The notes under the pieces are model-generated. The model was not told the origin of the DNA. It searched no databases and was given only the letters and a program-made list of their open reading frames with translations. A DNA stretch of 64,000 nt, taken from positions 18,863 through 82,862 of the forward strand of contig NZ_BJDL01000023.1 of NCBI RefSeq assembly GCF_005405125.1. Direction: 5' to 3'. Origin of the DNA: Lactiplantibacillus songbeiensis. Lineage in GTDB: Bacteria > Bacillota > Bacilli > Lactobacillales > Lactobacillaceae. Position numbers and translations under genes: made by a program. Each line of letters starts with the position of its first letter. Position 1 is the stretch's first letter. This document shows, one piece after another, positions 1 to 64,000 of the stretch.

Positions 1-389
1 GCTAAAGTTTCAACGGCGACTAAGCTATTGTCCAATACTTTTTGTGAAAGGACGGACTTCAAAGCTAAGCGCATAACCTTCTTAGGTAATTTGTAGCTGT
101 ACGAACGTGGAGTTGGTCCGAAGACAATCCCACCTTTACGCCATTGTGGCGAACGGATTGAACCTTGACGCGCACGACCGGTACCCTTTTGACGCCATGG
201 TTTCTTACCACCACCGCGACGAGCACTACGGTTCTTAACTGCGTGTGTCCCTTGGCGTAATGATGCTCGTTGCATCAAGATTGCGTCAAAGACGACGTTT
301 TCGTTTGGTTCAACACCAAATACGGCATCGTTTAAGGTGACGTCACCATTTTGCGTACCGTCTTGTTTGAATAATGCTACGCTAGTCAT
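1..389 (-). CDS. rplD: 50S ribosomal protein L4 (partial, C-terminus beyond window)
   Basis: The reading frame opens at ATG 387-389 (minus strand) behind AAGGAGG and runs off the left edge after about 129 codons. The translated part shows the L4 signature: a basic loop with [19 protein letters not shown] followed by a GGIVFGP stretch, which is the extended arm that lines the peptide exit tunnel. It follows rplC directly (18 bp gap) in the usual S10 operon order rpsJ-rplC-rplD. It is partial only because of the window edge. Confidence 0.95.
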
Positions 390-407
390 GTATTATGTCC
401 TCCTTCC

Positions 408-1037
408 TTATTTACTCTTTACAGATGTTTTAATCGTAACGAATGATTTGTTAACGCCAGGAACGTTCCCTTTGATCAACAATACGTTATTTTCAACGTC
501 GGCCCGAACAACTTGCAAGTTTTGCATTGTCCGTTGGTGATTACCCATCCGACCTGGTAATTTCTTACCTTTGAAGACCCGGTTGATAATAGCACCTAAT
601 GAACCTGGGCGACGATGGTAACGAGACCCATGGGCCATTGGTCCACGACTTTGTCCGTCTTTATGAATATTACCTTGGTAACCATGACCTTTAGTGATAC
701 CCGTAACGTCAACGGCGTCTCCGGCTGCAAAGATATCAGCCTTGAGTTCGTCACCTACTGTGTATTCTCCAAGCTCAACATTACGAATTTCACGAATGAA
801 GCGCTTAGGAGTCGTTTTTGCTTTTGCTGCATGACCTTGAGCAGGTTTGTTAGTCAAGACTTCACGCTTATCGCCAGTACCTAATTGGATTGCTTCGTAA
901 CCGTCATTTTCAACGGTCTTAACTTGCAACACAACGTTAGGTTGAACTTCGATAACTGTCACTGGGATTAATTCCCCGGCTTCAGTGAAGACTTGCGTCA
1001 TTCCTACCTTTTTCCCTAAGATTCCTTTAGTGGTCAT
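408..1037 (-). CDS. rplC: 50S ribosomal protein L3
   Basis: 209 residues, the normal length for bacterial L3, one of the first proteins to bind 23S rRNA near the peptidyl transferase centre. The start [17 protein letters not shown] is the conserved N-terminus. The central [15 protein letters not shown] loop is the L3 W-loop/basic extension region, and [16 protein letters not shown] is the C-terminal signature. It begins 33 bp after the rpsJ stop and is followed by rplD, so it is the second gene of the S10 operon. Confidence 0.98.
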
Positions 1038-1070
1038 GAGTACACCTCCAATTAATTGATATATTTTGTA

Positions 1071-1379
1071 TTAAAGCTTGATTTCAATATCTACACCGCT
1101 AGGCAAGTCTAATTTCATTAATGAATCGACTGTCTTTGGCGTTGGGTTAACGATATCGATTAACCGCTTGTGAGTCCGCATTTCGAATTGTTCACGTGAG
1201 TCCTTAAACTTATGTGGTGAACGTAGGACCGTGTAAATCGTCCGATCAGTTGGTAAGGGAATTGGACCAGAAATAGTAGCACCAGTTCTCTTTGCCGTTT
1301 CGACAATCTTATCAGCTGATTGATCAAGAATACGGTGTTCGTATGCCTTTAAACGGATACGAATTTTTTGCTTTGCCAT
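1071..1379 (-). CDS. rpsJ: 30S ribosomal protein S10 (NusE)
   Basis: 102 residues with the S10 start [19 protein letters not shown] and the signature region around [21 protein letters not shown]10 sits in the 30S head and, as NusE, also joins transcription antitermination complexes. This is the promoter-proximal gene of the S10 operon. It is preceded by a strong RBS (GGAGG) and a long untranslated stretch reaching back to a promoter near 2035-2060. Confidence 0.98.
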
Positions 1380-2034
1380 TGTTGTGACCTCCTTCGTCTA
1401 TTTTAAAAATAAGACTAGCTCCGTGAAAATTACCGCCACGTCCCATGACAATGTGGCCGGGCGTGTCGCAACCTTTCACATCAAAGCTAACTACGACTAC
1501 TTGATGCCGGGGGGTACAATACTCCCCTTCTAAATACCAAGCACAATCTATAATAACTGAAAAGCTTTGTAATATCAAGTGTTTCCACACTTTTTTAGAA
1601 CCATCGTTGTAAACCGTGTTACCTTTTTTGAACCAGCACCAATAAATGTAACATAAATTCAATTGAAATAGTAGTCCTTTCAGACTTTTATTTCTAGATT
1701 AGCGGTTAGCACGCATGGATTCACGCATACGTTTTAAAAATCACTGACCTACTGTGGCAACTCATTGCCAATTGGCTCAATCATTCCTGTTTGTCATAAC
1801 GCACGACGTTATTTGCAATAATACGCTCGTTTAACGTGAGTTGCAAGCAGAACCACATCTTAATTTTAAAATACCGCGTGATTCGGTTAAGCAACGCCCA
1901 CATGCTTTTTAATACCCCTGCCCTGCCGACTGTCATCCTTAATTTGTTTGCAAGGTCATCTTACTCGCGTAGGGGCTCAAGTTTAATTCAACGTTACTGT
2001 TTTTCAGTCACTCATCAAACGACCCATACGCTCT
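1380..2034 (-). promoter_or_regulatory. Long untranslated leader of the S10 operon
   Basis: No convincing gene lies between rpsJ and the fusA terminator. Short frames here lack an RBS and coding character. If the promoter at 2035-2061 is the main one, the mRNA carries about 650 nt ahead of rpsJ. Several local palindromes are visible, for example near 1690-1740. Ribosomal protein operons are often controlled through such leaders, but no known leader motif is recognised here. Confidence 0.4.
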
Positions 2035-2061
2035 ATTATAATAGAAGTAATTGACTTTAAA
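2035..2061 (-). promoter_or_regulatory. Candidate promoter of the S10 operon
   Basis: On the minus strand a perfect TATAAT (2035-2040) is present. The upstream hexamer (around TTTAAA/GCTTTA, 2055-2061) is a poor -35 match. It lies just downstream of the fusA terminator, where the S10 operon needs a start. Confidence 0.45.
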
Positions 2062-2128
2062 GCGATAGCGAAAGACGCCTGAGACCCTACTCAGCCGTCT
2101 TTAAGCTAGCATTATCTAATGAGCATAC

Positions 2129-2162
2129 AAAAAAAGATGCTGAGTCTAAGACTCAACATCTT
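2129..2162 (-). terminator. Intrinsic terminator of the str operon (after fusA)
   Basis: Minus-strand hairpin with arms GATGTTGAGTC and GACTCAGCATC followed by seven T, 15 bp past the fusA stop. It separates the str and S10 operons. Confidence 0.9.
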
Positions 2163-2176
2163 CTTTTTAATCAAGA

Positions 2177-4276
2177 TTAATCTTCGACAGGAGTGCCGCC
2201 ATTTTTCTTGATAATATCAGCTTGAACTGACTTAGGTACCTTTTCGTAATGATCAAAGCTCATTGTGAAGGTCCCACGGCCTTGCGTTGCAGAACGTAAA
2301 GTCGTTGCATAACCGAACATTTCAGCTAACGGTACAAAGGCATGGACTTCTTGAGCGTTCCCACGTTCTTCCATCCCTTCGATTGTCCCACGACGAGCGG
2401 TAACATGACCCATAACATCACCTAAGTAATCTTCTGGGGCCACGATATCAACCTTCATGATTGGTTCCAAAATAACAGGACCAGCACTCTTAGTGGCATT
2501 CCGTAAAGCTAATGAAGCGGCAATCTTGAAGGCTGCTTCACTAGAATCGACATCATGGTAAGACCCATCATAGAGTTTTGCCTTAACATCAACCAATGGA
2601 TAGCCAGCTAACACACCGTTGGCCATAGCTTCCTTCAAACCTTGTTCAACTGAAGGAATGTATTCACGAGGAACAACCCCACCGACGATGGCATCTTCGA
2701 ATTCGAAGCCTTTACCTTCTTCGTTAGGTGTAAATTCAACCCAAACATCCCCATATTGACCTTTACCACCAGATTGGTGAACGAACTTACCTTGGACCTT
2801 AGTTGCTTTCGTGAAGGTTTCACGATAAGAAACTTGAGGTGCACCAACAGTTGCTTCAACGTTGAATTCACGACGCATCCGGTCAACGATGATGTCCAAA
2901 TGTAATTCACCCATCCCAGCAATTAAAGTTTCACCAGTTTCTTGGTTAGTTTCAGCCTTGAAAGTAGGATCTTCTTCAGAAAGCTTTTGTAAGGCAACGT
3001 TCATCTTATCTTGGTCAGCCTTAGTCTTAGGTTCAACGGCAACCTGGATAACGGGATCAGGGAATTCCATTGATTCCAAATGATATGGATGTTCAATGGA
3101 AGTCAATGAGTCCCCAGTAGTCGTGTTCTTCAAACCAATCGCAGCGGCGATATCACCAGAGAAGACTTCTGGGATTTCTTTCCGTTGGTTAGAATGCATT
3201 TGAAGTAAACGACCAACACGTTCACGTTTGTCTTTGGTAGCGTTCAAGACATATGAACCAGATTCCAAAGTCCCTTGATAAACTCGGATGAAAGTCAAAC
3301 GACCAACGAATGGGTCAGTAGCAACCTTAAATGCTAAGGCAGCGAAAGGCTTATCATCACCGGCAACCAAGTCAACATCTTCATCAGTTTCAGGATCAGT
3401 GGCTTTATAAGGCTTAACATCAAGTGGTGATGGTAAGTAGTCAACAACTGAGTCCATCAACATTTGAACACCCTTGTTCTTGAAAGCTGAACCAGCTAAA
3501 ACTGGGAAGAATTCAAGTGCTAAGGTACCCTTACGAATAGCGGCTTTGATTTCTTCTTTAGAAATTTCTTCACCACTAAGGTATTTTTCCATGATTTCAT
3601 CATCGATATCAGCTAAAGCTTCGATCAAATCATCACGAGCAGCTTGGGCTTCTTCTTTGTATTCATCAGGAACGTCAACCGTATCCCATTCCGTACCAAG
3701 CTTATCTTCATCATAAAGATCAGCTTTCATTTCGATTAAGTCAATGACCCCTTCGAAATTGTCTTCGGCACCAATTGGTAATTGGATAGCATGAGCGTTA
3801 GCTTGTAAACGATCATGGATCGTGCTTACAGAGTACTTGAAGTCCGCACCAATTTTATCCATCTTGTTAACGAAAACGACACGAGGAACGTTATACGTTG
3901 ATGCTTGACGCCAAACTGTTTCAGTTTGGGGTTCAACACCAGCTTGAGCATCTAAGACGGCAATCGCACCATCCAAAACCCGAAGTGACCGTTCAACTTC
4001 AACCGTGAAGTCAACGTGTCCTGGGGTATCGATAATGTTGATACGGTGGTTTTTCCACTGTGCAGTCGTTGCAGCAGAGGTAATGGTAATCCCACGTTCT
4101 TGTTCTTGGGCCATCCAGTCCATTTGTGAAGCACCATCATGGGTTTCACCAATTTTATGGATTTTACCTGTGTAGTACAAGATACGTTCGGTAGTGGTAG
4201 TCTTACCAGCATCGATATGGGCCATAATACCAATGTTACGAGTCTTATCGAGTGAAAATTCTCTTGTATTAGCCAT
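2177..4276 (-). CDS. fusA: Elongation factor G
   Basis: 699 residues, full length for EF-G, the GTPase that drives translocation of tRNA and mRNA on the ribosome. The G domain shows P-loop [12 protein letters not shown] (about residues 19-30), RGITITSA switch, DTPGH, NKMD and the SAFKNKG G5 region. Domains II-V follow, including the [12 protein letters not shown] and [12 protein letters not shown] stretches typical of EF-G rather than TetM-type protection proteins. It is third in the str operon after rpsL and rpsG, with a 142 bp gap after rpsG. Confidence 0.98.
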
Positions 4277-4418
4277 TAGTAAAGTGTTTCTCCTCTCAAA
4301 ATTAAATAGAAGTTATCAAAAACTTTTCTTAAAAAAATGACTACTATATGCTCACATATAATAGCCACCTTGTTGTTACGTTTAGTCAAAGGAACCCTTT
4401 AACCAAACCATGAAGATA

Positions 4419-4889
4419 TTACCAACGATAATGCGCAAAGGCACGGTTGGCTTCAGCCATACGGTGAGTATCTTCCCGCTTCTTAACTGAGGCACCAGTA
4501 TTGTTGGCAGCATCCATGATTTCACGAGCTAACCGGTCGGACATGGTATGTTCGCCACGTAAACGTGCATATTGAACGATCCAACGAAGGCCCAAAGTCG
4601 TTTTACGATCTGGACGAACTTCGATAGGAACTTGATAGTTAGAACCACCGACACGGCGAGCTTTAACTTCAAGTACTGGCATAACGTTCTTCATTGCTTC
4701 TTCGAAGACATCTAAAGGTTCGTTACCAGTTTGTTCTTTAATTTGATCAAACGCATCATACAAGATAGTTGATGCAGTCCCGCGTTTACCATCTAACATT
4801 AGGTGGTTAATTAAACGCGTTACTAACTTAGAATCGTACATTGGATCTGGCAAAACTTCGCGCTTTGCTGGTTGTCCTTTTCTTGGCAT
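4419..4889 (-). CDS. rpsG: 30S ribosomal protein S7
   Basis: 156 residues, standard length. The start [20 protein letters not shown] and the regions [29 protein letters not shown] and [15 protein letters not shown] are the S7 hallmarks (16S rRNA 3' major domain nucleator). It lies 13 bp after rpsL in the str operon. Confidence 0.98.
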
Positions 4890-4902
4890 TTAACTTACCT
4901 CC

Positions 4903-5316
4903 CTATTCTTTTGGCTTCTTAGTACCGTACTTGGAACGGCCTTGGCGACGATCTTCGACACCGGCAGTATCCAAAGTACCACGGATAACATGGTAACGTA
5001 CACCAGGTAAATCCTTTACACGACCACCACGAATTAAAACAACACTATGTTCTTGGAGGTTATGGCCAATACCAGGAATGTAAGCTGTAACTTCGATTAA
5101 GTTAGATAAACGAACACGTGCGTACTTCCGCAAAGCTGAGTTAGGCTTCTTTGGAGTCATGGTACCGACACGAGTCGCAACCCCACGTTTTTGTGGCGCT
5201 GGGTTCTTAGTTGCAACCTTCTTGTAACTGTTATACCCGAAGTTTAACGCTGGGGCATTTGATTTTGATACTTTAGACTTACGGCCTTTACGAATCAATT
5301 GATTAATTGTTGGCAT
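4903..5316 (-). CDS. rpsL: 30S ribosomal protein S12
   Basis: 137 residues. Start [12 protein letters not shown]; decoding-centre loops [17 protein letters not shown] and [18 protein letters not shown] are intact. Both lysines where substitutions classically give streptomycin resistance (in PKKPNS and KDLPGVRYH) are present, so the protein is wild type at those sites. First gene of the str operon. Confidence 0.98.
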
Positions 5317-5489
5317 GTTCTAAAGTGTCCTCCTTCCAAAAATGTCTGAGTTTTTAAGTCCACACATCCAGGTGGTTCTTTTTTTGATAAAAAAGAAGCC
5401 CGAATGGCGGCGATATTGTGCGCTAGAGCCGACCAGTCAGCATGTCTGTATTCCTATACAGGAATCTGTCTGCAAAAAGCACCTTTACT

Positions 5490-5518
5490 AGAATAGCATG
5501 ATGCTTTAGGTGTGTCAA
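5490..5518 (-). promoter_or_regulatory. Promoter of the str operon
   Basis: Minus strand: perfect -35 TTGACA (5513-5518), 17 bp spacer, -10 TATTCT (5490-5495). Predicted start near 5483, giving a leader of about 165 nt ahead of rpsL that contains a small hairpin around 5447-5466. Confidence 0.8.
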
Positions 5519-5587
5519 CAAATGAAATCAAGTTTTCTTTGCGTAGTTACCTAATAGTTAGCGCAACTTTAGAAAGGTGGTCTCACT

Positions 5588-6271
5588 TTGTTTCTACTCA
5601 TCAGTTATTATTTTAGTATCGGCGCTTGTCTCGGCTCATTCATTACTTGCATGGCCGAGCGCGTCAGTTATCAACAACCAGTCTTTAAGTCAACCGCGCG
5701 ATCACAATGTCCCTATTGTAAACAAAACTTACGGGTTTGGCAACTCCTGCCATTAATAGGTGTCCTACTTCAACGCGGCCGCTGTTGGGATTGTCATCAC
5801 CGCATCAACTTACGCTCCACATTAGTTGAACTGCTATGTGGCACCCTGTTGGCAGTCACCCTACCAACCGTTAGTTTGAGCTTAGTCCCATTACTGCTTG
5901 GTTACGGGGTGCTCTTATTCAACAGCCTCACCGATTATTTAACCTTTAGTGTCTATCCACTGACCTTAGTCTTACCAGCAAGCATTGGGTTGTGGCTACA
6001 ACCACCCCAACTAAATGGACCGTTCTATCTGCTACTTGGCTTACTGCTAAGTTTGTATCTTCTCGCCAAATTCACGCACAAGTTTGGTCTGGGTGATGTG
6101 GATATCTTAATCATGCTGACTTTGCTAGCAACTCCAGCCGTTGTCTTAACGAGTCTGACGATTGCTGCTGTCGGCGCATTAGTCATTTTACTACTGGATC
6201 GACGACGTACCCATCTGCCATTCGTTCCCTTCTTAACCTGGGGATTTATCCTGTGTACACAGTTGGTGTGA
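5588..6271 (+). CDS. comC: Type IV prepilin peptidase (ComC/PilD-like)
   Basis: 227 residues, integral membrane aspartic protease of the A24 family, which cleaves the leader of prepilin-like (competence pseudopilin) proteins and can N-methylate them. Seen: N-terminal membrane segment, a cytoplasmic zinc-binding loop with CPYC and CWDC pairs (about residues 42-65), several hydrophobic segments, and both catalytic motifs, NSLTDYLT (first Asp) and GLGDVDI (second Asp, GxGD). TTG start is chosen because GAAAGGTGG lies 8 bp upstream. It stands alone between rpsL and rpoC on the opposite strand; its substrates (comG-type genes) are not in the window. Confidence 0.9.
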   Translation: MFLLISYYFSIGACLGSFITCMAERVSYQQPVFKSTARSQCPYCKQNLRVWQLLPLIGVLLQRGRCWDCHHRINLRSTLVELLCGTLLAVTLPTVSLSLVPLLLGYGVLLFNSLTDYLTFSVYPLTLVLPASIGLWLQPPQLNGPFYLLLGLLLSLYLLAKFTHKFGLGDVDILIMLTLLATPAVVLTSLTIAAVGALVILLLDRRRTHLPFVPFLTWGFILCTQLV

Positions 6272-6437
6272 CTTCATACAATTTGGATTATCGATAACTC
6301 AGCTTCTATCCGCACAGTCATCAAAAAAACACAATGACCATAGATAGTATTAACTTGAAATGTAAATTGCCAGTTGCCATTTTATCCCCACCCGTTTTTT
6401 AAACTCAAACACTAATTAAAAAAATAGTTTGCACTCA

Positions 6438-6592
6438 GTTAACGTCGGGCGGGCCAGCATTGGCTCAGTGGTGTCATTTGACTTAGTCGATGGGTTTCCG
6501 ACTTAGTCAAAGCCCGGCTTTTGAGACCGCCCTTCGGCTCAAAAACGCGGCCACCACGTTCCAGCCAATGCTGGCCCAACCAGAGTGGTAAC
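6438..6592 (+). repeat. Family-1 structured repeat, copy R1 (arm A only)
   Basis: Orientation '+' means the strand reading GCTCAGTGGTGTC. Outer stem pairs GGGCCAGCATTGGCTC with CCAGCCAATGCTGGCCC; note GCATTGG/CCAATGC against AATTGG/CCGATT in other copies, a paired change. Inner hairpins TTGACTTAGTCG/CGACTTAGTCAA and TTTTGAGACC/GGCTCAAAA. No terminal inverted repeats. Lies between the convergent ends of comC and rpoC. Confidence 0.9.
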
Positions 6593-6623
6593 CTTAGATT
6601 CAAAACAGCATTAATGACGACAC

Positions 6624-6653
6624 AAAAAGGACGACCATCACTGGTCGCCCTTT
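6624..6653 (-). terminator. Intrinsic terminator after rpoC
   Basis: Minus-strand hairpin GGGCGACCAGTGATGGTCGTCC followed by five T, 17 bp past the rpoC stop. Confidence 0.9.
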
Positions 6654-6669
6654 TCAACATACTTAGCAA

Positions 6670-9600
6670 TTACTTGCTAGCATCTTGTTCTTGCATTTGT
6701 TTTTCAAGGTCGCTAATTGAGTAAACCCCATCAGCCACGTTGCCAACTTCCTTAGGCTTGATATGCCGATAATTAGGCATCCCAGTCCCAGCAGGAATAA
6801 TCTTACCAATGATGACATTTTCCTTAAGACCGATCAATGGATCGTTCTTACCACGAATAGCCGCATCAGTTAAGACCCGAGTTGTTTCCTGGAATGAAGC
6901 CGCTGATAAGAAACTGTTCGTTTCCAAGGCAGCCTTGGTAATCCCAAGAATAACTGGCCGTGACGTTGCTGGAATTCCACCAGCGATTAACGTTTTGTAG
7001 TTTTCATCCTTAAAGTCAGCAATATCCATCAAGGTCCCAGGTAAGACATCAGTGTCACCTGGATCCATGATCCGAACTTTACGGAGCATTTGACGAATCA
7101 TGATTTCCACGTGCTTATCGCCAATTTCAACCCCTTGCATCCGATAAACCCGTTGGACTTCACGGAGCAAGTAGTTTTCAGTTGATAAGACATCGCGAAC
7201 CTGAATTAATTGCTTAGGATCGATTGACCCAACGTTCAACGCAGCCCCACGGTGAATAAAGTCTCCTTCACTAACTGCCATACGAGCAGTCAATGGTAAG
7301 GTATACGTCCGGGTATCAGTTTCACCCTTAATCGTAACTTCCTTCGTCCGTTCAGCTGGGTTTTCTTCGATTGATTCAACTGTCCCAGTAACTTCAGTGA
7401 TTTCGGCACGCCCTTTAGGATTCCGTGACTCAACAATTTCTTGAACACGAGGTAACCCTTGGGTGATATCGTCTCCGGCAACCCCACCAGTATGGAAAGT
7501 CCGCATGGTTAATTGGGTACCAGGTTCACCGATTGATTGTGCAGCCACAGTCCCAACGGCTTCACCGACTTCAACTTCGTCACCGGTAGCCATGTTACGA
7601 CCATAACAATGTTCACAAACCCCATGCTTGGTATTGCAAGTAAAGGCAGAACGAATGGTGACTTCGGTAACACCGGCGTCAACAATCTTAGCAGCCAATT
7701 CTTCATCAATCATGACGTTGTTGCCAACAATTTCTTCATGTGTTTCAGGGTCAAAGACGGTCTTCATCGTGTAACGACCAAGAATCCGGTCATACAATGG
7801 CTCGATGACTTCGTTGCCGTCCATGATGGCTTCGATCCGCAAACCGCGATCCGTGCCACAATCCTTTTCACGCACAATAACATCTTGGGCCACATCGACA
7901 AGTCGACGAGTCAAGTAACCAGAGTTGGCAGTCTTCAAGGCCGTATCGGTCATCCCTTTACGAGCCCCATGGGTTGAAATAAACATTTCCAAGACAGACA
8001 AACCTTCACGGAAGTTTGACAGGATTGGTAATTCCATGATCTTCCCATTAGGAGCGGCCATCAAACCACGCATCCCAGCTAACTGAGTAAAGTTAGAAAT
8101 GTTACCACGCGCACCAGAATCACTCATCATGAAGATTGGGTTGTCTGGACTGAAACTATCGATCAGCTTCTGTTGAATCTGATCCTTAGCGTCGTTCCAA
8201 ACACCAATAACCCGTTCATAACGTTCGTCATCGGTAATTAACCCACGACGGAATTGTTTTGAAATTGTGTTAACTTGCTTATGAGCTTCATCGATAATCG
8301 CTGGCTTTTCTTTCAAGTCAGTAATATCGGCAACCCCAACCGTCAAACCAGACTTAGTTGAAATGTTGTACCCTAAGTCCTTCATCCGGTCAAGCAAGAG
8401 TGACGTTGCCGTCACATGATATTGTTTGTAAACTTCAGCGATAATGTCGGCTAAGAAGCCTTTCTTAAATGGCATGATAAGCTCCTGCGCATCTAAGAAT
8501 TGATGAATATCTTCACCAGGCTTCAAGAAGTACTTGGCCGGTGTCCCATTAATCAAGTTATCATTAGTAGGTTCGTTCAAGTAAGCAAATTTACCAGGTA
8601 AGATGTTGTTAAAGATTGCTTTACCAACCGTCGTTACCAAGACCGTTTGCCGTTGTTCGTCAGTGAATGGCTTGTCAGGCATTGATGAAACTTGAATCCC
8701 AACCCGGCTGTGCATGTGCACATAACCAGCTTGATAAGCTTTTTGAGCTTCGTTCAAGTCTTTAAAGATCATGCCTTCACCTTCACGACCAACTTCTTCA
8801 GTCGTCAAGTAGTAGTTACCGATAACCATATCTTGAGATGGGGTAACCACTGGCTTCCCATCCTTAGGTGCCAAGATATGATGCGCCGCTAACATCAGCA
8901 AGCGGGCTTCGGCTTGGGCTTCATCTGATAAAGGTAAATGGATGGCCATTTGGTCCCCATCGAAATCGGCATTGTAAGCTTCACAAGCCAATGGATGTAA
9001 CCGCATCGCTTTACCACTAACCAAGACAGGTTCGAACGCTTGAATCCCTAAACGGTGAAGCGTAGGGGCCCGGTTTAAGAGCACTGGATGTTCTTTGATG
9101 ACATCTTCTAAGACGCCCCAAACATCGTCATCTTCACGTTCGATCTTCCGCTTAGCATTCTTGATGTTCGATGCTAATTCGCGTTTAACCAATTCTTTCA
9201 TGATGAATGGCTTAAAGAGTTCCAACGCCATTGGACGTGGTAACCCCATTTGGTTCATCTTCAAGAATGGGCCAACATCGATAACTGAACGACCAGAATA
9301 GTCAACCCGCTTACCAAGTAAGTTTTGACGGAACCGACCTTGTTTCCCTTTTAACATATGTGAAAGGGACTTCAATGGCCGATTACCAGGCCCAGCAACA
9401 GGACGGCCACGACGACCGTTATCAATCAAAGCATCAACGGCTTCTTGAAGCATCCGTTTTTCGTTTTGCACGATAATTCCAGGCGCATTTAAGTCTAATA
9501 AACGCTTCAACCGGTTGTTACGGTTAATAACCCGACGGTACAAATCGTTCAAGTCAGAAGTGGCGAAACGCCCACCTTCCAATTGAACCATTGGCCGTAA

Positions 9601-10311
9601 GTCCGGGGGAATGACCGGAATAGCATCCATTACCATCCAAGCCGGTTCGTTACCAGAGGTTACGAAGGCTTCAATGATATCAAGACGCCGGACGGCCCGC
9701 GTCCGTTTTTGACCAGAAGCTTCTTTCAAAGCTTCCTTTAAATCACGTGCTTCTTTTTCAAGATCCACGTCATTTAATAACCGTTTGATGGCTTCAGCAC
9801 CCATTTCAGCATCGAATTCGTTGCCGTATTGGGCTTTCTTTTCACGGTATTCCCGTTCAGAAAGCAATTGCTTCTTTTCCATTGGTGTATTACCAGGTTC
9901 GATAACCACGTATGAAGCGAAGTAAATGATTTCTTCAAGTGCACGGGGGCTCATGTCTAAGACTAAGCCCATCCGGCTAGGAATCCCTTTGAAGTACCAG
10001 ATATGTGTCACTGGTGCGGCGAGTTCGATATGCCCCATCCGTTCACGACGGACTTTACTACGGGTAACTTCGACCCCACAACGGTCACAGACAATCCCCT
10101 TATAACGGATCCGTTTGTATTTACCACAAGCACATTCCCAATCCTTAGTAGGACCGAAAATCCGTTCGTCAAACAGACCGTCTTTTTCAGGTTTCAATGT
10201 CCGATAGTTAATGGTTTCCGGCTTTTTAACTTCGCCATATGACCAGCTGCGAATCTTGTCTGGGGATGCCAGACCGATTTGCATGCTCTCAAACTTGTTG
10301 ACATCGATCAA
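6670..10311 (-). CDS. rpoC: DNA-directed RNA polymerase subunit beta'
   Basis: 1213 residues, the usual length for lactobacilli. The N-terminal zinc ribbon ([19 protein letters not shown], about residues 60-78), the absolutely conserved catalytic NADFDGDQM (about 445-453) that holds the active-site magnesium, and the second zinc site [13 protein letters not shown] are all present. It begins 18 bp after the rpoB stop, with its own GGGAGG RBS, so the two large subunits are co-transcribed. Confidence 0.99.
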
Positions 10312-10328
10312 AGGACCGACCTCCCTTT

Positions 10329-13300
10329 TTATTGATTATCTTGGTGCGCGTTAGTCGTTGCGTCGGCAGCTGGCTTTTCAGCTTTAGCGGCTTGATCAGC
10401 GGCTTTTTCTTTTTGTTCTTTTTCTTGCTGGAATTTGCTTAAAGCATCAACGTTAACGACATCATCATCGTCATCGTCCATATCCCGCAATTCGATTTCT
10501 TTGTCTTCAGCATCCAAGACCTTCATATCAAGGCCAAGTGCTTGTAATTCCTTAACCAAGACCCGGAATGATTCGGGAACCCCTGGCTTAGGAATTGGTT
10601 CGCCCTTAACGATAGCTTCGTAGGTCTTAACCCGACCAACCACGTCATCGGACTTGTAAGTCAAGATTTCTTGCAAGGTATAAGCAGCCCCATAAGCTTC
10701 CAAGGCCCAAACTTCCATTTCACCGAAACGTTGGCCCCCAAATTGCGCTTTCCCACCAAGTGGTTGTTGTGTAACTAAGGAGTATGGTCCGATTGAACGA
10801 GCATGGATCTTATCATCAACCATGTGACTAAGCTTCATATAATGCATGACCCCGACAGCCACTCGTTTGTCGAATGGTTCACCGGTCCGACCATCATAGA
10901 CAATCGACTTACCGTCTTCATCAATACCAGCTTCACGAACAGCCTTCCAAATATCAGAATCACGAGCCCCATCAAAGACTGGTGTGGCCATGTGGATGCC
11001 TAACTTACGAGCAGCCATCCCTAAATGCAATTCCAAAACTTGTCCGATGTTCATACGTGAAGGCACACCCATTGGGCTCAACATGATATCAATTGGGGTC
11101 CCATCTGGCATGTATGGCATATCTTCTTGTGGCACAACGATAGAAACAGTCCCCTTGTTACCATGACGACCGGCCATCTTGTCACCAACTTGAATCTTCC
11201 GCTTTTGTGCAATGTAAACGCGGACCATCATGTTGACACCAGGTGAAAGTTCATCCCCGTTTTCACGAGTAAAGATCTTCACATCCTGGATGATACCGCC
11301 GCCACCATGAGGAACCCGCAGTGACGTATCCCGAACTTCGCGGGCTTTTTCACCGAAGATAGCGTGTAACAAACGTTCTTCAGCTGATAATTCAGTAACC
11401 CCTTTAGGCGTTACCTTACCAACTAAGATGTCACCGTCTTTAACTTCAGCACCAACGCGGATGATTCCATCTTCGTCAAGGTTCTTTAAAGCGTCTTCCC
11501 CAACGTTAGGAATTTCACGGGTCATTTCTTCAGGTCCGAGCTTGGTGTCACGCGCTTCTGATTCATATTCTTCAATATGGATTGACGTGTAGACATCTTC
11601 ACGAACCAAACGTTCATTAATAATGATGGCATCTTCGAAGTTATAACCGTTCCAAGTCATGAAGGCAACTAATGGGTTTTGCCCTAAAGCTAATTCCCCA
11701 CCTTCCATGGCTGGACCATCGGCTAAGACTTCGTCGTTATCAACGTGATCGCCAACTTTGACGATTGGCCGTTGGTTGTAGTTCTTACCACCGTTTGAAC
11801 GACGGAACTTCATTAATTTATAGTTATCAAGTGAACCATCGTCACGCCGAACCCGGATTTCACGAGCATCAACGTATTCAACAGTCCCTTCATGCCGGTT
11901 GATCAAAGCGATCCCCGAGTCATGGGCGGCCTTATATTCAATCCCAGTCCCGATTAATGGGGCATGTGGATCAACTAACGGCACGGCCTGACGTTGCATG
12001 TTGGCACCCATCAAGGCCCGGTTGGAGTCATCGTTTTCCAAGAAAGGAATACATGCCGTGGCAACGGCAACCACTTGTTTAGGTGAAACGTCCATGTAAT
12101 CGACATTTTCGATTGACGTTTCCAAGTTTTCTTCCTTATCCCGAGCTAAAACGGTGTCTTCAACGAAGGAACCATCGTCATTTAATGGCGAGTTCGCTTG
12201 GGCAATGACAAATTGGTCTTCTTCATCAGCCGCCAAGTAGTCAATCTTGTTCGTAACCTTATGGGTGGTCCAATCGACACGACGATAAGGCGTTTCGATG
12301 AACCCATAACGGTTAACTTTGGCATATGATGACAAACTGTTGATCAACCCGATGTTAGGACCTTCAGGCGTTTCGATTGGGCACATCCGCCCATAATGGG
12401 TATAGTGCACGTCTCGAACTTCATAACCGGCCCGGTCACGAGTCAAACCACCAGGTCCTAAGGCTGATAAACGCCGCTTATGCGTTAATTCACCTAAGGG
12501 GTTGGTTTGATCCATGAATTGAGACAATTGTGATGACCCAAAGAATTCCTTGATTGAAGCGACCACTGGCCGAATATTAATCAATTGTTGTGGCGTTACG
12601 GTTGCGGCGTCTTGAATTGACATCCGTTCACGAACAACCCGTTCCATCCGGGATAACCCGATCCGGAATTGGTTTTGCAACAATTCACCAACGGAACGAA
12701 TCCGCCGGTTACCCAAGTGATCAATATCATCAGTTGAGCCGATACCTTCGCGCAAATCAAAGAAGTAGTTAATTGCCGAAATAATATCAGCTGGCAAGAT
12801 ATGCTTGTACTTGATATCAATGTTGGCATTACCAATCACATTAACGACTTTTTCAGGATCGTTTTCTGAATAGACTTTAACGACTTGTAAGACCATTGGG
12901 TTGGTGACAACCGCTTCATCAGAAGGAGTATACGTAATCGTCTTGAAATCGTCACGTTCCAAGTATGGTGCTAACTTAGCCATGACGTTCTTGTCAATCA
13001 CATCACCCTTTTGCGCAATAACTTCACCAGTATCAGGGTCAGCTAAGGTTTCAGCTAAGGTTAGATCCATTAAGCGGGTCTTCATACTTAACTTCTTGTT
13101 CACCTTGTAACGCCCAACTGGGGCAAAATCATAACGCTTTGGATCAAAGAAGCGCGCTGTCAATAAACTCCGTGAGCTATCAGCAGTCTTAGGTTCACCA
13201 GGACGTAGTCGTTCGTAAATGTCCTTTAACGATTCTTCAACACGGGAATCGTCGGTATTCTTATGCACATCTTTTTCCAACGTTAACATCAAACTGTCAG

Positions 13301-13949
13301 TTTCGCCCAACATGTCGATGATGTCATCATCAGAACCAAAGCCTAAAGCCCGAACTAATTCGGTCAACGGAATCTTCCGCGTCCGGTCAATCCGAACGTA
13401 TGAAATGCTCTTGGCATCCGTTTCAAGTTCTAACCAAGCGCCTCGGTTAGGAATAACCGTGGTGCCATAGCTAGGACGCCCATTTTTATCTAATTCTTCA
13501 TTAAAGTAAACGCCGGGTGAACGAACCAATTGTGAAACAATGACCCGTTCGGCACCATTAATAATAAACGTCCCTTGTTCGGTCATTAATGGGAAGTCGC
13601 CAAAGAACACGTCTTGTGACTTAATTTCACCAGTTTCATGGTTGGTTAGTCGTAAAGTCACGTGTAATGGTGCTGAATAGTTCGCATCATGTTCACGGGC
13701 TTCATCGACGGTGTACTTTGGTTCTAGTAATTGATAGTCGACAAATTCAAGTGAAAGTTTCCCTGCAAAATCATCGATTGGCAAAATATCTTCAAACATT
13801 TCCCGGAGACCTTCATCCAAGAACCATTGGTAAGAATCGGTTTGGATTTCGATCAAGTTAGGCAAATCAAGAACTTCCTTGATACGCGCATAACTTCTAC
13901 GGGTACGGTGTTTACCGTATTTAACTAAATGTCCGGCCAAGTTGTTCAC
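10329..13949 (-). CDS. rpoB: DNA-directed RNA polymerase subunit beta
   Basis: 1206 residues. The rifampicin pocket ([15 protein letters not shown] through [12 protein letters not shown], about residues 468-495) carries the consensus residues Q, D, H, R and S, so no resistance change is visible. The C-terminal clamp/anchor region ([17 protein letters not shown]) is intact and is followed by the low-complexity acidic and lysine/alanine-rich tail common in lactobacilli. Co-transcribed with rpoC. Its leader contains a terminator-like hairpin (see 14034-14074). Confidence 0.99.
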
Positions 13950-14033
13950 CCCTTCTTATTATTCCGTGACTCGCCACTTCGATTCAAATATTACATTTGT
14001 GTTACAAATGCAGTTTGACCCGAATTTTGGGCA

Positions 14034-14074
14034 TAAAAAAACCAAAAATAGTCATTTAAGTTGGCTATTTTTGG
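14034..14074 (-). terminator. Terminator-like hairpin ahead of rpoB (tetR terminator or rpoB leader attenuator)
   Basis: Minus-strand stem CCAAAAATAGCC with CTATTTTTGG followed by seven T. It lies downstream of the TetR gene but also downstream of a consensus promoter (14145-14173), so transcripts heading for rpoB pass through it. Confidence 0.8.
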
Positions 14075-14144
14075 ATTTATATTAACAAATCGCGCAGACA
14101 ATAGATTGCGCATTTGTTCGAGTTCACGGTTACAGACAAGTTAT

Positions 14145-14173
14145 AATATACAACTAAACTAGTTCAGTGTCAA
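14145..14173 (-). promoter_or_regulatory. Promoter of rpoB-rpoC
   Basis: Minus strand: TTGACA (14168-14173), 17 bp, TATATT (14145-14150). Predicted leader about 190 nt. No comparably good promoter is seen between the hairpin at 14034 and the rpoB start. Confidence 0.75.
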
Positions 14174-14185
14174 TAATTATCCTCG

Positions 14186-14785
14186 TTATTTCGAGTCAAT
14201 CGCGACGCCAAATAAAATCATCTTAAGTAATGTTTGAATCTGAGTCCGCTCATCAGCTTGCGGATCACCAATTCGATGGAAGCTATTGAACAACGGGCTC
14301 AAACTCGTTAAGTAAAAGTTAGCGGCCATCGCCGGGGTCACCCCATCCTGCAAGTGTAGCTCCGGTTGCGCAAAGCAACGCTGTAATGGTTGCACATAGT
14401 CACTCATAAAGATGCCACCTAATTCACGCATATGCGTTGGTGATAACTCTTTAAAACTCGTGTGAATCAATGTGAACACATCAGCCGGATGCTTGTGTGT
14501 TAATAGTAATGAAACTTCTGTCAATTGTTCTAACGGCGATTCCTGCGACTGCGTCAAGATATCGGTAATCCCCTGTCGAACCTCATCGCCGACCGTGGTA
14601 ATGACTGCTAGGAAAATGACTTCCTTATCCTTAAAGTGATGATAAAGAGCCGGCTGCGTAATCCCGATGGCCTTGGCAATGTCTCGTGTACTTGTCGCCG
14701 CATAGCCATGCTTTAAAAATAACTCGCGAGCCGCATCTAAAATGGCCTGATGGGTTTTCGCCAGCTGTTCCGCACGCGTTACCAT
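14186..14785 (-). CDS. TetR/AcrR family transcriptional regulator
   Basis: 199 residues from the ATG at 14785, chosen because GGAGG lies 9 bp upstream; the frame stays open 3 codons further to a GTG that overlaps this RBS. The N-terminal HTH is typical: ILDAARELFLKHGYAATSTRDIAKAIGITQPALYHHFKDKEVIF (about residues 14-57). The C-terminal ligand-binding half is helical and unassigned. No target gene is adjacent: clpC lies upstream behind its own terminator, rpoB downstream. Target and ligand unknown. Confidence 0.9.
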   Translation of the reverse strand: MVTRAEQLAKTHQAILDAARELFLKHGYAATSTRDIAKAIGITQPALYHHFKDKEVIFLAVITTVGDEVRQGITDILTQSQESPLEQLTEVSLLLTHKHPADVFTLIHTSFKELSPTHMRELGGIFMSDYVQPLQRCFAQPELHLQDGVTPAMAANFYLTSLSPLFNSFHRIGDPQADERTQIQTLLKMILFGVAIDSK

Positions 14786-14894
14786 GCACATCACCCTCCT
14801 TCCAAAGTTTCCCTAGTATAATTTACACCATTTTGTCGACGAGCGCGAGGGGGTGTTTGATGAATGGGCTAAATAAAATATGGTCTTTACGTAG

Positions 14895-15180
14895 TTGAAT
14901 CAGATTGCCACTCTGGTTGGTCCAGAATCGGCTGGAACGTGGTGGTCGTGTTTGGAAGCCAAAAGTGCGGTCTTCCGATCCGGGCTTTATCTAAGTCGGA
15001 AAATCACCGACCAAGATAAACGACACCACTGAGCCAATTCTGGCCCGCCCGCCGTTAACTTGCAAAACTTGAAAAATTAACGATTAATTATTTTCAGTTC
15101 AGTCATTTAGCCGAGAGATTGGGTTCTAAAATACTCAGACGTGCCGTCAGCTTTGAGCAATAACCAACTGATAACCCTAT
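14895..15180 (-). repeat. Family-1 structured repeat, copy R2 (arm A plus degraded arm B)
   Basis: Arm A (14904-15059) reads CCACTCTGGTTGG at one end and CCAATTCTGGCCCGCC at the other. Inner hairpins GGAAGCC/GGTCTTCC and TTATCTAAGTCGG/CCAAGATAA. The following 120 bp keep arm B landmarks (TTTAGCCGAGAG, GGTTCTAAAAT, AACCAACTGATAACC) but are decayed. Located between clpC and tetR. Confidence 0.85.
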
Positions 15181-15203
15181 CCAGCATCGACAGCTATCAA
15201 TAC

Positions 15204-15242
15204 AAAAAAGTCCAACGTCACCACATTAGGCAACATTGGACT
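15204..15242 (-). terminator. Intrinsic terminator after clpC
   Basis: Minus strand: AAGTCCAA and TTGGACTT arms followed by a run of T, 15 bp past the clpC stop. Confidence 0.85.
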
Positions 15243-15257
15243 TAGTCTGATTAACCT

Positions 15258-17771
15258 TTATTTCGAAGAAACGGTCGAACGACCATCTGACGAACTTGGT
15301 TGATTTTTAACATTAATGGTAATAACACCCTTGCTGGCACCAATCGTGACTTGATCGTCAACTTTGATTTCACCAGTTAATAAGGATTCACTTAAGCGAT
15401 CTTCAACTTCAGCTTGGAGGGCCCGCCGAATCGGCCGTGCCCCGTATTCTGGATCAAAACCAGCTTTAGCTACGACGTCAATTGCCGCTGGCGTAATCTT
15501 AATCTTAATACCTTGTTGGGCAACCCGGTCAACAATTTCTTGCGCCATCAACTTCACGATTTCGTGGAGTTCTTCACGGTTCAAGGAATGGAAGACGATG
15601 GTTTCGTCAATCCGGTTCAAGAATTCTGGACGGAAAGCCTTCCGCAGTTCTTCTCGAATCGTGGTTGAAACAGCTTGGTAATCATTAGCCTTATCAACCG
15701 CACCGAACCCAACAGACTTTTCATCCCGTAAGGTCGTCGCACCTAAGTTAGACGTCATGATTAAGATCGTATTCCGGAAGTCCACTTTACGGCCTTTTGA
15801 ATCCGTCAAGTAACCGTCATCCAAGACTTGCAATAAAATATTGAAGACATCAGGGTGTGCTTTTTCAACTTCATCGAAGAGGACCACAGAGTAAGGCTTT
15901 TGACGGACCTTTTCTGTTAATTGGCCCCCTTCGTCATAGCCGACATAGCCTGGCGCTGAACCAATCAAACGACTGGTTGAGTAACGTTCCATGTATTCAG
16001 ACATATCAATCCGAATCATGTTGTCTTCGGAACCAAACATCGCTTCAGCCAACGCTTTCGCCAGTTCGGTCTTCCCAACCCCAGTCGGTCCAAGAAACAT
16101 AAAGGACCCGATTGGCCGACTTGGATCTTTCAACCCACTCCGAGCCCGTCGAATCGCGCGAGCTACCGCTGAAACGGCTTCTGGTTGACCAACGACTCGT
16201 TCATGCAAAATCTTTTCCAAGTTCACTAACCGTTCGCTTTCAGATTTTTGCAATTGCGTTAACGGTACGCCAGTCCATTCAGCAACGACTTGAGCGATAT
16301 CTTCGCCAGTCACTTCTAGACTATACTTAGGCGCATCGCCAGCAGCGGCTTCTGCATCGTGGTTAGCTTGCTGGGTCTCTAACCGTTGCTTGAGTTTCAT
16401 TTCTTGTTTACGGATTTCAGCCGCTTGTTCGAAATCTTGATCCTCAATGGCTGTTTCCTTTTGTTGCCGCAAAGTGGATAACTTATCCCGGTTCTTGGAC
16501 AGCTTGGTTGGCTTGTCCATCTGATCAATCCGAACCTTCGCAGCGGCTTCATCCATTAAATCAATCGCCTTATCAGGTAAGAAACGGTCGCTAATGTAAC
16601 GACTAGATAAGGTTACCGCTTGGCTAACAGCTTCATCGGTGATATTAACATGATGATGGACTTCATAGCGAGGCCGTAAACCGGTTAAAATTTCAACCGC
16701 TTCGTCATTAGTTGGTTCATCAACCATGACAGTGGCAAACCGCCGTTCTAACGCGGCATCGGATTCAATATACTTTTGGTATTCATTTAAAGTGGTTGCC
16801 CCAATAGTTTGGAGTTCGCCACGTGCTAACGCTGGCTTCAAGATATTGGAGGCATCAATCGCCCCTTCAGCACCACCAGCACCAATTAAGGTATGCAATT
16901 CATCAATAAATAAGATGACATGCCCATCATTGTAGATTTCGTCGATCACTTTCTTCAAGCGATCTTCAAATTCACCACGATACTTGGTTCCAGCAACTAA
17001 TGACCCCATATCTAGCATCATTAAGCGTTTGTCAGCCATATCACTTGGCACATCGCCAGCGATAATCTTTTGGGCTAACCCTTCCGCAATCGCTGTCTTC
17101 CCAACACCGGGTTCACCGATTAAAACCGGATTGTTCTTCGTCCGGCGTGACAAGATCTGAATGACCCGCTTAACTTCCTTAGCACGACCAACAACCGGAT
17201 CCATTTGTTTTTCACTGGCTAATTGCGTTAAATCACGCGCTAATGAATCCAAAGTTGGGGTGCCTTCTGTGCGCTTGCCATTGCCACCACGGGCCGGACC
17301 ATTACCTTTACGCTTGTTCATGGCATCACTGACACCCAACTTGCGTAAAACAACTTTGCGAGTTTGACCCAAATCTAAGTTTAAGTTCATTAAAATACGC
17401 GAGGAAAGGATACTCTCATCGGATAACATGGCTAACAGCAAATGTTCGGTCCCAATCTTATTGGCACCTAACCGCTTCGCTTCATCACCCGCCACAGATA
17501 AGATCTCCTTGGCTTTTGGTGAATATGGCAAATACGTGTCTTTACCAACATTGCTTAAAGTCCCGTAGCCAGTAAAGCGTTCGATTTCTTCACGAATATC
17601 GTCTTCCGTCACCGCGTATTGTTGTAAAACTTTATTAGCAATCCCATTCTTTTCAATGGCTAAAGCCAATAATAGATGTTCCGTGCCCACGGCTTGATGT
17701 TTAAAATACTTGGCCTGTTCTTGGGCCAAGACTAAGACACTTTTGGCACTGGGGGTAAATAGGTTATCCAT
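15258..17771 (-). CDS. clpC: ATP-dependent Clp protease ATP-binding subunit ClpC
   Basis: 837 residues. HSP100 AAA+ unfoldase that feeds ClpP and clears stress-damaged proteins. Seen in order: double Clp N-domain (about residues 1-145), AAA domain 1 with Walker A GEPGVGKT (about 215), a UVR motif in the middle domain (around [18 protein letters not shown]), AAA domain 2 with GPTGVGKT (about 560), and the C-terminal D2 small domain. The UVR motif and ctsR linkage identify ClpC rather than ClpE or ClpB. It starts 18 bp after ctsR. The McsA/McsB adaptor genes of Bacillus operons are absent here, as usual in lactobacilli. Confidence 0.97.
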
Positions 17772-17788
17772 TGCGTTTCCTCGCTTTC

Positions 17789-18256
17789 TTAGCTTTCATA
17801 GCGCAGATGGTTCAAAATTCCAATAATAATCCGCGCGCGTAAACTGTTCTCTAAATCATGATCGTCAACCCCTAAGGTATTGCGATCAGTTGCGACTAAT
17901 ATCAATTGCGCCTCGCGCTGACTTAAAACCTCATCTTCGTAGAGACTTTGAACAACCGCGTAGGCATCCCGCTGGGTGATTGAATCCCCAATCACTTGAA
18001 TCAAGGTATCCAACACGTCAGCATCATCGACTAGGTTAACCTTTTCAATCCGAATATACCCGCCACCGCCACGCTTACTTTCAACTAAGTAGCCATTTTG
18101 AATGGTAAAACGAGTCTTAATCACATAGTTAATCTGCGAAGGTACCACGTTGAATAAATCCGCGATCTCAGACCGCCGAATTTCAACCTGCTCAGCGTCC
18201 GCCAAAATACTTTTTAAATATTTTTCGATGATATCGGAGATATTTTGACTTTGCAT
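17789..18256 (-). CDS. ctsR: Transcriptional repressor CtsR
   Basis: 155 residues from the ATG at 18256 (MQSQNISDIIEKYLK, the canonical N-terminus). The frame extends three codons further to a GTG, but AAAGGGTG spans that codon and serves as RBS. CtsR is the dimeric winged-helix heat-sensing repressor of clp genes. The DNA-binding part includes RSEIADLFNVVPSQINYVIKTRFT and the glycine-rich wing SKRGGGGYIRI with its conserved glycines. First gene of the operon with clpC; it is autoregulated through the box at 18279-18295. Confidence 0.96.
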   Translation of the reverse strand: MQSQNISDIIEKYLKSILADAEQVEIRRSEIADLFNVVPSQINYVIKTRFTIQNGYLVESKRGGGGYIRIEKVNLVDDADVLDTLIQVIGDSITQRDAYAVVQSLYEDEVLSQREAQLILVATDRNTLGVDDHDLENSLRARIIIGILNHLRYES

Positions 18257-18278
18257 CTGAATCACCCTTTACATTATC

Positions 18279-18295
18279 TTTGACTAATATTGACT
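18279..18295 (-). promoter_or_regulatory. CtsR operator
   Basis: Minus strand AGTCAATATTAGTCAAA: two heptads AGTCAAT and AGTCAAA separated by 3 bp, one mismatch from the known RGTCAAANANRGTCAAA consensus. It sits just downstream of the -10, a position that blocks initiation. Confidence 0.9.
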
Positions 18296-18298
18296 ATT

Positions 18299-18326
18299 AT
18301 TATACGAGGATAATCACAAATTGCAA
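18299..18326 (-). promoter_or_regulatory. Promoter of ctsR-clpC
   Basis: Minus strand: TATAAT (18299-18304), 16 bp spacer, TTGCAA (18321-18326). The CtsR heptads begin 3 bp downstream of the -10. Confidence 0.75.
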
Positions 18327-18641
18327 AGAATAATACCTAAATGACGGCGGGAACCAACGCCCCACGGTTGTTTCAGCATAGCACGCCCCCGGCAAGCTTT
18401 CAATTGTTTGGACCAGGATTTTCGCAAATAAATGAGAATTACATTAGGGAATTCGTAACCGAGTCAATATAACTAAATTTATCCACCGAATGGCCCAGTA
18501 ACGACTGTGTTTAACCACTTACTGACCAGCCATCCAGTTATCATTGTGTGACGGGTCATCGTCAAGATTTATCAAGATACTTAATTAAGTGACTCATTGC
18601 CTTAATCAAATCATCATTTAAATAAGGTCTTAAAAAGGCAC
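18327..18641. other. Intergenic stretch without recognised genes
   Basis: Between the ctsR promoter and the tRNA terminator. No frame with an RBS. A GC-rich part at 18342-18400 may be a decayed repeat but matches none of the families in this window clearly. Confidence 0.5.
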
Positions 18642-18670
18642 AAAAAAAGCGTGACTGTATTCAGCCACAC
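18642..18670 (-). terminator. Terminator of the tRNA operon
   Basis: Minus strand GTGTGGCTG AATA CAGTCACGC followed by seven T, about 18 bp past the last tRNA. Confidence 0.9.
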
Positions 18671-18687
18671 CAACCGTCTTTATTTAT

Positions 18688-18760
18688 CGGGAAAACAGGA
18701 TTTGAACCTGCGACCCCTACGTCCCGAACGTAGTGCTCTACCAAGCTGAGCTACTTCCCG
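18688..18760 (-). tRNA. tRNA-Pro (anticodon CGG)
   Basis: Minus strand CGGGAAGTAGC...CCCG, 73 nt, full cloverleaf; anticodon loop TTCGGGA on stem CTACG/CGTAG. CCA is not encoded. Nearly the same sequence as the next tRNA outside the anticodon arm. Confidence 0.95.
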
Positions 18761-18816
18761 TTAAAAAGATTAAATAAAAAGCCCTAGTTCAGAAAACTAA
18801 GACTGTTGTAATCGAT

Positions 18817-18889
18817 CGGGAAGACAGGATTCGAACCTGCGACCCCCTGGTCCCAAACCAGGTGCTCTACCAAGCTGAGCTACTTCCCG
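18817..18889 (-). tRNA. tRNA-Pro (anticodon TGG)
   Basis: 73 nt; anticodon loop TTTGGGA on stem CCTGG/CCAGG. Acceptor and D arms match the CGG isoacceptor, suggesting local duplication. Confidence 0.95.
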
Positions 18890-18897
18890 ATACCAAT

Positions 18898-18970
18898 GCA
18901 CCCAGTAGGAGTCGAACCTACAACCTTCTGATTCGTAGTCAGACACTCTATCCAATTGCGCTATGGGTGC
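18898..18970 (-). tRNA. tRNA-Arg (anticodon ACG)
   Basis: 73 nt; acceptor GCACCCA/TGGGTGC, anticodon loop CTACGAA on stem TCTGA/TCAGA. A34 is expected to be deaminated to inosine by TadA. Confidence 0.95.
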
Positions 18971-18980
18971 AAATTAAAAT

Positions 18981-19065
18981 GCCGAGGACCGGGATCGAAC
19001 CGGTACGGTTATCACTAACCGCAGGATTTTAAGTCCTGTGCGTCTGCCAATTCCGCCACCCCGGC
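18981..19065 (-). tRNA. tRNA-Leu (anticodon TAA)
   Basis: 85 nt with the long variable arm of a class II tRNA; anticodon loop CTTAAAA on stem CAGGA/TCCTG. Confidence 0.95.
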
Positions 19066-19074
19066 AAATTAAAA

Positions 19075-19145
19075 GCGGAAGACGGGATTCGAACCCGCGA
19101 CCCCCACCATGGCAAGGTGATGTTCTACCACTGAACTACTTCCGC
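19075..19145 (-). tRNA. tRNA-Gly (anticodon GCC)
   Basis: 71 nt; acceptor GCGGAAG/CTTCCGC, anticodon loop TTGCCAT. Confidence 0.95.
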
Positions 19146-19171
19146 AAATTAAAAGCTATTAAGTTGTAAAT

Positions 19172-19243
19172 GCCGACTAGAGGATTCGAACCTCCGACCT
19201 CCTCATTACTAGTGAGATGCTCTGCCAACTGAGCTAAGTCGGC
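19172..19243 (-). tRNA. tRNA-Thr (anticodon AGT)
   Basis: 72 nt; acceptor GCCGACT paired with AGTCGGC, anticodon loop CTAGTAA. An A34 threonine tRNA is less common in bacteria than GGT or TGT but occurs in Firmicutes. Confidence 0.92.
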
Positions 19244-19251
19244 ATGATAGT

Positions 19252-19332
19252 GCGGGTGAAGGGACTCGAACCCCCACGTCGTAAGACACTAGAACCTAAA
19301 TCTAGCGCGTCTGCCAGTTCCGCCACACCCGC
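19252..19332 (-). tRNA. tRNA-Leu (anticodon TAG)
   Basis: 81 nt, class II; anticodon loop TTTAGGT on stem CTAGA/TCTAG. First tRNA of the operon. Confidence 0.95.
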
Positions 19333-19399
19333 ATGATCTTATTCATGCCGTTGTCGCGACTAACAACCTTACTTAATTACGCCTTTTGACAACTATTTA

Positions 19400-19428
19400 A
19401 CTTTATCATGATGTTAAATGCTTGTCAA
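19400..19428 (-). promoter_or_regulatory. Promoter of the tRNA operon
   Basis: Minus strand: perfect TTGACA (19423-19428), 17 bp spacer, TAAAGT (19400-19405), about 60 bp ahead of the first tRNA. Confidence 0.75.
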
Positions 19429-19559
19429 CGTTTTTTTTAATTTTCTGGATAAACATGCTTTTTCAATGAATAAAAACTCATGTTTTTTCCGACAAGAAAT
19501 ATTATAGCACTGCTTTTGAATTTAGCAAACCCTTTTTCTAAAAAAAATTGAATTAAGCC

Positions 19560-19837
19560 TAAAGGACTGTCAGATTTCTTGCAACAACGGGCTTTTGCTG
19601 ATGATGATTTTGAATTATGACTAGCTGCTAAGTGCTGACAACCGGCCTCAGTTAACAGTCCCGTTCACCTCACCAACCGTGATCGTGCCCCTTCCAACCT
19701 CATACCAGCTTTATCAGCCACCTTTTCTCAGCGTGCCGTTACAATCAGTTGCGACACTAATATTAACGTCAAACTGATTAATTATTCAACCTTGCCCGCT
19801 GACGATTTAATCCAGCATGACTTTATAAGTCTGCTTA
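19560..19837. other. Non-coding stretch, nothing recognised
   Basis: No RBS-led frame or known motif. It lies between the tRNA promoter region and repeat R3 and may be decayed coding DNA, but no family can be named. Confidence 0.4.
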
Positions 19838-20223
19838 TGCTTGGGGCTAGTTGGTTTAAATTGCCACTCTGGTTGGCCCAGAATCAGCTGGAACGTAGTG
19901 GCCGCGTTTTCTAGCCACAGTGCGGTCTTGAAAGCCGGGCTTTAGCTAAGTCGGAAAATCACCGACCAAGATAAACGACACCACTGAGCGAACTCTGGTC
20001 CGCCCAGCGTTAGTTAATCAAGATTAATGATTATCTATTGTCGACCACAAATTTAGCCGAAAAGTTAGTTACTAAAATGCTCAGCTGTGGCGTTGGCCAT
20101 CGTGCGAGTGTTCTGCTCGGCCTTAGAGTTTTGAAGGCCTCAACCTTAACTTCAAAATAACCCATGGCGTTCCAACATTTTAGCAACCAACCGTCAGGCG
20201 GCAATTTCAACTAACGCCGAGCA
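19838..20223 (-). repeat. Family-1 structured repeat, copy R3 (full, longest)
   Basis: 386 bp with both terminal inverted repeats: TATGCTTGGGGCTAG at one end and CTAACGCCGAGCATA at the other. Arm A 19861-20018; arm B begins at TTTAGCCGAAAAG and ends at AACCAACCGTCAGGCGGC, with an extra internal hairpin (CTCGGCCTTAGAG...) that makes this copy longest. Lies after serS. Confidence 0.9.
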
Positions 20224-20244
20224 TATATCAACTGATTTAAGCGT

Positions 20245-20274
20245 AAAAAAAGATCGCCAATGAAGGCGATCTTT
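20245..20274 (-). terminator. Intrinsic terminator after serS
   Basis: Minus strand AAGATCGCC/GGCGATCTT followed by T run, 12 bp past the stop. Confidence 0.92.
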
Positions 20275-20285
20275 CAAGTTAAGCA

Positions 20286-21563
20286 TTAAGCTTGTTTTTC
20301 AATTTTAGTTTTACCATGCATGTAAGGTACCAAAACATCTGGGATCGTAATTGACCCATCTTCGTTTTGGTAGTTTTCCATAATCGCAGCAACCGTCCGA
20401 CCAACTGCTAAGCCACTCCCGTTCAACGTATGAACGAATTGAAGCTTGCCGTCGTCATCTCGGTATTGGATATGGGCCCGGCGTGCTTGGAAATCAGTAC
20501 AGTTCGAGCAACTTGAGATTTCACGATACTTGTCTTGTTCTGGGAACCAAACTTCCAAGTCATGCGTCATCGCAGCAGTAAAGCTCATGTCACCCGTGGT
20601 TAATGTAATCACGTGATATGGCAAATCGAGCTTCTTCAATAATGATTCTGCATTATTGGTCAACTTTTCAAGTTCATCCCATGAATCTTCTGGCTTCGTG
20701 AACTTAACCATTTCAACCTTATTGAATTGGTGCAACCGGATCAACCCTTTAGTATCACGACCGGCACTCCCGGCTTCTTCACGGAAGGCTGGTGATAAGG
20801 CCGTAAAGTAAACGGGTAACTTTTCAGCTGGAATCACTTCGTCACGGTAGTAGTTGACCAATGGCACTTCGGCTGTTGGAATCAAGCTTAAGTCCTGCGT
20901 CGTAATCCGGAAAGCGTCATCCTTAAACTTAGGGAATTGGCCGGTTCCATACATTGATTCATCAGTTACCATATATGGTGGCAAAACTTCTGTATACCCT
21001 TCGGCTTCATGTTGATCCAAGAAGAAGTTATAGACAGCGCGTTCCAACTTAGCGCCATCACCGATGTAGTATAAGAAACGGCTACCAGAAACTTTAGCTC
21101 CGCGTTCGAAGTCCAAGATACCTAAGTCTTCGCCAAGTTCCCAATGGGCTTTAGGTTCAAAATCAAACTTCCGTGGTGTCCCGATGCGACGTAATTCAAC
21201 CGCATCTTCTTCTTTTAAGCTAATTGGCACATCTGGATGCGGCACATTCGGCAAATGGGCTGCCATATCTTGCACTTGGGCATCGGCTTTGCGACGATCA
21301 TCATCTAACGTCTTGATTTCGGCACTAACTTGTTGCATTTCAGCGATTTGGGCACTGGCGTCTTCTTTATTCCGCTTTAATTGTGAAATTTCACCAGAAA
21401 CTTGGTTCCGCGTCGACTTCAACTGTTCACTCTTGGCAATCAAGTCCCGGCGATCAGCATCGGCTTTGATCAAGTCATCAATCTGACTAGCAGCCACACC
21501 CCGGTGACCCAGCTGTTCTTTGAAGAAATCTGGTTTTTGACGAATCATTTTAACATCTAACAT
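20286..21563 (-). CDS. serS: Serine--tRNA ligase
   Basis: 425 residues from ATG 21563 ([13 protein letters not shown]), behind AAGGAGG; the frame is open further upstream into the T-box but without RBS. Class II aminoacyl-tRNA synthetase. Seen: N-terminal antiparallel coiled-coil arm (about 25-105) that holds the tRNA-Ser long arm, then the catalytic core with motif 2 region [28 protein letters not shown] and motif 3 [19 protein letters not shown]. Expression is controlled by the T-box leader upstream. Confidence 0.98.
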
Positions 21564-21597
21564 GAAAAAATCCTCCTTGACTAGCGATAAATTTAGA

Positions 21598-21815
21598 TAA
21601 AAAAACAGTCTCTCCTCCCAATTGGGACGAAGAGACTGCAATTCGCGGTACCACCCAAGTTCAGGATCATCATGATCCCACCCTTAAACGGATAACGGCT
21701 CTGCCGTGCAGTATTACCTGCCCACTTTGTCGCGTCGGAGTTTCGACACCCGGTTCACACCATCCACCGGTTCTCTGACTGTCTACTTAAAACGCGCCGT
21801 GTTTAATATTCTTCT
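21598..21815 (-). promoter_or_regulatory. T-box riboswitch of serS
   Basis: The minus strand carries the T-box core GGGTGGTACCGCG (21643-21655) and, right after it, a terminator hairpin GCAGTCTCTTCG.../AGAGACTGTTTTTT (21600-21638). Upstream lie stem I elements including an AGTA-type bulge region and a GAAC..GGTG stretch. A TCC triplet at 21737-21739 is a plausible serine specifier codon, but the stem I fold was not computed. Uncharged tRNA-Ser would stabilise the antiterminator and allow serS transcription. Confidence 0.93.
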
Positions 21816-21817
21816 AT

Positions 21818-21846
21818 ACTATAAGGCATGTGCCACAAAAAGGCAA
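21818..21846 (-). promoter_or_regulatory. Promoter of serS T-box leader
   Basis: Minus strand: TTGCCT (21841-21846), 17 bp, TATAGT (21818-21823). The -35 abuts the stop codon of the kinase gene upstream. Confidence 0.65.
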
Positions 21847-22482
21847 CTAGCTTAAGCTGGCAACCTTATCATCGATCAACTGGATCACGTGTTGACGTGC
21901 ATCGGCATCGGCGACGAAATCTAACTTATCACCATCGATTTGCATCTTCGGACTGTGATCATAGTTGGCATACCACTGGTCATACCGGTCATTCAGCGTC
22001 TGATAATACTTATATAACGCTGGGTCTTGATCGATTTGTTCATAAGAACGGCCCCGCTTTTGGATTCGTTTTAACATCGTTTCAAACGAAATATTAATAT
22101 GAATCAATAAGTCAGGACTCTTTTGATGCGGTGCTTCCGGCAATTCTTGCATCATGTTATTTAATAAGGAATCGTAAATATCAACTTCCGTACTCGTGGC
22201 CCGGCCTAAATCACCATTTAAATGGAATAAGAGTGAGTCTTCGAAGATTGAGCGATCGAGGACATCTAGGTCGTTGGCAAAAGCGGACTTGATACTACCT
22301 AAGCGTTTATTCAAAAAGTAGATTTGTAATAAAAACGCGTATTTTTTCGGGTCCTTATAGAATAATGGCAAAATAGGATTGTCATCGACTGATTCGTAGA
22401 ACGCTTTGGAACCAAAATGGTCCGCTACCAAATGCGTCAAACTAGTCTTGCCGGCACCGATTGTTCCTGACATTACAAGCAT
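21847..22482 (-). CDS. dgk: Deoxynucleoside kinase (deoxyadenosine/deoxyguanosine kinase type)
   Basis: 211 residues, the usual length. Salvage enzyme that phosphorylates deoxynucleosides with ATP. P-loop SGTIGAGKTSL at the N-terminus, YESVDDNPILPLFYKDPKKYAFLLQIYFLNKR substrate-side region, the DRSIFED motif (about residues 83-89) with catalytic acid and arginine, and the lid region RIQKRGRSYEQ. RBS AAAGGAG precedes ATG 22482. The promoter is flanked by two NrdR-like boxes, which fits a role in dNTP supply. Substrate preference among purine deoxynucleosides cannot be read from sequence. Confidence 0.92.
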   Translation of the reverse strand: MLVMSGTIGAGKTSLTHLVADHFGSKAFYESVDDNPILPLFYKDPKKYAFLLQIYFLNKRLGSIKSAFANDLDVLDRSIFEDSLLFHLNGDLGRATSTEVDIYDSLLNNMMQELPEAPHQKSPDLLIHINISFETMLKRIQKRGRSYEQIDQDPALYKYYQTLNDRYDQWYANYDHSPKMQIDGDKLDFVADADARQHVIQLIDDKVASLS

Positions 22483-22500
22483 GGGGTTCTCTCCTTTTTA

Positions 22501-22548
22501 ACGTACAATATTGTCTAGTTTCATTTAAAGCAACACTACATATTGTAC
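22501..22548 (-). promoter_or_regulatory. Kinase promoter flanked by two NrdR-like boxes
   Basis: Promoter on the minus strand: TTGCTT (22528-22533), 17 bp, TATTGT (22505-22510). Box 1 (22501-22516) ACGTACAATATTGTCT and box 2 (22533-22548) ACACTACATATTGTAC resemble the NrdR consensus ACACWATATWTWGTGT (about 12 and 13 of 16 positions). Their starts are 32 bp apart, the three-helical-turn spacing known for NrdR box pairs. Box 1 covers the -10; box 2 abuts the -35. Confidence 0.7.
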
Positions 22549-22592
22549 GCACCCCGTCACCAAAATGCAATATCTGGTTGATATTTCCTAAA

Positions 22593-23363
22593 TTACTTAG
22601 CGGCCTTTTCACGGGCTTTTAGCAAACTAACATATTGTTCGAGGGTTAAGTTGTGGGTCGTCATAAAGGCCGCACTCTTTTTACCTACATAACGGAAATG
22701 CCATGATTCATAATCAATCCCAGTTGACTTGGCGCCGCTCTTTGGAAATCGCAAAACAAACCCATAGTCTGGCGCATGCTTAATTAACCATTGTTGCCCT
22801 TTAGCTTTATCAGAACTGGATAAGAGCTGACTGTTATGGGCATTGAACCAACTGGTATTCATCACATCCGCGGCTAAGCCGGTCTGATGTTCACTCGCCC
22901 GTGGAATCGCCACGTATTCTTTCGTCAACTTCAAGGCCTGCTTTTCAGTCTTACCCTGTGCCTCATAATTCTCAATTGATTCATTCCAGACTTCTTTTTG
23001 ATATTGGACAGACCGATAACCGGAGACTAAGGTGGCTGGATAACCGGCTCTTTCAGCGCCATTTAAAAAGGCGGTTAAGGGACTGACGATTGATTTGCGG
23101 ACCGTGACCCCACCGACCGTTGCTTTATGAAACGTTAATTCATTATATTTGTGCCACTTATTGACCACGATCAGATTAGCATCGGTCGACTTAACACCCT
23201 TCGGTAACGCCTTAATCAGCTTTTGTTGTTTACTTTGGGTGGCGGTGGTCTTCACCGCACTCGTCTGATGGCCTTTGCTGCTAGCATTAGATGCCGAACA
23301 GCCGCCGAGCATCCCAGCCAATGACACTAAGGCCAAGCTCTTCAAAATCACATTCTTTAACAT
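22593..23363 (-). CDS. D-alanyl-D-alanine carboxypeptidase, VanY/M15B family lipoprotein
   Basis: 256 residues from ATG 23363, behind a purine-rich RBS; the open frame reaches 7 codons further to a TTG. N-terminal lipoprotein signal with lipobox LGGC near residue 21, then a Ser/Lys/Thr linker. The M15 zinc peptidase domain shows SGYRSVQYQKEVW, SEHQTGLAADV (two of the zinc ligands, H and D) and ESWHFRYVG (catalytic E and third H). It would trim the terminal D-Ala of peptidoglycan stems on the outer membrane face. No vanR/S/H/X context, so a housekeeping wall enzyme rather than vancomycin resistance. Confidence 0.93.
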   Translation of the reverse strand: MLKNVILKSLALVSLAGMLGGCSASNASSKGHQTSAVKTTATQSKQQKLIKALPKGVKSTDANLIVVNKWHKYNELTFHKATVGGVTVRKSIVSPLTAFLNGAERAGYPATLVSGYRSVQYQKEVWNESIENYEAQGKTEKQALKLTKEYVAIPRASEHQTGLAADVMNTSWFNAHNSQLLSSSDKAKGQQWLIKHAPDYGFVLRFPKSGAKSTGIDYESWHFRYVGKKSAAFMTTHNLTLEQYVSLLKAREKAAK

Positions 23364-23619
23364 TATCTTCTCTCTGCCTTTCAACTTTCAGCGTAGCATA
23401 CTCACACAACCGCATTCAGCTAATCACAATTATTTTGAAGTTACTTAACTATTCTGTAATATTTTTTGATTAACGTCAACTTAAGCTCAGATTACAATCA
23501 TAATAAAAGACGAATTCACACCGTTAATGTGGTAACTTTCTTTAATTACCCTAACGCTGAGCTTGTTGCTGTTTGGTGCTATGGATGATTAGCAGTTTTC
23601 TCCAGGCTCCACAAGGTAC

Positions 23620-23654
23620 AAAAAAGCGACTAAGCAAATTGCCCAGTCACTTTT
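23620..23654 (-). terminator. Intrinsic terminator after the permease gene
   Basis: Minus strand AGTGACT...AGTCGCT with a T run, 8 bp past the stop. Confidence 0.85.
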
Positions 23655-23661
23655 AAACTGA

Positions 23662-25110
23662 TTATTGATCTAAATGATGTTTGCTTAAATCAACTTTATC
23701 TAACGGAATCAGCTTTGTATGATACCGAATCTTGTAATAGAAGAACAGGATAATAAACAACGGGATACTCATGTAAGTGACCCCGATGGCTTGCCAATCC
23801 CAAGTCGCAAAGGAATGCAAGTCTTGGCCGATGATAACGACCATACATAAGAAGAACGCGAACAATGGGCCAAATGGGAATAATTTGGCATGATACCGCA
23901 ATTCACTCACATGGTGGCCTTGCTTAATAAACGCTTGGCGGAATCGCAGATGTGAGATGGCAATCCCTAACCAAGCAATAAACCCGGTTAACCCACTCGC
24001 TGAAACTAAGAACAAGTAGATGCGATCACCGAACAAGCTTGAAAGGAAAGTTAACAAGCCAATGACCGTCGTCCCGAATAACGCCATAATTGGGATTCCA
24101 CGGCGGTTGACGCGCCCAAAGGCTTTCGGAGCATACCCTTGTAAGGATAAGGAATATAACATCCGGGTTGAGGCGTACATCCCCGAGTTAGCGGCTGACA
24201 AGACGGATGTCAAGATAACGGCATTCATCACACTCGCCGCGGCGGCTAGCCCAGCCCGCTTGAAGACTAACGTAAAGGGACTGATGGCGATATCCGATGC
24301 TGAAGATCCCAATAGGTCTTTAGACGTATACGGAATAATCGCCGCAATGACGAAAATCGCTAAAATATAAAATAGTAAGATCCGCCAGAAGACTTGTTTG
24401 ATGGCTGCTGGAATACTCTTTTCCGGCGTCGCTGATTCTCCAGCGGTAATCCCTATCAATTCGGTCCCTTGAAATGAGAACCCCGCCACAACGAAGACGC
24501 TTAAGATTGTAGGAATGCCACCGACAAACGGCGCCTTTTTCATTGTAAAGTTACTTAAGCCAGTCGCATGACCGCCCATAATCCCGAAGATGGTCAGTAC
24601 CCCAACGACTAAGAAAATTAACACGGTCACCACTTTAATCAAGGATAACCAATATTCGGTTTCACCAAATGACCGTACAGAAAGGGCATTGATTGTAAAG
24701 ATCAAGACTAAGGCAATCAGACTAAAGACCCAGCCCGGAATTTCCGGCAGCCAGAATTGCATGACAATCGCGGCCGTACTAATATCGACCGCTAACGTAA
24801 TCGCCCAATTAAACCAATAGTTCCAGCCCATCGCAAAGCCCAACGCCGGATCAACGAATTGGGTCGAATAGGTAGAAAATGAGCCTGAAACGGGCAAGTA
24901 GGTCGCCATTTCACCTAAACTGGTCATCAAGAAATAAACCATGATTCCAATCCCAACATATGCTAACAAAGCCCCACCTGGACCAGCCGTTGAAATTGCG
25001 GAACCGGATGCCACAAACAAGCCGGTTCCAATACTACCACCTAAAGCAATCATGGAGAGATGGCGCGTCTGTAACGAGCGCTTCACTTCATGCTGTTGTT
25101 CTTCTGCCAA
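23662..25110 (-). CDS. lysP: Amino acid permease, APC superfamily, probable lysine permease
   Basis: 482 residues from a TTG at 25110, which has GGAGG 7 bp upstream; an in-frame TTG five codons earlier overlaps the RBS. Twelve hydrophobic segments are expected. The start of TM1 has the AAT-family motif SMIALGGSIGTGLFVASG with the substrate-binding GTG, followed by PGGALLAYVGIGIMVYFLMTSLGEMATYLPVSGSF. The family imports amino acids by proton symport. A lysine riboswitch directly upstream makes lysine the likely substrate. This rests on the riboswitch rather than on permease residues. Confidence 0.9.
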   Translation of the reverse strand: MAEEQQHEVKRSLQTRHLSMIALGGSIGTGLFVASGSAISTAGPGGALLAYVGIGIMVYFLMTSLGEMATYLPVSGSFSTYSTQFVDPALGFAMGWNYWFNWAITLAVDISTAAIVMQFWLPEIPGWVFSLIALVLIFTINALSVRSFGETEYWLSLIKVVTVLIFLVVGVLTIFGIMGGHATGLSNFTMKKAPFVGGIPTILSVFVVAGFSFQGTELIGITAGESATPEKSIPAAIKQVFWRILLFYILAIFVIAAIIPYTSKDLLGSSASDIAISPFTLVFKRAGLAAAASVMNAVILTSVLSAANSGMYASTRMLYSLSLQGYAPKAFGRVNRRGIPIMALFGTTVIGLLTFLSSLFGDRIYLFLVSASGLTGFIAWLGIAISHLRFRQAFIKQGHHVSELRYHAKLFPFGPLFAFFLCMVVIIGQDLHSFATWDWQAIGVTYMSIPLFIILFFYYKIRYHTKLIPLDKVDLSKHHLDQ

Positions 25111-25183
25111 AGCAGCTACCTCCAAAAAATTTTGATTTATATCTAAAAGTGTTCACACCGATTCAGTGACCAGTGACCAAAAT

Positions 25184-25217
25184 AAAAAGTCCCTTTGCAA
25201 ACTGCGCAAAAAGACTT
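25184..25217 (-). terminator. Riboswitch expression-platform terminator
   Basis: Minus strand AGTCTTTTTGC/GCAAAGGGACT followed by TTTTT, between the lysine aptamer and the permease RBS. It should form when lysine is bound. Confidence 0.8.
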
Positions 25218-25224
25218 AATCAGA

Positions 25225-25432
25225 TGGTTACCTAATGCTGATTTCATCGTCGATAGCGCCCCGCAGCGAAACTCCCGCTGCGACAGTCCTTGATTTATTC
25301 AACCAAGGCCCAACCTTAACTCGGGTGACCCGGGTTAAGATTTCGGCGATTGCCCCGTTCATTCAAGTTCATCGCTGGTCACTCCAGCTCCCTTGAATTA
25401 CTATTGTTAATCGCGTCCTCTTCTTTCGATAT
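25225..25432 (-). promoter_or_regulatory. Lysine riboswitch (L-box)
   Basis: The minus strand has the conserved aptamer landmarks in order: AGAGGACGCGA with TAGTA, GAACGGGGCAATCGCCGAA, GGTTGGGCCTTGGTTGAATA, a further short hairpin (GCAGCGGGAGTTTCGCTGC), and closing GGGGCGCTATC. These match the known lysC/lysP leader core in Firmicutes position by position. Located between a consensus promoter and the terminator ahead of the permease gene. Confidence 0.93.
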
Positions 25433-25440
25433 ACTCAACC

Positions 25441-25469
25441 ATTATACAAAACCAACTGTGGTTTGACAA
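25441..25469 (-). promoter_or_regulatory. Promoter of lysine riboswitch/permease
   Basis: Minus strand: TTGTCA (25464-25469), 17 bp, TATAAT (25441-25446). Confidence 0.85.
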
Positions 25470-25470
25470 C

Positions 25471-26118
25471 CTATTGTCGACGATTTAAAAACTGTTGATC
25501 GTGAGTCGGCGTCACGATTTGCAAGGCATTTAAGGCTTGCAACTGAACAACCCCAGTATCAATCCGATAACCACTGACATGACCGCCAAAACGGTGATCT
25601 TCATTTAGAAAATGTAAATGAAAGCCGGTTTGGGTCACGCCATGATAAAAGCTCGGTACATAATATCCGACCAAGGTCCCGGTAACGTTATGCGCCTCGA
25701 ACTGGCGTTGGGCCGTTTGATCGGTCACCGCTGCGGAACGATTGACCGCCAACTGCATGGTTGCAAACGTCCCAGTCACTCGTAGCGCGACTAACACATT
25801 CTGATACGGATACAGCGAAAGTAGTTGCTGTTCAAAAACATGTTGATCAACATTTTCAAAAGTTTGCTCAATCGTTGGCTGGTTAGCATGTACCATCGCA
25901 AATGGGACTTTGACCGTGCCAGCTAAGGCTTGGGTCTTCCCGTTAGCTTGCGATTGATACGCTTGCCCATCTAAGATCGTCACATCGCCTGCTAACTGAT
26001 CAGCGGCGCCAATCCCAGTATCACCGTGTGTTAATAACTGTGCTAACGTCTGATTACCCGCCACTACGCCTGCTTTTAGCGCAGCAACGGTACTATGTTG
26101 ATATAATGTTGTTGCCAT
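25471..26118 (-). CDS. alsD: Alpha-acetolactate decarboxylase
   Basis: 215 residues, slightly shorter than the usual 235-240 because the N-terminus lacks a signal segment. It converts acetolactate to acetoin. The zinc site region is present: YVPSFYHGVTQTGFHLHFLNEDHRFGGHV, with HLH and the later H as ligands. It follows alsS by 21 bp, forming a two-gene acetoin pathway operon that draws pyruvate into a neutral product. Confidence 0.93.
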   Translation of the reverse strand: MATTLYQHSTVAALKAGVVAGNQTLAQLLTHGDTGIGAADQLAGDVTILDGQAYQSQANGKTQALAGTVKVPFAMVHANQPTIEQTFENVDQHVFEQQLLSLYPYQNVLVALRVTGTFATMQLAVNRSAAVTDQTAQRQFEAHNVTGTLVGYYVPSFYHGVTQTGFHLHFLNEDHRFGGHVSGYRIDTGVVQLQALNALQIVTPTHDQQFLNRRQ

Positions 26119-26139
26119 AAATTAGCCTTCTTTTCAATT

Positions 26140-27822
26140 TTAATAAAATTGATCAGGTAGCATCGTTTGGCCGAGTGCCTGATTATCGGAATAATCAATC
26201 GGAATATCGACAATGACTGGCCCATCCGTTGCAAATGCTTGATCCATCACTTTTTCCAAATCTTGTGGTTGATCGACACGTAAACCAGTCGCGCCAAAAC
26301 TCTCCGCATACTTCACGAAGTCAACCGGGCCAAAGCTGACCGCAGCGTCTTGACCATACTTCATCTCTTCTTGGAACTTAACCATATCATAGTTACCATC
26401 ATTCCAAATCAATTGAACGATGTTTAAATTCAAGCGTACTGCCGTTTCTAGTTCTTGCCCAGAAAAGAGGAAGCCACCATCGCCTGCAACTGAAACGATT
26501 TGCGTATTTGGGCGCACTAACGCTGCCGCAATCGCCCAAGGTAACGCCACGCCTAAAGTCTGCATCCCGTTACTGAACAACAAGTGCCGAGGTTCATAAC
26601 TCCGGAAATGCCGGGCCATCCAGATGTAGAAGCTCCCAACATCCACGGTCACCGTCATCTCGTCAGTCACCCGCTTTTGCAAAGCTGAAATCACGGATAA
26701 TGGATGGTTTAAGCCAGACTTTTCATCAATATTTGGCACGAAATCACGCGTTTGCAACCGTTCTTGCAAGTCACCCAAATAAGTCTTCGCGTCATCACTA
26801 ATATCATACCCTTGCATATAGGGTAACAAAAAGTCGAGGGTTTGGGCAATATCCCCAACTAATTCAGTCTCTGGTTGGAAGTTATGGTCCAGTTCAGCCC
26901 GCATGGCATCGATAACCACGATCCGGGCTTTGCCTTCCGCATTCCAGTTCCGTGGTTCATATTCGATTGGATCATAACCAATCGCAATCACTAAGTCAGA
27001 CTTCTTTAAGAGCATATCCCCTGGTTGGTTCCGGAATAAGCCGACGCGGCCAAAGAAATGTTGAGCTTCTAGGTCACGTGAAATAACCCCGGCTGCTTGG
27101 AACGTTTCAACAACTGGCAAGTTCGCTGCTGTCACTAAATTCCGAATGGCTTTGGTTACTTCTGGTGAAGAAGCCCGCATCCCTACTAATAAGACGGGTA
27201 ACTTAGCAGCTTTGATCTTTTGTGCCAATAACGTGGCTTCGACTGGACTAGCTGGGCCAAGCTTCGGCGCTTGCATCGGTTGAATCACCGAACTGCGTAC
27301 TAATGAGTCCGTCACATCTTGAGGGATGCTGACAAAGCTGGCCCCTTGTTTAGCAGCTACGGCTTCTTGATACGCATTCGCTAAGACTTCTGACACATTT
27401 TCTGGTTCTTGAACTTCAGCGCTATACTTCGTAATCGGTTCGAACAACGCCGCGTTATCCATACTTTGATGGGTCAAACGTAATAGATCGGCCCGTTGAA
27501 CTTGTCCAGAAATGGCCAAGACCGGGTCACCTTCAGCTGTCGCCGTAACTAAACCCGTAGCTAAATTACTAGCCCCAGGACCAGAAGTTGTCATCACAAC
27601 CCCTGGCTTCCCAGTAATCCGGCCAATACCGGCCGCAATAAAGGCCGCGTTTTGTTCGTGACGCGTCACGATCAACTTGGGGGCTTTCGGATTCACTGGA
27701 TGTTCCAGCCGTTCAAAGACCCGATCAATCTTGGCGCCGGGAATCCCGAACACATACTTAACGTTGTGGTTAACTAAACTGTCGACGATCGCGTCGGCAC
27801 CATAATACTTTTTATCTGCCAT
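26140..27822 (-). CDS. alsS: Acetolactate synthase, catabolic (AlsS type)
   Basis: 560 residues. ThDP enzyme joining two pyruvates to acetolactate. Catalytic glutamate in [16 protein letters not shown] (about residue 56), central domain without a clear FAD-specific insert, and the ThDP/magnesium motif [16 protein letters not shown]...[11 protein letters not shown] (about 446-475). Full length, no regulatory small subunit gene beside it, and linkage to alsD point to the FAD-independent catabolic form rather than IlvB. A TATTCT -10 is visible about 40 bp upstream of the start, with a weak -35. Confidence 0.94.
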
Positions 27823-28010
27823 TTTTTTGTTCGCTCCTGTTTGTGAAAATTATTGTTAGAATACCATAGATAGACGTGTAATAACAGCGTTTCCGTTCTT
27901 GTGAAAAAGGTTATCTGCTTGGGCTAAACCACTAAAACGTGTTCCCCCTTGCTTTTGCCGTGACAGGTTGCCGTAACCGCATACAATTTCAGCTAACTTT
28001 GTAGTGTCAC

Positions 28011-28535
28011 TCACTTATTCCCCCGCATGTGGGCTAATAAGTCATTCAACAACCCCATTTTATCGGCCGTTTGATCATTCCAATCTAAGACTGGAATCTG
28101 TGGCACCACTAGTAACTCCTTAATTAAGGTGGCTATTTTTTGTTGACTCAAAAAATCCAGCCACCGTTGATCGGCTTGTGAAAAAATCGCATTGACGACT
28201 TTCGTCCCTTCATCGGCCACTGGTTCCACATCTTTAAAGACTTGATCAAAGTAGCCGTGATCTGGAAAGGTATGCAACGGTCCTTCAATCGCCAAGACCA
28301 CGTCTTTAATGGTGATTTTTTCAGGTGAACGCGATAGGCGGACCCCGCCATTGTTGCCACTCGTTGAGGCCACCAATTCAGCCACGACCAACTTACGAAT
28401 AATCTTGCGTAAATAAGTGGCTGAACCACCAATACGGTCATGGATGGCCGCTGACGTCAATGGAATATCGGGGCGTTGCGTCGCCAACAACACGAGAATA
28501 CAAGCGGCCTGTTCAAAAGATTTAGCCAGCTGCAT
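28011..28535 (-). CDS. Rrf2 family transcriptional regulator
   Basis: 174 residues from ATG 28535, with GGGAGG 8 bp upstream; the frame is open further into the acetyltransferase gene but those codons are overlap only. Winged-helix with the Rrf2 recognition region IGGSATYLRKIIRKLVVAELVASTSGNNGGVRLSR (about residues 32-66), including the GxGGGxxL-like wing. Only one cysteine is present, so it cannot bind an Fe-S cluster in the IscR/NsrR manner. The start overlaps the upstream acetyltransferase by 14 bp, so the two are translationally coupled. Target unknown. Confidence 0.9.
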   Translation of the reverse strand: MQLAKSFEQAACILVLLATQRPDIPLTSAAIHDRIGGSATYLRKIIRKLVVAELVASTSGNNGGVRLSRSPEKITIKDVVLAIEGPLHTFPDHGYFDQVFKDVEPVADEGTKVVNAIFSQADQRWLDFLSQQKIATLIKELLVVPQIPVLDWNDQTADKMGLLNDLLAHMRGNK

Positions 28536-29097
28536 GGTCGTCGCCTCCCACTGTGGCTTGTGGTGCCAACTGTTCAAAGAAGAGTTCCGTTTGACCAGCC
28601 CCAAATTGCGCATAGCTTGGATGTGTGACTTGATCGTACTGCTCAAAACCGGCATGCTCTAAAATATGCCGTGAAGCAACATTGGATGCTAAACAACTGG
28701 CCGTGATACGCGCCAACTGTAAATCTTGAAATCCATAACGTCGCAATAAATGCACCGCCGCTGTCATATAGCCTTGATGCCAGTAGTTGGCATTTAACAT
28801 ATACCCCATATCCATTTGGCGTGGTGCCGGTTCGCCTTGATTATTCATCCGCTCATACAACCCAACACTGCCGATAACTTTATCAGTTGCCACCAAAACC
28901 ATCGCAAAAACTTGCGGTTGCTGTAACTGCCGCCCTAATAAATACTGTGCTTCCATCATATCATTGACCGGTGTAAAACCAGCATTGACCGCAATATCGC
29001 GATTTTGCACCATTTCAAAATAGTCGGCCACGTCGGTCACTTGAAATGGGCGGAGTCGGATTTGTTCATTATGTAAATTCGTGGTCACCATTAACAT
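28522..29097 (-). CDS. GNAT N-acetyltransferase, RimJ/RimL type
   Basis: 191 residues. Starts IRLRPFQVTDVADYFEMVQNRDI, the RimJ/RimL pattern, with acetyl-CoA region MDMGYMLNANYWHQGYMTAAVHLLRRYGF and the conserved NVASRHILEHAGF near the end. It would acetylate an N-terminal or side-chain amine; the substrate is not predictable. AAAGGTGGG precedes two ATGs, 29097 and 29091; the first is used here. Coupled to the Rrf2 gene downstream. Confidence 0.9.
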   Translation of the reverse strand: MLMVTTNLHNEQIRLRPFQVTDVADYFEMVQNRDIAVNAGFTPVNDMMEAQYLLGRQLQQPQVFAMVLVATDKVIGSVGLYERMNNQGEPAPRQMDMGYMLNANYWHQGYMTAAVHLLRRYGFQDLQLARITASCLASNVASRHILEHAGFEQYDQVTHPSYAQFGAGQTELFFEQLAPQATVGGDDHAAG

Positions 29098-29160
29098 ATC
29101 GGTCCCACCTTTCTTACGTTATAATGATCCTGTATCAACAATATCAATTGAGGTGATTGC

Positions 29161-29961
29161 ATGCAAGTGATTCAACAAAAATTAGCCGCACCGCATGTCG
29201 AACTGGTCGGCTTATTGCGTGATCCAGATCAAAATGCCCATTTAACCAAGCTCCCCGCGATCATTATCGTTCCCGGTGGCTCGTATACCCATATTCCGCG
29301 TGAACAGGCTGAAAGTTTGGCCCTAGCTTTTGCTGGGCACGGCTATCAAGCCTTTTATTTACGGTATTCCTTTGTCAATGAGCATGTTCCGCTCGGCTTA
29401 AACCCGGTTTGGGACTTAGGACGGGCTATTCAACAACTCCATCAACATGCCGAGGCATGGCAACTAGACCCTGATCAAATTACAGCGGCCGGCTTTAGCG
29501 TTGGCGGTCATATCGTGGCCCTATACAACGACTACTGGCACGATCAAGTCGCTGAAAAACTGCAAGCGCCAGTAGCTGAGTTAACACTGGCTAATACGAT
29601 TTTAAGCTATCCAGTCATTAGTCCATTGCTTGGCTTCCCTAAAGATGCGGCTACTCTAGCTAAATGGACGACTGAGCCGCAACAATTAGCGGCTGAACAA
29701 CACGTTAATGCGAATAACCGGCCAACCTTTATTTGGGGCACCACCGATGATCCCATCGTTCCGGCCCAAAATGCCTTAGCTTATGCGACTGCCTTGGCTA
29801 CCGCTAATATTACTTATGAACTACATCTTTTCCAACATGGTCCCCATGGCTTAGCGTTGGCTAACTCACAGACCGCTTGGAAACCAGACGCCAAACAGCC
29901 CCACGCCGCGCATTGGTTGACCTTGGCCTTAGAATGGTTAACTGCTCAACGCGAGGGCTAG
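29161..29961 (+). CDS. Alpha/beta hydrolase (BD-FAE-like esterase)
   Basis: 266 residues, complete, RBS GAGGTGATT. Serine hydrolase fold: oxyanion loop IIVPGGSYTH near residue 37, nucleophile elbow GFSVGGH (about 111-117), acid in WGTTDDPIVP, and histidine in FQHGPHGLAL. It lacks a signal peptide, so it acts in the cytoplasm on small esters. Physiological substrate unknown. Divergent from the acetyltransferase gene. Confidence 0.9.
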   Translation: MQVIQQKLAAPHVELVGLLRDPDQNAHLTKLPAIIIVPGGSYTHIPREQAESLALAFAGHGYQAFYLRYSFVNEHVPLGLNPVWDLGRAIQQLHQHAEAWQLDPDQITAAGFSVGGHIVALYNDYWHDQVAEKLQAPVAELTLANTILSYPVISPLLGFPKDAATLAKWTTEPQQLAAEQHVNANNRPTFIWGTTDDPIVPAQNALAYATALATANITYELHLFQHGPHGLALANSQTAWKPDAKQPHAAHWLTLALEWLTAQREG

Positions 29962-29978
29962 CAAGTGTCAACTACTAC

Positions 29979-30332
29979 GCTTGGTACTAGTTGAAATTGT
30001 CGCCTGCCGGTTGGTTCCTAAAACGCTGGAACGCCATGGGCCATTTTGAAGCCAAAGTTCGGTCTTCCAAACTGGCCTTGGCCTAAGTCCGAGCATTTTA
30101 GGAACCAACCTCTCGGCTAAATTTGTTGATTGAACATTTTATAAATATCGACTAACTAACGGCGGGCGGGCCAGAATTGGCTCAGTGGTGTCGTTTGACT
30201 TAGCCGGTGATTTTTCCGGGTTAGTCAAAGCCCGGCTTGTGAGACCGCTCTTCGGCTCACAAACGTGGCCACCACGTTCCAGCCGATTCTGGACCAACCA
30301 GAGTGGCAATTTAAACCAACTAGCACCAAGCG
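29979..30332 (+). repeat. Family-1 structured repeat, copy R4 (full)
   Basis: 354 bp. Ends CGCTTGGTACTAGTTG and CCAACTAGCACCAAGCG are terminal inverted repeats. Arm B (29998-30115) pairs GGTTGGTTCCTAAAA with TTTTAGGAACCAACC. Arm A (30155-30300) has inner hairpins TTGACTTAGCCGG/CCGGGTTAGTCAA and TTGTGAGACC/GGCTCACAA. Between the convergent ends of the hydrolase and PAP2 genes. Confidence 0.92.
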
Positions 30333-30384
30333 TGTCATCTACTATATAAGGTCACTTTCCAAATTTACTTGATCATCATAGGCA

Positions 30385-30423
30385 CAAAAAAGGTCGTTAC
30401 TGTCTTTTCAGCAACGACCTTTT
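30385..30423 (-). terminator. Intrinsic terminator after PAP2 gene
   Basis: Minus strand AAAAGGTCGTTGCTG/CAGTAACGACCTTTTTT, directly at the stop codon. Confidence 0.9.
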
Positions 30424-30426
30424 AAT

Positions 30427-31089
30427 TTATAAGTACGACCGGTAAAACAGTCGCCATTTTAATAATTTCCGGGCATATAAAACGTATAGCCATTCCATCA
30501 CTTCTAGCCAAACCCAGCCTAGTAACAGCGCCCCGACTGTATCAGTCGGATAATGGGCCTGCAAGTAGACCCGCGACAACATGACTAGAATCAGCCAAGC
30601 CACACTAGCTGCTTGCAACGCATCGGCCCAACGATAACTAGGTAACTCCGGCACAACCAAAATAACCACTACGGAAACTAACATAAACGTTCCTAAAACG
30701 TGACCACTCGGATAACTATAGCCCGTATCTGACGCCAGATGTCCTAATGGCCGGGCTCGTGCCACTAAATGCTTAAAAATAAACTCGAAGATATTCCCAC
30801 CAGCAAGTAATGCCAGTGCCCAGAACGCTTGAATTTTATATTTAAACCCATACAGCACAAAGGCCAATATGACCATCCACACGATATCGCGCCCTGGTGA
30901 AGCTAGCCACGAAATCACGGTGAACACGCCCGTAAAGAACCCGTTTTGCCAGACTGTCACAATGGACGTTACCCCGGCATCAAGTAGATCAATGCCAACC
31001 GCACCATCACTAATAAAATAGCTCAGATAGGCAAATAGAATGACTGCAATGACAAATTTGACCGGCCGACTACGCGACTTATCGATCAT
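30427..31089 (-). CDS. PAP2 family membrane phosphatase
   Basis: 220 residues from ATG 31089 (MIDKSRSR); a GGGGG stretch inside the upstream in-frame codons can serve as RBS, and an in-frame ATG at 31107 has none. Several membrane segments. The three PAP2 motifs are present: KHLVARARPLGH, YPSGHV and SRVYLQAHYPTDTV (catalytic histidines). It likely dephosphorylates a lipid pyrophosphate such as undecaprenyl-PP or a phosphatidate at the outer face. An extended -10 TGGTATAAT lies at 31124-31132. Confidence 0.92.
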   Translation of the reverse strand: MIDKSRSRPVKFVIAVILFAYLSYFISDGAVGIDLLDAGVTSIVTVWQNGFFTGVFTVISWLASPGRDIVWMVILAFVLYGFKYKIQAFWALALLAGGNIFEFIFKHLVARARPLGHLASDTGYSYPSGHVLGTFMLVSVVVILVVPELPSYRWADALQAASVAWLILVMLSRVYLQAHYPTDTVGALLLGWVWLEVMEWLYVLYARKLLKWRLFYRSYL

Positions 31090-31288
31090 CAAGACAAGAA
31101 CCCCCATTAATTTAGCAATTATGGAAATTATACCATAACCCCCGCCGTCACCGTAGTATCGCCATCAATTTGTTAGTGAACATTAAAATATCTCAAAGAT
31201 ATCAAAAATTTATCGTTTATTAATATAAAAACAGTTATTATTGGTTTGACCTTAGAAATTTTCGGTATTTTTTTCAAACTCAATTAAG

Positions 31289-31317
31289 TTTCAGATAATG
31301 GGGAAAAATGCTAAACT
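31289..31317 (+). promoter_or_regulatory. Candidate promoter of the LCP gene
   Basis: TTTCAG (31289-31294), 17 bp, TAAACT (31312-31317) with TGC ahead of the -10 (extended -10). 38 bp before the chosen start. Confidence 0.55.
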
Positions 31318-31354
31318 ATGGGTAGTCTTTACATAACCAATGGAGGAAATGTTC

Positions 31355-32371
31355 ATGGAAGATATGCCAAGCAGATCACAGATGCATCAACAGGAAAGCC
31401 CAAACGGCGGCGGTCCCAAGAAGAAACATCCCGTTCGTAATATTATTTTAATTGTTATCGCCGTGTTAATCGTGGGGATTGGTGCCTTTGCAGCACGGAC
31501 GTACTTTAACGCAAAAAACGCCGCTAAAATCGTCTATCAAAGCAGTGGCATTAAGAAGTCTCGGAATACCAGTGCCGTCTTAAACGGTAAGAAGCCGGTT
31601 TCCATCTTGTTACTCGGGACTGATACTGGGGCCCTCGGTCGAGATTATAAAGGCCGAACTGATACGATCATTGTGGCAACTATTAACCCGTCGACTAAAA
31701 CGACCACGTTAATGAGCTTGCCACGAGATTCAGAAGTCGCAATCTCTGGTTTTGAACAAGATTTCCCAGCTAAATTAAACGCAGCCTATGCTTATGGGAG
31801 TGCCGGGACAACCATCAAGACGGTTCAAAAATGGTTGAATGTGCCAATTGACTACTACGCTTTGATCAACATGGGTGGTATGAAGAAAGTTGTTGATGAA
31901 ATCGGCGGCGTGGATATTTCGCCAATCCGGACCTTTAGCTATGAAGGTTATCATTTCGTCAAGGGCAACAAAGTGCATATGAACGGCGCCAAAGCCTTAG
32001 CCTACTCACGGATGCGTTATGACGATCCATTAGGTGATTACGGTCGGCAACAACGGCAACGGCAATTGATTACTGCCATTATTAGTGAAAGTGCCAACGC
32101 CACTAACTTGATGAAGCAAGGATTCATGAAGTCCATTGCCAAACAAACGCGGACTGATTTAACTTTTGGTAACTTAACGAGCATTGTCACGAATTACCGA
32201 ACTGCCACTAAGAACATCGTCTCTGACCATGCCCAAGGTAGCGGTAAGATGCTTGATGGCCAATCATTTGAAGTCGTCCCACAATCTGAAAAGCAACGGG
32301 TTACAAACGTCTTACGGAAGTCACTTGATCTAAAAGCAGCGACGACCGGTGAGAAATACGCTAACAAATAA
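31355..32371 (+). CDS. LytR-CpsA-Psr (LCP) family cell-wall polymer ligase
   Basis: 338 residues from ATG 31355, eight bases after GGAGG; an ATG at 31340 contains that RBS. One N-terminal membrane anchor (NIILIVIAVLIVGIGAFAARTYF) with a charged cytoplasmic tail, then the extracellular LCP domain with ILLLGTDTGALG, GRTDTIIVATINP, SLPRDSEVAI (catalytic arginine region) and YSRMRYDDPLGDYGRQQRQRQLI. LCP enzymes attach teichoic acid or capsular polymers to peptidoglycan. Family members were once called transcriptional attenuators; the enzyme role is the accepted one. Confidence 0.94.
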   Translation: MEDMPSRSQMHQQESPNGGGPKKKHPVRNIILIVIAVLIVGIGAFAARTYFNAKNAAKIVYQSSGIKKSRNTSAVLNGKKPVSILLLGTDTGALGRDYKGRTDTIIVATINPSTKTTTLMSLPRDSEVAISGFEQDFPAKLNAAYAYGSAGTTIKTVQKWLNVPIDYYALINMGGMKKVVDEIGGVDISPIRTFSYEGYHFVKGNKVHMNGAKALAYSRMRYDDPLGDYGRQQRQRQLITAIISESANATNLMKQGFMKSIAKQTRTDLTFGNLTSIVTNYRTATKNIVSDHAQGSGKMLDGQSFEVVPQSEKQRVTNVLRKSLDLKAATTGEKYANK

Positions 32372-32391
32372 TCACTAAATAACGCCAAAGT

Positions 32392-32435
32392 AAAAGCATC
32401 GCGGACGAATAAAAGTCCCGATGCTTTTATTTTTT
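32392..32435 (+). terminator. Intrinsic terminator after the LCP gene
   Basis: AAAAGCATCG...CGATGCTTTT with an inner GGAC/GTCC extension and a T run. Confidence 0.9.
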
Positions 32436-32446
32436 GCGTACTCAAT

Positions 32447-32697
32447 GTTTGGCGCTATTCAAAATTGCCGCCTGCCGGTTGGTTTGTGGTCGACAGTAGA
32501 TCATCATTAATTATCGTTAACTAACGCCGGGCAGGCCAGAATTGGCTCAGTGGTGTCGTTTATCTTGGTCGGTGGTTTTCCGACTTAGATAAAGCCCGGC
32601 TTTCGAGACCACCCTTCGGCTCGAAAACATGGTCACCACGTTCCAGCCGATTCTGGCCCAACCAGAGTGACAATTTAAGCCAATTAGCACCAAGTAT
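32447..32697 (+). repeat. Family-1 structured repeat, copy R5 (arm B shortened)
   Basis: Degenerate left end GTTTGGCGCTATTC, right end CCAATTAGCACCAAG. Arm B reduced to CGCCTGCCGGTTGG. Arm A complete, with inner hairpins TTATCTTGGTCGG/CCGACTTAGATAA and TTTCGAGACC/GGCTCGAAAA. The right end touches the stop codon of yjjB. Confidence 0.9.
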
Positions 32698-32700
32698 GGC

Positions 32701-33156
32701 TTATAACAATTTAAATCGTCGCCATTGTAACAAACAAAAGGCAATTAACCGGTTAAATAACTCCGCAACCAGAAAACCGACTGCAATCGCCCCAGTAATC
32801 GTCACGACTTGTAACGTAAAGCCGATTGCGGCTCGATAATTACCCAATGCAAAGTTACGAACCATCTGATAGGCTTGGCTCCCCGGCACAAATGAGACCA
32901 GACTGGGAATATTAAAGATTATCGAGGGCATTTTCTTATAATGTGCTGCTAAATTACTTAACACGCCAATCCCGACTGAACCAATAAAGCTACCTAAAAC
33001 GACCCCACCATCAAATACTTGCACGATTAAGTAGGCACCCCAGGTTAGCGTGCCAATCCAACCGGCAATATTGAGGGCACGCCGAGGGATATTAATAATT
33101 AGTCCAAAACCAAGGACGGCAATATAGGCTAATACGAGCTGACCGAACCAATTCAT
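32701..33156 (-). CDS. yjjB: Threonine/serine exporter small subunit (YjjB/ThrE C-terminal type)
   Basis: 151 residues from ATG 33156 (MNWFGQLVLAY), with AGGGGA upstream. Four to five membrane segments and the SLVSFVPGSQAYQMVRNF stretch typical of the ThrE C-terminal domain (DUF3815). In most genomes yjjP and yjjB are adjacent and form a split ThrE exporter for threonine, serine or related acids. Here a TnpB element lies between them, so this gene has lost direct coupling to yjjP; it remains intact and keeps an RBS. Confidence 0.87.
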   Translation of the reverse strand: MNWFGQLVLAYIAVLGFGLIINIPRRALNIAGWIGTLTWGAYLIVQVFDGGVVLGSFIGSVGIGVLSNLAAHYKKMPSIIFNIPSLVSFVPGSQAYQMVRNFALGNYRAAIGFTLQVVTITGAIAVGFLVAELFNRLIAFCLLQWRRFKLL

Positions 33157-33159
33157 AGC

Positions 33160-34765
33160 GTCCCCTGCTATGCAAAACATGGAGAAATGTAGAAAAACAT
33201 TACTGATTTCCACATTTGGAAAGGTTGCATATTTCCTTTCTTTTATTTTGCTTACTACCGTTATAACGTTGGTATTCCAGTATTTCTAGTTAGAAATACC
33301 ACATTGACCAGCTATGATAGTTTAAGGGCTAAGCCAACCCCTTCGTTTTTATTTTTTAGATCAAAGCTAATAGATTGGCCACGGCGTTTTCGTCACGCTC
33401 AAGTTTAGCCCCACAATGGTAACAGTCATATTCATTATGTCGAGTACCATGCCAGCGATTGCCTTGTAAACCAACTTTGTCTTCGCCTTGCTTAGTGAAG
33501 CCACAAACTGAACAACGCTGTGTGGATGGATAAAGTCGATCTGCTAGGACCAACCTTTTTCCATACCATTGGCATTTATAAGTCAGTAGCTGACGGAAAT
33601 AACCAAACATCGAGCGATGCAGACCTTTCGATGCGACATGGGTCATCTGCATTTCCTTCACGGCTAGGTCCTCAATCACAATCGTGTCAAATTGAGTAAC
33701 CAGCATGGTCGTAAACTTATGCATCAGGTCATGCTGGCAATCAGCAACTTTACGATAGTCTCGTTGCAACTTGTTTTTCGTTGCAAGATAGGCTTTCGTT
33801 TTAGTTGCTTGTTTCCCATTAACTTGACGTTTACGTGCCAATTGACGTTGATAGAACTTAATCCGGCTGTATAAACGCATCAACTTGAAGGGCAGTGTTT
33901 TTAACACACCTAACGTATAGTTTAAGTGACCGACATTCACATCTACAGCTGTCACTTGATTTGTCTTAACTTTCGGCTTAATTGTCACTTCAAGATTCAG
34001 GCAGGCCCAATAGATACCATTTTCACGATAAATACTAACAGACTTTAACTTACCGCTTAAATCCACCTGTTTATTGAAGCGAATGTCGTACCAATCCTTG
34101 ACACCACGTGGCTTATCCAACCGTAATTTACCCGCGACTAACTTAGAACGGTCAGTTTTGAAGCCTTGGCGCGGTGCTCGCTTGGACTTGAATTTTGGTC
34201 GCCCCCAATCAGGTTGAGCTTGATCAAAAAAATTCTGCCAGGCGGTTCCTAAATCAGCAACCGCTAATTGCAAGGTCCGAGCTGATAAGCCATATTGCCA
34301 ATCGGCTTTGTTTGCTACTAATTCATTGCGTACCAATCGTGGATTAGGTTTCGAATTATCGTCAGCATTTAAGCAATAGGCTTCGTATAAGTCATTCCAG
34401 GTTGCCAGTGCATTGTTCCAGCAATAGCGTCGATAATTACATAAATCATTGAGTACCATCTGCATATGATTGTTAGGAGATAATCTGACCTTCTGGGTTC
34501 TAATCATACTAATAAGCACCTCAACATCGATAAAAGTTAGCGTAAACAATCATTCATTACGTTACTCAATCAATATAGCATAATAACTCGAAGCTAATCC
34601 TGATTTTACACAATCTATACCTACTTTACACGATTAATACAAAGGTAGCTGGCCATTGTGGTGATCAATCCATACTATCCAACTCCATGTTTGCTTTCTT
34701 TAGATAATATGAGCATTTTTCTATAAAACACCATGTTTTACTATATTTTAGCTAACAGTTATCGT
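33160..34765 (-). mobile_element. IS200/IS605-type element with tnpB only (boundaries approximate)
   Basis: A tnpB gene without tnpA separates yjjP and yjjB, which normally abut. Candidate end structures on the minus strand: hairpin TAAAACATGGTGTTTTA (about 34730-34746) on the left side, and GGTATTTCT/AGAAATACC (about 33279-33300) plus ATGT/ACAT hairpins (33178-33195) on the right. IS605-family elements use subterminal hairpins and make no target duplication, consistent with none being obvious. Exact ends cannot be fixed without an empty site. Confidence 0.55.
33356..34507 (-). CDS. tnpB: RNA-guided nuclease TnpB (IS200/IS605 OrfB)
   Basis: 383 residues from ATG 34507 with GAGGTG upstream; open frame extends 14 codons more without a better RBS. 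RuvC-like nuclease with all three acidic residues visible: D189 in TAVDVNVGHLNY, E279 in TIVIEDLAVKEM and D372 in LERDENAVANLL. The zinc finger CSVC...CYHC lies between the last two. N-terminal helical and OB-like (WED/REC) region precedes. TnpB proteins are guided by an RNA from the right end of their element (known for ISDra2); the intact motifs suggest this copy is active. tnpA would have to act in trans. Confidence 0.93.
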   Translation of the reverse strand: MIRTQKVRLSPNNHMQMVLNDLCNYRRYCWNNALATWNDLYEAYCLNADDNSKPNPRLVRNELVANKADWQYGLSARTLQLAVADLGTAWQNFFDQAQPDWGRPKFKSKRAPRQGFKTDRSKLVAGKLRLDKPRGVKDWYDIRFNKQVDLSGKLKSVSIYRENGIYWACLNLEVTIKPKVKTNQVTAVDVNVGHLNYTLGVLKTLPFKLMRLYSRIKFYQRQLARKRQVNGKQATKTKAYLATKNKLQRDYRKVADCQHDLMHKFTTMLVTQFDTIVIEDLAVKEMQMTHVASKGLHRSMFGYFRQLLTYKCQWYGKRLVLADRLYPSTQRCSVCGFTKQGEDKVGLQGNRWHGTRHNEYDCYHCGAKLERDENAVANLLALI

Positions 34766-34770
34766 CCTCC

Positions 34771-35517
34771 TTAAAAAAGTGTGATGACCACGGCAATGCC
34801 AAAACCAAGCGCCGCGGCACTAATCATCGCTTCAACAGCCCGCGCCGGACCACTCACAAAATTACCGGCTAAAATATCACGTACTGCATTCGTCAATGGC
34901 ACTCCGGGGACTAGCGGCATTAATGCCCCGATAATAATATCGTCGACATTCGTCCCCCACCCCCATTGAACCAACCATTCCGCCGCAACTCCAATCACTA
35001 GTGCAGCGACTAATTCGCTCAAAAATTTAATTTTTAAATAACGGTTCAATAAGTAAAAGACTAAGTAACCGACAACCCCAATCACAACGGTCGGCCAAGT
35101 ATTCTCGACTTCGTGCCGAAACATGATCATCAACGGCCCACTGACTAATGCCGCTCCAACCAATTGTAGCCAGAGTGGAAATGACCGTGACGCTTGATCT
35201 AATTGATTGAGTCGCCGATGTAAGGTGGGCAAATCAATGGTCTGATCGGCGAAAGCCCGTGAGAGCTGATTAACTTGCGCGACTTTCTCCAAATCAATCG
35301 TCCGCTTATTGACCGCAGCAATCTGAGTCGCATTCCGCCCTTGAATCGACATCATCACACCAGTAATTGTCACGTAAGTATTGGCTTGCACGACGCCAGC
35401 ATTTTGGGCAATGCGAATCATCGTATCATCGACCCGTGAAATCTCAGAACCATTTTCAACCATGATTTTACCGGCTTTTAAACAAGTCGCAATAATTAAT
35501 TCATCCGTGGTCATCAT
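34771..35517 (-). CDS. yjjP: Threonine/serine exporter large subunit (YjjP/ThrE N-terminal type)
   Basis: 248 residues. Cytosolic front with IIATCLKAGKIMVENGSEISRVDDTMIRIAQNAG, the DUF1212 signature, followed by about five membrane segments including the GALMPLVPGVPLTNAVRDILAGN loop. The TAA stop runs straight into GGAGGACGATAACTG, an orphaned RBS where yjjB should begin, marking the insertion junction. ATG at 35514 is equally possible as start. Confidence 0.9.
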   Translation of the reverse strand: MMTTDELIIATCLKAGKIMVENGSEISRVDDTMIRIAQNAGVVQANTYVTITGVMMSIQGRNATQIAAVNKRTIDLEKVAQVNQLSRAFADQTIDLPTLHRRLNQLDQASRSFPLWLQLVGAALVSGPLMIMFRHEVENTWPTVVIGVVGYLVFYLLNRYLKIKFLSELVAALVIGVAAEWLVQWGWGTNVDDIIIGALMPLVPGVPLTNAVRDILAGNFVSGPARAVEAMISAAALGFGIAVVITLF

Positions 35518-35597
35518 CCGACTGGCCCCCTACTTTTTAATACTTTAACTTTAAGCTAAAAACGGTCAGTCGCCTACCCTAAATCATTAAAAAACGC

Positions 35598-35638
35598 AAA
35601 AAAAATCGGCCAACGAAGTTTCCTTCGTCAGTCGATTT
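35598..35638 (-). terminator. Intrinsic terminator after the cold shock gene
   Basis: Minus strand AATCGACTGACGAAGG/CTTCGTTGGCCGATT and eight T. A smaller ACTCCTAC/GTAGGAGT-like hairpin lies just before it. Confidence 0.9.
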
Positions 35639-35682
35639 TCCGAAACTCCTATAAAGTAGGAGTTAGCCGTTTAAGCTGTTAA

Positions 35683-35883
35683 TTAGTCTTTTGTAACGTT
35701 AACTGCTTGTGGGCCACGATCGCTTTCTTCAACGTCGAATGATACAGCTTGGCCTTCTTCAAGAGTCTTGAAGCCGTCTTCTTGGATAGCTGAGAAATGT
35801 ACGAATACATCGCTACCGTTTTCGCGAGTGATAAAACCAAAGCCTTTATCGGCGTTAAACCATTTAACTGTTCCATGTTCCAT
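35683..35883 (-). CDS. Cold shock protein (CspA family)
   Basis: 66 residues from ATG 35883 ([18 protein letters not shown]), behind AGGAGG. Single OB-fold nucleic acid chaperone with RNP1 KGFGFI and RNP2 VFVHF, standard length. The predicted mRNA leader is about 115 nt from an extended -10 (TGCTACAAT, 36006-36014), in line with the long leaders of cold-shock genes. Confidence 0.96.
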
Positions 35884-36138
35884 AATAAAAAATCCTCCTA
35901 GTGCTTTTTTGCACATATAAATTGATGTATATCATGATTCGGTGCAAATGGGGATAGTTTATTGAAACGATCTGACCAAAATTACCTAACCAAGCTACAA
36001 GAGTAATTGTAGCATATTGTTATTGAAAAGGATAGTGAATCCGACGAATTCCCTAAAATTCTTTATAACTGGATAAAAAAAGCGGAATATAAACGCTACT
36101 TTTACGCAGTTTGTTCAGGATGGTATGAATGATTGATG

Positions 36139-36786
36139 CTACTTAACAAATATATTATGGGCCGCTTTGTAACTTACCGGAATCTGTTCCCCGGTGGCTT
36201 TCACTTCGATTGTCACTGGTCCTTCAAACGGATCATGCTTAATCACGGTGACGTCCTGACCAATCTTCAATTGAATGTCGTGTAAATAAACCAGCAAATC
36301 ATGATTATCAATGAAGCGTTCAATCACAACCGCTTGACCATCTTCCGTATCAGCTAACGCCGTATGACTGTCTTCCGTATAATGACCATCCTTATCAGGA
36401 ATTGCCCCACCATGTGGGCAATGAGTCGGATGATCCAAGAAGTCTTCCAGTGAATCCACTAAGCGTTCACTCGTCACATGTTCCAAAACTTCCGCTTCTG
36501 TATGCACGTCCGGTAAGTCATAACCCAGCTTATCAACTAAGAAATCTTCCCAGATTCGATGCTTACGAACCAAAGTCTCCGCATAGCGAATGCCTTTTTT
36601 GGTTAATGAAATCCCAGCGTAAGGGGTATGCTTGGCTAACCCTTCTTGCACCAGCTTACCGACCATTTCCGTTACGGAACCAGCCGCAATGTCCAAGCTA
36701 AGCGCAATCTGCTTATTGGACACCTTCTTCTTTGTACCGCCAAGTTCGAAAATAATTTTTAAATAATCTTCCTTCATGGGGGTCAT
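36139..36786 (-). CDS. mntR: DtxR/MntR family metal-dependent repressor
   Basis: 215 residues. Winged HTH MKEDYLKIIFELGGTKKKVSNKQIALSLDIAAGSVTEMVGKLVQEGL, dimerisation and metal-binding region with TEAEVLEHVTSERLVDSLEDFLDHPTHCPHG (histidine, glutamate and cysteine ligands), and a C-terminal SH3-like FeoA domain (about residues 150-215). Longer than Bacillus MntR (142) because of that domain. Manganese-responsive repression is the usual role in lactobacilli, but the metal is inferred. No transporter gene is adjacent. Confidence 0.88.
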   Translation of the reverse strand: MTPMKEDYLKIIFELGGTKKKVSNKQIALSLDIAAGSVTEMVGKLVQEGLAKHTPYAGISLTKKGIRYAETLVRKHRIWEDFLVDKLGYDLPDVHTEAEVLEHVTSERLVDSLEDFLDHPTHCPHGGAIPDKDGHYTEDSHTALADTEDGQAVVIERFIDNHDLLVYLHDIQLKIGQDVTVIKHDPFEGPVTIEVKATGEQIPVSYKAAHNIFVK

Positions 36787-36920
36787 GAATATTCGTCACC
36801 TCAACTAATTAATCTAAATCGTCATTTTTAATGATAGTGCAATTATCGTACTACATTTACACTTTTTTTGCTACTGATACCGCATTTGGTACTGGCCAAG
36901 ATAAAGCTTGTCACTCTAGT

Positions 36921-37240
36921 TACGTTTGGTGCTAGTTGAAATTGCTGCCTGCCGGTTGGTTCCTAAAATGCTGGAACGCTGTGGGCCATTTTAGGAACCA
37001 ACCTCTCGGCTAAATAACCGAACTGAAAATAAACAATTGTTAACTTTTTAACAGCTGTTAATTAACGTCGGGCGGACCAGAATTGGCTCAGTGGTGTCGT
37101 TTATCTTAGTCGGTGATTTCCCGACTTAGATAAAGCCCGGCTTTCGAGACCGCTCTGTGGCTCGAAAACGCGGCCACCACGTTCCAGCCGATTCTGGCCC
37201 AACCAGAGTGGCAATTTAAACCAACTAGCACCAAACGTAC
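36921..37240 (+). repeat. Family-1 structured repeat, copy R6 (full, best ends)
   Basis: 320 bp. Ends TACGTTTGGTGCTAGTTG and CAACTAGCACCAAACGTA are perfect inverted repeats. The bases that differ from copy R4 (GTTT for GCTT) change on both ends together. Arm B pairs GGTTGGTTCCTAAAATG with CATTTTAGGAACCAACC around GCTGGAACGCTGTGGGC. Arm A inner hairpins TTATCTTAGTCGG/CCGACTTAGATAA and TTTCGAGACC/GGCTCGAAAA. Unusual in lying between divergent genes. Confidence 0.93.
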
Positions 37241-37520
37241 TCTGGTTGACTAAATTTATTTTAGCCAATCAGCAGACGGCCATCTTGACTGACACCAAAT
37301 ACTTACAACTGACATTTCTAAATTGCCTAACGCTGTCCATAACTGGACCAGCTAATTTAATTATTAAACCGCCTGACTAATTACGTTAGCACGCTTGCAG
37401 CTTAGTAATCATCGTGCCATAATTAAATTGTAGCGCAAACCAGTCACTTTTGGTTGCAACCGTTTTAAATTTCTTGAATTTTACCGGTAGCTTGCGTCAA
37501 TACTAAGGAGGAACCGCATC
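37241..37520. other. Intergenic stretch upstream of the 114-residue gene
   Basis: No gene. It should contain the promoter of the downstream gene; an AT-rich -10-like stretch is near 37420-37430 but no convincing -35. Confidence 0.4.
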
Positions 37521-37865
37521 GTGAATGATGATGCTCAATTATCCATTACCCAATTAAATGATTCTTTGCAACACAAAGCTGTTGAAGCCTTTGCTGCGTT
37601 TTATCAACGTCTTTTTGATGCTAATAATCTCGAACTTATGTCCAATTATCCGGTCGTCAACTATATGACTGACATCAACGAACATTTGAACTTATCTCGC
37701 TTTATGACTAAAGATCAACGTATCTCAGATAGTGTTGACTTTTCCTACCAAGATTACTTAAGCTTGATTGACAAGTTAGACCAGCCCTACTTTGAAAGTG
37801 GCAATCCCGCTCAGACCTGGGACGAATGGTATGCTAGTCACTTCGCTCAAGTATCCAAATCTTAA
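37521..37865 (+). CDS. Hypothetical protein (114 residues)
   Basis: GTG start 8 bp after AAGGAGG, a strong RBS. Soluble, mostly helical, rich in aromatic and acidic residues (SYQDYLSLIDKLDQPYF, TWDEWYASHFAQVSKS). No signal peptide, membrane segment or recognised domain. Single-gene unit ending in a bidirectional terminator shared with the Crp-family gene. Function unknown. Confidence 0.75.
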   Translation: MNDDAQLSITQLNDSLQHKAVEAFAAFYQRLFDANNLELMSNYPVVNYMTDINEHLNLSRFMTKDQRISDSVDFSYQDYLSLIDKLDQPYFESGNPAQTWDEWYASHFAQVSKS

Positions 37866-37909
37866 TTTTTTTAATGAGGTCGAGCCAGTTAGGTTCGGCC
37901 TCATTTTTC
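37866..37909. terminator. Bidirectional terminator
   Basis: AATGAGGTCGAGCC/GGTTCGGCCTCATT with T runs on both sides; it serves the 114-residue gene (+) and overlaps the end of the Crp-family gene (-). Confidence 0.85.
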
Positions 37910-38551
37910 GGTTATCGTAATCTGACGCCCTTTAATTTCAAGCAGTCCTTCGGCAACCAGCTGGCGTAGTTGGCGACTCAATGTTTCCGGCGTAATGCCT
38001 AAAAAGCTCGCTAGCTCTTTTTTCTTCTCAGGTAGTTCAAACGGATTTGCCTGTTGTTCTTGAGCGACTTGCTGTAAGTAAACTAAAATACGGTTTTTCG
38101 ACTTTAAATTACCTGTGAGCGCACTGACCGACTCTAAGGCCGTTAGCCGATCCCCCAAAATATTCAACAAATTCAACGCCACTTGTGGAACCCGCTGCAT
38201 CAAGTCCTGAAAGTCAGCGCGACCAATTGAACAAATCCACGTATCTTCAACCGCTTCAGCATAATTAAAATGTTGTCGCCGCACGAACAACGCGGCCTCA
38301 CTATCAATAGCCCCTGGCCGCAGCATATAGAGCACCTTTTCTTTACCATTAGCATTCAGTTGATAGACCTTCACCCGGCCTTGATCCACAATCAACATCC
38401 GTTCTAACGGTGTCGTTGGTGCATACAACTGGGTGCCACGCTTGACCAACTGCTGGTGAACCGAAATTTTGACCAGTTCCTCAATATCCGTATCCGCTAA
38501 CCCCTTAAAGATTGGCGCTGCTTGCACACATTTAAAGGCCGAATGTGACAT
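37901..38551 (-). CDS. Crp/FNR family regulator, FLP-like
   Basis: 216 residues. N-terminal cyclic-nucleotide-type beta barrel, long dimer helix, C-terminal HTH. The recognition helix reads PETLSRQLRQL with E189, S192 and R193, the FNR-type ExxSR pattern that reads TTGAT half sites. Only two cysteines, C8 and C107, so no FNR [4Fe-4S] cluster; their placement resembles C5 and C102 of Lactobacillus casei FLP, where a disulfide acts as the redox switch. RBS AAAAGGTGATAAAATG overlaps the edge of an FNR-type box, suggesting autoregulation. Confidence 0.88.
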   Translation of the reverse strand: MSHSAFKCVQAAPIFKGLADTDIEELVKISVHQQLVKRGTQLYAPTTPLERMLIVDQGRVKVYQLNANGKEKVLYMLRPGAIDSEAALFVRRQHFNYAEAVEDTWICSIGRADFQDLMQRVPQVALNLLNILGDRLTALESVSALTGNLKSKNRILVYLQQVAQEQQANPFELPEKKKELASFLGITPETLSRQLRQLVAEGLLEIKGRQITITEK

Positions 38552-38565
38552 TTTATCACCTTTTC

Positions 38566-38579
38566 TTGATAATTATCAA
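38566..38579. promoter_or_regulatory. FNR-type operator between divergent genes
   Basis: TTGATAATTATCAA, a perfect match to the FNR consensus TTGATNNNNATCAA. Its centre lies about 40 bp upstream of the predicted start of the right-hand gene (-10 TATACA at 38600-38605), the class II activator position, and 15 bp upstream of the regulator's own ATG. Confidence 0.85.
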
Positions 38580-38638
38580 TTTTTTAAATTCACATCTAGT
38601 ATACACTAACTTTATCAACTAACGGAGGCTTTGAACTT

Positions 38639-39196
38639 ATGAAAATCTATCGTGCAGAACTTGTTCCACTAAACGCTAATGCAATTGGTACAGCCGCTCA
38701 TGGTCAGGCAGTGTTAATCGAAAACGGCGCTAACTTGACGATCAACTTAGAGTTATTCGATACCCCAGCAAATATCCAACATTGGGAACATTTCCACGGC
38801 TTTCCAGATAATCGGCCAGCCGAAATCGCCACTAGCGCCCAAGATGTAAATCACGATGGTTTCGTTGACTTACCTGAAACCGGCGCTGTTTCTGGCACAA
38901 CGATGGTGCCACTCGACAACGCGCCACACAAAATGAACATTCCCCATGATGACTATCCTGTTGCCGACGCTAATGGTCACTTTGCTTATACTAAAGTCGT
39001 GCCATTGACTGAATTAGATGCAAAATTCAAGGCCACTTTCAATGACAGTGACTTAGCACTAGACAAACGTGTCATTTATGTTCACGGGGTGACCGATGAT
39101 GTCGTCTTACCAGACACGGTCGCCGGCGCAGTCGGTCATTATTCAACACATGTGACATTGCCAATTGCGGTTGGCAAGATCGAATTAGTTAACTAA
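38639..39196 (+). CDS. Hypothetical protein with an EF-hand-like calcium loop
   Basis: 185 residues, RBS GGAGG. No signal peptide or membrane segment. Features seen: beta-rich pattern, HWEHFHGFPDNRPAEIAT, then DVNHDGFVDLPE (about residues 78-89), which matches dockerin/EF-hand calcium loops, and a histidine-bearing end (YVHGVTDDVV, HYSTHVTLPIAVG). This loosely recalls CHRD-like proteins but cannot be assigned. Divergent from the FLP-like regulator across the FNR box, so it is a likely target. Confidence 0.8.
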   Translation: MKIYRAELVPLNANAIGTAAHGQAVLIENGANLTINLELFDTPANIQHWEHFHGFPDNRPAEIATSAQDVNHDGFVDLPETGAVSGTTMVPLDNAPHKMNIPHDDYPVADANGHFAYTKVVPLTELDAKFKATFNDSDLALDKRVIYVHGVTDDVVLPDTVAGAVGHYSTHVTLPIAVGKIELVN

Positions 39197-39234
39197 ACCA
39201 GAGCGGCAACTTAATCTGTTCCTAATTACGATTA

Positions 39235-39289
39235 AGAAGCGCCAGGCAACGACTCAAATCATGAATTTGAGTCGTTGCCTGGCGCTTCT
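39235..39289 (+). terminator. Terminator with a 25-bp perfect stem
   Basis: AGAAGCGCCAGGCAACGACT... pairs without mismatch over 25 bp around a 5-nt loop, followed by CTTTTCTATTT. Just before it (39195-39220) is a decayed piece of the family-1 end (CCAGAGCGGCAACTTAA). Confidence 0.85.
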
Positions 39290-39298
39290 TTTCTATTT

Positions 39299-39573
39299 AA
39301 ATAGTTGAAACGTGTTCGCCCTGACTGCGCCTGCCGGTTGGTTTCTAAAAGTTACTGATTACAATGACTTAACGTCAAATTATAAATATCCAGTAATTAA
39401 CGGAGGGCGGGTCAGAATTGGCTCAGTGGTGTCGTTTATCTTGGTCGGCGATTTTCCGACTTAGATAAAGCCCGGCTTGGAAGACCGCACCTTGGCTTCC
39501 AAACGTGGCCACCACGTTCCAGCCGATTCTGGGCCAACCAGAGTGGCAATTTAAACCAACTAACACCAAGCGT
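39299..39573 (+). repeat. Family-1 structured repeat, copy R7 (left part replaced by family 3)
   Basis: Left side starts GTTGAAACGTGTTCGCCCTG, which is the family-3 start, then joins GCGCCTGCCGGTTGG of family-1 arm B. Arm A complete with inner hairpins TTATCTTGGTCGG/CCGACTTAGATAA and TTGGAAGACC/GGCTTCCAA. Right end CCAACTAACACCAAGCG. Confidence 0.87.
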
Positions 39574-39586
39574 CCTTCTTTCTATC

Positions 39587-39785
39587 TTGCTAGTCGAAAC
39601 GTGTTCGGACCAACTGAAGACTGCGCTTGCTACGCTATCAGCACAATGCCAAAACCGCATTTTCTATGTTGCTAGTCGAAACGTGTTCGCCCTGACTGCA
39701 CCTTCCGCTTGCTACGCTAAGTCAACCATGCGGAAAATCACCGCATAATTGACTTAGCTAGGCAATGCTCAGATGCAACCCGTCA
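39587..39785 (+). repeat. Family-3 structured repeat, two adjacent copies (one partial)
   Basis: Partial copy 39587-39660 and fuller copy 39666-39785, both opening TTGCTAGTCGAAACGTGTTC. The fuller copy has an inner double hairpin GCTAAGTCAA..ATGCGG/CCGCAT..TTGACTTAGC and outer arms CTGAC/GTCAG. Another copy is at 47893-48012 with paired changes. Confidence 0.8.
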
Positions 39786-39800
39786 GCGCTCTCACTCTAC

Positions 39801-39836
39801 AAAAAAGACCCAAGCTTTCCCGCATCACTTGGGTCC
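39801..39836 (-). terminator. Terminator of a candidate small RNA
   Basis: Minus strand GACCCAAG...CTTGGGTC followed by six T. No protein gene ends here on this strand. Confidence 0.8.
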
Positions 39837-40110
39837 TACTGGTAAGAATCATCACCGGGCAACGGAACACTACTTCTAGAATTCGATTACACGTTGTTTT
39901 ATGCACGATCACTACCTGGTCTAAGCCAGGCATCTCTCAGCGCTGTTCCGCGCTCTGTTGTAAATCTCTTTGCAAAGTTAAACTTCAAAACACGACCAAC
40001 ATGACAACAGTCAATCCAGCCATAAGATCGATTGACAAGCGGAAAACTTGATTGTCCGAGTGACTTACCGACTCTTACCGCCTTAAATTTACCATTAATC
40101 AACCGGTTTC
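39801..40110 (-). ncRNA. Candidate structured non-coding RNA
   Basis: About 300 bp between the MerR gene and a strong minus-strand terminator, without an RBS-led gene. On the minus strand successive hairpins can be drawn: CTGTTGT/ACAACAG enclosing a variable part, AGCGC/AGCGCT, CCTGG/CCAGG, then the terminator. It does not match 6S, 4.5S, tmRNA, RNase P, T-box or riboswitch landmarks that could be recalled. The 5' end and promoter are not identified; it could also be a long 3' UTR of the MerR gene. Confidence 0.35.
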
Positions 40111-40137
40111 ACAAGCCAGAAGCTAGTGCACCCTAAC

Positions 40138-40590
40138 TTATTTCACCGGATAAACCCGATAATGAGGCTCGCCATCCGCAATGTAGCAGTACAAACACTG
40201 TGTTTGTGCGTCATCAAAATAACCCAGATTCAACATATGATGCCCCTCGCGTTCTTCAATCCCTTGAAACGCATTAATCATAAAGATCCGCATCATTTCC
40301 ATCTGCTTCGAATGATCCCTGGCCTTTTGTGTGGCCGCAGCTAACGTAAAGCCTTCATCGAGCATCGCTTTAATAAAGTGAACCCGCATTAACGTCCCGT
40401 ATGAAAACCGGTGCGCACTATTTTTTTCAGTGGTCGCTTCACTATGAATATAACTTTTTTGTTCCCAATAACGGAGTTGCGTCTGTGAGACCCCCGTTGT
40501 CTTAGCCAAATCACTAATGCCAACGGTGAATTTATGCTTGTTAATTTGCGATTTTAATTTTTTAAAGAATACCTCGTCTTGATTGTCCAC
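40138..40590 (-). CDS. MerR family regulator (GlnR/TnrA-like HTH)
   Basis: 150 residues, GTG start behind AAGAGG. N-terminal winged helix FTVGISDLAKTTGVSQTQLRYWEQKSYIH, then a helical section and a C-terminal CLYCYIADGEP segment with two cysteines. Divergent from the MFS exporter. The two promoters meet at a TGTNAN7TNACA dyad, the operator pattern of GlnR/TnrA, which are MerR-family proteins. Likely represses itself and the exporter; inducer unknown. Confidence 0.87.
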   Translation of the reverse strand: MDNQDEVFFKKLKSQINKHKFTVGISDLAKTTGVSQTQLRYWEQKSYIHSEATTEKNSAHRFSYGTLMRVHFIKAMLDEGFTLAAATQKARDHSKQMEMMRIFMINAFQGIEEREGHHMLNLGYFDDAQTQCLYCYIADGEPHYRVYPVK

Positions 40591-40623
40591 GAAATAACCT
40601 CTTTTCTTAGATTTCCAATATTC

Positions 40624-40651
40624 AGTATATATTTTTTTACATTAATGTCAA
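40624..40651 (-). promoter_or_regulatory. Promoter of the MerR regulator
   Basis: Minus strand TTGACA (40646-40651), 16 bp, TATACT (40624-40629). Confidence 0.8.
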
Positions 40652-40662
40652 GTTTGTTGACA
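40646..40662. promoter_or_regulatory. Dyad operator shared by divergent promoters
   Basis: TGTCAAGTTTGTTGACA: exact fit to TGTNAN7TNACA. Its left and right arms are the -35 hexamers (TTGACA on opposite strands) of the two promoters. Confidence 0.75.
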
Positions 40663-40685
40663 AAAGCATTAAATCAGCTTATATT
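40657..40685 (+). promoter_or_regulatory. Promoter of the MFS exporter operon
   Basis: TTGACA (40657-40662), 17 bp, TATATT (40680-40685), 35 bp before the start codon. Confidence 0.8.
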
Positions 40686-40719
40686 AGATATCGTAGTTTT
40701 TTAGAGAGAAGGGATTTAC

Positions 40720-42192
40720 TTGTCAACCACAGTTGATACCAATGGGAAACCGTACAAACGCGGCTTGCTCATTGCCATTTTACTTATCGGGACTTTTTGT
40801 ACAGTCCTTAACCAAACAATTTTAACGACGGCCTTTCCGACTTTGATGAAGGCTTTCGATATTACAACGTCCACTGTCCAATGGCTAACGACCGGTTTCT
40901 TACTAGTCAATGGGATTATGATCCCAGTTAGTGCCTGGCTCAGTACTCGTTTCAGTACCAAATGGTTATATTTATCAGCAATGACCATTTTCGAAATTGG
41001 GACCATCATTTGTTTTACCGCACCTAGCTTTCAATTTCTACTCGCTGGACGATTAATCCAAGCGATGGGTGTTGGGGTTACCATGCCATTATTACAAACA
41101 ATCATGTTAACCATCTTCCCCGCTAACAAACGGGGCGCTGCCATGGGGATGGCCGGCATCGTCATCGGCCTCGCCCCAGCGATCGGCCCAACTTTATCTG
41201 GGTGGGTCATTGATAACTTAAGCTGGCGTGATTTGTTCGGTTTAATTATTCCAATCGTCGCGATTGTCTTAATCGCCGGCCTGTTCTTCATGGCTGATGT
41301 CTTAGAAACCTCCAAACCTAAACTCGACTTCCTATCATTAGGTATGTCTACGTTAGGTTTTGGGAGCTTACTTTACGGCTTCTCTTCAGTTGGGGATGAC
41401 GGTTGGACGTCTGCTAAAGTCTTGACCACCTTAATTATTGGAGTCGTCATGATTGTCTTATTCGTCTGGCGTCAATTAACCATGGAAAAACCATTCTTGG
41501 AATTCCGCGTCTTCAAACACTCTGAATTCACGATTGCGGCCGTTTTAAGTTCCGTAACCAATATGGCCATGGTCGGCGCCGAAATGGTCATTCCATTGTA
41601 CTTGCAAATCATTCATGGGTTCTCCGCATTCCAGTCTGGGTTAACTTTGCTAGCCGGGGCCTTAATGATGGGAATCATGAGTCCGATTACTGGACGGGCT
41701 TTTGACCGCTTTGGGGCTAAACGCCTGACCACGCTCGGAATGTTCTTATTAACTGCCGGAACGATTCCTTTCATCTTCATCACCCGTGATACGGCCACGA
41801 TTTATATCGTTGTCTTATACGCTTTACGGATGTTCGGGATTTCGATGGTCATGATGCCTGCCACGACTGCTGGGATGAATGCCTTGCCTGTTGATATGAT
41901 GGGTCATGGGACTGCCGTCAATAACACGATTCGTCAAGTGGCTAGTTCTATTGGGACTGCTATCTTAACGTCGGTCCTATCTAACGTTACGACGTCACAA
42001 GCCCCAGCTCACAGTTTGATCAAGCGCAATCCGCTCGGCTACAAAGACGAATACTTCGCCGCCACTTTAAATGGGTATCACGCGGCTTTCTACGTAGCGG
42101 TGGCCTTCTGTCTTGTTGGGCTCGTTGTCGCCTTCTTCATGAAAGACAAACAACATTCCGTTAAACCGGCTACAAAGGGGGCTAACAACTAA
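40720..42192 (+). CDS. MFS drug exporter, DHA2 family (14 TM type)
   Basis: 490 residues, TTG start with AGAGAAGGG upstream. N-terminal LNQTILTTAFPTLMKAF and TVQWLTTGFLLVNGIMIPVSAWLSTRF are the DHA2/EmrB-type motifs (proton antiport multidrug exporters). GRLIQAMGVGVTMPLLQTIMLTIFP carries the antiporter motif C/B region. Fourteen membrane segments expected. Overlaps the next gene by one base of the stop/start (TAATG). Substrate unknown. Confidence 0.9.
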   Translation: MSTTVDTNGKPYKRGLLIAILLIGTFCTVLNQTILTTAFPTLMKAFDITTSTVQWLTTGFLLVNGIMIPVSAWLSTRFSTKWLYLSAMTIFEIGTIICFTAPSFQFLLAGRLIQAMGVGVTMPLLQTIMLTIFPANKRGAAMGMAGIVIGLAPAIGPTLSGWVIDNLSWRDLFGLIIPIVAIVLIAGLFFMADVLETSKPKLDFLSLGMSTLGFGSLLYGFSSVGDDGWTSAKVLTTLIIGVVMIVLFVWRQLTMEKPFLEFRVFKHSEFTIAAVLSSVTNMAMVGAEMVIPLYLQIIHGFSAFQSGLTLLAGALMMGIMSPITGRAFDRFGAKRLTTLGMFLLTAGTIPFIFITRDTATIYIVVLYALRMFGISMVMMPATTAGMNALPVDMMGHGTAVNNTIRQVASSIGTAILTSVLSNVTTSQAPAHSLIKRNPLGYKDEYFAATLNGYHAAFYVAVAFCLVGLVVAFFMKDKQHSVKPATKGANN

Positions 42193-42911
42193 TGATTCTC
42201 GTCTTATTAGTAATTAGTACGATTGCGTTATTCTTAACCTTCGTCTATATGCACCAATCGGCCACTCGTTTGCTTTTAACTGCCATCTTTGGGATTGCTT
42301 TAGTCGTTTCACTAGTCTTAGTCGTTCGTAATGATAGTGCCCACTATGGCATGGAACAAGTCACCACGACAAAAACCACGCCTTTGAAATCCGCTGGTAG
42401 TAACCAAATGGACCTGCTAATGTACCAATCAGTGGGGACCGCGGATAAACATCGGGTCTACATTTATAAACAGACTACTGGTCAAAAGAAAATCAGCCAT
42501 ACCACGGCTAGCACTAAGATCACTAACCAAGTCAAACGAACCACTGGGACGACTAAGTTAGTGACTAAAACGACGCGTTGGACTTATAAGAGTAACGCAG
42601 CTAAGTTCTGGTTTGGCATTGCTGACAATGATCACGAATTGATCAGCCGTCACAATACCTTCTATATTAAAAAGCATTGGGTCGTTTTAAGTACGACGCA
42701 AGCTAAAAAGCTCAGCACCCTCGCTAAACAACAAGCCAAGACCTTGAAGTCACGAGCAAAAGTTTACGTGGGTAATGAAGTTAAGGCTGCAATGATGAAA
42801 AATCCATCACTGTCAAAATCCCAATTAGCCAAGCTTGAAAAGGCCGCTGCCGCTAAGTTCCAGGCACAAGCCATGCAAAGTATGATTCAACAAGTCAAAA
42901 CGAGTCACTAA
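42192..42911 (+). CDS. Membrane-anchored protein, DUF4811-like, exporter partner
   Basis: 239 residues. Two N-terminal hydrophobic segments (first about 40 residues), then a long extracytoplasmic, Lys/Thr-rich, helical domain with no cysteine. A protein of this size and layout regularly follows DHA2 exporters in lactobacilli; the DUF4811 label is from memory. Translationally coupled to the exporter, so probably an accessory subunit. Mechanism unknown. Confidence 0.8.
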   Translation: MILVLLVISTIALFLTFVYMHQSATRLLLTAIFGIALVVSLVLVVRNDSAHYGMEQVTTTKTTPLKSAGSNQMDLLMYQSVGTADKHRVYIYKQTTGQKKISHTTASTKITNQVKRTTGTTKLVTKTTRWTYKSNAAKFWFGIADNDHELISRHNTFYIKKHWVVLSTTQAKKLSTLAKQQAKTLKSRAKVYVGNEVKAAMMKNPSLSKSQLAKLEKAAAAKFQAQAMQSMIQQVKTSH

Positions 42912-42930
42912 ATAACTGTGACCTAACGTC

Positions 42931-42974
42931 AAAAGAGCCATTCGCAATCGAAACTGATTGCGAATGGCTCTTTT
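42931..42974. terminator. Bidirectional terminator
   Basis: AAAAGAGCCATTCGCAATC/GATTGCGAATGGCTCTTTT, shared by the convergent exporter operon and MerR gene. Confidence 0.92.
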
Positions 42975-42983
42975 GACGTTAAT

Positions 42984-43700
42984 TTATGCTTTAAACTGTT
43001 CAATACAAAAATGACGTTCATGACAATTAGGGCAGGTCAAGCGCCGGGTCTTTAACGTATGCCGGGCCCAAAAGCCTTGCCAAAAAGTCGGCCTAAAAAC
43101 TGCCTGACAATGTGGGCATCGATAATTAACTGTGCCGAAGTAATAATAGACTAACCCTGCCGCACCGATGATCGCCATCAGCACCGCGATGCCCAACGGC
43201 CACCATTGACCACGGACAATTCCCCAAACTAAAGTGGTTAGTTCTAAAACATCTAGCAAACCACCACCAACTAATAACCGCCAATGCACCCGCTGTAACC
43301 CCTGTTGATTGGTCATTAACTGTGTTATGTCCGTAATGGATTTGATTGGTACGCTAGTCAACTCGTTCAAACCAGCTTGTAGTTGATTGATTCGTGCCAG
43401 TTGTTGCGTGGCTAATGCTTGTTGAGCTTGTAGCTTTGCTACCTGCACTTGTAGGAGACCGTGTAAAACGGCCGTGGCTTCATCACTAGCCAAGACGGCC
43501 TGGATTGACTTCAAAGATAAGCCCAGTCCCTTTAACAGCAAAATCAACTTTAGCCGATCCAAATCGGCCGCCGTATATAATCGCCGTCCACCAGTAGTCG
43601 TCGCGGTCGGCCGTAACAGCTGACGTTGATCATAATACTGAATCGTGCGCACTGAAACTTGGGCCAACTTAGCCAACTCACCAGTCGTATATTCAGACAT
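42984..43700 (-). CDS. MerR family regulator fused to a membrane/zinc-ribbon tail
   Basis: 238 residues from ATG 43700, eight bases after GGAGG; five further in-frame codons upstream overlap the RBS. HTH TTGELAKLAQVSVRTIQYYDQRQLLRPTATTTGGRRLY (about 4-42), coiled dimer helix (85-115), two hydrophobic segments (LLDVLELTTLVWGIV and WWPLGIAVLMAIIGAAGLVYYYF), and a C-terminal CPHC...CPNC zinc ribbon. Thus a possibly membrane-bound regulator. Its own promoter has the 19-bp spacer and dyad expected of MerR control. Confidence 0.87.
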   Translation of the reverse strand: MSEYTTGELAKLAQVSVRTIQYYDQRQLLRPTATTTGGRRLYTAADLDRLKLILLLKGLGLSLKSIQAVLASDEATAVLHGLLQVQVAKLQAQQALATQQLARINQLQAGLNELTSVPIKSITDITQLMTNQQGLQRVHWRLLVGGGLLDVLELTTLVWGIVRGQWWPLGIAVLMAIIGAAGLVYYYFGTVNYRCPHCQAVFRPTFWQGFWARHTLKTRRLTCPNCHERHFCIEQFKA

Positions 43701-43720
43701 AACTTTCACCTCCATGGTTA

Positions 43721-43751
43721 GTTATAACGAATGACGTAACGTCACGAGCAA
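43721..43751 (-). promoter_or_regulatory. MerR-type promoter with 19-bp spacer and dyad
   Basis: Minus strand TTGCTC (43746-43751), 19 bp, TATAAC (43721-43726). The spacer contains the 13-bp palindrome TGACGTTACGTCA (43732-43744). Over-long spacer plus dyad is the hallmark of MerR-activated promoters. Confidence 0.8.
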
Positions 43752-43979
43752 GACTTTTCTTTTATTATTGCGAAAAAAGTGTCACTTGCCAAGTCCAATT
43801 ATTTCCTGGGTAATGAAAAACAGTGCCCCCGATTAACCTGGATTGAAACTGGTGCTGGCGGCTACCTTAATTCAATTAGTACCAATCCAGATTAATCTAA
43901 ATTAATCGCCTAATTTACTGAGCATTTTATAGCTCGCTTAAACTGGGCGTTAATTTTCTGTGCTTTAATAGATACTTGG

Positions 43980-44244
43980 TACGCCTGGTGCTAGTTGAAA
44001 TTACCGCCTGCCGGTTGAATAGCTGAACTTTAAATAATCAATCGTTAATTTTTTAATTTCCGTTAGTTAACGGCGGGCGGTCCAGAATTGGCTCAGTGGT
44101 GTCGTTTATCTTGGTCGGTGATTTTCCGACTTAGATAAAGCCCGGCTTGCGAGACCGATCTTTGGCTCGCAAACGCGGCCACCACGTTCCAGCCGATTCT
44201 GGGCCAACCAGAGTGACGATTTAAGCCAACTAGCACCAAGCGTA
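43980..44244 (+). repeat. Family-1 structured repeat, copy R8 (arm B shortened)
   Basis: Ends TACGCCTGGTGCTAGTTG and CCAACTAGCACCAAGCGTA. Arm B reduced to CGCCTGCCGGTTG. Arm A inner hairpins TTATCTTGGTCGG/CCGACTTAGATAA and TTGCGAGACC/GGCTCGCAA. Flanked on both sides by TACTTGG (43973-43979 and 44245-44251), a possible target duplication. Confidence 0.9.
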
Positions 44245-44252
44245 TACTTGGT

Positions 44253-44415
44253 GGTAATTAACGACGTCGGGCTAGAATTGGCTCAGTAGTGTCGTTTATC
44301 TTAGTCGTGGTTTTCGACTTAGATAACCCCCGGCTTGCGAGACGGCACTTTGGCTCGCAAACACGGCCACCACGTTCCAGCCGATTCTAGACCAACCAGT
44401 GTGGCAAGCTAACAT
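44253..44415 (+). repeat. Family-1 structured repeat, copy R8b (arm A only, tandem)
   Basis: Starts within 10 bp of the R8 end. Outer stem CTAGAATTGGCTCAG / CCAGCCGATTCTAG: here the change CCAG to CTAG at one end is matched by CTAG at the other. Inner hairpins TTATCTTAGTCG/CGACTTAGATAA and TTGCGAGAC/GGCTCGCAA. Confidence 0.88.
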
Positions 44416-44431
44416 CATTCTTTTTTAATAC

Positions 44432-44473
44432 AAAAGCGCGGTCTAACCGAAGAATTCCAGTTAAACCGCGTCA
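44432..44473 (-). terminator. Terminator after the small MerR-like gene
   Basis: Minus strand GCGGTTTAAC/GGTTAGACCGC followed by TTTT. Confidence 0.75.
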
Positions 44474-44498
44474 CTTATTTACAGATCCTAATATTGAA

Positions 44499-44717
44499 CT
44501 AACTGACCGCACACTGTTCGCAAAGTGGCATCAAGTCTTTTAAGTCCTCAACGGATGAGCCATTTTCTAAGAAGCAATTGACCATATCTAGCCAATATTG
44601 ATCGTCGGCACTAAACGTTGCATGTTCATCTTTACAAGGTAATAAACCTGCCTTGGTGTAAGCCACGATTTTATCAGCAGCGACCCCGCTTTGGGCTGCT
44701 AATTGTTCCAGAGTCAT
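44499..44717 (-). CDS. Small MerR-like HTH protein (72 residues)
   Basis: A stand-alone MerR-type HTH: MTLEQLAAQSGVAADKIVAYTKAGLLP, followed by a helix and the end LMPLCEQCAVS with a CxxC pair. There is no effector domain or long dimer helix. Full transcription unit with its own terminator, so it does not look like a fragment. Partner or target unknown. Confidence 0.75.
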   Translation of the reverse strand: MTLEQLAAQSGVAADKIVAYTKAGLLPCKDEHATFSADDQYWLDMVNCFLENGSSVEDLKDLMPLCEQCAVS

Positions 44718-44909
44718 TTTCTCTCACCATTTGTCCTTTCAAAATTTCAATGAGCTTATGTTACGCCCGCTGCTTACGAAATGCAAGCAATAATTTTCTG
44801 GCAAGTTTATTAAAATGATATGATAATAATCTTCACTGTTTTCACCAAAAAGTGTACACTATTATTTATTGGCTTTAAAAATTTCGAATGTGAGGTGACC
44901 CCAACAATC

Positions 44910-45614
44910 ATGAATGCTGACCTAACTTTTCGTAGTGGATTAAAAGACGTCATTCCAACCCTTTTCGGCTACATCGGGGTTGGCTTGGCAATGGGAATCG
45001 TAGCCAATACGAGCCACCTATCAGTGCTTGTTGTTTTACTGATGTCGCTCATCGTCTACGCGGGTTCCGCCCAGTTTATTATCATTAGTATGCTGCTAGC
45101 TGGTAGTCCAATATCCGCCATCGTCCTCTCAACGTTTCTCATTAATTCCCGGATGATTCTCATGAGCATGTCGCTGGCTCGATATTTTAAGCAAGATTCC
45201 TTACTAAATAATATCGGCATCGGCTCATTATTGACCGACGAGACCTTTGCCTTGAGCATGAACAAGTTGAATCAGACTAACCATCAGCTCAAGCCTAACT
45301 GGCTGCATGGTGCTAATCTCTTAGCCTATGCAATCTGGGCTTTGGCAACCGTCGTGGGTTGTCTACTAGGTAATCTCATTACCGACCCAAATCAATTCGG
45401 GTTAGATTTCGCCGTCGTTGGTATGTTTATTGGCCTACTATACTTACAAATGATTACTGATCGCAGCAAACCCATCAAATTGCAATTATTAGTCGTCATC
45501 TTTGTCGCTATCATGATGTATTTCTTAATGCGTTGGTTCCCAGGTAACATCGCCTTACTTATCGCAACGCTCTTAGGCTGCGGCTTTGGAATGGCGGTGA
45601 GCCCACATGACTAA
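44910..45614 (+). CDS. azlC: Branched-chain amino acid exporter large subunit AzlC
   Basis: 234 residues from ATG 44910 (MNADLTFRSGLKDVIPT), with GAGGTG 12 bp upstream; the frame is open 30 codons more without a better RBS. About eight membrane segments, with FGYIGVGLAMGIV, YAGSAQFIIISML and LINSRMILMSMSLARYF that define AzlC/YgaZ. With AzlD it exports branched-chain amino acids and analogues. Overlaps azlD by 8 bp. Confidence 0.93.
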   Translation: MNADLTFRSGLKDVIPTLFGYIGVGLAMGIVANTSHLSVLVVLLMSLIVYAGSAQFIIISMLLAGSPISAIVLSTFLINSRMILMSMSLARYFKQDSLLNNIGIGSLLTDETFALSMNKLNQTNHQLKPNWLHGANLLAYAIWALATVVGCLLGNLITDPNQFGLDFAVVGMFIGLLYLQMITDRSKPIKLQLLVVIFVAIMMYFLMRWFPGNIALLIATLLGCGFGMAVSPHD

Positions 45615-45933
45615 TTATATTTTAATCACGATTTTATTAGCCGGCCTAGTCACCTGGCTATCCCGGGTCGTTCCCTTTGCCATTATTAAAAATTTAACGG
45701 TCCCCCGCTGGTTGATTAATTTTCTGTCATTCGTCCCAGTAGCCATTATGACTGCAATCTTTATTGAAAGTCTGCTCGTCTACCATGCTGGACATTGGCC
45801 CGGCTTTAATCTGGAAAACATCTACGCGTCCATCCCAGCAATTATTGCTGGCGTCCTCACGAAGAGCCTGCTAGCCGTAGTCATTACGGGTGTGATTGCC
45901 ATGGCTGCCATCCGGTTACTTGGTTGGGGCTAA
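45607..45933 (+). CDS. azlD: Branched-chain amino acid exporter small subunit AzlD
   Basis: 108 residues, four hydrophobic segments, with the AzlD/YgaH pattern TWLSRVVPF and FLSFVPVAIMTAIFIESLL. Coupled to azlC by overlap, as usual for this pair. Confidence 0.93.
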   Translation: MTNYILITILLAGLVTWLSRVVPFAIIKNLTVPRWLINFLSFVPVAIMTAIFIESLLVYHAGHWPGFNLENIYASIPAIIAGVLTKSLLAVVITGVIAMAAIRLLGWG

Positions 45934-45967
45934 AAAACGATTGCCAACTGGCAGTCGTTTTTTTAAT
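45932..45967. terminator. Terminator after azlD (bidirectional)
   Basis: AAAAACGATTGCC/GGCAGTCGTTTTTTT; overlaps the end of the convergent reductase gene. Confidence 0.9.
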
Positions 45968-46985
45968 TTTGCTGGTTTTGACTAAGACTATCTACCGCCG
46001 CTAATACCGCTTGGTTGCGGTCACTCATCGGTTGCCACTCCAATACCTCACGGGCATGCTGATTACTAACCTGGTGATTGAGGCGCATCATCAGCCAGAC
46101 TTCTTTGACTGGTTGGCTAAATGGGGCTAACCCACGCACTAGCCACGTTGGTAATAGTCGCTTGGGTAACCGACTGGCCAAGGCGGGACGCTGTTGTTGA
46201 ATTAACGCAATGGCTTGCTTGGCCGTCAACGCATCATCAGTAACCGCTAAGAACCGCTGATTGGCTGCCGCCGGAACTTGCATGGCTAACACATGTAAGC
46301 GAGCCACATCGCGCACATCGACCACATTCACCTGATAGTTAGGCGTCACTTGTCCCGCTAATAAGCGGCTCAATAACCCAAAACTACCCGAAACATGCGT
46401 CCCCAGTGCCGGTCCTAACATCGCACCAGCATTAATGACCGTTAATTGGACGGTCACTTGCGGCTGCTGAACATACGCCCAGGCCCGCTGCTCAGCAATT
46501 AATTTGGACCGTTCATATAATGATAAGCCTGGTTGGACCGGACTCGTCCAATCAGCTTCAGTAACAGGTCCTTGATGATCTAGTCGACTGAAGCCAACCG
46601 CACCAAGATTACCCGTCATCACTACTCGTTTGACCCCGGCTTGATCAGCTGCCTTTAAAATTCGTAAGGTCCCATCTGCCGCTGCTTGTTCAACCTCATG
46701 CGCAACCGTTTCACCATTCACGAATACTGGCGCGGCCACACTCATCACCGTTGTAACGCCAGTCATCGCTGCCAACCAACCAGTATCTTGGGTCAGGTCC
46801 GCGGTCACAAAGCTCAATTGCGCCATATTCAGAGTCGCCTGTGCCGTCAATGCTTGGCGCACCGCGGCCACCTTATCTAATGACCGTAACGTTGCCCGAA
46901 CTGGATAGCCAGCTGTCAATAGTTGCCGAATCAGGTGTAAGGCTAAGAAGCCACTACCACCCGTCACTAATACCATTGGTTGCAT
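45963..46985 (-). CDS. NAD(P)-dependent epimerase/dehydratase family reductase
   Basis: 340 residues. Extended SDR of the dihydroflavonol reductase type: Rossmann GGSGFLALHLIRQLL at the N-terminus, R residues after strand 2 (RATLRSLDK) that favour NADPH, and catalytic YERSK (about residue 165). Reduces an aldehyde or ketone of unknown identity. Divergent from a MerR regulator gene, which probably activates it. Confidence 0.88.
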   Translation of the reverse strand: MQPMVLVTGGSGFLALHLIRQLLTAGYPVRATLRSLDKVAAVRQALTAQATLNMAQLSFVTADLTQDTGWLAAMTGVTTVMSVAAPVFVNGETVAHEVEQAAADGTLRILKAADQAGVKRVVMTGNLGAVGFSRLDHQGPVTEADWTSPVQPGLSLYERSKLIAEQRAWAYVQQPQVTVQLTVINAGAMLGPALGTHVSGSFGLLSRLLAGQVTPNYQVNVVDVRDVARLHVLAMQVPAAANQRFLAVTDDALTAKQAIALIQQQRPALASRLPKRLLPTWLVRGLAPFSQPVKEVWLMMRLNHQVSNQHAREVLEWQPMSDRNQAVLAAVDSLSQNQQN

Positions 46986-47090
46986 TTAAAAAATCTCCCT
47001 TATTAAGCACTTGTCTTTTAGTCCATGAACTTCTAAACTGGTAATCAGCTTAAACCCTCGACTATACTCTATGGCAAGGAGATTTTTTAA

Positions 47091-47522
47091 ATGACTTATA
47101 CCATTAAAACAGTTGCTGAAAAAACGCAGCTCTCAATTTACACCCTTCGCTTTTACGATAAGCAAGGCTTACTCCCATTCGTCAGTCGCAACGCTGCGGG
47201 TTATCGGACCTTTACTGATAGCGACCTACAATTGATTCACACTATCACCTGCTTAAAAAATACTGGCATGCCGCTCAAAATAATTCGCCAATACATTGAT
47301 GATGTCATGCAAGGTCCCAGTAGTATCGCCCATCGCCAGCAATTATTAACGACCCATCGCCAAGCTATCTTGGCACAACAACAAAAAATCATGAATAACC
47401 TGCACGAAATCGACTTCAAACTGCAACTCTATGGCGCCTCTAATGCCGTTGAATTAGTGACCTTGGAGCAGCAATACGCCAAAGCAGACAAAGTTGCTAA
47501 CGGCTTGGCAGATCCTTATTAA
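47091..47522 (+). CDS. MerR family regulator (AdhR-like)
   Basis: 143 residues, RBS AAGGAG. HTH YTIKTVAEKTQLSIYTLRFYDKQGLLPFVSRNAAGYRTFTDSDLQLI, then a coiled helix. Contains a single cysteine (TCLKNTGM), placed where aldehyde-sensing AdhR-type regulators carry theirs. Divergent from the reductase gene across 105 bp, the typical regulator/target arrangement. The TATACT at 47062-47067 is a candidate -10. Confidence 0.88.
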   Translation: MTYTIKTVAEKTQLSIYTLRFYDKQGLLPFVSRNAAGYRTFTDSDLQLIHTITCLKNTGMPLKIIRQYIDDVMQGPSSIAHRQQLLTTHRQAILAQQQKIMNNLHEIDFKLQLYGASNAVELVTLEQQYAKADKVANGLADPY

Positions 47523-47582
47523 AGTTGATTCAGATATTCTGGACTAATATTGCCTAATTAATGATACTCAAAACAATTTACT

Positions 47583-47785
47583 AACAATAGGTGGTATAAA
47601 GTCAATTTGAGTCGCAGTGACCAGCAGGTTCGCCGTGTCGAATCACTTTGACCGGTGGGCTTTCCGGCCTTAGTGATTGGGCCAGCTTGTTAGACGTGAT
47701 CTTCGGCTAACAAGTGCCCTGCAGACCGAACTTTGGCTGCAGGTCTGCCCCACCGCGAACCTGCTGGTCAACGAAGACGGCTAAA
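47583..47785 (+). repeat. Family-2 structured repeat
   Basis: About 200 bp. Outer stem GACCAGCAGGTTCGC / GCGAACCTGCTGGTC, then three inner hairpins: AATCACT/AGTGATT, CTTGTTAG/CTAACAAG and CCTGCAGACC/GGCTGCAGG. Layout matches arm A of family 1 with one additional hairpin, but the primary sequence differs. Between convergent genes. Confidence 0.8.
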
Positions 47786-47818
47786 TAACCAGTTAACTTT
47801 TACACTATTAATATAGTA

Positions 47819-47867
47819 GAAAAAGGATCCAGCTTTCGTTTAAGTAACGAAAACTGGATCCTTTTTT
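47819..47867. terminator. Palindromic bidirectional terminator
   Basis: AAAAAGGATCCAG...CTGGATCCTTTTTT with an inner TCGTT/AACGA stem. Confidence 0.88.
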
Positions 47868-47892
47868 GACTTAGCGTTTCTTTGGTTTTGTT

Positions 47893-48012
47893 TAAAATTG
47901 GCTGAAACGTGTTCCTCAAACCTGCTAGTTCCGCTTGCTACGCCTAGTGACGACACGGAAAAACACCGTGTAATCACTGGGCTAGGCAATGCTCACTAGC
48001 AACCCGGCTTGA
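47893..48012 (+). repeat. Family-3 structured repeat
   Basis: Starts CTGAAACGTGTTCCTC. Inner double hairpin GCCTAGTGA..ACACGG/CCGTGT..TCACTGGGC and outer CTAGT/ACTAG. Compared with the copy at 39666, each stem differs on both strands together. Confidence 0.82.
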
Positions 48013-48023
48013 CTCGCACTCTT

Positions 48024-48611
48024 TTAATACCAGCCGTTAGCTTGCCAATGTGCTTGCGCAGCTGACCATGAACCATAACGTGATGATACGTAGTTGTTCG
48101 CAACCCGTTCTTGGTTAGCAGCTGAGTAGTCACCGTTCAAGTATGATGAGCTTAATTGGTATTTTCCGATATATTGACCGTTACGAGCGCTGTATGAACC
48201 GCCTGATTCTTTGTTGGCAATCCAAGCTTTCGCAGAACCATCAGAACCACTCGTCGTTGCTGAGTAGTTTGAGGCGTTGTTGGTCGTCGTAGTCGTTGAC
48301 GCAGCTGGGGTGGTGTTCGCCGTCGTTGCTTGACTAGTCGTCGTTGCCGTCGTCGTAGTTGCTTGGTTATTTGACGAAGCTTGAGTGGTTGAGCCATTAA
48401 CTTCTAATTGTTGGCCAACGTAAATTAAGTTAACGTTCGCTAAAGAATTAGCTGATTCAATTGCTGAGATCGTCGTATTGTTGGCGTTAGCAATTGAACT
48501 AACCGTATCGCCGGCCTTAACAGTAACGGTGTCGGCATTGACTGCGGCAGCACTGAAAACAAATAAGCCAGCTGCAGCTACGGTTGATAATAGTAAACTC
48601 TTAATCTTCAT
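48024..48611 (-). CDS. Secreted LysM protein with Apf-type C-terminal domain
   Basis: 195 residues. Sec signal peptide (MKIKSLLLSTVAAAGLFVFSAAAVNA), LysM peptidoglycan-binding domain (VTVKAGDTVSSIANANNTT to VGQQLEV, about 29-72), a Ser/Thr/Gln/Asn linker, and a C-terminal domain KAWIANKESGGSYSARNGQYIGKYQLSSSYL...GSWSAAQAHWQANGWY. The latter has the transglycosylase-like catalytic glutamate context (KES) seen in aggregation-promoting factor and Rpf/SLT-like proteins. A muralytic or wall-maintenance role is likely. Confidence 0.92.
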   Translation of the reverse strand: MKIKSLLLSTVAAAGLFVFSAAAVNADTVTVKAGDTVSSIANANNTTISAIESANSLANVNLIYVGQQLEVNGSTTQASSNNQATTTTATTTSQATTANTTPAASTTTTTNNASNYSATTSGSDGSAKAWIANKESGGSYSARNGQYIGKYQLSSSYLNGDYSAANQERVANNYVSSRYGSWSAAQAHWQANGWY

Positions 48612-48696
48612 ATAAATTTCTTCACTCCTGTGATTTGGGTAAGTTTCGATAAAGCGGGTGTGACCATTTGATCGCCGCGCTTAACAACAGGAGCTA

Positions 48697-48724
48697 AGTA
48701 TACCGGCCGGATGTAACAGTGCAA
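48697..48724 (-). promoter_or_regulatory. Promoter of the LysM/Apf gene
   Basis: Minus strand TTGCAC (48719-48724), 16 bp, TATACT (48697-48702). Upstream are TGTAAT (48756), TGTAAT (48775) and TGTAAC (48785) repeats resembling WalR half sites. The remaining 48791-49141 holds no gene. Confidence 0.7.
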
Positions 48725-49141
48725 TAGCAGTTTTATTACGATTTAACCGGTTTTCTGTAATATAAGGGTCATTTTGTAATATTTTGTAACATTCAAGCCG
48801 GAATCAGTGGGTTATCTTTCAGAAAATAGTCCGGTTTCTTTCACATTTTCGTCAAACTGAAAGCGATTGAATAACCGGAATGGCTTTATCTTGGCACCTA
48901 AACCAAGTATAATAATTAAAGTATACTCATCACGTCCCATTTGACTGCTAAGTTGACGGTTAAGAAATGGGTCATTGCCAAAAAATATCGATTTTAACCC
49001 AAATTTTCGATAAGAAACCATTATAAAGCCGTTAAAAGCTTTACTTAGCCGGTGAAATCAAGTAACTTTAGCAACGAAACCTGAGTATTCATATTATAGT
49101 AGGAATTAACTTAAACTTTACAGATTGAGAGATGAACAGAC

Positions 49142-51040
49142 ATGTGCGGTTTTGCTGGTTGCTTAACAGATCGAACCAAAGCGGATAACGCGGCTTACGA
49201 TCAGACCATCCACGAAATGACAAAAATGATTGTCCATCGGGGTCCCGATGACGACGGTTATTTTGCTGACGACCACATTACAATGGGGTTCCGACGCTTG
49301 AGTATTATTGACTTGGAAGGTGGGCATCAACCCCTTTCCTACGACAACGAACGTTACTGGATGACCTTTAATGGTGAAATCTATAACTATGTTGAATTAC
49401 GGGAACAATTAAAAGCAGAAGGCTATGAATTCAAGACCAGTTCTGATTCAGAAGTCATCTTAGGCATGTATGCCAAATACAAACAAGATGCCACCAAATA
49501 TTTACGAGGGATGTTTGCCTTTGTGATTTGGGATAAGCAGGAACAGACCTTGTTCGCTGCCCGGGATCAATTTGGAATCAAGCCATTCTACTATGCCATC
49601 AAAGACGATAATTTCTATTACGCCTCTGAAAGCAAGGCGATCTACAAGATTTTAAAGGATAAGACCTTTGATAAGAATGCCATGCAAGATTACATGACCT
49701 TCCAATTCGTCCCAGAACCTGAGACGTTAACTAAAGAAATCAAGATGTTGGCCCCTGGCTGCTCGTTAACGAAGAAGCTTGGTTCAGCACCGCAAGTCAC
49801 CCGGTACTATCATCGTGAATTCCATCCGGTTAAACGAACCGAAGCTGAATATGCGCAAAAGATCAAAGACGCACTCTTTGACTCCGTGAAGATTCACATG
49901 CGTTCCGATGTCCCAGTCGGCTCATTCCTATCTGGTGGGATTGATTCCTCAATTATTGTCGCTATCGCTAAGAACTATAACCCCAACCTTGAAACGATCT
50001 CGGTCGGCTTCGAACGTGAAGGTTACAGCGAATTAGACGTTGCCCAAGAAACGGCCCAAGTCTTAGGTGTCAAAAACTACAGCATGACGATTACGCCCGA
50101 AGCGTTCATGAAGGCCTTCCCACACTTCGTTTGGAGTATGGATGATCCGTTGGCTGACCCGGCCGCTGTGCCGCAGTACTTCTTAGCCAAAGAAGCCCGT
50201 AAGCACGTCAAAGTCGCCTTAACTGGTGAAGGTGCTGACGAACTCTTTGGTGGCTACACCATCTATCATGAACCCGAATCATTGAAACCGTTCCGTTATA
50301 CGAAACCAATCAATGGTGCGCTCAAGAAGATTGGCTTAATGATGCCTGAAGGAATGCGCGGTCGTTCATTCTTATTGCGGGGAACAACGCCGCTTGAGAA
50401 TCGTTACGTTGGGAATGCCTTTATCTTCGGTGAAGATGAAAAGCAAAAATTCATTAAAGACTACAATCGCAACCATCCGTTCCAGTCGATTACCCAACCA
50501 TTTTACGATGAATCGGTTGACTACGATCCGATCAGTCGGATGCAATTCATCGACATGCACACTTGGTTAAACGGTGATCTCTTGCATAATGCTGACCGAA
50601 CCACAATGGCACATAGTTTGGAACTCCGGACCCCATTTGTGGACCGTGAAGTCTACAACTTAGCGGCTGAGATTCCAGCGGACTTACGCATTAGTCACGG
50701 CACAACCAAGTATATCTTGCGCAAAGCCGTGGAAGATGTCGTTCCAGAACATGTCTTACATCGCAAGAAGCTTGGCTTCCCAGTCCCAATTCGGTTCTGG
50801 CTAAAAGATGAAATGTATGATTGGGCTGAAAACATCATTAAAGACTCCCAGACAGATCAATACTTTAATAAAGATTACTTCTTGAAGTTGCTCTCTGATC
50901 ATCGTGACGGTGTTCGTGATAACTCCCGGAAGTTATGGACTGTCTTAACCTTTATGATGTGGCACAAGATCTACGTGGAAGACGATATCTTAATGGATAG
51001 TCCGGCCGCTAACGCGCATGCCAGTGCCATCGAGGAGTAA
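49142..51040 (+). CDS. asnB: Asparagine synthetase, glutamine-hydrolysing
   Basis: 632 residues. N-terminal class II glutaminase with catalytic Cys2 (MCGFAGCL) and NGEIYNY, then the synthetase domain with the PP-loop SGGIDSS (about residue 264) and ALTGEGADELFGGY. Converts aspartate to asparagine using glutamine and ATP. Family members also amidate peptidoglycan meso-DAP in lactobacilli (AsnB1 of L. plantarum, recalled from literature), so a cell-wall role is an alternative worth weighing, especially with murE nearby. Followed at 4 bp by aspartokinase. Confidence 0.93.
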   Translation: MCGFAGCLTDRTKADNAAYDQTIHEMTKMIVHRGPDDDGYFADDHITMGFRRLSIIDLEGGHQPLSYDNERYWMTFNGEIYNYVELREQLKAEGYEFKTSSDSEVILGMYAKYKQDATKYLRGMFAFVIWDKQEQTLFAARDQFGIKPFYYAIKDDNFYYASESKAIYKILKDKTFDKNAMQDYMTFQFVPEPETLTKEIKMLAPGCSLTKKLGSAPQVTRYYHREFHPVKRTEAEYAQKIKDALFDSVKIHMRSDVPVGSFLSGGIDSSIIVAIAKNYNPNLETISVGFEREGYSELDVAQETAQVLGVKNYSMTITPEAFMKAFPHFVWSMDDPLADPAAVPQYFLAKEARKHVKVALTGEGADELFGGYTIYHEPESLKPFRYTKPINGALKKIGLMMPEGMRGRSFLLRGTTPLENRYVGNAFIFGEDEKQKFIKDYNRNHPFQSITQPFYDESVDYDPISRMQFIDMHTWLNGDLLHNADRTTMAHSLELRTPFVDREVYNLAAEIPADLRISHGTTKYILRKAVEDVVPEHVLHRKKLGFPVPIRFWLKDEMYDWAENIIKDSQTDQYFNKDYFLKLLSDHRDGVRDNSRKLWTVLTFMMWHKIYVEDDILMDSPAANAHASAIEE

Positions 51041-51044
51041 AGCC

Positions 51045-52250
51045 ATGGAAATTATCGTGCAAAAATTTGGCGGGACGTCCGTTAAAGACGATGCCGCGCG
51101 CAAACAAGCGCTCCGCCACGTCCAATACGCCGTCGACCAAGGCGATAAAGTCATTGTGGTCGTTTCGGCGATTGGTCGTAAAGGCGCGCCCTACGCCACT
51201 GATTCCTTACTCGGCTTAGTGCACGGGGAACAATCACGGCTAACCAACCGGGAATTAGATATGCTGGTCTCCGTTGGTGAGACGATTTCAACCGCCGTCT
51301 TTACGGAATTAGCCCGCGAACAAGGTTTAAATGTCGTGGCCATGACTGGTCAAGATGCCGGAATTGTCACTAGTGATGAATTCCAAAACGCCAAGATTTT
51401 ACGGGTCAAACCGCAAGCCATCAATGATGCTTTCGACGATGCCGACGTAGTGGTCGTCACTGGTTTTCAGGGTGCGACGGAATCTGGTCACATCACAACA
51501 ATTGGTCGTGGTGGGTCCGATACTTCGGCTGCGATTCTCGGGGCGGCATTTAAAGCCAAACGCGTTGATATCTTCACCGATGTCAACGGGATGATGACCG
51601 CTGATCCCCGCTTAGTCACCCACGCGCGCTTCATTAAGGCCATTAGCTATGAAGAATTAGCCAATATGGCGCATGAAGGGGCGAAAGTGATTCATCCCCG
51701 AGCCGTAGAAATCGCTGAACAAGCACACGTGCCAATGCGAATTCGGTCGACATACCAAGCCCCCGATGAACTCGGGACTTTGGTTACCGACCGTACCACC
51801 ACGCAGATTGAACACTATCGGACAGTTACTGGGATTGCCCATCAGACTGGGCTGACCCAGTTCACCGTGCCAACCGATACGTTGAGTTCGAGTGAAATTT
51901 TTGAACTCATGGCGGCCCACGGGTTAAGCGTTGACTTTATTAACATCACCCAGCATCAAGTCGTCTTTAACTTAGTGAATGGTGATGCCAAAGTGGCCAA
52001 CGACTTATTGACCAAAGCACACGTCCATTGCCAAGCCATTGGCAACTGTGCCAAAGTCTCCGTTGTCGGTGCCGGTATTACTGGGACCCCTGGTGTCACG
52101 GCTAAGATTGTGACAGCGTTAAGCGCCCAACATATCGACATCTTACAATCAACTGATAGCTATACCACGATTTGGGTATTAGTTAAAGAAGCTGATTTAA
52201 AAGTTGCCATGAATGCATTACATGATGCCTTTTTAGGTATTGATAACTAA
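51045..52250 (+). CDS. Aspartate kinase
   Basis: 401 residues from ATG 51045 (MEIIVQKFGGTSV), RBS GAGGAG inside the asnB end. Kinase domain motifs KFGGTSV, GRGGSDTSAAILGAA and FTDVNGMMTADPRLV, then two C-terminal ACT domains. No homoserine dehydrogenase part. First step of the aspartate pathway to lysine, DAP, threonine and methionine. The operon with asnB places two aspartate-consuming enzymes together. Confidence 0.95.
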   Translation: MEIIVQKFGGTSVKDDAARKQALRHVQYAVDQGDKVIVVVSAIGRKGAPYATDSLLGLVHGEQSRLTNRELDMLVSVGETISTAVFTELAREQGLNVVAMTGQDAGIVTSDEFQNAKILRVKPQAINDAFDDADVVVVTGFQGATESGHITTIGRGGSDTSAAILGAAFKAKRVDIFTDVNGMMTADPRLVTHARFIKAISYEELANMAHEGAKVIHPRAVEIAEQAHVPMRIRSTYQAPDELGTLVTDRTTTQIEHYRTVTGIAHQTGLTQFTVPTDTLSSSEIFELMAAHGLSVDFINITQHQVVFNLVNGDAKVANDLLTKAHVHCQAIGNCAKVSVVGAGITGTPGVTAKIVTALSAQHIDILQSTDSYTTIWVLVKEADLKVAMNALHDAFLGIDN

Positions 52251-52258
52251 AAATGGGT

Positions 52259-52287
52259 CGCCAGACAATTTGTCTGGCGGCTTTTTT
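52259..52287 (+). terminator. Intrinsic terminator after aspartokinase
   Basis: CGCCAGACAATTTGTCTGGCG followed by a T run. A partial duplicate of its right half (GTCTGGCGGCTTTTT) recurs near 52888-52902. Confidence 0.92.
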
Positions 52288-52350
52288 AGTGTCTGCCATA
52301 ATTCATAGTCTTTGGGCTACATAGACTGATGTGTGCTTAGTTAGCTATAA

Positions 52351-52503
52351 GTTGCCACTCTGGTTGGCCCAGAATCGGCTGGAACGTGGTGGCCGCGTTT
52401 TCGAGCCAAAGGTCGGTCTCGAAAGCCGGGCTTTATCTAAGTCGAAGACCACGACTAAGATAAACGACACCACTGAGCCAATTCTGGACCGCCCGACGTT
52501 AAT
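52351..52503 (-). repeat. Family-1 structured repeat, copy R10 (arm A only)
   Basis: GCCACTCTGGTTGG at the left, CCAATTCTGGACCGCCC at the right. Inner hairpins TTTCGAGCC/GGTCTCGAAA and TTATCTAAGTCG/CGACTAAGATAA. No terminal repeats. Confidence 0.9.
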
Positions 52504-52609
52504 ATTCAGGTATCGATATAATGAACGATAATTTTTCGAAAGTTCAAGCTTTCCGCTTGCAGTTAACTAGAGGTAGTAGCCTGTACTCTAAGTAGAAGGA
52601 ATTTGATCT

Positions 52610-52771
52610 TGTTCTTATTAGCTTTAGGCCCCACTCTCATAGGTGGCGTCTTAGGCGTTATAGGCTTAACGGTCAATTTATTATTCCTACGCCTTGGCAG
52701 TATCCAAACGGCCGGCCTACCAATTTTTAGTCAAATCGTGATGAGGACTTTAATTGACCAATTTAGCTGAT
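52610..52771 (+). CDS. Possible 53-residue membrane peptide
   Basis: TTG start with AGAAGGAA six bases upstream. Hydrophobic front (LALGPTLIGGVLGVIGLTVNLLFL) then a short polar tail ending TGA. No homologue recognised. Could be a genuine small membrane protein or the remnant of a deleted gene, since a piece of the aspartokinase terminator recurs just after it. Confidence 0.35.
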
Positions 52772-52925
52772 TTGAATTTCAAATCCAACTAGGCAAATTA
52801 ACACGTTTATTCGGCTTACTATTGATGCTAGTCGACGTCACTAGGAGCCACTTCTTTTAAAATCAGACTTTATCGCTGAACAAGTCGTCTGGCGGCTTTT
52901 TGGTTACCCGCCTAAATGTGCTATA

Positions 52926-54050
52926 TTGGAACCATTGAAGGTGACGCTTATTCAACCAACTAACACCCCCACCGCTGACATCGGCGACTTTATGAAAGTT
53001 GCTGCGTGTACGGCGGTGATACTCCAAACTGTTTTAGCCTTAGTACTGTCGACCCAGCCGAGTCTGCAAGTCCAACGTGGGATTGGACTTACTTATAATG
53101 TTGTTAAATTCACGGCCCCCGCCTTTATTTTTGGCATCTTCTACACCACTAATCGCCAGACTTATCCAAGCCAGTTAACCGCTTATCCACAGTATTTACG
53201 CCAACAATGGTCGGCACTCTTCTTCCCGACGATTGGCTGGACACTGGTCTACCTATTAGCGATGCCCAACTTACAACAGCACCGACCTTATCACGACGCA
53301 CTCAGCTTTAGCTGGCAATTTATCACTGGTAATGCCGCACCACATTTGTGGTATAACACCATGATGCTGCAATTTATTATCTTAATGCCACTATTCTGGT
53401 ACATGTTCCGCCAACTGACACGACCACGGCTCATTTGGTTGACACTTAGCCTATTAACAGTCAGCTACTTGGCTTGGTTAGCCTGGTATGATGTGGCTGT
53501 TTGGCATGGACCTCAAGCCCATACTTGGTACTTATTGGATCGGCTTTTTATCAGTTTCCTACCTTATGCCATTCTTGGTGGTCTGACCTGGCAATACCGT
53601 GCAACCGTGATGCCTTGGTTGCAACATTGGCATTGGTGGTTAGTAGGGGCTTATTTACTTAGTCTAATTGGCATCAATTGGGAGTTTGCTCAATTCGGCA
53701 CGCCGGTCAAGCTTAGCAATGCCCCTTATTATCAGCCGTCCATGACACTCTACGCGCTGCTGGTTATCGGGCTAATTGCTTGGTTTGCCATGTATCAAAT
53801 ACAGCACCAAGCCGCTAGTTTACCGGTCATTCATTGGCTCGCCACTTACGCCTATCGTGCTTATCTTGCAAACGTCTTTTGGCTATATGTATTCTGGTCA
53901 TGGACGGCATCGATATTCAATCAGCAACCTGTCTGGTTAATTAGTCTCACCTACTTACTTACTTGGCTAGCATCGTTTGCCACAGCGTTCGGCTTGCATT
54001 GGGGCTGGTCACTGCTCAAACGGCCGTTAGAAAATTCTCACAAACAGTGA
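52926..54050 (+). CDS. Acyltransferase 3 family membrane protein
   Basis: 374 residues, about ten membrane segments (first TM near 25-45). The layout with the conserved region HLWYNTMMLQFIILMPLFWYMFRQL in the middle matches the acyltransferase_3 (OafA-like) family that O-acetylates surface polysaccharides or peptidoglycan. The usual early histidine (R/K-x10-H) is not obvious, so activity is uncertain. Start is uncertain: TTG 52926 lacks a good RBS. Confidence 0.75.
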   Translation: MEPLKVTLIQPTNTPTADIGDFMKVAACTAVILQTVLALVLSTQPSLQVQRGIGLTYNVVKFTAPAFIFGIFYTTNRQTYPSQLTAYPQYLRQQWSALFFPTIGWTLVYLLAMPNLQQHRPYHDALSFSWQFITGNAAPHLWYNTMMLQFIILMPLFWYMFRQLTRPRLIWLTLSLLTVSYLAWLAWYDVAVWHGPQAHTWYLLDRLFISFLPYAILGGLTWQYRATVMPWLQHWHWWLVGAYLLSLIGINWEFAQFGTPVKLSNAPYYQPSMTLYALLVIGLIAWFAMYQIQHQAASLPVIHWLATYAYRAYLANVFWLYVFWSWTASIFNQQPVWLISLTYLLTWLASFATAFGLHWGWSLLKRPLENSHKQ

Positions 54051-54120
54051 CTTTTCAGCGAATTGCATGTATTCTAAAGAGAGTAAATTACGACATTTAT
54101 TGAAAAGGACGTATCTATTT

Positions 54121-55602
54121 ATGAAAGCAAGTCAATTAATTAATAGTTTAAAATTCAAACGCGTTGAACCCGCGTTAACGACTGACTTTGACGTCACTAT
54201 GTTGACCCAAGATACTCGCGAAATCAAGCCCGGTGCCATGTTCATCGCCGTCGACGGTTACCACGTTGATGGCCATACGCTGGTCGATCAAGCCGTCCAA
54301 GCCGGTGCAAAAATCATCGTCGCTCAAAAACCAATCAAGGTGACCGTACCAGTCATTTATGTAGCTAACACTGAACGCGCGATGGCTATTTTAGCCGATG
54401 TCTTCTACGGCGCACCCAGCCAAAAGATGCGGATGATTGGCGTTACTGGAACTAATGGTAAGACGACCGTGACCCACCTGATTGAACAAATTTATCGGGA
54501 CCAACATCAAGCAACTGGCTTGATTGGGACCATGTATCGCAAGATTAAAGACGAAAAGTTGCCAACTGCTAACACGACGCCTGATGCCATTACCACCCAA
54601 CGGACCTTAGCCGCCATGCGAGATGCCCACGTGGACACCGTCGCCATGGAAGTCTCTTCGATTGCTTTAGTACTTGGTCGGGTCTGGGGGATCGATTACG
54701 ATATCGCCGTCTTCACCAACCTGACGCAAGACCACTTAGACTTTCATAAGACGATGGCCAACTACGCCGAGGCCAAGGCCATGTTGTTCGCCCAACTCGG
54801 CAACAAATACGGCGCTAACGGGACTGAAAAAGTTGCCGTTTTAAACACCGATGATCCTGTTGGCAAAGAATTCGAACAATACACCGCAGCACATGTCTTA
54901 ACCTTTGGCTTAAAGCCCGATGCGATGATCAACGCGCAAAACGTGCAAATCCACAGTCATGGGACTGAATTCGACCTATCGGTGTTTGGCCATATGACCC
55001 ACGTGACGATGCAATTGATTGGCCAATTCAACGTCTACAATATGTTGGCGGCATTTGCCGCTGCCTATGCCAGTGGTATTCCTGAGGATCAAATTATTGC
55101 ATCCTTAGAAAAAGTCACCGGTGTTAAAGGCCGCTTCCAAGCAGTGCCATCGCACACCGGTGTCAGTGTCATTGTTGACTACTCCCACACGCCAGATGGC
55201 TTATTAAACGCCTTAGAAACCATTCAAGATTTCGCGAAAAAAGACATTTATTGTGTCGTCGGCTGTGGTGGTGACCGTGATAAAGGCAAACGGCCAAAGA
55301 TGGCTAAAATTGCAGTTGACCGCAGTACCAAGCCAATCTTCACGTCCGACAACCCCCGGACGGAAGATCCTGAGATGATCTTACAAGATATGGTGGCCGG
55401 TGTACCTGATGCCAATGTGCCGGTATACGTTGATCGCCATGAAGCGATTGCAACCGCCATTGCCCAGGCCCAACCTGGCGATGTCGTCTTAATCGCTGGT
55501 AAGGGTCATGAAGATTATCAAATTCTCGGCCGGACCAAGCACCATTTCGATGACAGTGAAGAAGCTGCCAAAGCTTTAGCTTTAAAACCAACTATCGATT
55601 AA
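54121..55602 (+). CDS. murE: UDP-N-acetylmuramoyl-tripeptide synthetase (MurE, meso-DAP type)
   Basis: 493 residues from ATG 54121, behind AAAAGGAC; the frame is open 18 codons more without a good RBS. Mur ligase with ATP loop GVTGTNGKTTVTHL (about 104-117), central domain, and C-terminal domain. SDNPRTEDP (about residue 409) is the meso-diaminopimelate-recognising DNPR signature; L-lysine adding enzymes lack that arginine. KGHE (about 460) is the other conserved motif. It therefore adds meso-DAP to UDP-MurNAc-L-Ala-D-Glu, fitting the DAP-type wall of L. plantarum. Confidence 0.95.
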   Translation: MKASQLINSLKFKRVEPALTTDFDVTMLTQDTREIKPGAMFIAVDGYHVDGHTLVDQAVQAGAKIIVAQKPIKVTVPVIYVANTERAMAILADVFYGAPSQKMRMIGVTGTNGKTTVTHLIEQIYRDQHQATGLIGTMYRKIKDEKLPTANTTPDAITTQRTLAAMRDAHVDTVAMEVSSIALVLGRVWGIDYDIAVFTNLTQDHLDFHKTMANYAEAKAMLFAQLGNKYGANGTEKVAVLNTDDPVGKEFEQYTAAHVLTFGLKPDAMINAQNVQIHSHGTEFDLSVFGHMTHVTMQLIGQFNVYNMLAAFAAAYASGIPEDQIIASLEKVTGVKGRFQAVPSHTGVSVIVDYSHTPDGLLNALETIQDFAKKDIYCVVGCGGDRDKGKRPKMAKIAVDRSTKPIFTSDNPRTEDPEMILQDMVAGVPDANVPVYVDRHEAIATAIAQAQPGDVVLIAGKGHEDYQILGRTKHHFDDSEEAAKALALKPTID

Positions 55603-55606
55603 ATTC

Positions 55607-55659
55607 TAAAAAGGACGCACTAGCGACGCTACAAATAGCGCCATTAGTGCGTCTTTTTT
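55607..55659 (+). terminator. Intrinsic terminator after murE
   Basis: AAAGGACGCACTA...TAGTGCGTCTTTTTT with inner GCG/CGC and AGCG pairing. Confidence 0.9.
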
Positions 55660-55798
55660 AGTTAACACTTAACTTATAAATTAATCGATGCCCATCATAT
55701 CAGCCATCCTTAGCTAATTAAGTAAAGTCAACTAACTTTACAATCTGTAATAATTGCCCCTACGCCGTCCAGCTGATTATAATTTAATTAATAATAGG

Positions 55799-56106
55799 AT
55801 GCTTGGTACTAGTTAAAATTGCTGTCTGCCGGTTGGTTCCTAAAACGCTGGAATGCCATGAGCCATTTTAGAAACTAACCTCTCGGCTCAATTTGTGGTC
55901 GATAATAAATAGTCATTAATTCCCGTTAACTAACGCCGGGCGGCCCAGAATTGGCTCAGTGGTGTCGTTTATCTTAGTCGGTGGTTTCCCGACTTAGATA
56001 AAGCCCGGCTTGGAAGACCGCACTTTGGCTTCCAAACGTGGCCACCACGTTCCAGCCGATTCTGGACCAACCAGAGTGACAATTTAAACCAACTAACACT
56101 AAGCGT
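55799..56106 (+). repeat. Family-1 structured repeat, copy R11 (full)
   Basis: 308 bp. Ends ATGCTTGGTACTAGTT and AACTAACACTAAGCGT. Arm B pairs GGTTGGTTCCTAAAA with TTTTAGAAACTAACC. Arm A inner hairpins TTATCTTAGTCGG/CCGACTTAGATAA and TTGGAAGACC/GGCTTCCAA. Between two same-strand genes. Confidence 0.92.
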
Positions 56107-56154
56107 CATTTAATTAACAATACTAACCTTAAATCCACTCAGGGGGTGGCATTA

Positions 56155-57183
56155 ATGATTACATCACCAGTTGCCGAACGTACGAATCGCATCAACGGCG
56201 TGCTCAAAATCACCAAACCATTCAATATTAATATCGCAAGCGGTCAATTTGACCCCCGCGTCTTAGCTGGTTTGACTAAGTTCAAAGAACCAGTCAGTCT
56301 AGCCAATGATCTGGCTAGTCTACGTGCAGGCAGTTTGACCCCACCGATTACCGATCCAATCGGTGACTTGGTAAGCGTAACACCTAAAACTATGACCGCC
56401 TTACAACGGACCGTCAACGTCGAATGGCTAACACCGCGAACCATTACCGGGTCACAAGTTCTAGTTTATTTTCATGGTGGGGCCTTTTATGGCGGTACGC
56501 CCGCCAATAATACCATCCTACTCAAGCTCATCGCCGACCGCAGTCACTGTGAGATTCTCAATGTCGATTACGGCTTAGCGCCTGAACATCCAGCACCGGA
56601 AGGCATTCTGGATGGCCTAACCGTCATCCAAGCGTTAGCTCGCGACTATCCGCAAGCTAAGATCGCCATTGCTGGCGATTCAGCTGGCGCGAATATCGCG
56701 ATGGCCGTGGCGAACCTTAATCGCCAGTTTGGCAGTCACAACATTCACCAGCAATTACTGTTATATCCGGTGACGGCACCGGGGACTGATCATACCGGAC
56801 CACTTTGGGATGCCAGTCAATATACGATTATTCCAGCGCAACAGCCGATTTTCACCCACTACCATACGATGTTTAAACAATTGGACACTATCATGACGCA
56901 AACCTACTTACCGTCCCAAATTGATGCGAGTGATCCCTTGATAACACCCATCAACCAAGCCAACTTTGCGACGACCCCACCAACCTTAATCATGGTCGGC
57001 GAGTTTGACCCATTCCGTCTCCAGGCTTGGTCATATGCCACGCATTTAGCAGCGGCCGATGTCGCCACCACGTTTGTGCAATATCAAGGTCAGAATCACG
57101 CCTTTGCACCACTGATTGATCAATTCTGGCAAGCCCGCGATGTTGCCGACCTGATGACTGAACGTTTGGTTAACTTAGTCTAG
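56155..57183 (+). CDS. Alpha/beta hydrolase, HSL-type esterase/lipase
   Basis: 342 residues from ATG 56155, after GGGGGTGG; the frame extends three codons to a GTG inside that RBS. Hormone-sensitive-lipase family: oxyanion YFHGGAFYGG (about 104-113), nucleophile GDSAGAN (about 173), acid in GEFDPFRLQ and histidine in QNHAF. No signal peptide, so intracellular. Such enzymes hydrolyse short-chain esters; the natural substrate is unknown. Confidence 0.92.
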   Translation: MITSPVAERTNRINGVLKITKPFNINIASGQFDPRVLAGLTKFKEPVSLANDLASLRAGSLTPPITDPIGDLVSVTPKTMTALQRTVNVEWLTPRTITGSQVLVYFHGGAFYGGTPANNTILLKLIADRSHCEILNVDYGLAPEHPAPEGILDGLTVIQALARDYPQAKIAIAGDSAGANIAMAVANLNRQFGSHNIHQQLLLYPVTAPGTDHTGPLWDASQYTIIPAQQPIFTHYHTMFKQLDTIMTQTYLPSQIDASDPLITPINQANFATTPPTLIMVGEFDPFRLQAWSYATHLAAADVATTFVQYQGQNHAFAPLIDQFWQARDVADLMTERLVNLV

Positions 57184-57206
57184 GGCGTCACTTTTAAAGT
57201 AAAACT

Positions 57207-57250
57207 AAATCAGGCCACGATAACTGGTTTCAGCTATCGTGGCCTGATTT
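57207..57250. terminator. Bidirectional terminator
   Basis: AAATCAGGCCACGATA/TATCGTGGCCTGATTT between convergent esterase and phosphatase genes. Confidence 0.9.
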
Positions 57251-57252
57251 GA

Positions 57253-57924
57253 TTAGTGCGCTAAAAAATCGGTTTCATTCCAAGTTTCAATCCCAAACTG
57301 CTGATTATCCGTCGTGTTCACAATCGTTAGGCTATCATTATCAACAATTCCATGCCCAATCGTTGGCAGTTCTTGACCGTCAATCACCAATGGATCACGG
57401 AACTTCGCCACTGGAATCCCCAATAGCGCTTTAATGGTCATCGTTGTGACTAACCCATGTGACACCATTAGTATTGGTTTAGGATTATCAACACCCGCCA
57501 ATGCCACCGCATCATGGACTGCCGCCGTAGTTCGTTCAACAAATTCTGCATAGCTCTCACCTTGCCCGGCTAGTTCTGGTTGGTATTCGGCTGGATGATG
57601 TAGTAGTAATGCCATTTGCGATTGTGGCACGACATCTTCTTCCCGCATCCCGTCCCAAGTCCCAAAGTTAAACTCTCGTAACCGTGGTTCAATCTGAATC
57701 GTCGGCTGCCACTGATTTTCAGCCACGATATACTTGGCTGTATCCAGTGCCCGCTTTTGCGGACTACTGTAAACTTGCGCAAAGTCGACGGCTTGTAGTC
57801 GCCGGCCAGCAGCTTTACCACCAGCAATCCCACTCGCTAATAAGGGCGAATCTGAGTTACCACCTTGGAACCGATGTTCAATGTTATATTGGGTACGACC
57901 GTGTCGCACAAAGTAAATTTGCAT
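57253..57924 (-). CDS. Histidine phosphatase family protein (phosphoglycerate mutase-like)
   Basis: 223 residues. N-terminal YFVRHGRTQYN supplies the phosphorylated histidine; second histidine in LMVSHGLVTTMT; ERTTAAVHDAV and LREFNFGTWDG are the usual GpmB/CobC-type landmarks. Most members of this size are broad phosphatases rather than true glycolytic mutases. Substrate unknown. Confidence 0.9.
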   Translation of the reverse strand: MQIYFVRHGRTQYNIEHRFQGGNSDSPLLASGIAGGKAAGRRLQAVDFAQVYSSPQKRALDTAKYIVAENQWQPTIQIEPRLREFNFGTWDGMREEDVVPQSQMALLLHHPAEYQPELAGQGESYAEFVERTTAAVHDAVALAGVDNPKPILMVSHGLVTTMTIKALLGIPVAKFRDPLVIDGQELPTIGHGIVDNDSLTIVNTTDNQQFGIETWNETDFLAH

Positions 57925-57982
57925 AGGTTAAGCATCCTTCCTAACTTAATTGCTACGTTAAGTTTACCCGTTCTCACCGGAT

Positions 57983-58016
57983 AAAAAAAGTCTAAGGCCA
58001 CCGCCTCAGACTTTTC
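57983..58016 (-). terminator. Intrinsic terminator after acetyltransferase gene
   Basis: Minus strand AAAAGTCTGAGGC/GGCCTTAGACTTTTTTT. Confidence 0.88.
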
Positions 58017-58019
58017 TCA

Positions 58020-58583
58020 CTAAATTGCTTTAATCATATGGGCATACGGATGAATCCCAATCGTCAATTCACCGGCCTTTTCAAACCCTTGCCGCCGATA
58101 TAACTTCGCTGCACCGGGATTGCCATCGTCAACGTTCAAGCTCAACTTGGCAGCGCCTTGTGGGGCAACTAACTTCGGCAATGCATCTAACAACTGACTG
58201 CCGATCCCTTGGCCTTGCGCCTGTGGGTCAACCGCCAGCATACTCAAATACCACTCACCCGGCTGGCTTTCACCGCCTAAGACTAAGGGGCCTGGAAACC
58301 CAGGTTGTGCCGCCGAGACTTGTTGTAGCAACTGGTTGACCTTGATTTCATTTTCTGCTGGATGGCCAAACGCCACCCCGAACACTTTCGCACCCTTAGC
58401 AGCCACAAACGTCTGCGCCAACCCAGTCAGGTTCTCCTTTTTTTCGTACAAATTCGTCAGCATCGCTAACAAATCAACTCGTGAGACAGTCCGTAAAATC
58501 GGCATCTCCATATCACGGTAAATCATCCCAACTAACGGGGCAATTTGCGTGGCATCATCTGGTTGTGCTTGTCGAATCTCCAT
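58020..58583 (-). CDS. GNAT N-acetyltransferase
   Basis: 187 residues. MEIRQAQPDDATQIAPLVGMIYRDMEMPIL is the GNAT front; acetyl-CoA loop SMLAVDPQAQGQGIGSQLLDAL (about 113-134) and NPGAAKLYRRQGFEKAGEL at the end. Substrate unknown. Monocistronic with its own terminator. Confidence 0.9.
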   Translation of the reverse strand: MEIRQAQPDDATQIAPLVGMIYRDMEMPILRTVSRVDLLAMLTNLYEKKENLTGLAQTFVAAKGAKVFGVAFGHPAENEIKVNQLLQQVSAAQPGFPGPLVLGGESQPGEWYLSMLAVDPQAQGQGIGSQLLDALPKLVAPQGAAKLSLNVDDGNPGAAKLYRRQGFEKAGELTIGIHPYAHMIKAI

Positions 58584-58674
58584 ACGTTAACACTCCTTCA
58601 TTATTATTTTTATAATTTAAATTATCGTTTTAAGTTCATTCATTGCTTATCGTATCAAATGTCGCTAACCATCG

Positions 58675-59439
58675 TCAATCTTGTTGCTTCGCGGTATGCC
58701 GATGTTCCAGCGTCATCACCCAGGTCGTCACCGGCACCGTCAAGATCACCCCAATTAAGGAGAACAAGACCATTAAGACTTCAGCAACAAATATTTTATT
58801 GTTAATCACACTGCCGAAAGAATAATGTAGACCGGAGAACCAAATAAATAATGCTAGGAAGCCACCGAAAAAGCCGAAAAATAGCGTGTTAAAGGTCGTT
58901 CCAATAATTTGTTTGCCGATACTAATCCCATCAATATACAGTCGTGCGGTTGTCACGTGCGGGTATTGTTCGATAATTTCACTTAGCCCCGCCGCAATCG
59001 CAATGCTCGCTTCAGCAATCGCTCCTAATGTACTTAGGATAGCTTCGGTAACAGCAACCCCAACAAAAGACACGCCAATTGTCAGCGACATTCCTTCCAA
59101 ATCTTCACTGTCTTCTAGACTAAACCCTTGTGCCATAATCCAATGTTCCACTGGAAAAATGACTAGAATCAACGCCACCATCACAATTAAAGCCGCGATA
59201 TACGCCGTTTTGGCCGCTAATTCGTTATCTTCACCAAAGAAAATCGTAAAAGCAAGAATAATCGTCCCAATCACTAAGGAGACCCCCATTGCCGGGAAGC
59301 CCCAAGAAATCAGCACAACGGCTAAAAAAAGTAGACCAAAGTTAAAAATCAAACTCAGAAAAGCGGTCGCTCCGGTCTTACCACCAATAATCGTCATCAA
59401 CACAAACAGGACTAAGCCTAATACCGTAATCGTACTCAT
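58675..59439 (-). CDS. YibE/F family membrane protein (second gene)
   Basis: 254 residues, about seven hydrophobic segments. The conserved E-A-I-L-S-T-L-G-A-I-A-E-A-S-I region and GKQIIGTTFNTLFFGFFGGF match the YibE/F family. Overlaps the partner gene by ATGA (59436-59439), so coupled. The family is of unknown function, suspected membrane transport. Confidence 0.87.
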   Translation of the reverse strand: MSTITVLGLVLFVLMTIIGGKTGATAFLSLIFNFGLLFLAVVLISWGFPAMGVSLVIGTIILAFTIFFGEDNELAAKTAYIAALIVMVALILVIFPVEHWIMAQGFSLEDSEDLEGMSLTIGVSFVGVAVTEAILSTLGAIAEASIAIAAGLSEIIEQYPHVTTARLYIDGISIGKQIIGTTFNTLFFGFFGGFLALFIWFSGLHYSFGSVINNKIFVAEVLMVLFSLIGVILTVPVTTWVMTLEHRHTAKQQD

Positions 59440-60566
59440 ACGGCCGCCTCCTGACCAGGTAATAGCCGACTAGCTAACCAACTCGCCACCGGAATCGCTA
59501 AGACAATCCCAATCCCTGAGATCAAGCTTTGGACCATGCCCAACGACATATTCATTGAAAAAGTATAGCCCCAATTATTACCGTTGCGTAAATAAAGTAA
59601 CGTCATAGCAAACGTATCCGCCATAAAGATTAAGAAGAGTACATTAATTAATGGCCCCATAATGGAATGGCCAATTTGCAATCCTGATCTAAAGACCTGA
59701 TTGGGGGCAATATCCGGACGTTCTTGTTTGAGTTGAAATAACGACGCCACAATATCAGTCGACTCATCCATCACGGCCCCCAAGGAACCGAGCACCGTTT
59801 CAACTAAGAATAGTGGTCGGGGCACTTGGGTTACATATTGCATCGCTTCATAGGTCACACCCCGTTCATGCGTCACGGCGAAGACGATCAAGCTAATGAT
59901 GACCGCAATCCCGGTTCCTGCCACTGTCGCCCCAAGCGTCACCAGCATCTGGCGAGAAAAGCCTTGTACGAGCCAAAGTGTTAATACAGCAAAAATCACC
60001 GCTAACACCCCAAACAATGAATAAAGATGGCCACCGTTCGTCATCAGATCAAGCTGAATCGCCCCATAAAAAAGCACCGCATTCAACGTGACACTCAATA
60101 GAGCCATCAGACCGCTAAAACGCATAATCAAGAGTAACAATGCTAACGCTAACCACGCGACAAACGCTAGGGCCGTATCACGTTTTAACCCTTGAATCGT
60201 CACCGAACTACTTTTAGTAGCTGGCACCCGCACGAAGACCTGATCGCCGACCCGATAAGCTTGATCCATCGCGCCCGACTTCGTATACGTATTACGAATT
60301 TGATAAGTCTGCCCTTGATGCCGATGGTTCAAGACCCGCACCGTCACGGCTTGCTGATAAGTCACATCTTTGTTCTGAAACTCATCGGTACTACTGTTGC
60401 GATTAATCGCGTGGACCTGTGTTACTTTGGCAACCGTCTGCTGGTATAACGGTGCGTCCCAACGGGTCAAACCGACCCCAATCAATCCGAGCACCACCAC
60501 GATTATCGTTAGCCATAATCCCCAGTGGCGTTTCACTTGCTGCTTCACTGTTTTCACCCTTCTCAC
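59436..60566 (-). CDS. YibE/F family membrane protein (first gene)
   Basis: 376 residues. One N-terminal TM, an extracytoplasmic domain (about 50-125) with VTVRVLNHRHQGQTYQIRNTYT and QVFVRVPATKSSSV, then seven or so TMs with LGSLGAVMDESTDIVASL and GLQIGHSIMGPLINVLFLIFMADTF. Acidic residues inside the membrane part (D, E, D) are conserved between the two paralogues at matching places. Together they may form a heteromeric transporter. Confidence 0.88.
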   Translation of the reverse strand: MRRVKTVKQQVKRHWGLWLTIIVVVLGLIGVGLTRWDAPLYQQTVAKVTQVHAINRNSSTDEFQNKDVTYQQAVTVRVLNHRHQGQTYQIRNTYTKSGAMDQAYRVGDQVFVRVPATKSSSVTIQGLKRDTALAFVAWLALALLLLIMRFSGLMALLSVTLNAVLFYGAIQLDLMTNGGHLYSLFGVLAVIFAVLTLWLVQGFSRQMLVTLGATVAGTGIAVIISLIVFAVTHERGVTYEAMQYVTQVPRPLFLVETVLGSLGAVMDESTDIVASLFQLKQERPDIAPNQVFRSGLQIGHSIMGPLINVLFLIFMADTFAMTLLYLRNGNNWGYTFSMNMSLGMVQSLISGIGIVLAIPVASWLASRLLPGQEAAV

Positions 60567-60617
60567 TTAAGCTAATCCCAGCATAGCACGGGCTATGGTC
60601 GTTGCGCTGGTTGTGAG

Positions 60618-61631
60618 CTAATCTTTACCAGAAGTTTGGATTTTCGTCCGTAACGCTTTGAGCCACTCGACCTCGGTCATCGCCGCAACCCGCTTAGCTT
60701 GAATTAACCCACGGTCAATCAAAGCCAAGGCTTGTGCCTCTTGATGATCAACTCGCCAAGTATATGCGGCTTGCAGCTTATACTGCGTTAAAGGGGTATA
60801 ACGCTGGCGCAATCGTTGTAAACCCGTATCTTGATACCAACCAATGATTTGTGCACCCGTTCGATTAGCAATAAGGTTCCAATAAATCGTCGCATCCACA
60901 TAAATGGCTAAGTCCGCTGGGGGCAACGTATTAAAACTAGGCGCTAACCGATCTAAACCAGTCAATAAATCCGGTAACGATAAACTATGCTGCAAGCCCC
61001 ATTGCAACGTCACCCAAGCTTGGCGAACAACTAAATAATTCTGCCGATCACCACCAGTTGGCATCAAGATCGCGTCCACTGGTAAAGACGCTACACTCCC
61101 CGTCATCACAGTAGTGGCCGCCGCTAGCTGCGTGACATAAGCGGCCGTTAACGCCGCACTTGAAGTGCGCGCCGTTTTAAAGTCTAACGCCCCGGTCGGT
61201 CGACCATGCAACATCATCGGCAACAACTGCCCCGCTTTGAGCGTGTTGACCCAGATCCAAATGACGGCAACCATCAACCACAAGTTAAACGTCACCGTAA
61301 CTTGAGCCACCGTCACCAGGCTAATAATGACCGTTAATAAGCTGAATAAGCCGCCGCTAAAGCAAATACTGGCATAGTTAAACCGCTTGGCATCCGTTGG
61401 TGGTAGCGCGACCAAGTGTGGATAACTCGTGAGTGGCCGTTGCCAGTGCCAATGACCAGTAACCCGCGCAATCTGATAACGGAACCCAGCAACTAGGACC
61501 ACTTGTGACCCGCTTAATCGATAGCCCAGCCACTGTCCGGCTAGATAAATTCCAGTCGCCACCAGTTCACTGACAATTAACGCCAACCCTAACCAGCCAA
61601 TCGTGGCTAAAAATTGTCCAGCAACTTGCAT
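60618..61631 (-). CDS. Unknown membrane protein (337 residues)
   Basis: Hydrophobic N-terminal third with about four membrane segments (LATIGWLGLALIVSELVATGIYLAGQWLGY, LFSLLTVIISLVTVAQVTV, LWLMVAVIWIWVNTLKAG), then a helical soluble part with a repeat-like C-terminus rich in Q, A, L and R. No signature recognised. Lies 51 bp upstream of the YibE/F pair on the same strand, so probably one operon. Confidence 0.75.
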   Translation of the reverse strand: MQVAGQFLATIGWLGLALIVSELVATGIYLAGQWLGYRLSGSQVVLVAGFRYQIARVTGHWHWQRPLTSYPHLVALPPTDAKRFNYASICFSGGLFSLLTVIISLVTVAQVTVTFNLWLMVAVIWIWVNTLKAGQLLPMMLHGRPTGALDFKTARTSSAALTAAYVTQLAAATTVMTGSVASLPVDAILMPTGGDRQNYLVVRQAWVTLQWGLQHSLSLPDLLTGLDRLAPSFNTLPPADLAIYVDATIYWNLIANRTGAQIIGWYQDTGLQRLRQRYTPLTQYKLQAAYTWRVDHQEAQALALIDRGLIQAKRVAAMTEVEWLKALRTKIQTSGKD

Positions 61632-61737
61632 GCTGTCACTTCCATTTCCGCAATTTCTATTAAATTAATTATAACAAGAAAAGCGTCAACTGACGGCACA
61701 AAACCTACCAAGAATTGCCGTTAGTTAACGCTTTAAT

Positions 61738-62070
61738 TTATGCAGATTCAATTTGATGCTGATCATCATCTTCAGCGGGACCATCCGGCGCAACACCAGC
61801 ATCCATCGCGTCCATCACATCGGTTACCGCATCGACTAAGCCATCGCTAGTCACCGTGGCACCAGTCACCGCATCAATATCAACGGTTTGCTCAGTCAAG
61901 ATGCGATGCACAACTTTAGGAATTGCCTGCTTTTCTAGTCCGTGGAGCTTGGTCCCTGGCTTGACTTTAATGCCAGTAATCCGATCAGCTGAAAAAGAAA
62001 TGGTTAACGGCAAATCATGCAAGTAACCGTCACCAACGATTTTATAGGCACCAGCTCGATATTTAGCCAT
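61738..62070 (-). CDS. FMN-binding domain protein
   Basis: 110 residues: one FMN_bind domain (YRAGAYKIVGDGYLHDLPLTISFSADRITGIKV...VDIDAVTGATVTSDGLVDAV) plus an acidic tail. DAVTGATVTS matches the flavinylation motif where ApbE links FMN to the last threonine. It has no signal peptide, unlike most ApbE targets; ApbE is not in the window. Might bind FMN noncovalently or act in the cytosol. Confidence 0.88.
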   Translation of the reverse strand: MAKYRAGAYKIVGDGYLHDLPLTISFSADRITGIKVKPGTKLHGLEKQAIPKVVHRILTEQTVDIDAVTGATVTSDGLVDAVTDVMDAMDAGVAPDGPAEDDDQHQIESA

Positions 62071-62195
62071 ATTACTCCCATCCTTTCACATCTCGTTAAC
62101 GCTTCCATGTTTATCTTAACACGGTCATATCGGGATTTAGCACCGGAAATGATTGGTTTTTACTATGGATTTATAGGTAACGGGAATTAATGTCA

Positions 62196-62360
62196 GTTGG
62201 TGTTAAATTGCCACTCTGGTTGATCCAGAATTAACTGGAACGTGGTGGTCGTGTTTTTGAGCCATAATGCGGTCTCAAAAGTCTGGCTTTATCTAAGCCA
62301 GAAAACTACCGGCTAAGTCAAACGACACCACTGAGCCAATTCTGGCCTGCCCGTCATTAA
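62196..62360 (-). repeat. Family-1 structured repeat, copy R12 (arm A with one end)
   Basis: GTTGGTGTTAAATTGCC at the left is a reduced terminal repeat. Inner hairpins TTTTGAGCC/GGTCTCAAAA and TTATCTAAGCCAG/CCGGCTAAGTCAA (the latter mismatched at one end). Right end CCAATTCTGGCCTGCC. Between divergent units. Confidence 0.87.
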
Positions 62361-62543
62361 GTCATTTTCACCGAATCATCATCTACCACCATTTGATCAA
62401 GGTATATTGCAAAACAGCCATTAAATAGTCACCAACACACCTTTACACAACTGTCACCTTAACTTTACGGCTTCTTGATAGTTAGTCCGTGATTAGAACG
62501 TTATGGTATGAGTTATTAAAGCTGATAAACCGAGGTGAACACA

Positions 62544-62648
62544 ATGGCAATTTTAGTCATTAGTATTTTTCTACTAGTCATCATGGCCGCTAGCATCTGG
62601 ATTGGTGGTAAAGTGCCGACGCAACATGATTCTCACGACCCTAAATAA
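62544..62648 (+). CDS. Tiny membrane protein 1 (34 residues)
   Basis: ATG behind GAGGTGAAC. Hydrophobic segment AILVISIFLLVIMAASIWIG, then a His/Asp tail (QHDSHDPK). First of three similar small genes in a row. No homologue recognised. The repeated gene/RBS design argues these are real. Confidence 0.6.
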   Translation: MAILVISIFLLVIMAASIWIGGKVPTQHDSHDPK

Positions 62649-62759
62649 TTTACGGTTTCCTAACCAAGCCTTTACAATAATTTGATAGTTGCCGATTCAA
62701 CCGCGTGCTAACTTTAAGGCGTACCTTGCACTTATTCTTGGAAATGAGGTTAGATAGCG

Positions 62760-62933
62760 ATGTTAATTGTCTTATTAGGTTCCTTAATTTTTACCGGCGT
62801 AGTTGCGTGGATTTTCTTTGGAAACCCACCTAGCGAGACGACGACCACTCAACCTGATCATCATTTCACTGATATTGATGGCAGCGACGGTGATTACGGC
62901 CGTGACTACGTTGATGATAGTGACGATGAATAA
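62760..62933 (+). CDS. Tiny membrane protein 2 (57 residues)
   Basis: ATG with GAGG 13 bp upstream (ATGAGGTTAGATAGCG). TM segment MLIVLLGSLIFTGVVAWIFF and a very acidic tail: DHH, then DIDGSDGDYGRDYVDDSDDE. The last part has calcium-binding-like DxDG spacing, though no confident loop. Paralogue of the next gene at its N-terminus. Confidence 0.65.
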   Translation: MLIVLLGSLIFTGVVAWIFFGNPPSETTTTQPDHHFTDIDGSDGDYGRDYVDDSDDE

Positions 62934-62995
62934 CAATTAGAACACTTTCCGGTTATTAAATAAACATCACCTTTTAAGAAATGAGGCCCTAACCG

Positions 62996-63139
62996 ATGTT
63001 AATTTACTTGCTGAAATTCTTATTACTTGGCAGTGTGTTTGCTTGGATTTTCTCTAATAATCACTTTCAAACGTCTCCAACTATCACTCACCACGTTACC
63101 AACCATAACTCTGATGATGACACTAACGATGATAATTAA
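62996..63139 (+). CDS. Tiny membrane protein 3 (47 residues)
   Basis: RBS region ATGAGGCCCTAACCG resembles that of protein 2. TM segment MLIYLLKFLLLGSVFAWIFS, followed by a histidine/aspartate/asparagine tail (THHVTNHNSDDDTNDDN). Ends in an intrinsic terminator. Function unknown. Confidence 0.65.
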   Translation: MLIYLLKFLLLGSVFAWIFSNNHFQTSPTITHHVTNHNSDDDTNDDN

Positions 63140-63144
63140 ACCCG

Positions 63145-63190
63145 AAAAAGACTTAACAGATGGTGATTGCCATTGGTTAAGTCTTTTTTT
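63145..63190 (+). terminator. Intrinsic terminator after the three small genes
   Basis: AAAAAGACTTAAC/GTTAAGTCTTTTTTT. Confidence 0.9.
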
Positions 63191-63275
63191 GTATCACATA
63201 TGCTACAGGATTCAATGCTAATTGAGAATACCGTCCCGCTAGAAGTACAGGATAATGCGCTTAAAATTAATGTAC

Positions 63276-63581
63276 CTACTGATTTAAAACATCTGGAAAG
63301 CGGCCTTCTGCAACAAATGCACTTTTTAATTGATTAACAAATCCATCGGCACTCTCAATGTCCGGCTTAATCTTTAACACCTGAGCAACACATTCTTGTT
63401 TAGATAATGCTTGTTTTTTGACCTGCTTTTCAGCTATAAAAGCCATCAAATCATGGCTTTCTTTAGCCGAGAGATTAAAATTCAGGAGTACTAAATCAAC
63501 TGACTCTAAATTAGCTTTGTCGGCTAATTGATTAAGGACATTTGTTATCAATTCATCTCGATCGAATATATTAATATCCAT
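63276..63581 (-). CDS. Hypothetical protein (101 residues)
   Basis: RBS AAAGGAA five bases ahead of ATG. Soluble, helical, acidic front (MDINIFDRDELITNVLNQLADKANLESVDL), a lysine-rich middle (EKQVKKQALSKQECVAQVLKIKPD) and an acidic end. No membrane or signal segment and no recognised domain. Might be an immunity-like or small regulatory protein, but there is no supporting context. Confidence 0.7.
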   Translation of the reverse strand: MDINIFDRDELITNVLNQLADKANLESVDLVLLNFNLSAKESHDLMAFIAEKQVKKQALSKQECVAQVLKIKPDIESADGFVNQLKSAFVAEGRFPDVLNQ

Positions 63582-63830
63582 GGAATTTCCTTTCTATAAT
63601 GGTCATCGTGTAACTGTTATCAAGCTAACCTTTATATCCACTTGAAGCATCCGCGGACGCGAAAACAGATTGAACGGCTATATTAATTGCTAATTTTTCA
63701 TTCTGATTTCAGACGACAATTCTCAGATTAAAAAATTTCTACACTACCAATAACCGATTTTAACCAAAATCAGTTATTCTGTATCGGTGTATGTCTTTCC
63801 TGTACATTATTTTAATGAAAAAGGGTGATA

Positions 63831-63884
63831 ATGACAAAGTTTTCTTTTCAAGCCCCCTACGTTATAAGTTATCATTCACTTTAG
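63831..63884 (+). CDS. Candidate 17-residue leader peptide
   Basis: ATG preceded by AAAAAGGGTGATA; the frame encodes MTKFSFQAPYVISYHSL and stops at TAG. It is followed by a terminator (63938-63973) and then AAAAGGACACATCC, a likely RBS for a gene past the edge. This is the arrangement of ribosome-mediated attenuation. Confidence 0.45.
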   Translation: MTKFSFQAPYVISYHSL

Positions 63885-63937
63885 ATATTGCCCACAGCTA
63901 TTCCGCTTGATAAAACAAGAATAGGGTTCTACAATAT

Positions 63938-63973
63938 TTGGTGTTGATGGATTTCCCATCAACACCAATTTTT
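63938..63973 (+). terminator. Terminator or attenuator at window end
   Basis: TTGGTGTTGATGG/CCATCAACACCAA followed by five T. Confidence 0.85.
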
Positions 63974-64000
63974 GTGTAAACTAAAAGGACACATCCTCAA

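Follow-up and report, generated by a model that had tools for sequence, protein, structure and literature searches.

More than 100 short intergenic pieces in the genome of the lactic acid bacterium Lactiplantibacillus songbeiensis are miniature jumping elements, and we are highly confident that they constitute MITEs of the IS982 type. Between the terminal inverted repeats of a MITE, filler is usually expected; in this element the interior is better conserved than any other part, as a covarying fold kept across a bacterial family, with the ends apparently swapped. The cargo of the element is an opposed pair of one module of about 140 nt with a three-way junction, since arm B matches the model of arm A on the opposite strand. 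The reading that we favour as probable is that a MITE with IS982 ends, likely moved in trans, carries this covarying module pair as a cargo that would act as a folded single strand, probably RNA.

The window analysed here is a stretch of 64,000 nucleotides of this genome, for which the initial annotation had proposed at least 13 copies of one element. All 12 listed places were recovered by blastn of the reference copy (36921-37240) against the window, and the covariance model (R1) found 12 full modules (E <= 2e-33) and one weak extra copy (Table 1). Second arms were also placed by covariance model in the copies at 29977-30333 and 19837-20224, and the full form of arm B, which is short in the reference copy, was found in locus L015. 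The 320-nt reference copy folds at -149 kcal/mol vs. -85.6 +/- 4.7 for its shuffles (z -13.6), and the 410-nt long form gives fold z-scores of -8.5 and -9.1 on its two strands. The claim that no copy sits inside a gene holds for the window, where 0 of the 12 modules overlap an ORF of at least 100 aa; in the host genome, 1 of 52 modules lies mostly within such an ORF. As no ORF of at least 100 aa lies over the window copies, there is no transposase gene inside them.

Table 1. Copies of the element in the window and parts of the reference copy.
Feature	Position	Strand	Remarks
Reference copy, complete element (short arm B + full arm A)	36922..37238	+	ends ACGTTTGG...CCAAACGT
Left 17-nt terminal inverted repeat	36922..36938	+	1 mismatch to ACGCTTGGTGCTAGTTG, end of IS982-family elements
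Right 17-nt terminal inverted repeat	37222..37238	-	1 mismatch to ACGCTTGGTGCTAGTTG
Left target duplication ACTCTAGTT	36913..36921	.	one ACTCTGGT in L. dongliensis
Right target duplication ACTCTGGTT	37239..37247	.	flank of reference copy
Arm B of reference copy, reduced to simple hairpin	36948..37002	-	E 0.0096 alone
Arm A, 140-nt three-way-junction module	37071..37210	+	covariance model R1, E 6e-41
Copy with both ends	43981..44243	+	perfect 9-bp duplication ATACTTGGT, 43972-43980 and 44244-44252; absent at L. dongliensis site
Second tandem copy, arm A only	44252..44407	+	module 44266-44403, E 1.9e-33
Copy with both ends	29977..30333	+	arm B 30003-30109 (-), arm A 30165-30305 (+); 9-10-bp duplication with one mismatch; absent at L. 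dongliensis site
Copy with both ends, no clear duplication	19837..20224	-	arm A 19865-20004 (-), arm B 20064-20198 (+)
Copy with both ends, no clear duplication	55799..56106	+	arm A 55939-56078
Copy common to L. dongliensis	32447..32693	+	arm A 32530-32669
Copy without clear left end	39329..39573	+	arm A 39406-39545; absent at L. dongliensis site
Arm A only	6439..6591	+	module 6448-6587
Partial copy	14892..15132	-	module 14909-15049
Arm A only	52333..52503	-	module 52356-52493
Arm A only	62195..62360	-	module 62212-62351
Weak, divergent module copy	47613..47782	+	R1 E 1e-4 in window, 6e-4 in larger set

The host genome (3.03 Mb, 50 contigs) holds at least 71 blast matches to the reference copy, from the best 40 of 346 candidates, and at least 150 modules at E 1e-4 by covariance model, from the best 150 of 1,844 candidates. 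The 17-nt end alone gave 130 forward and 124 reverse matches genome-wide (254), vs. 6 and 4 (10) for a control. Among 42 copies with two neighbouring genes, 17 lie in tandem, 16 in divergent and 9 in convergent settings (background gaps: 132, 47 and 48), counts that rest on crude ORF calls and on which no conclusion is built. Copies are not enriched behind genes reading into them, the gene on the 5' side pointing into arm A in 16 of the 42.

The proposal of a nonautonomous mobile element is borne out by IS982-type ends, target duplications of 7-9 bp and sister-species sites without the copy. Target duplications of this length (at most 1 mismatch) adjoin the ends in 34 of 64 end-paired copies (about 130-410 bp long in the loci analysed), vs. 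0.9 on shuffling; in the other 30 no duplication was seen. Perfect duplications flank 17 copies (4 of 7 bp, 5 of 8 bp and 8 of 9 bp), with none at 5, 6 or 10-12 bp among the 64, and an internally deleted copy of 154 bp also possesses a perfect duplication. Three long end pairs of 2.4-5.4 kb, in the host or L. dongliensis, were left out before this count (64 of 67 kept); considered as autonomous elements, they were rejected for showing no clear target duplication, and the pair of 5.4 kb starts and finishes in copies with one lost end. Furthermore, comparison of window positions 28500-48400 with the matching L. dongliensis contig (G004 C20, 62,591 bases) revealed no copy in that species at 4 of 5 compared sites (29979, 36921, 39299 and the tandem pair 43980/44253). 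One of these is base-exact: at the site of the reference copy, 36922-37238, L. dongliensis has one ACTCTGGT, and the window has one on each side of the element. The other three empty sites are too diverged for a base-level junction, and loss in L. dongliensis is possible there. A different short repeat (GTCGAAACGTGTTCG...) recurs within 39307-39753, next to the copy at 39329-39573, and is also found at the matching L. dongliensis place.

Changes at one end had been described as matched at the other, which holds for the copies quoted and fails as a rule over the 64 end-paired copies: of the changes across the 17 terminal positions, 4 are shared by both ends and 156 are not (shuffled mean 6.9). 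A covarying stem formed by the terminal repeats was thus ruled out, and because the ends do not covary, they behave as two transposase binding sites.

Among plasmids, a query with 40 nt of the element end matched two from L. plantarum, where the match borders an annotated IS982-family transposase, and one from Priestia with no feature there. In the two L. plantarum plasmid IS982 elements, the left end is identical to ACGCTTGGTGCTAGTTG (17/17) and the right end agrees in 15/17 positions. Beyond 21-24 nt, the 40-nt end is no longer similar to the plasmid IS, which speaks against a simple origin by internal deletion from those plasmid IS copies and would leave trans-mobilisation unaffected. L. 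nangangensis (G010) carries two neighbouring open IS982 copies, one with both 17-nt ends identical to those of the element and a 7-bp duplication, the other with ends of 17/17 and 15/17 and without duplication. Both transposases tested exceed the NCBIfam IS982 cut-off (248 and 219 bits vs. 130), relatives of the plasmid transposase occur in 13 of 21 genomes of the genus, some as fragments only, and several IS982-type elements of the genus possess 7-9-bp duplications, others none (read by eye). An IS982 transposase thus likely moved the element in trans. In the host genome there is one IS982 match only, decayed, with 9 in-frame stops and a left end of 16/17; because this sole copy is decayed, the family may be immobile in the host, its mover being lost there or lying outside the draft.

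Searches of plasmids and phages with a window copy and with a copy from another genus gave no match, and viral contigs gave 3 matches to 16 nt of the end and none to 23 nt of the arm, a result to which no weight is given here. The TnpB insertion at window positions 33164-34771 was considered as mobiliser and rejected, its ends being dissimilar by eye to the 17-nt repeat and the insertion being a TnpB-type element. It is a TnpB-only insertion (397 aa, NCBIfam guided TnpB), absent at the matching L. dongliensis site and with matches elsewhere in that genome. Two genomes of the genus, of 2.6 Mb each (G018 and G019), have no module match, yet G019 carries IS982-type transposases.

The two arms, A and B, of the initial annotation do exist, but they represent one module, present twice in opposite orientations. 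Searched on the opposite strand, the arm A profile recovers arm B at E 1.8e-10, 2.9e-12 and 4.1e-13 (L015, L089 and L028, respectively), and a later covariance model, built without arm-B rows, detected arm B next to arm A with E-values down to 8e-24. Module pairs less than 450 bp apart are mostly arranged -+ (26, together with 3 ++, 0 +- and 0 --, in 320 kb of the host genome; 20, together with 3 --, 1 ++ and 0 +-, in 331 kb of another genus), these counts not being independent, as pairs descend from one another. The module folds as a long stem with an internal loop, a three-way junction and two hairpins. Covariation, proposed as a check, proved strong inside the arms and not at the ends. In a genus alignment of 60 diverse sequences, 93.3% of cells pair and 20 of 43 pairs change on both sides; 238 double-changed cells were counted vs. 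69.7 in shuffles (0 of 500 reach it), and slid versions score <=0.06 vs. 0.284. In another genus (71 matches, 70 distinct), 94% of module cells are paired, 37 of 43 pairs change on both sides, double-changed cells number 729 vs. 214.8 shuffled (0 of 500) and the score is 0.611 vs. 0.181, in an alignment that was fitted to the model and whose counts therefore lean towards structure. Many stem pairs run through three or four Watson-Crick types, and loops and junctions are near-constant (GCTCAG, CTTAG on both sides of hairpin 1, AGACCG and CGTTCCAGC).

Following the proposal to search genomes of the L. plantarum group with a covariance model, R1 matched 19 of 21 Lactiplantibacillus genomes at E 1e-4, and 5 of the 21 hold more than 100 modules each. 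With stricter filters and eight scored candidates per genome, the module was found in 103 of 397 Lactobacillaceae genomes and 13 of 40 genera; in an order-wide sample it occurs in 23 of 395 genomes, all 23 of them Lactobacillaceae, with no module in the other families sampled. Some modules stand alone, others form opposed pairs, and some apparently lie behind either of two other terminal repeats, which are dissimilar; modules without a visible 17-nt IS982-type end also exist, with flanks such as AGCGCAG or GGAGCGG (by eye). In a genome of another genus (G068), the ends that enclose a pair are GTTAGTGTAAAGTTTCTC-like and GTAAGTGTCAACTTTTTC-like; a 9-bp duplication, AGCAAAAAG, perfect and directly adjoining, flanks one copy (L218), and no clear one is seen at the other copies that have both ends. 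In G144, GGTTCTTTCTTAAGTT and its partner enclose one pair, and a 10-bp repeat (L205) begins 2 nt away from the right end; no duplication is seen at a second copy that has both ends. By eye, the ends in both genomes do not resemble the IS982-type end, and 8 stretches contained no autonomous partner for those of G068. The module has thus apparently been exchanged between carriers with dissimilar ends. No Rfam 15 family reached its gathering score on the window copies, and at a low threshold the reference copy and six loci gave miRNA models only, far below their cut-offs. A match to a named repeat family, one of the outcomes that would have refuted the initial annotation, was found neither in Rfam nor in the open-access literature, where no description of the element or the module was encountered. 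As far as these searches reach, the kind of carrier, an IS982-driven MITE, is known, and the module and its apparent exchange are new.

The nature of the mismatches that stems tolerate bears on the form in which the module would be used, because a constraint on duplex only would tolerate G-T and A-C equally. In another genus, read in the own sense of each arm, G-T outnumbers A-C by 100 to 23 (21 pairs vs. 4, p 9e-4), and in Lactiplantibacillus arm A (176 rows, leaving out 13 arm-B rows, with which the counts are 219 vs. 70) by 180 to 66 (23 pairs vs. 11, p 0.058), both p-values being generous, as copies are related. By strand of the match, the ratios in the other genus are 49:10 and 51:13. No excess is seen in the 19 rows of G001 (G-T 4 vs. 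A-C 3) and no clear one in Lactiplantibacillus arm B (18 sequences; 28 vs. 19, with 7 pairs each way). Changes at unpaired sites (C-to-T 3.3%, G-to-A 3.9%, A-to-G 7.1% and T-to-C 5.4%) reveal no bias that would yield the G-T excess. The excess points to a single strand, for which RNA and single-stranded DNA would both be suitable; RNA is most probably the form, because the loops are constant and a G-U pair adjoining the loop of hairpin 2 is near-fixed (53 of 60 rows). We consider it quite likely that the cargo, a structured module found throughout the family, is used as a single strand, and the evidence tips slightly towards its use as RNA. Of the structured transcript module suggested earlier, the fold stands, by covariation and by the bias of G-T over A-C, and the transcript side is a putative one.

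Under the favoured reading of a MITE carrying a folded RNA pair, the module is proposed to protect or trim transcript ends. With the arms opposed and their 3' ends outward, a transcript from either side would carry exactly one sense arm, located in the 3' half of the transcript, and insertion in either orientation would put the same folded RNA domain behind a gene reading into the element. This domain would shield or trim the end of the transcript, making the insertion tolerable; copies keeping the fold would be those that spread, and individual resident copies would drift. Beyond this, we entertain more tentatively the idea that the module represents a new class of mobile RNA domain in Lactobacillaceae, a structured RNA that would spread as an opposed pair by moving from one set of transposon ends to another, unrelated one; if so, either transcribed strand might yield one correctly folded domain, a prospect to which we give the same guarded standing.

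The arms could also be folded single-stranded DNA, as in REP/REPIN sequences, with an HUH-type enzyme copying the opposed doublet via lagging-strand hairpins and the IS982 ends added later, an origin that we regard as unlikely. Opposed doublets plus singlets are a trait of REPINs as well (PMC3116915, excerpt), the preference for G-T over A-C in the own sense of each arm also suits DNA hairpins, and the modules without visible IS982-type end would fit. The module, however, is 140 nt long and built around a three-way junction, unlike a short REP hairpin, and the ORFs between modules, in 20 stretches, resemble host genes by the starts of their translations. Moreover, HUH transposition leaves no target duplications, and the insertions described here carry them.

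Matching sites in related genomes inform on how the fold evolves once a copy is resident. The set comprises 12 groups of matching sites in five genomes of the family (18 comparisons), leaving out L196:13477 vs. L203:5114, whose flanks do not match. Differing pairs amount to 21 single-sided pair-keeping, 28 broken and 33 double changes; 28 of the 33 doubles fall in two comparisons, both between G174 and G299, in which entire stems have changed en bloc, with 13 pairs affected in one and 15 in the other. Without these two, there are 18 single-sided pair-keeping, 24 broken and 5 double changes. In addition, five orthologue pairs of the host and L. dongliensis display 4 double changes that keep the pair and 1 that does not; of their single-sided changes, 5 keep the pair and 5 break it. 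The en-bloc differences and the changes in these orthologue pairs would suit a reading in which folding is not selected and covariation is a by-product of template switching or gene conversion, acting between the two arms of an imperfect palindrome; we nonetheless judge this improbable, since loops and junctions stay near-constant while stem pairs vary through three or four types, a G-T excess is not predicted, and the terminal repeats, likewise an inverted repeat, do not covary. At one site shared by two genomes (L184:7579-7721 vs. L187:7874-8015), both partners are changed together in 15 of the 43 stem pairs, a replacement en bloc, perhaps by gene conversion between modules.

Resident copies look nearly neutral and would mostly drift, which argues against a host function of each copy; given this drift at matching sites, the fold is most likely under selection at the time when copies spread. 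A host RNA with a regulatory or processing role, distributed by transposition and afterwards retained at many sites to control genes, appears just as improbable: the very strong covariation and the intergenic placement would be in keeping with it, but at matching sites in sister genomes, broken and kept pairs are about equally frequent (the 24 and 18 above), the ORFs between modules vary from place to place, and in one genome the module is cleanly missing, exactly between two CCTCCGG repeats that flank the module of the sister genome, a pattern of hairpin deletion. At one and the same site, three sister genomes have a pair (L189:809-1195), a single module (L195:18451-18592) and none (G174 C139, about 42083-42197, L186); the empty site in L186 keeps AGCCGGAGGCGG, as expected for deletion between GGAGG repeats. 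Most improbable of all is an ordinary MITE with filler between its terminal repeats, chance hairpins and modules without a role, for although the element is non-coding, with terminal inverted repeats and target duplications, and the 154-bp copy with its perfect target duplication suggests that most of the cargo may be dispensable for presence at a site, filler would not persist across 13 genera, be paired in 94% of cells in another genus (in the alignment fitted to the model) or lie behind other ends in two more genera, and modules without visible IS982-type end already point against it.

Several known repeats resemble the IS982-end MITE with its module pair in part. MITECca01 of Cardinium is an IS982-derived MITE of about 240 bp in many copies, likewise short and non-coding with IS982-family inverted ends, and is likely maintained by its parental IS according to its authors (PMC9769881, excerpt). 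It is itself likely IS-derived (PMC9769881, excerpt), whereas here 21-24 of 40 nt of the end match the plasmid IS and the interior is a covarying two-arm module also present in other genera. REPINs share the opposed doublet as a unit, singlets, an extragenic location and compensatory changes, but consist of short REP hairpins tied to RAYT transposases (PMC3116915, excerpt); the present module spans ~140 nt with a three-way junction, and its carrier has target duplications and DDE-type ends. ERIC, NEMIS, Efa-1 and further folding repeats are also intergenic and able to fold in RNA, and Yersinia ERIC is said to regulate neighbouring genes by RNA hairpin folding (PMC2267715, PMC1590033, excerpts); the comparison of these repeats with the element is one by description, not by sequence. 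One of these two sources, a repeat survey of 2008, included L. johnsonii, and its text contains neither the word plantarum nor IS982. With structured RNAs of Rfam, the module shares covarying stems and constant loops. The module would provide RNA annotation with a family for many hundreds of intergenic loci, and in these easily grown food bacteria one can ask directly how a transposon benefits from carrying a structured nucleic acid.

Besides the element, the window contains an ARAGORN tRNA-Val call at 6960-7051, inside an ORF of 1213 aa and with no Rfam call, which is probably false, and a lysine riboswitch at 25246-25430 on the minus strand, upstream of the ORF at 23662-25125. An aggregation-promoting factor with a LysM domain is encoded at 48024-48611, a region with several further matches in most of the relatives searched.
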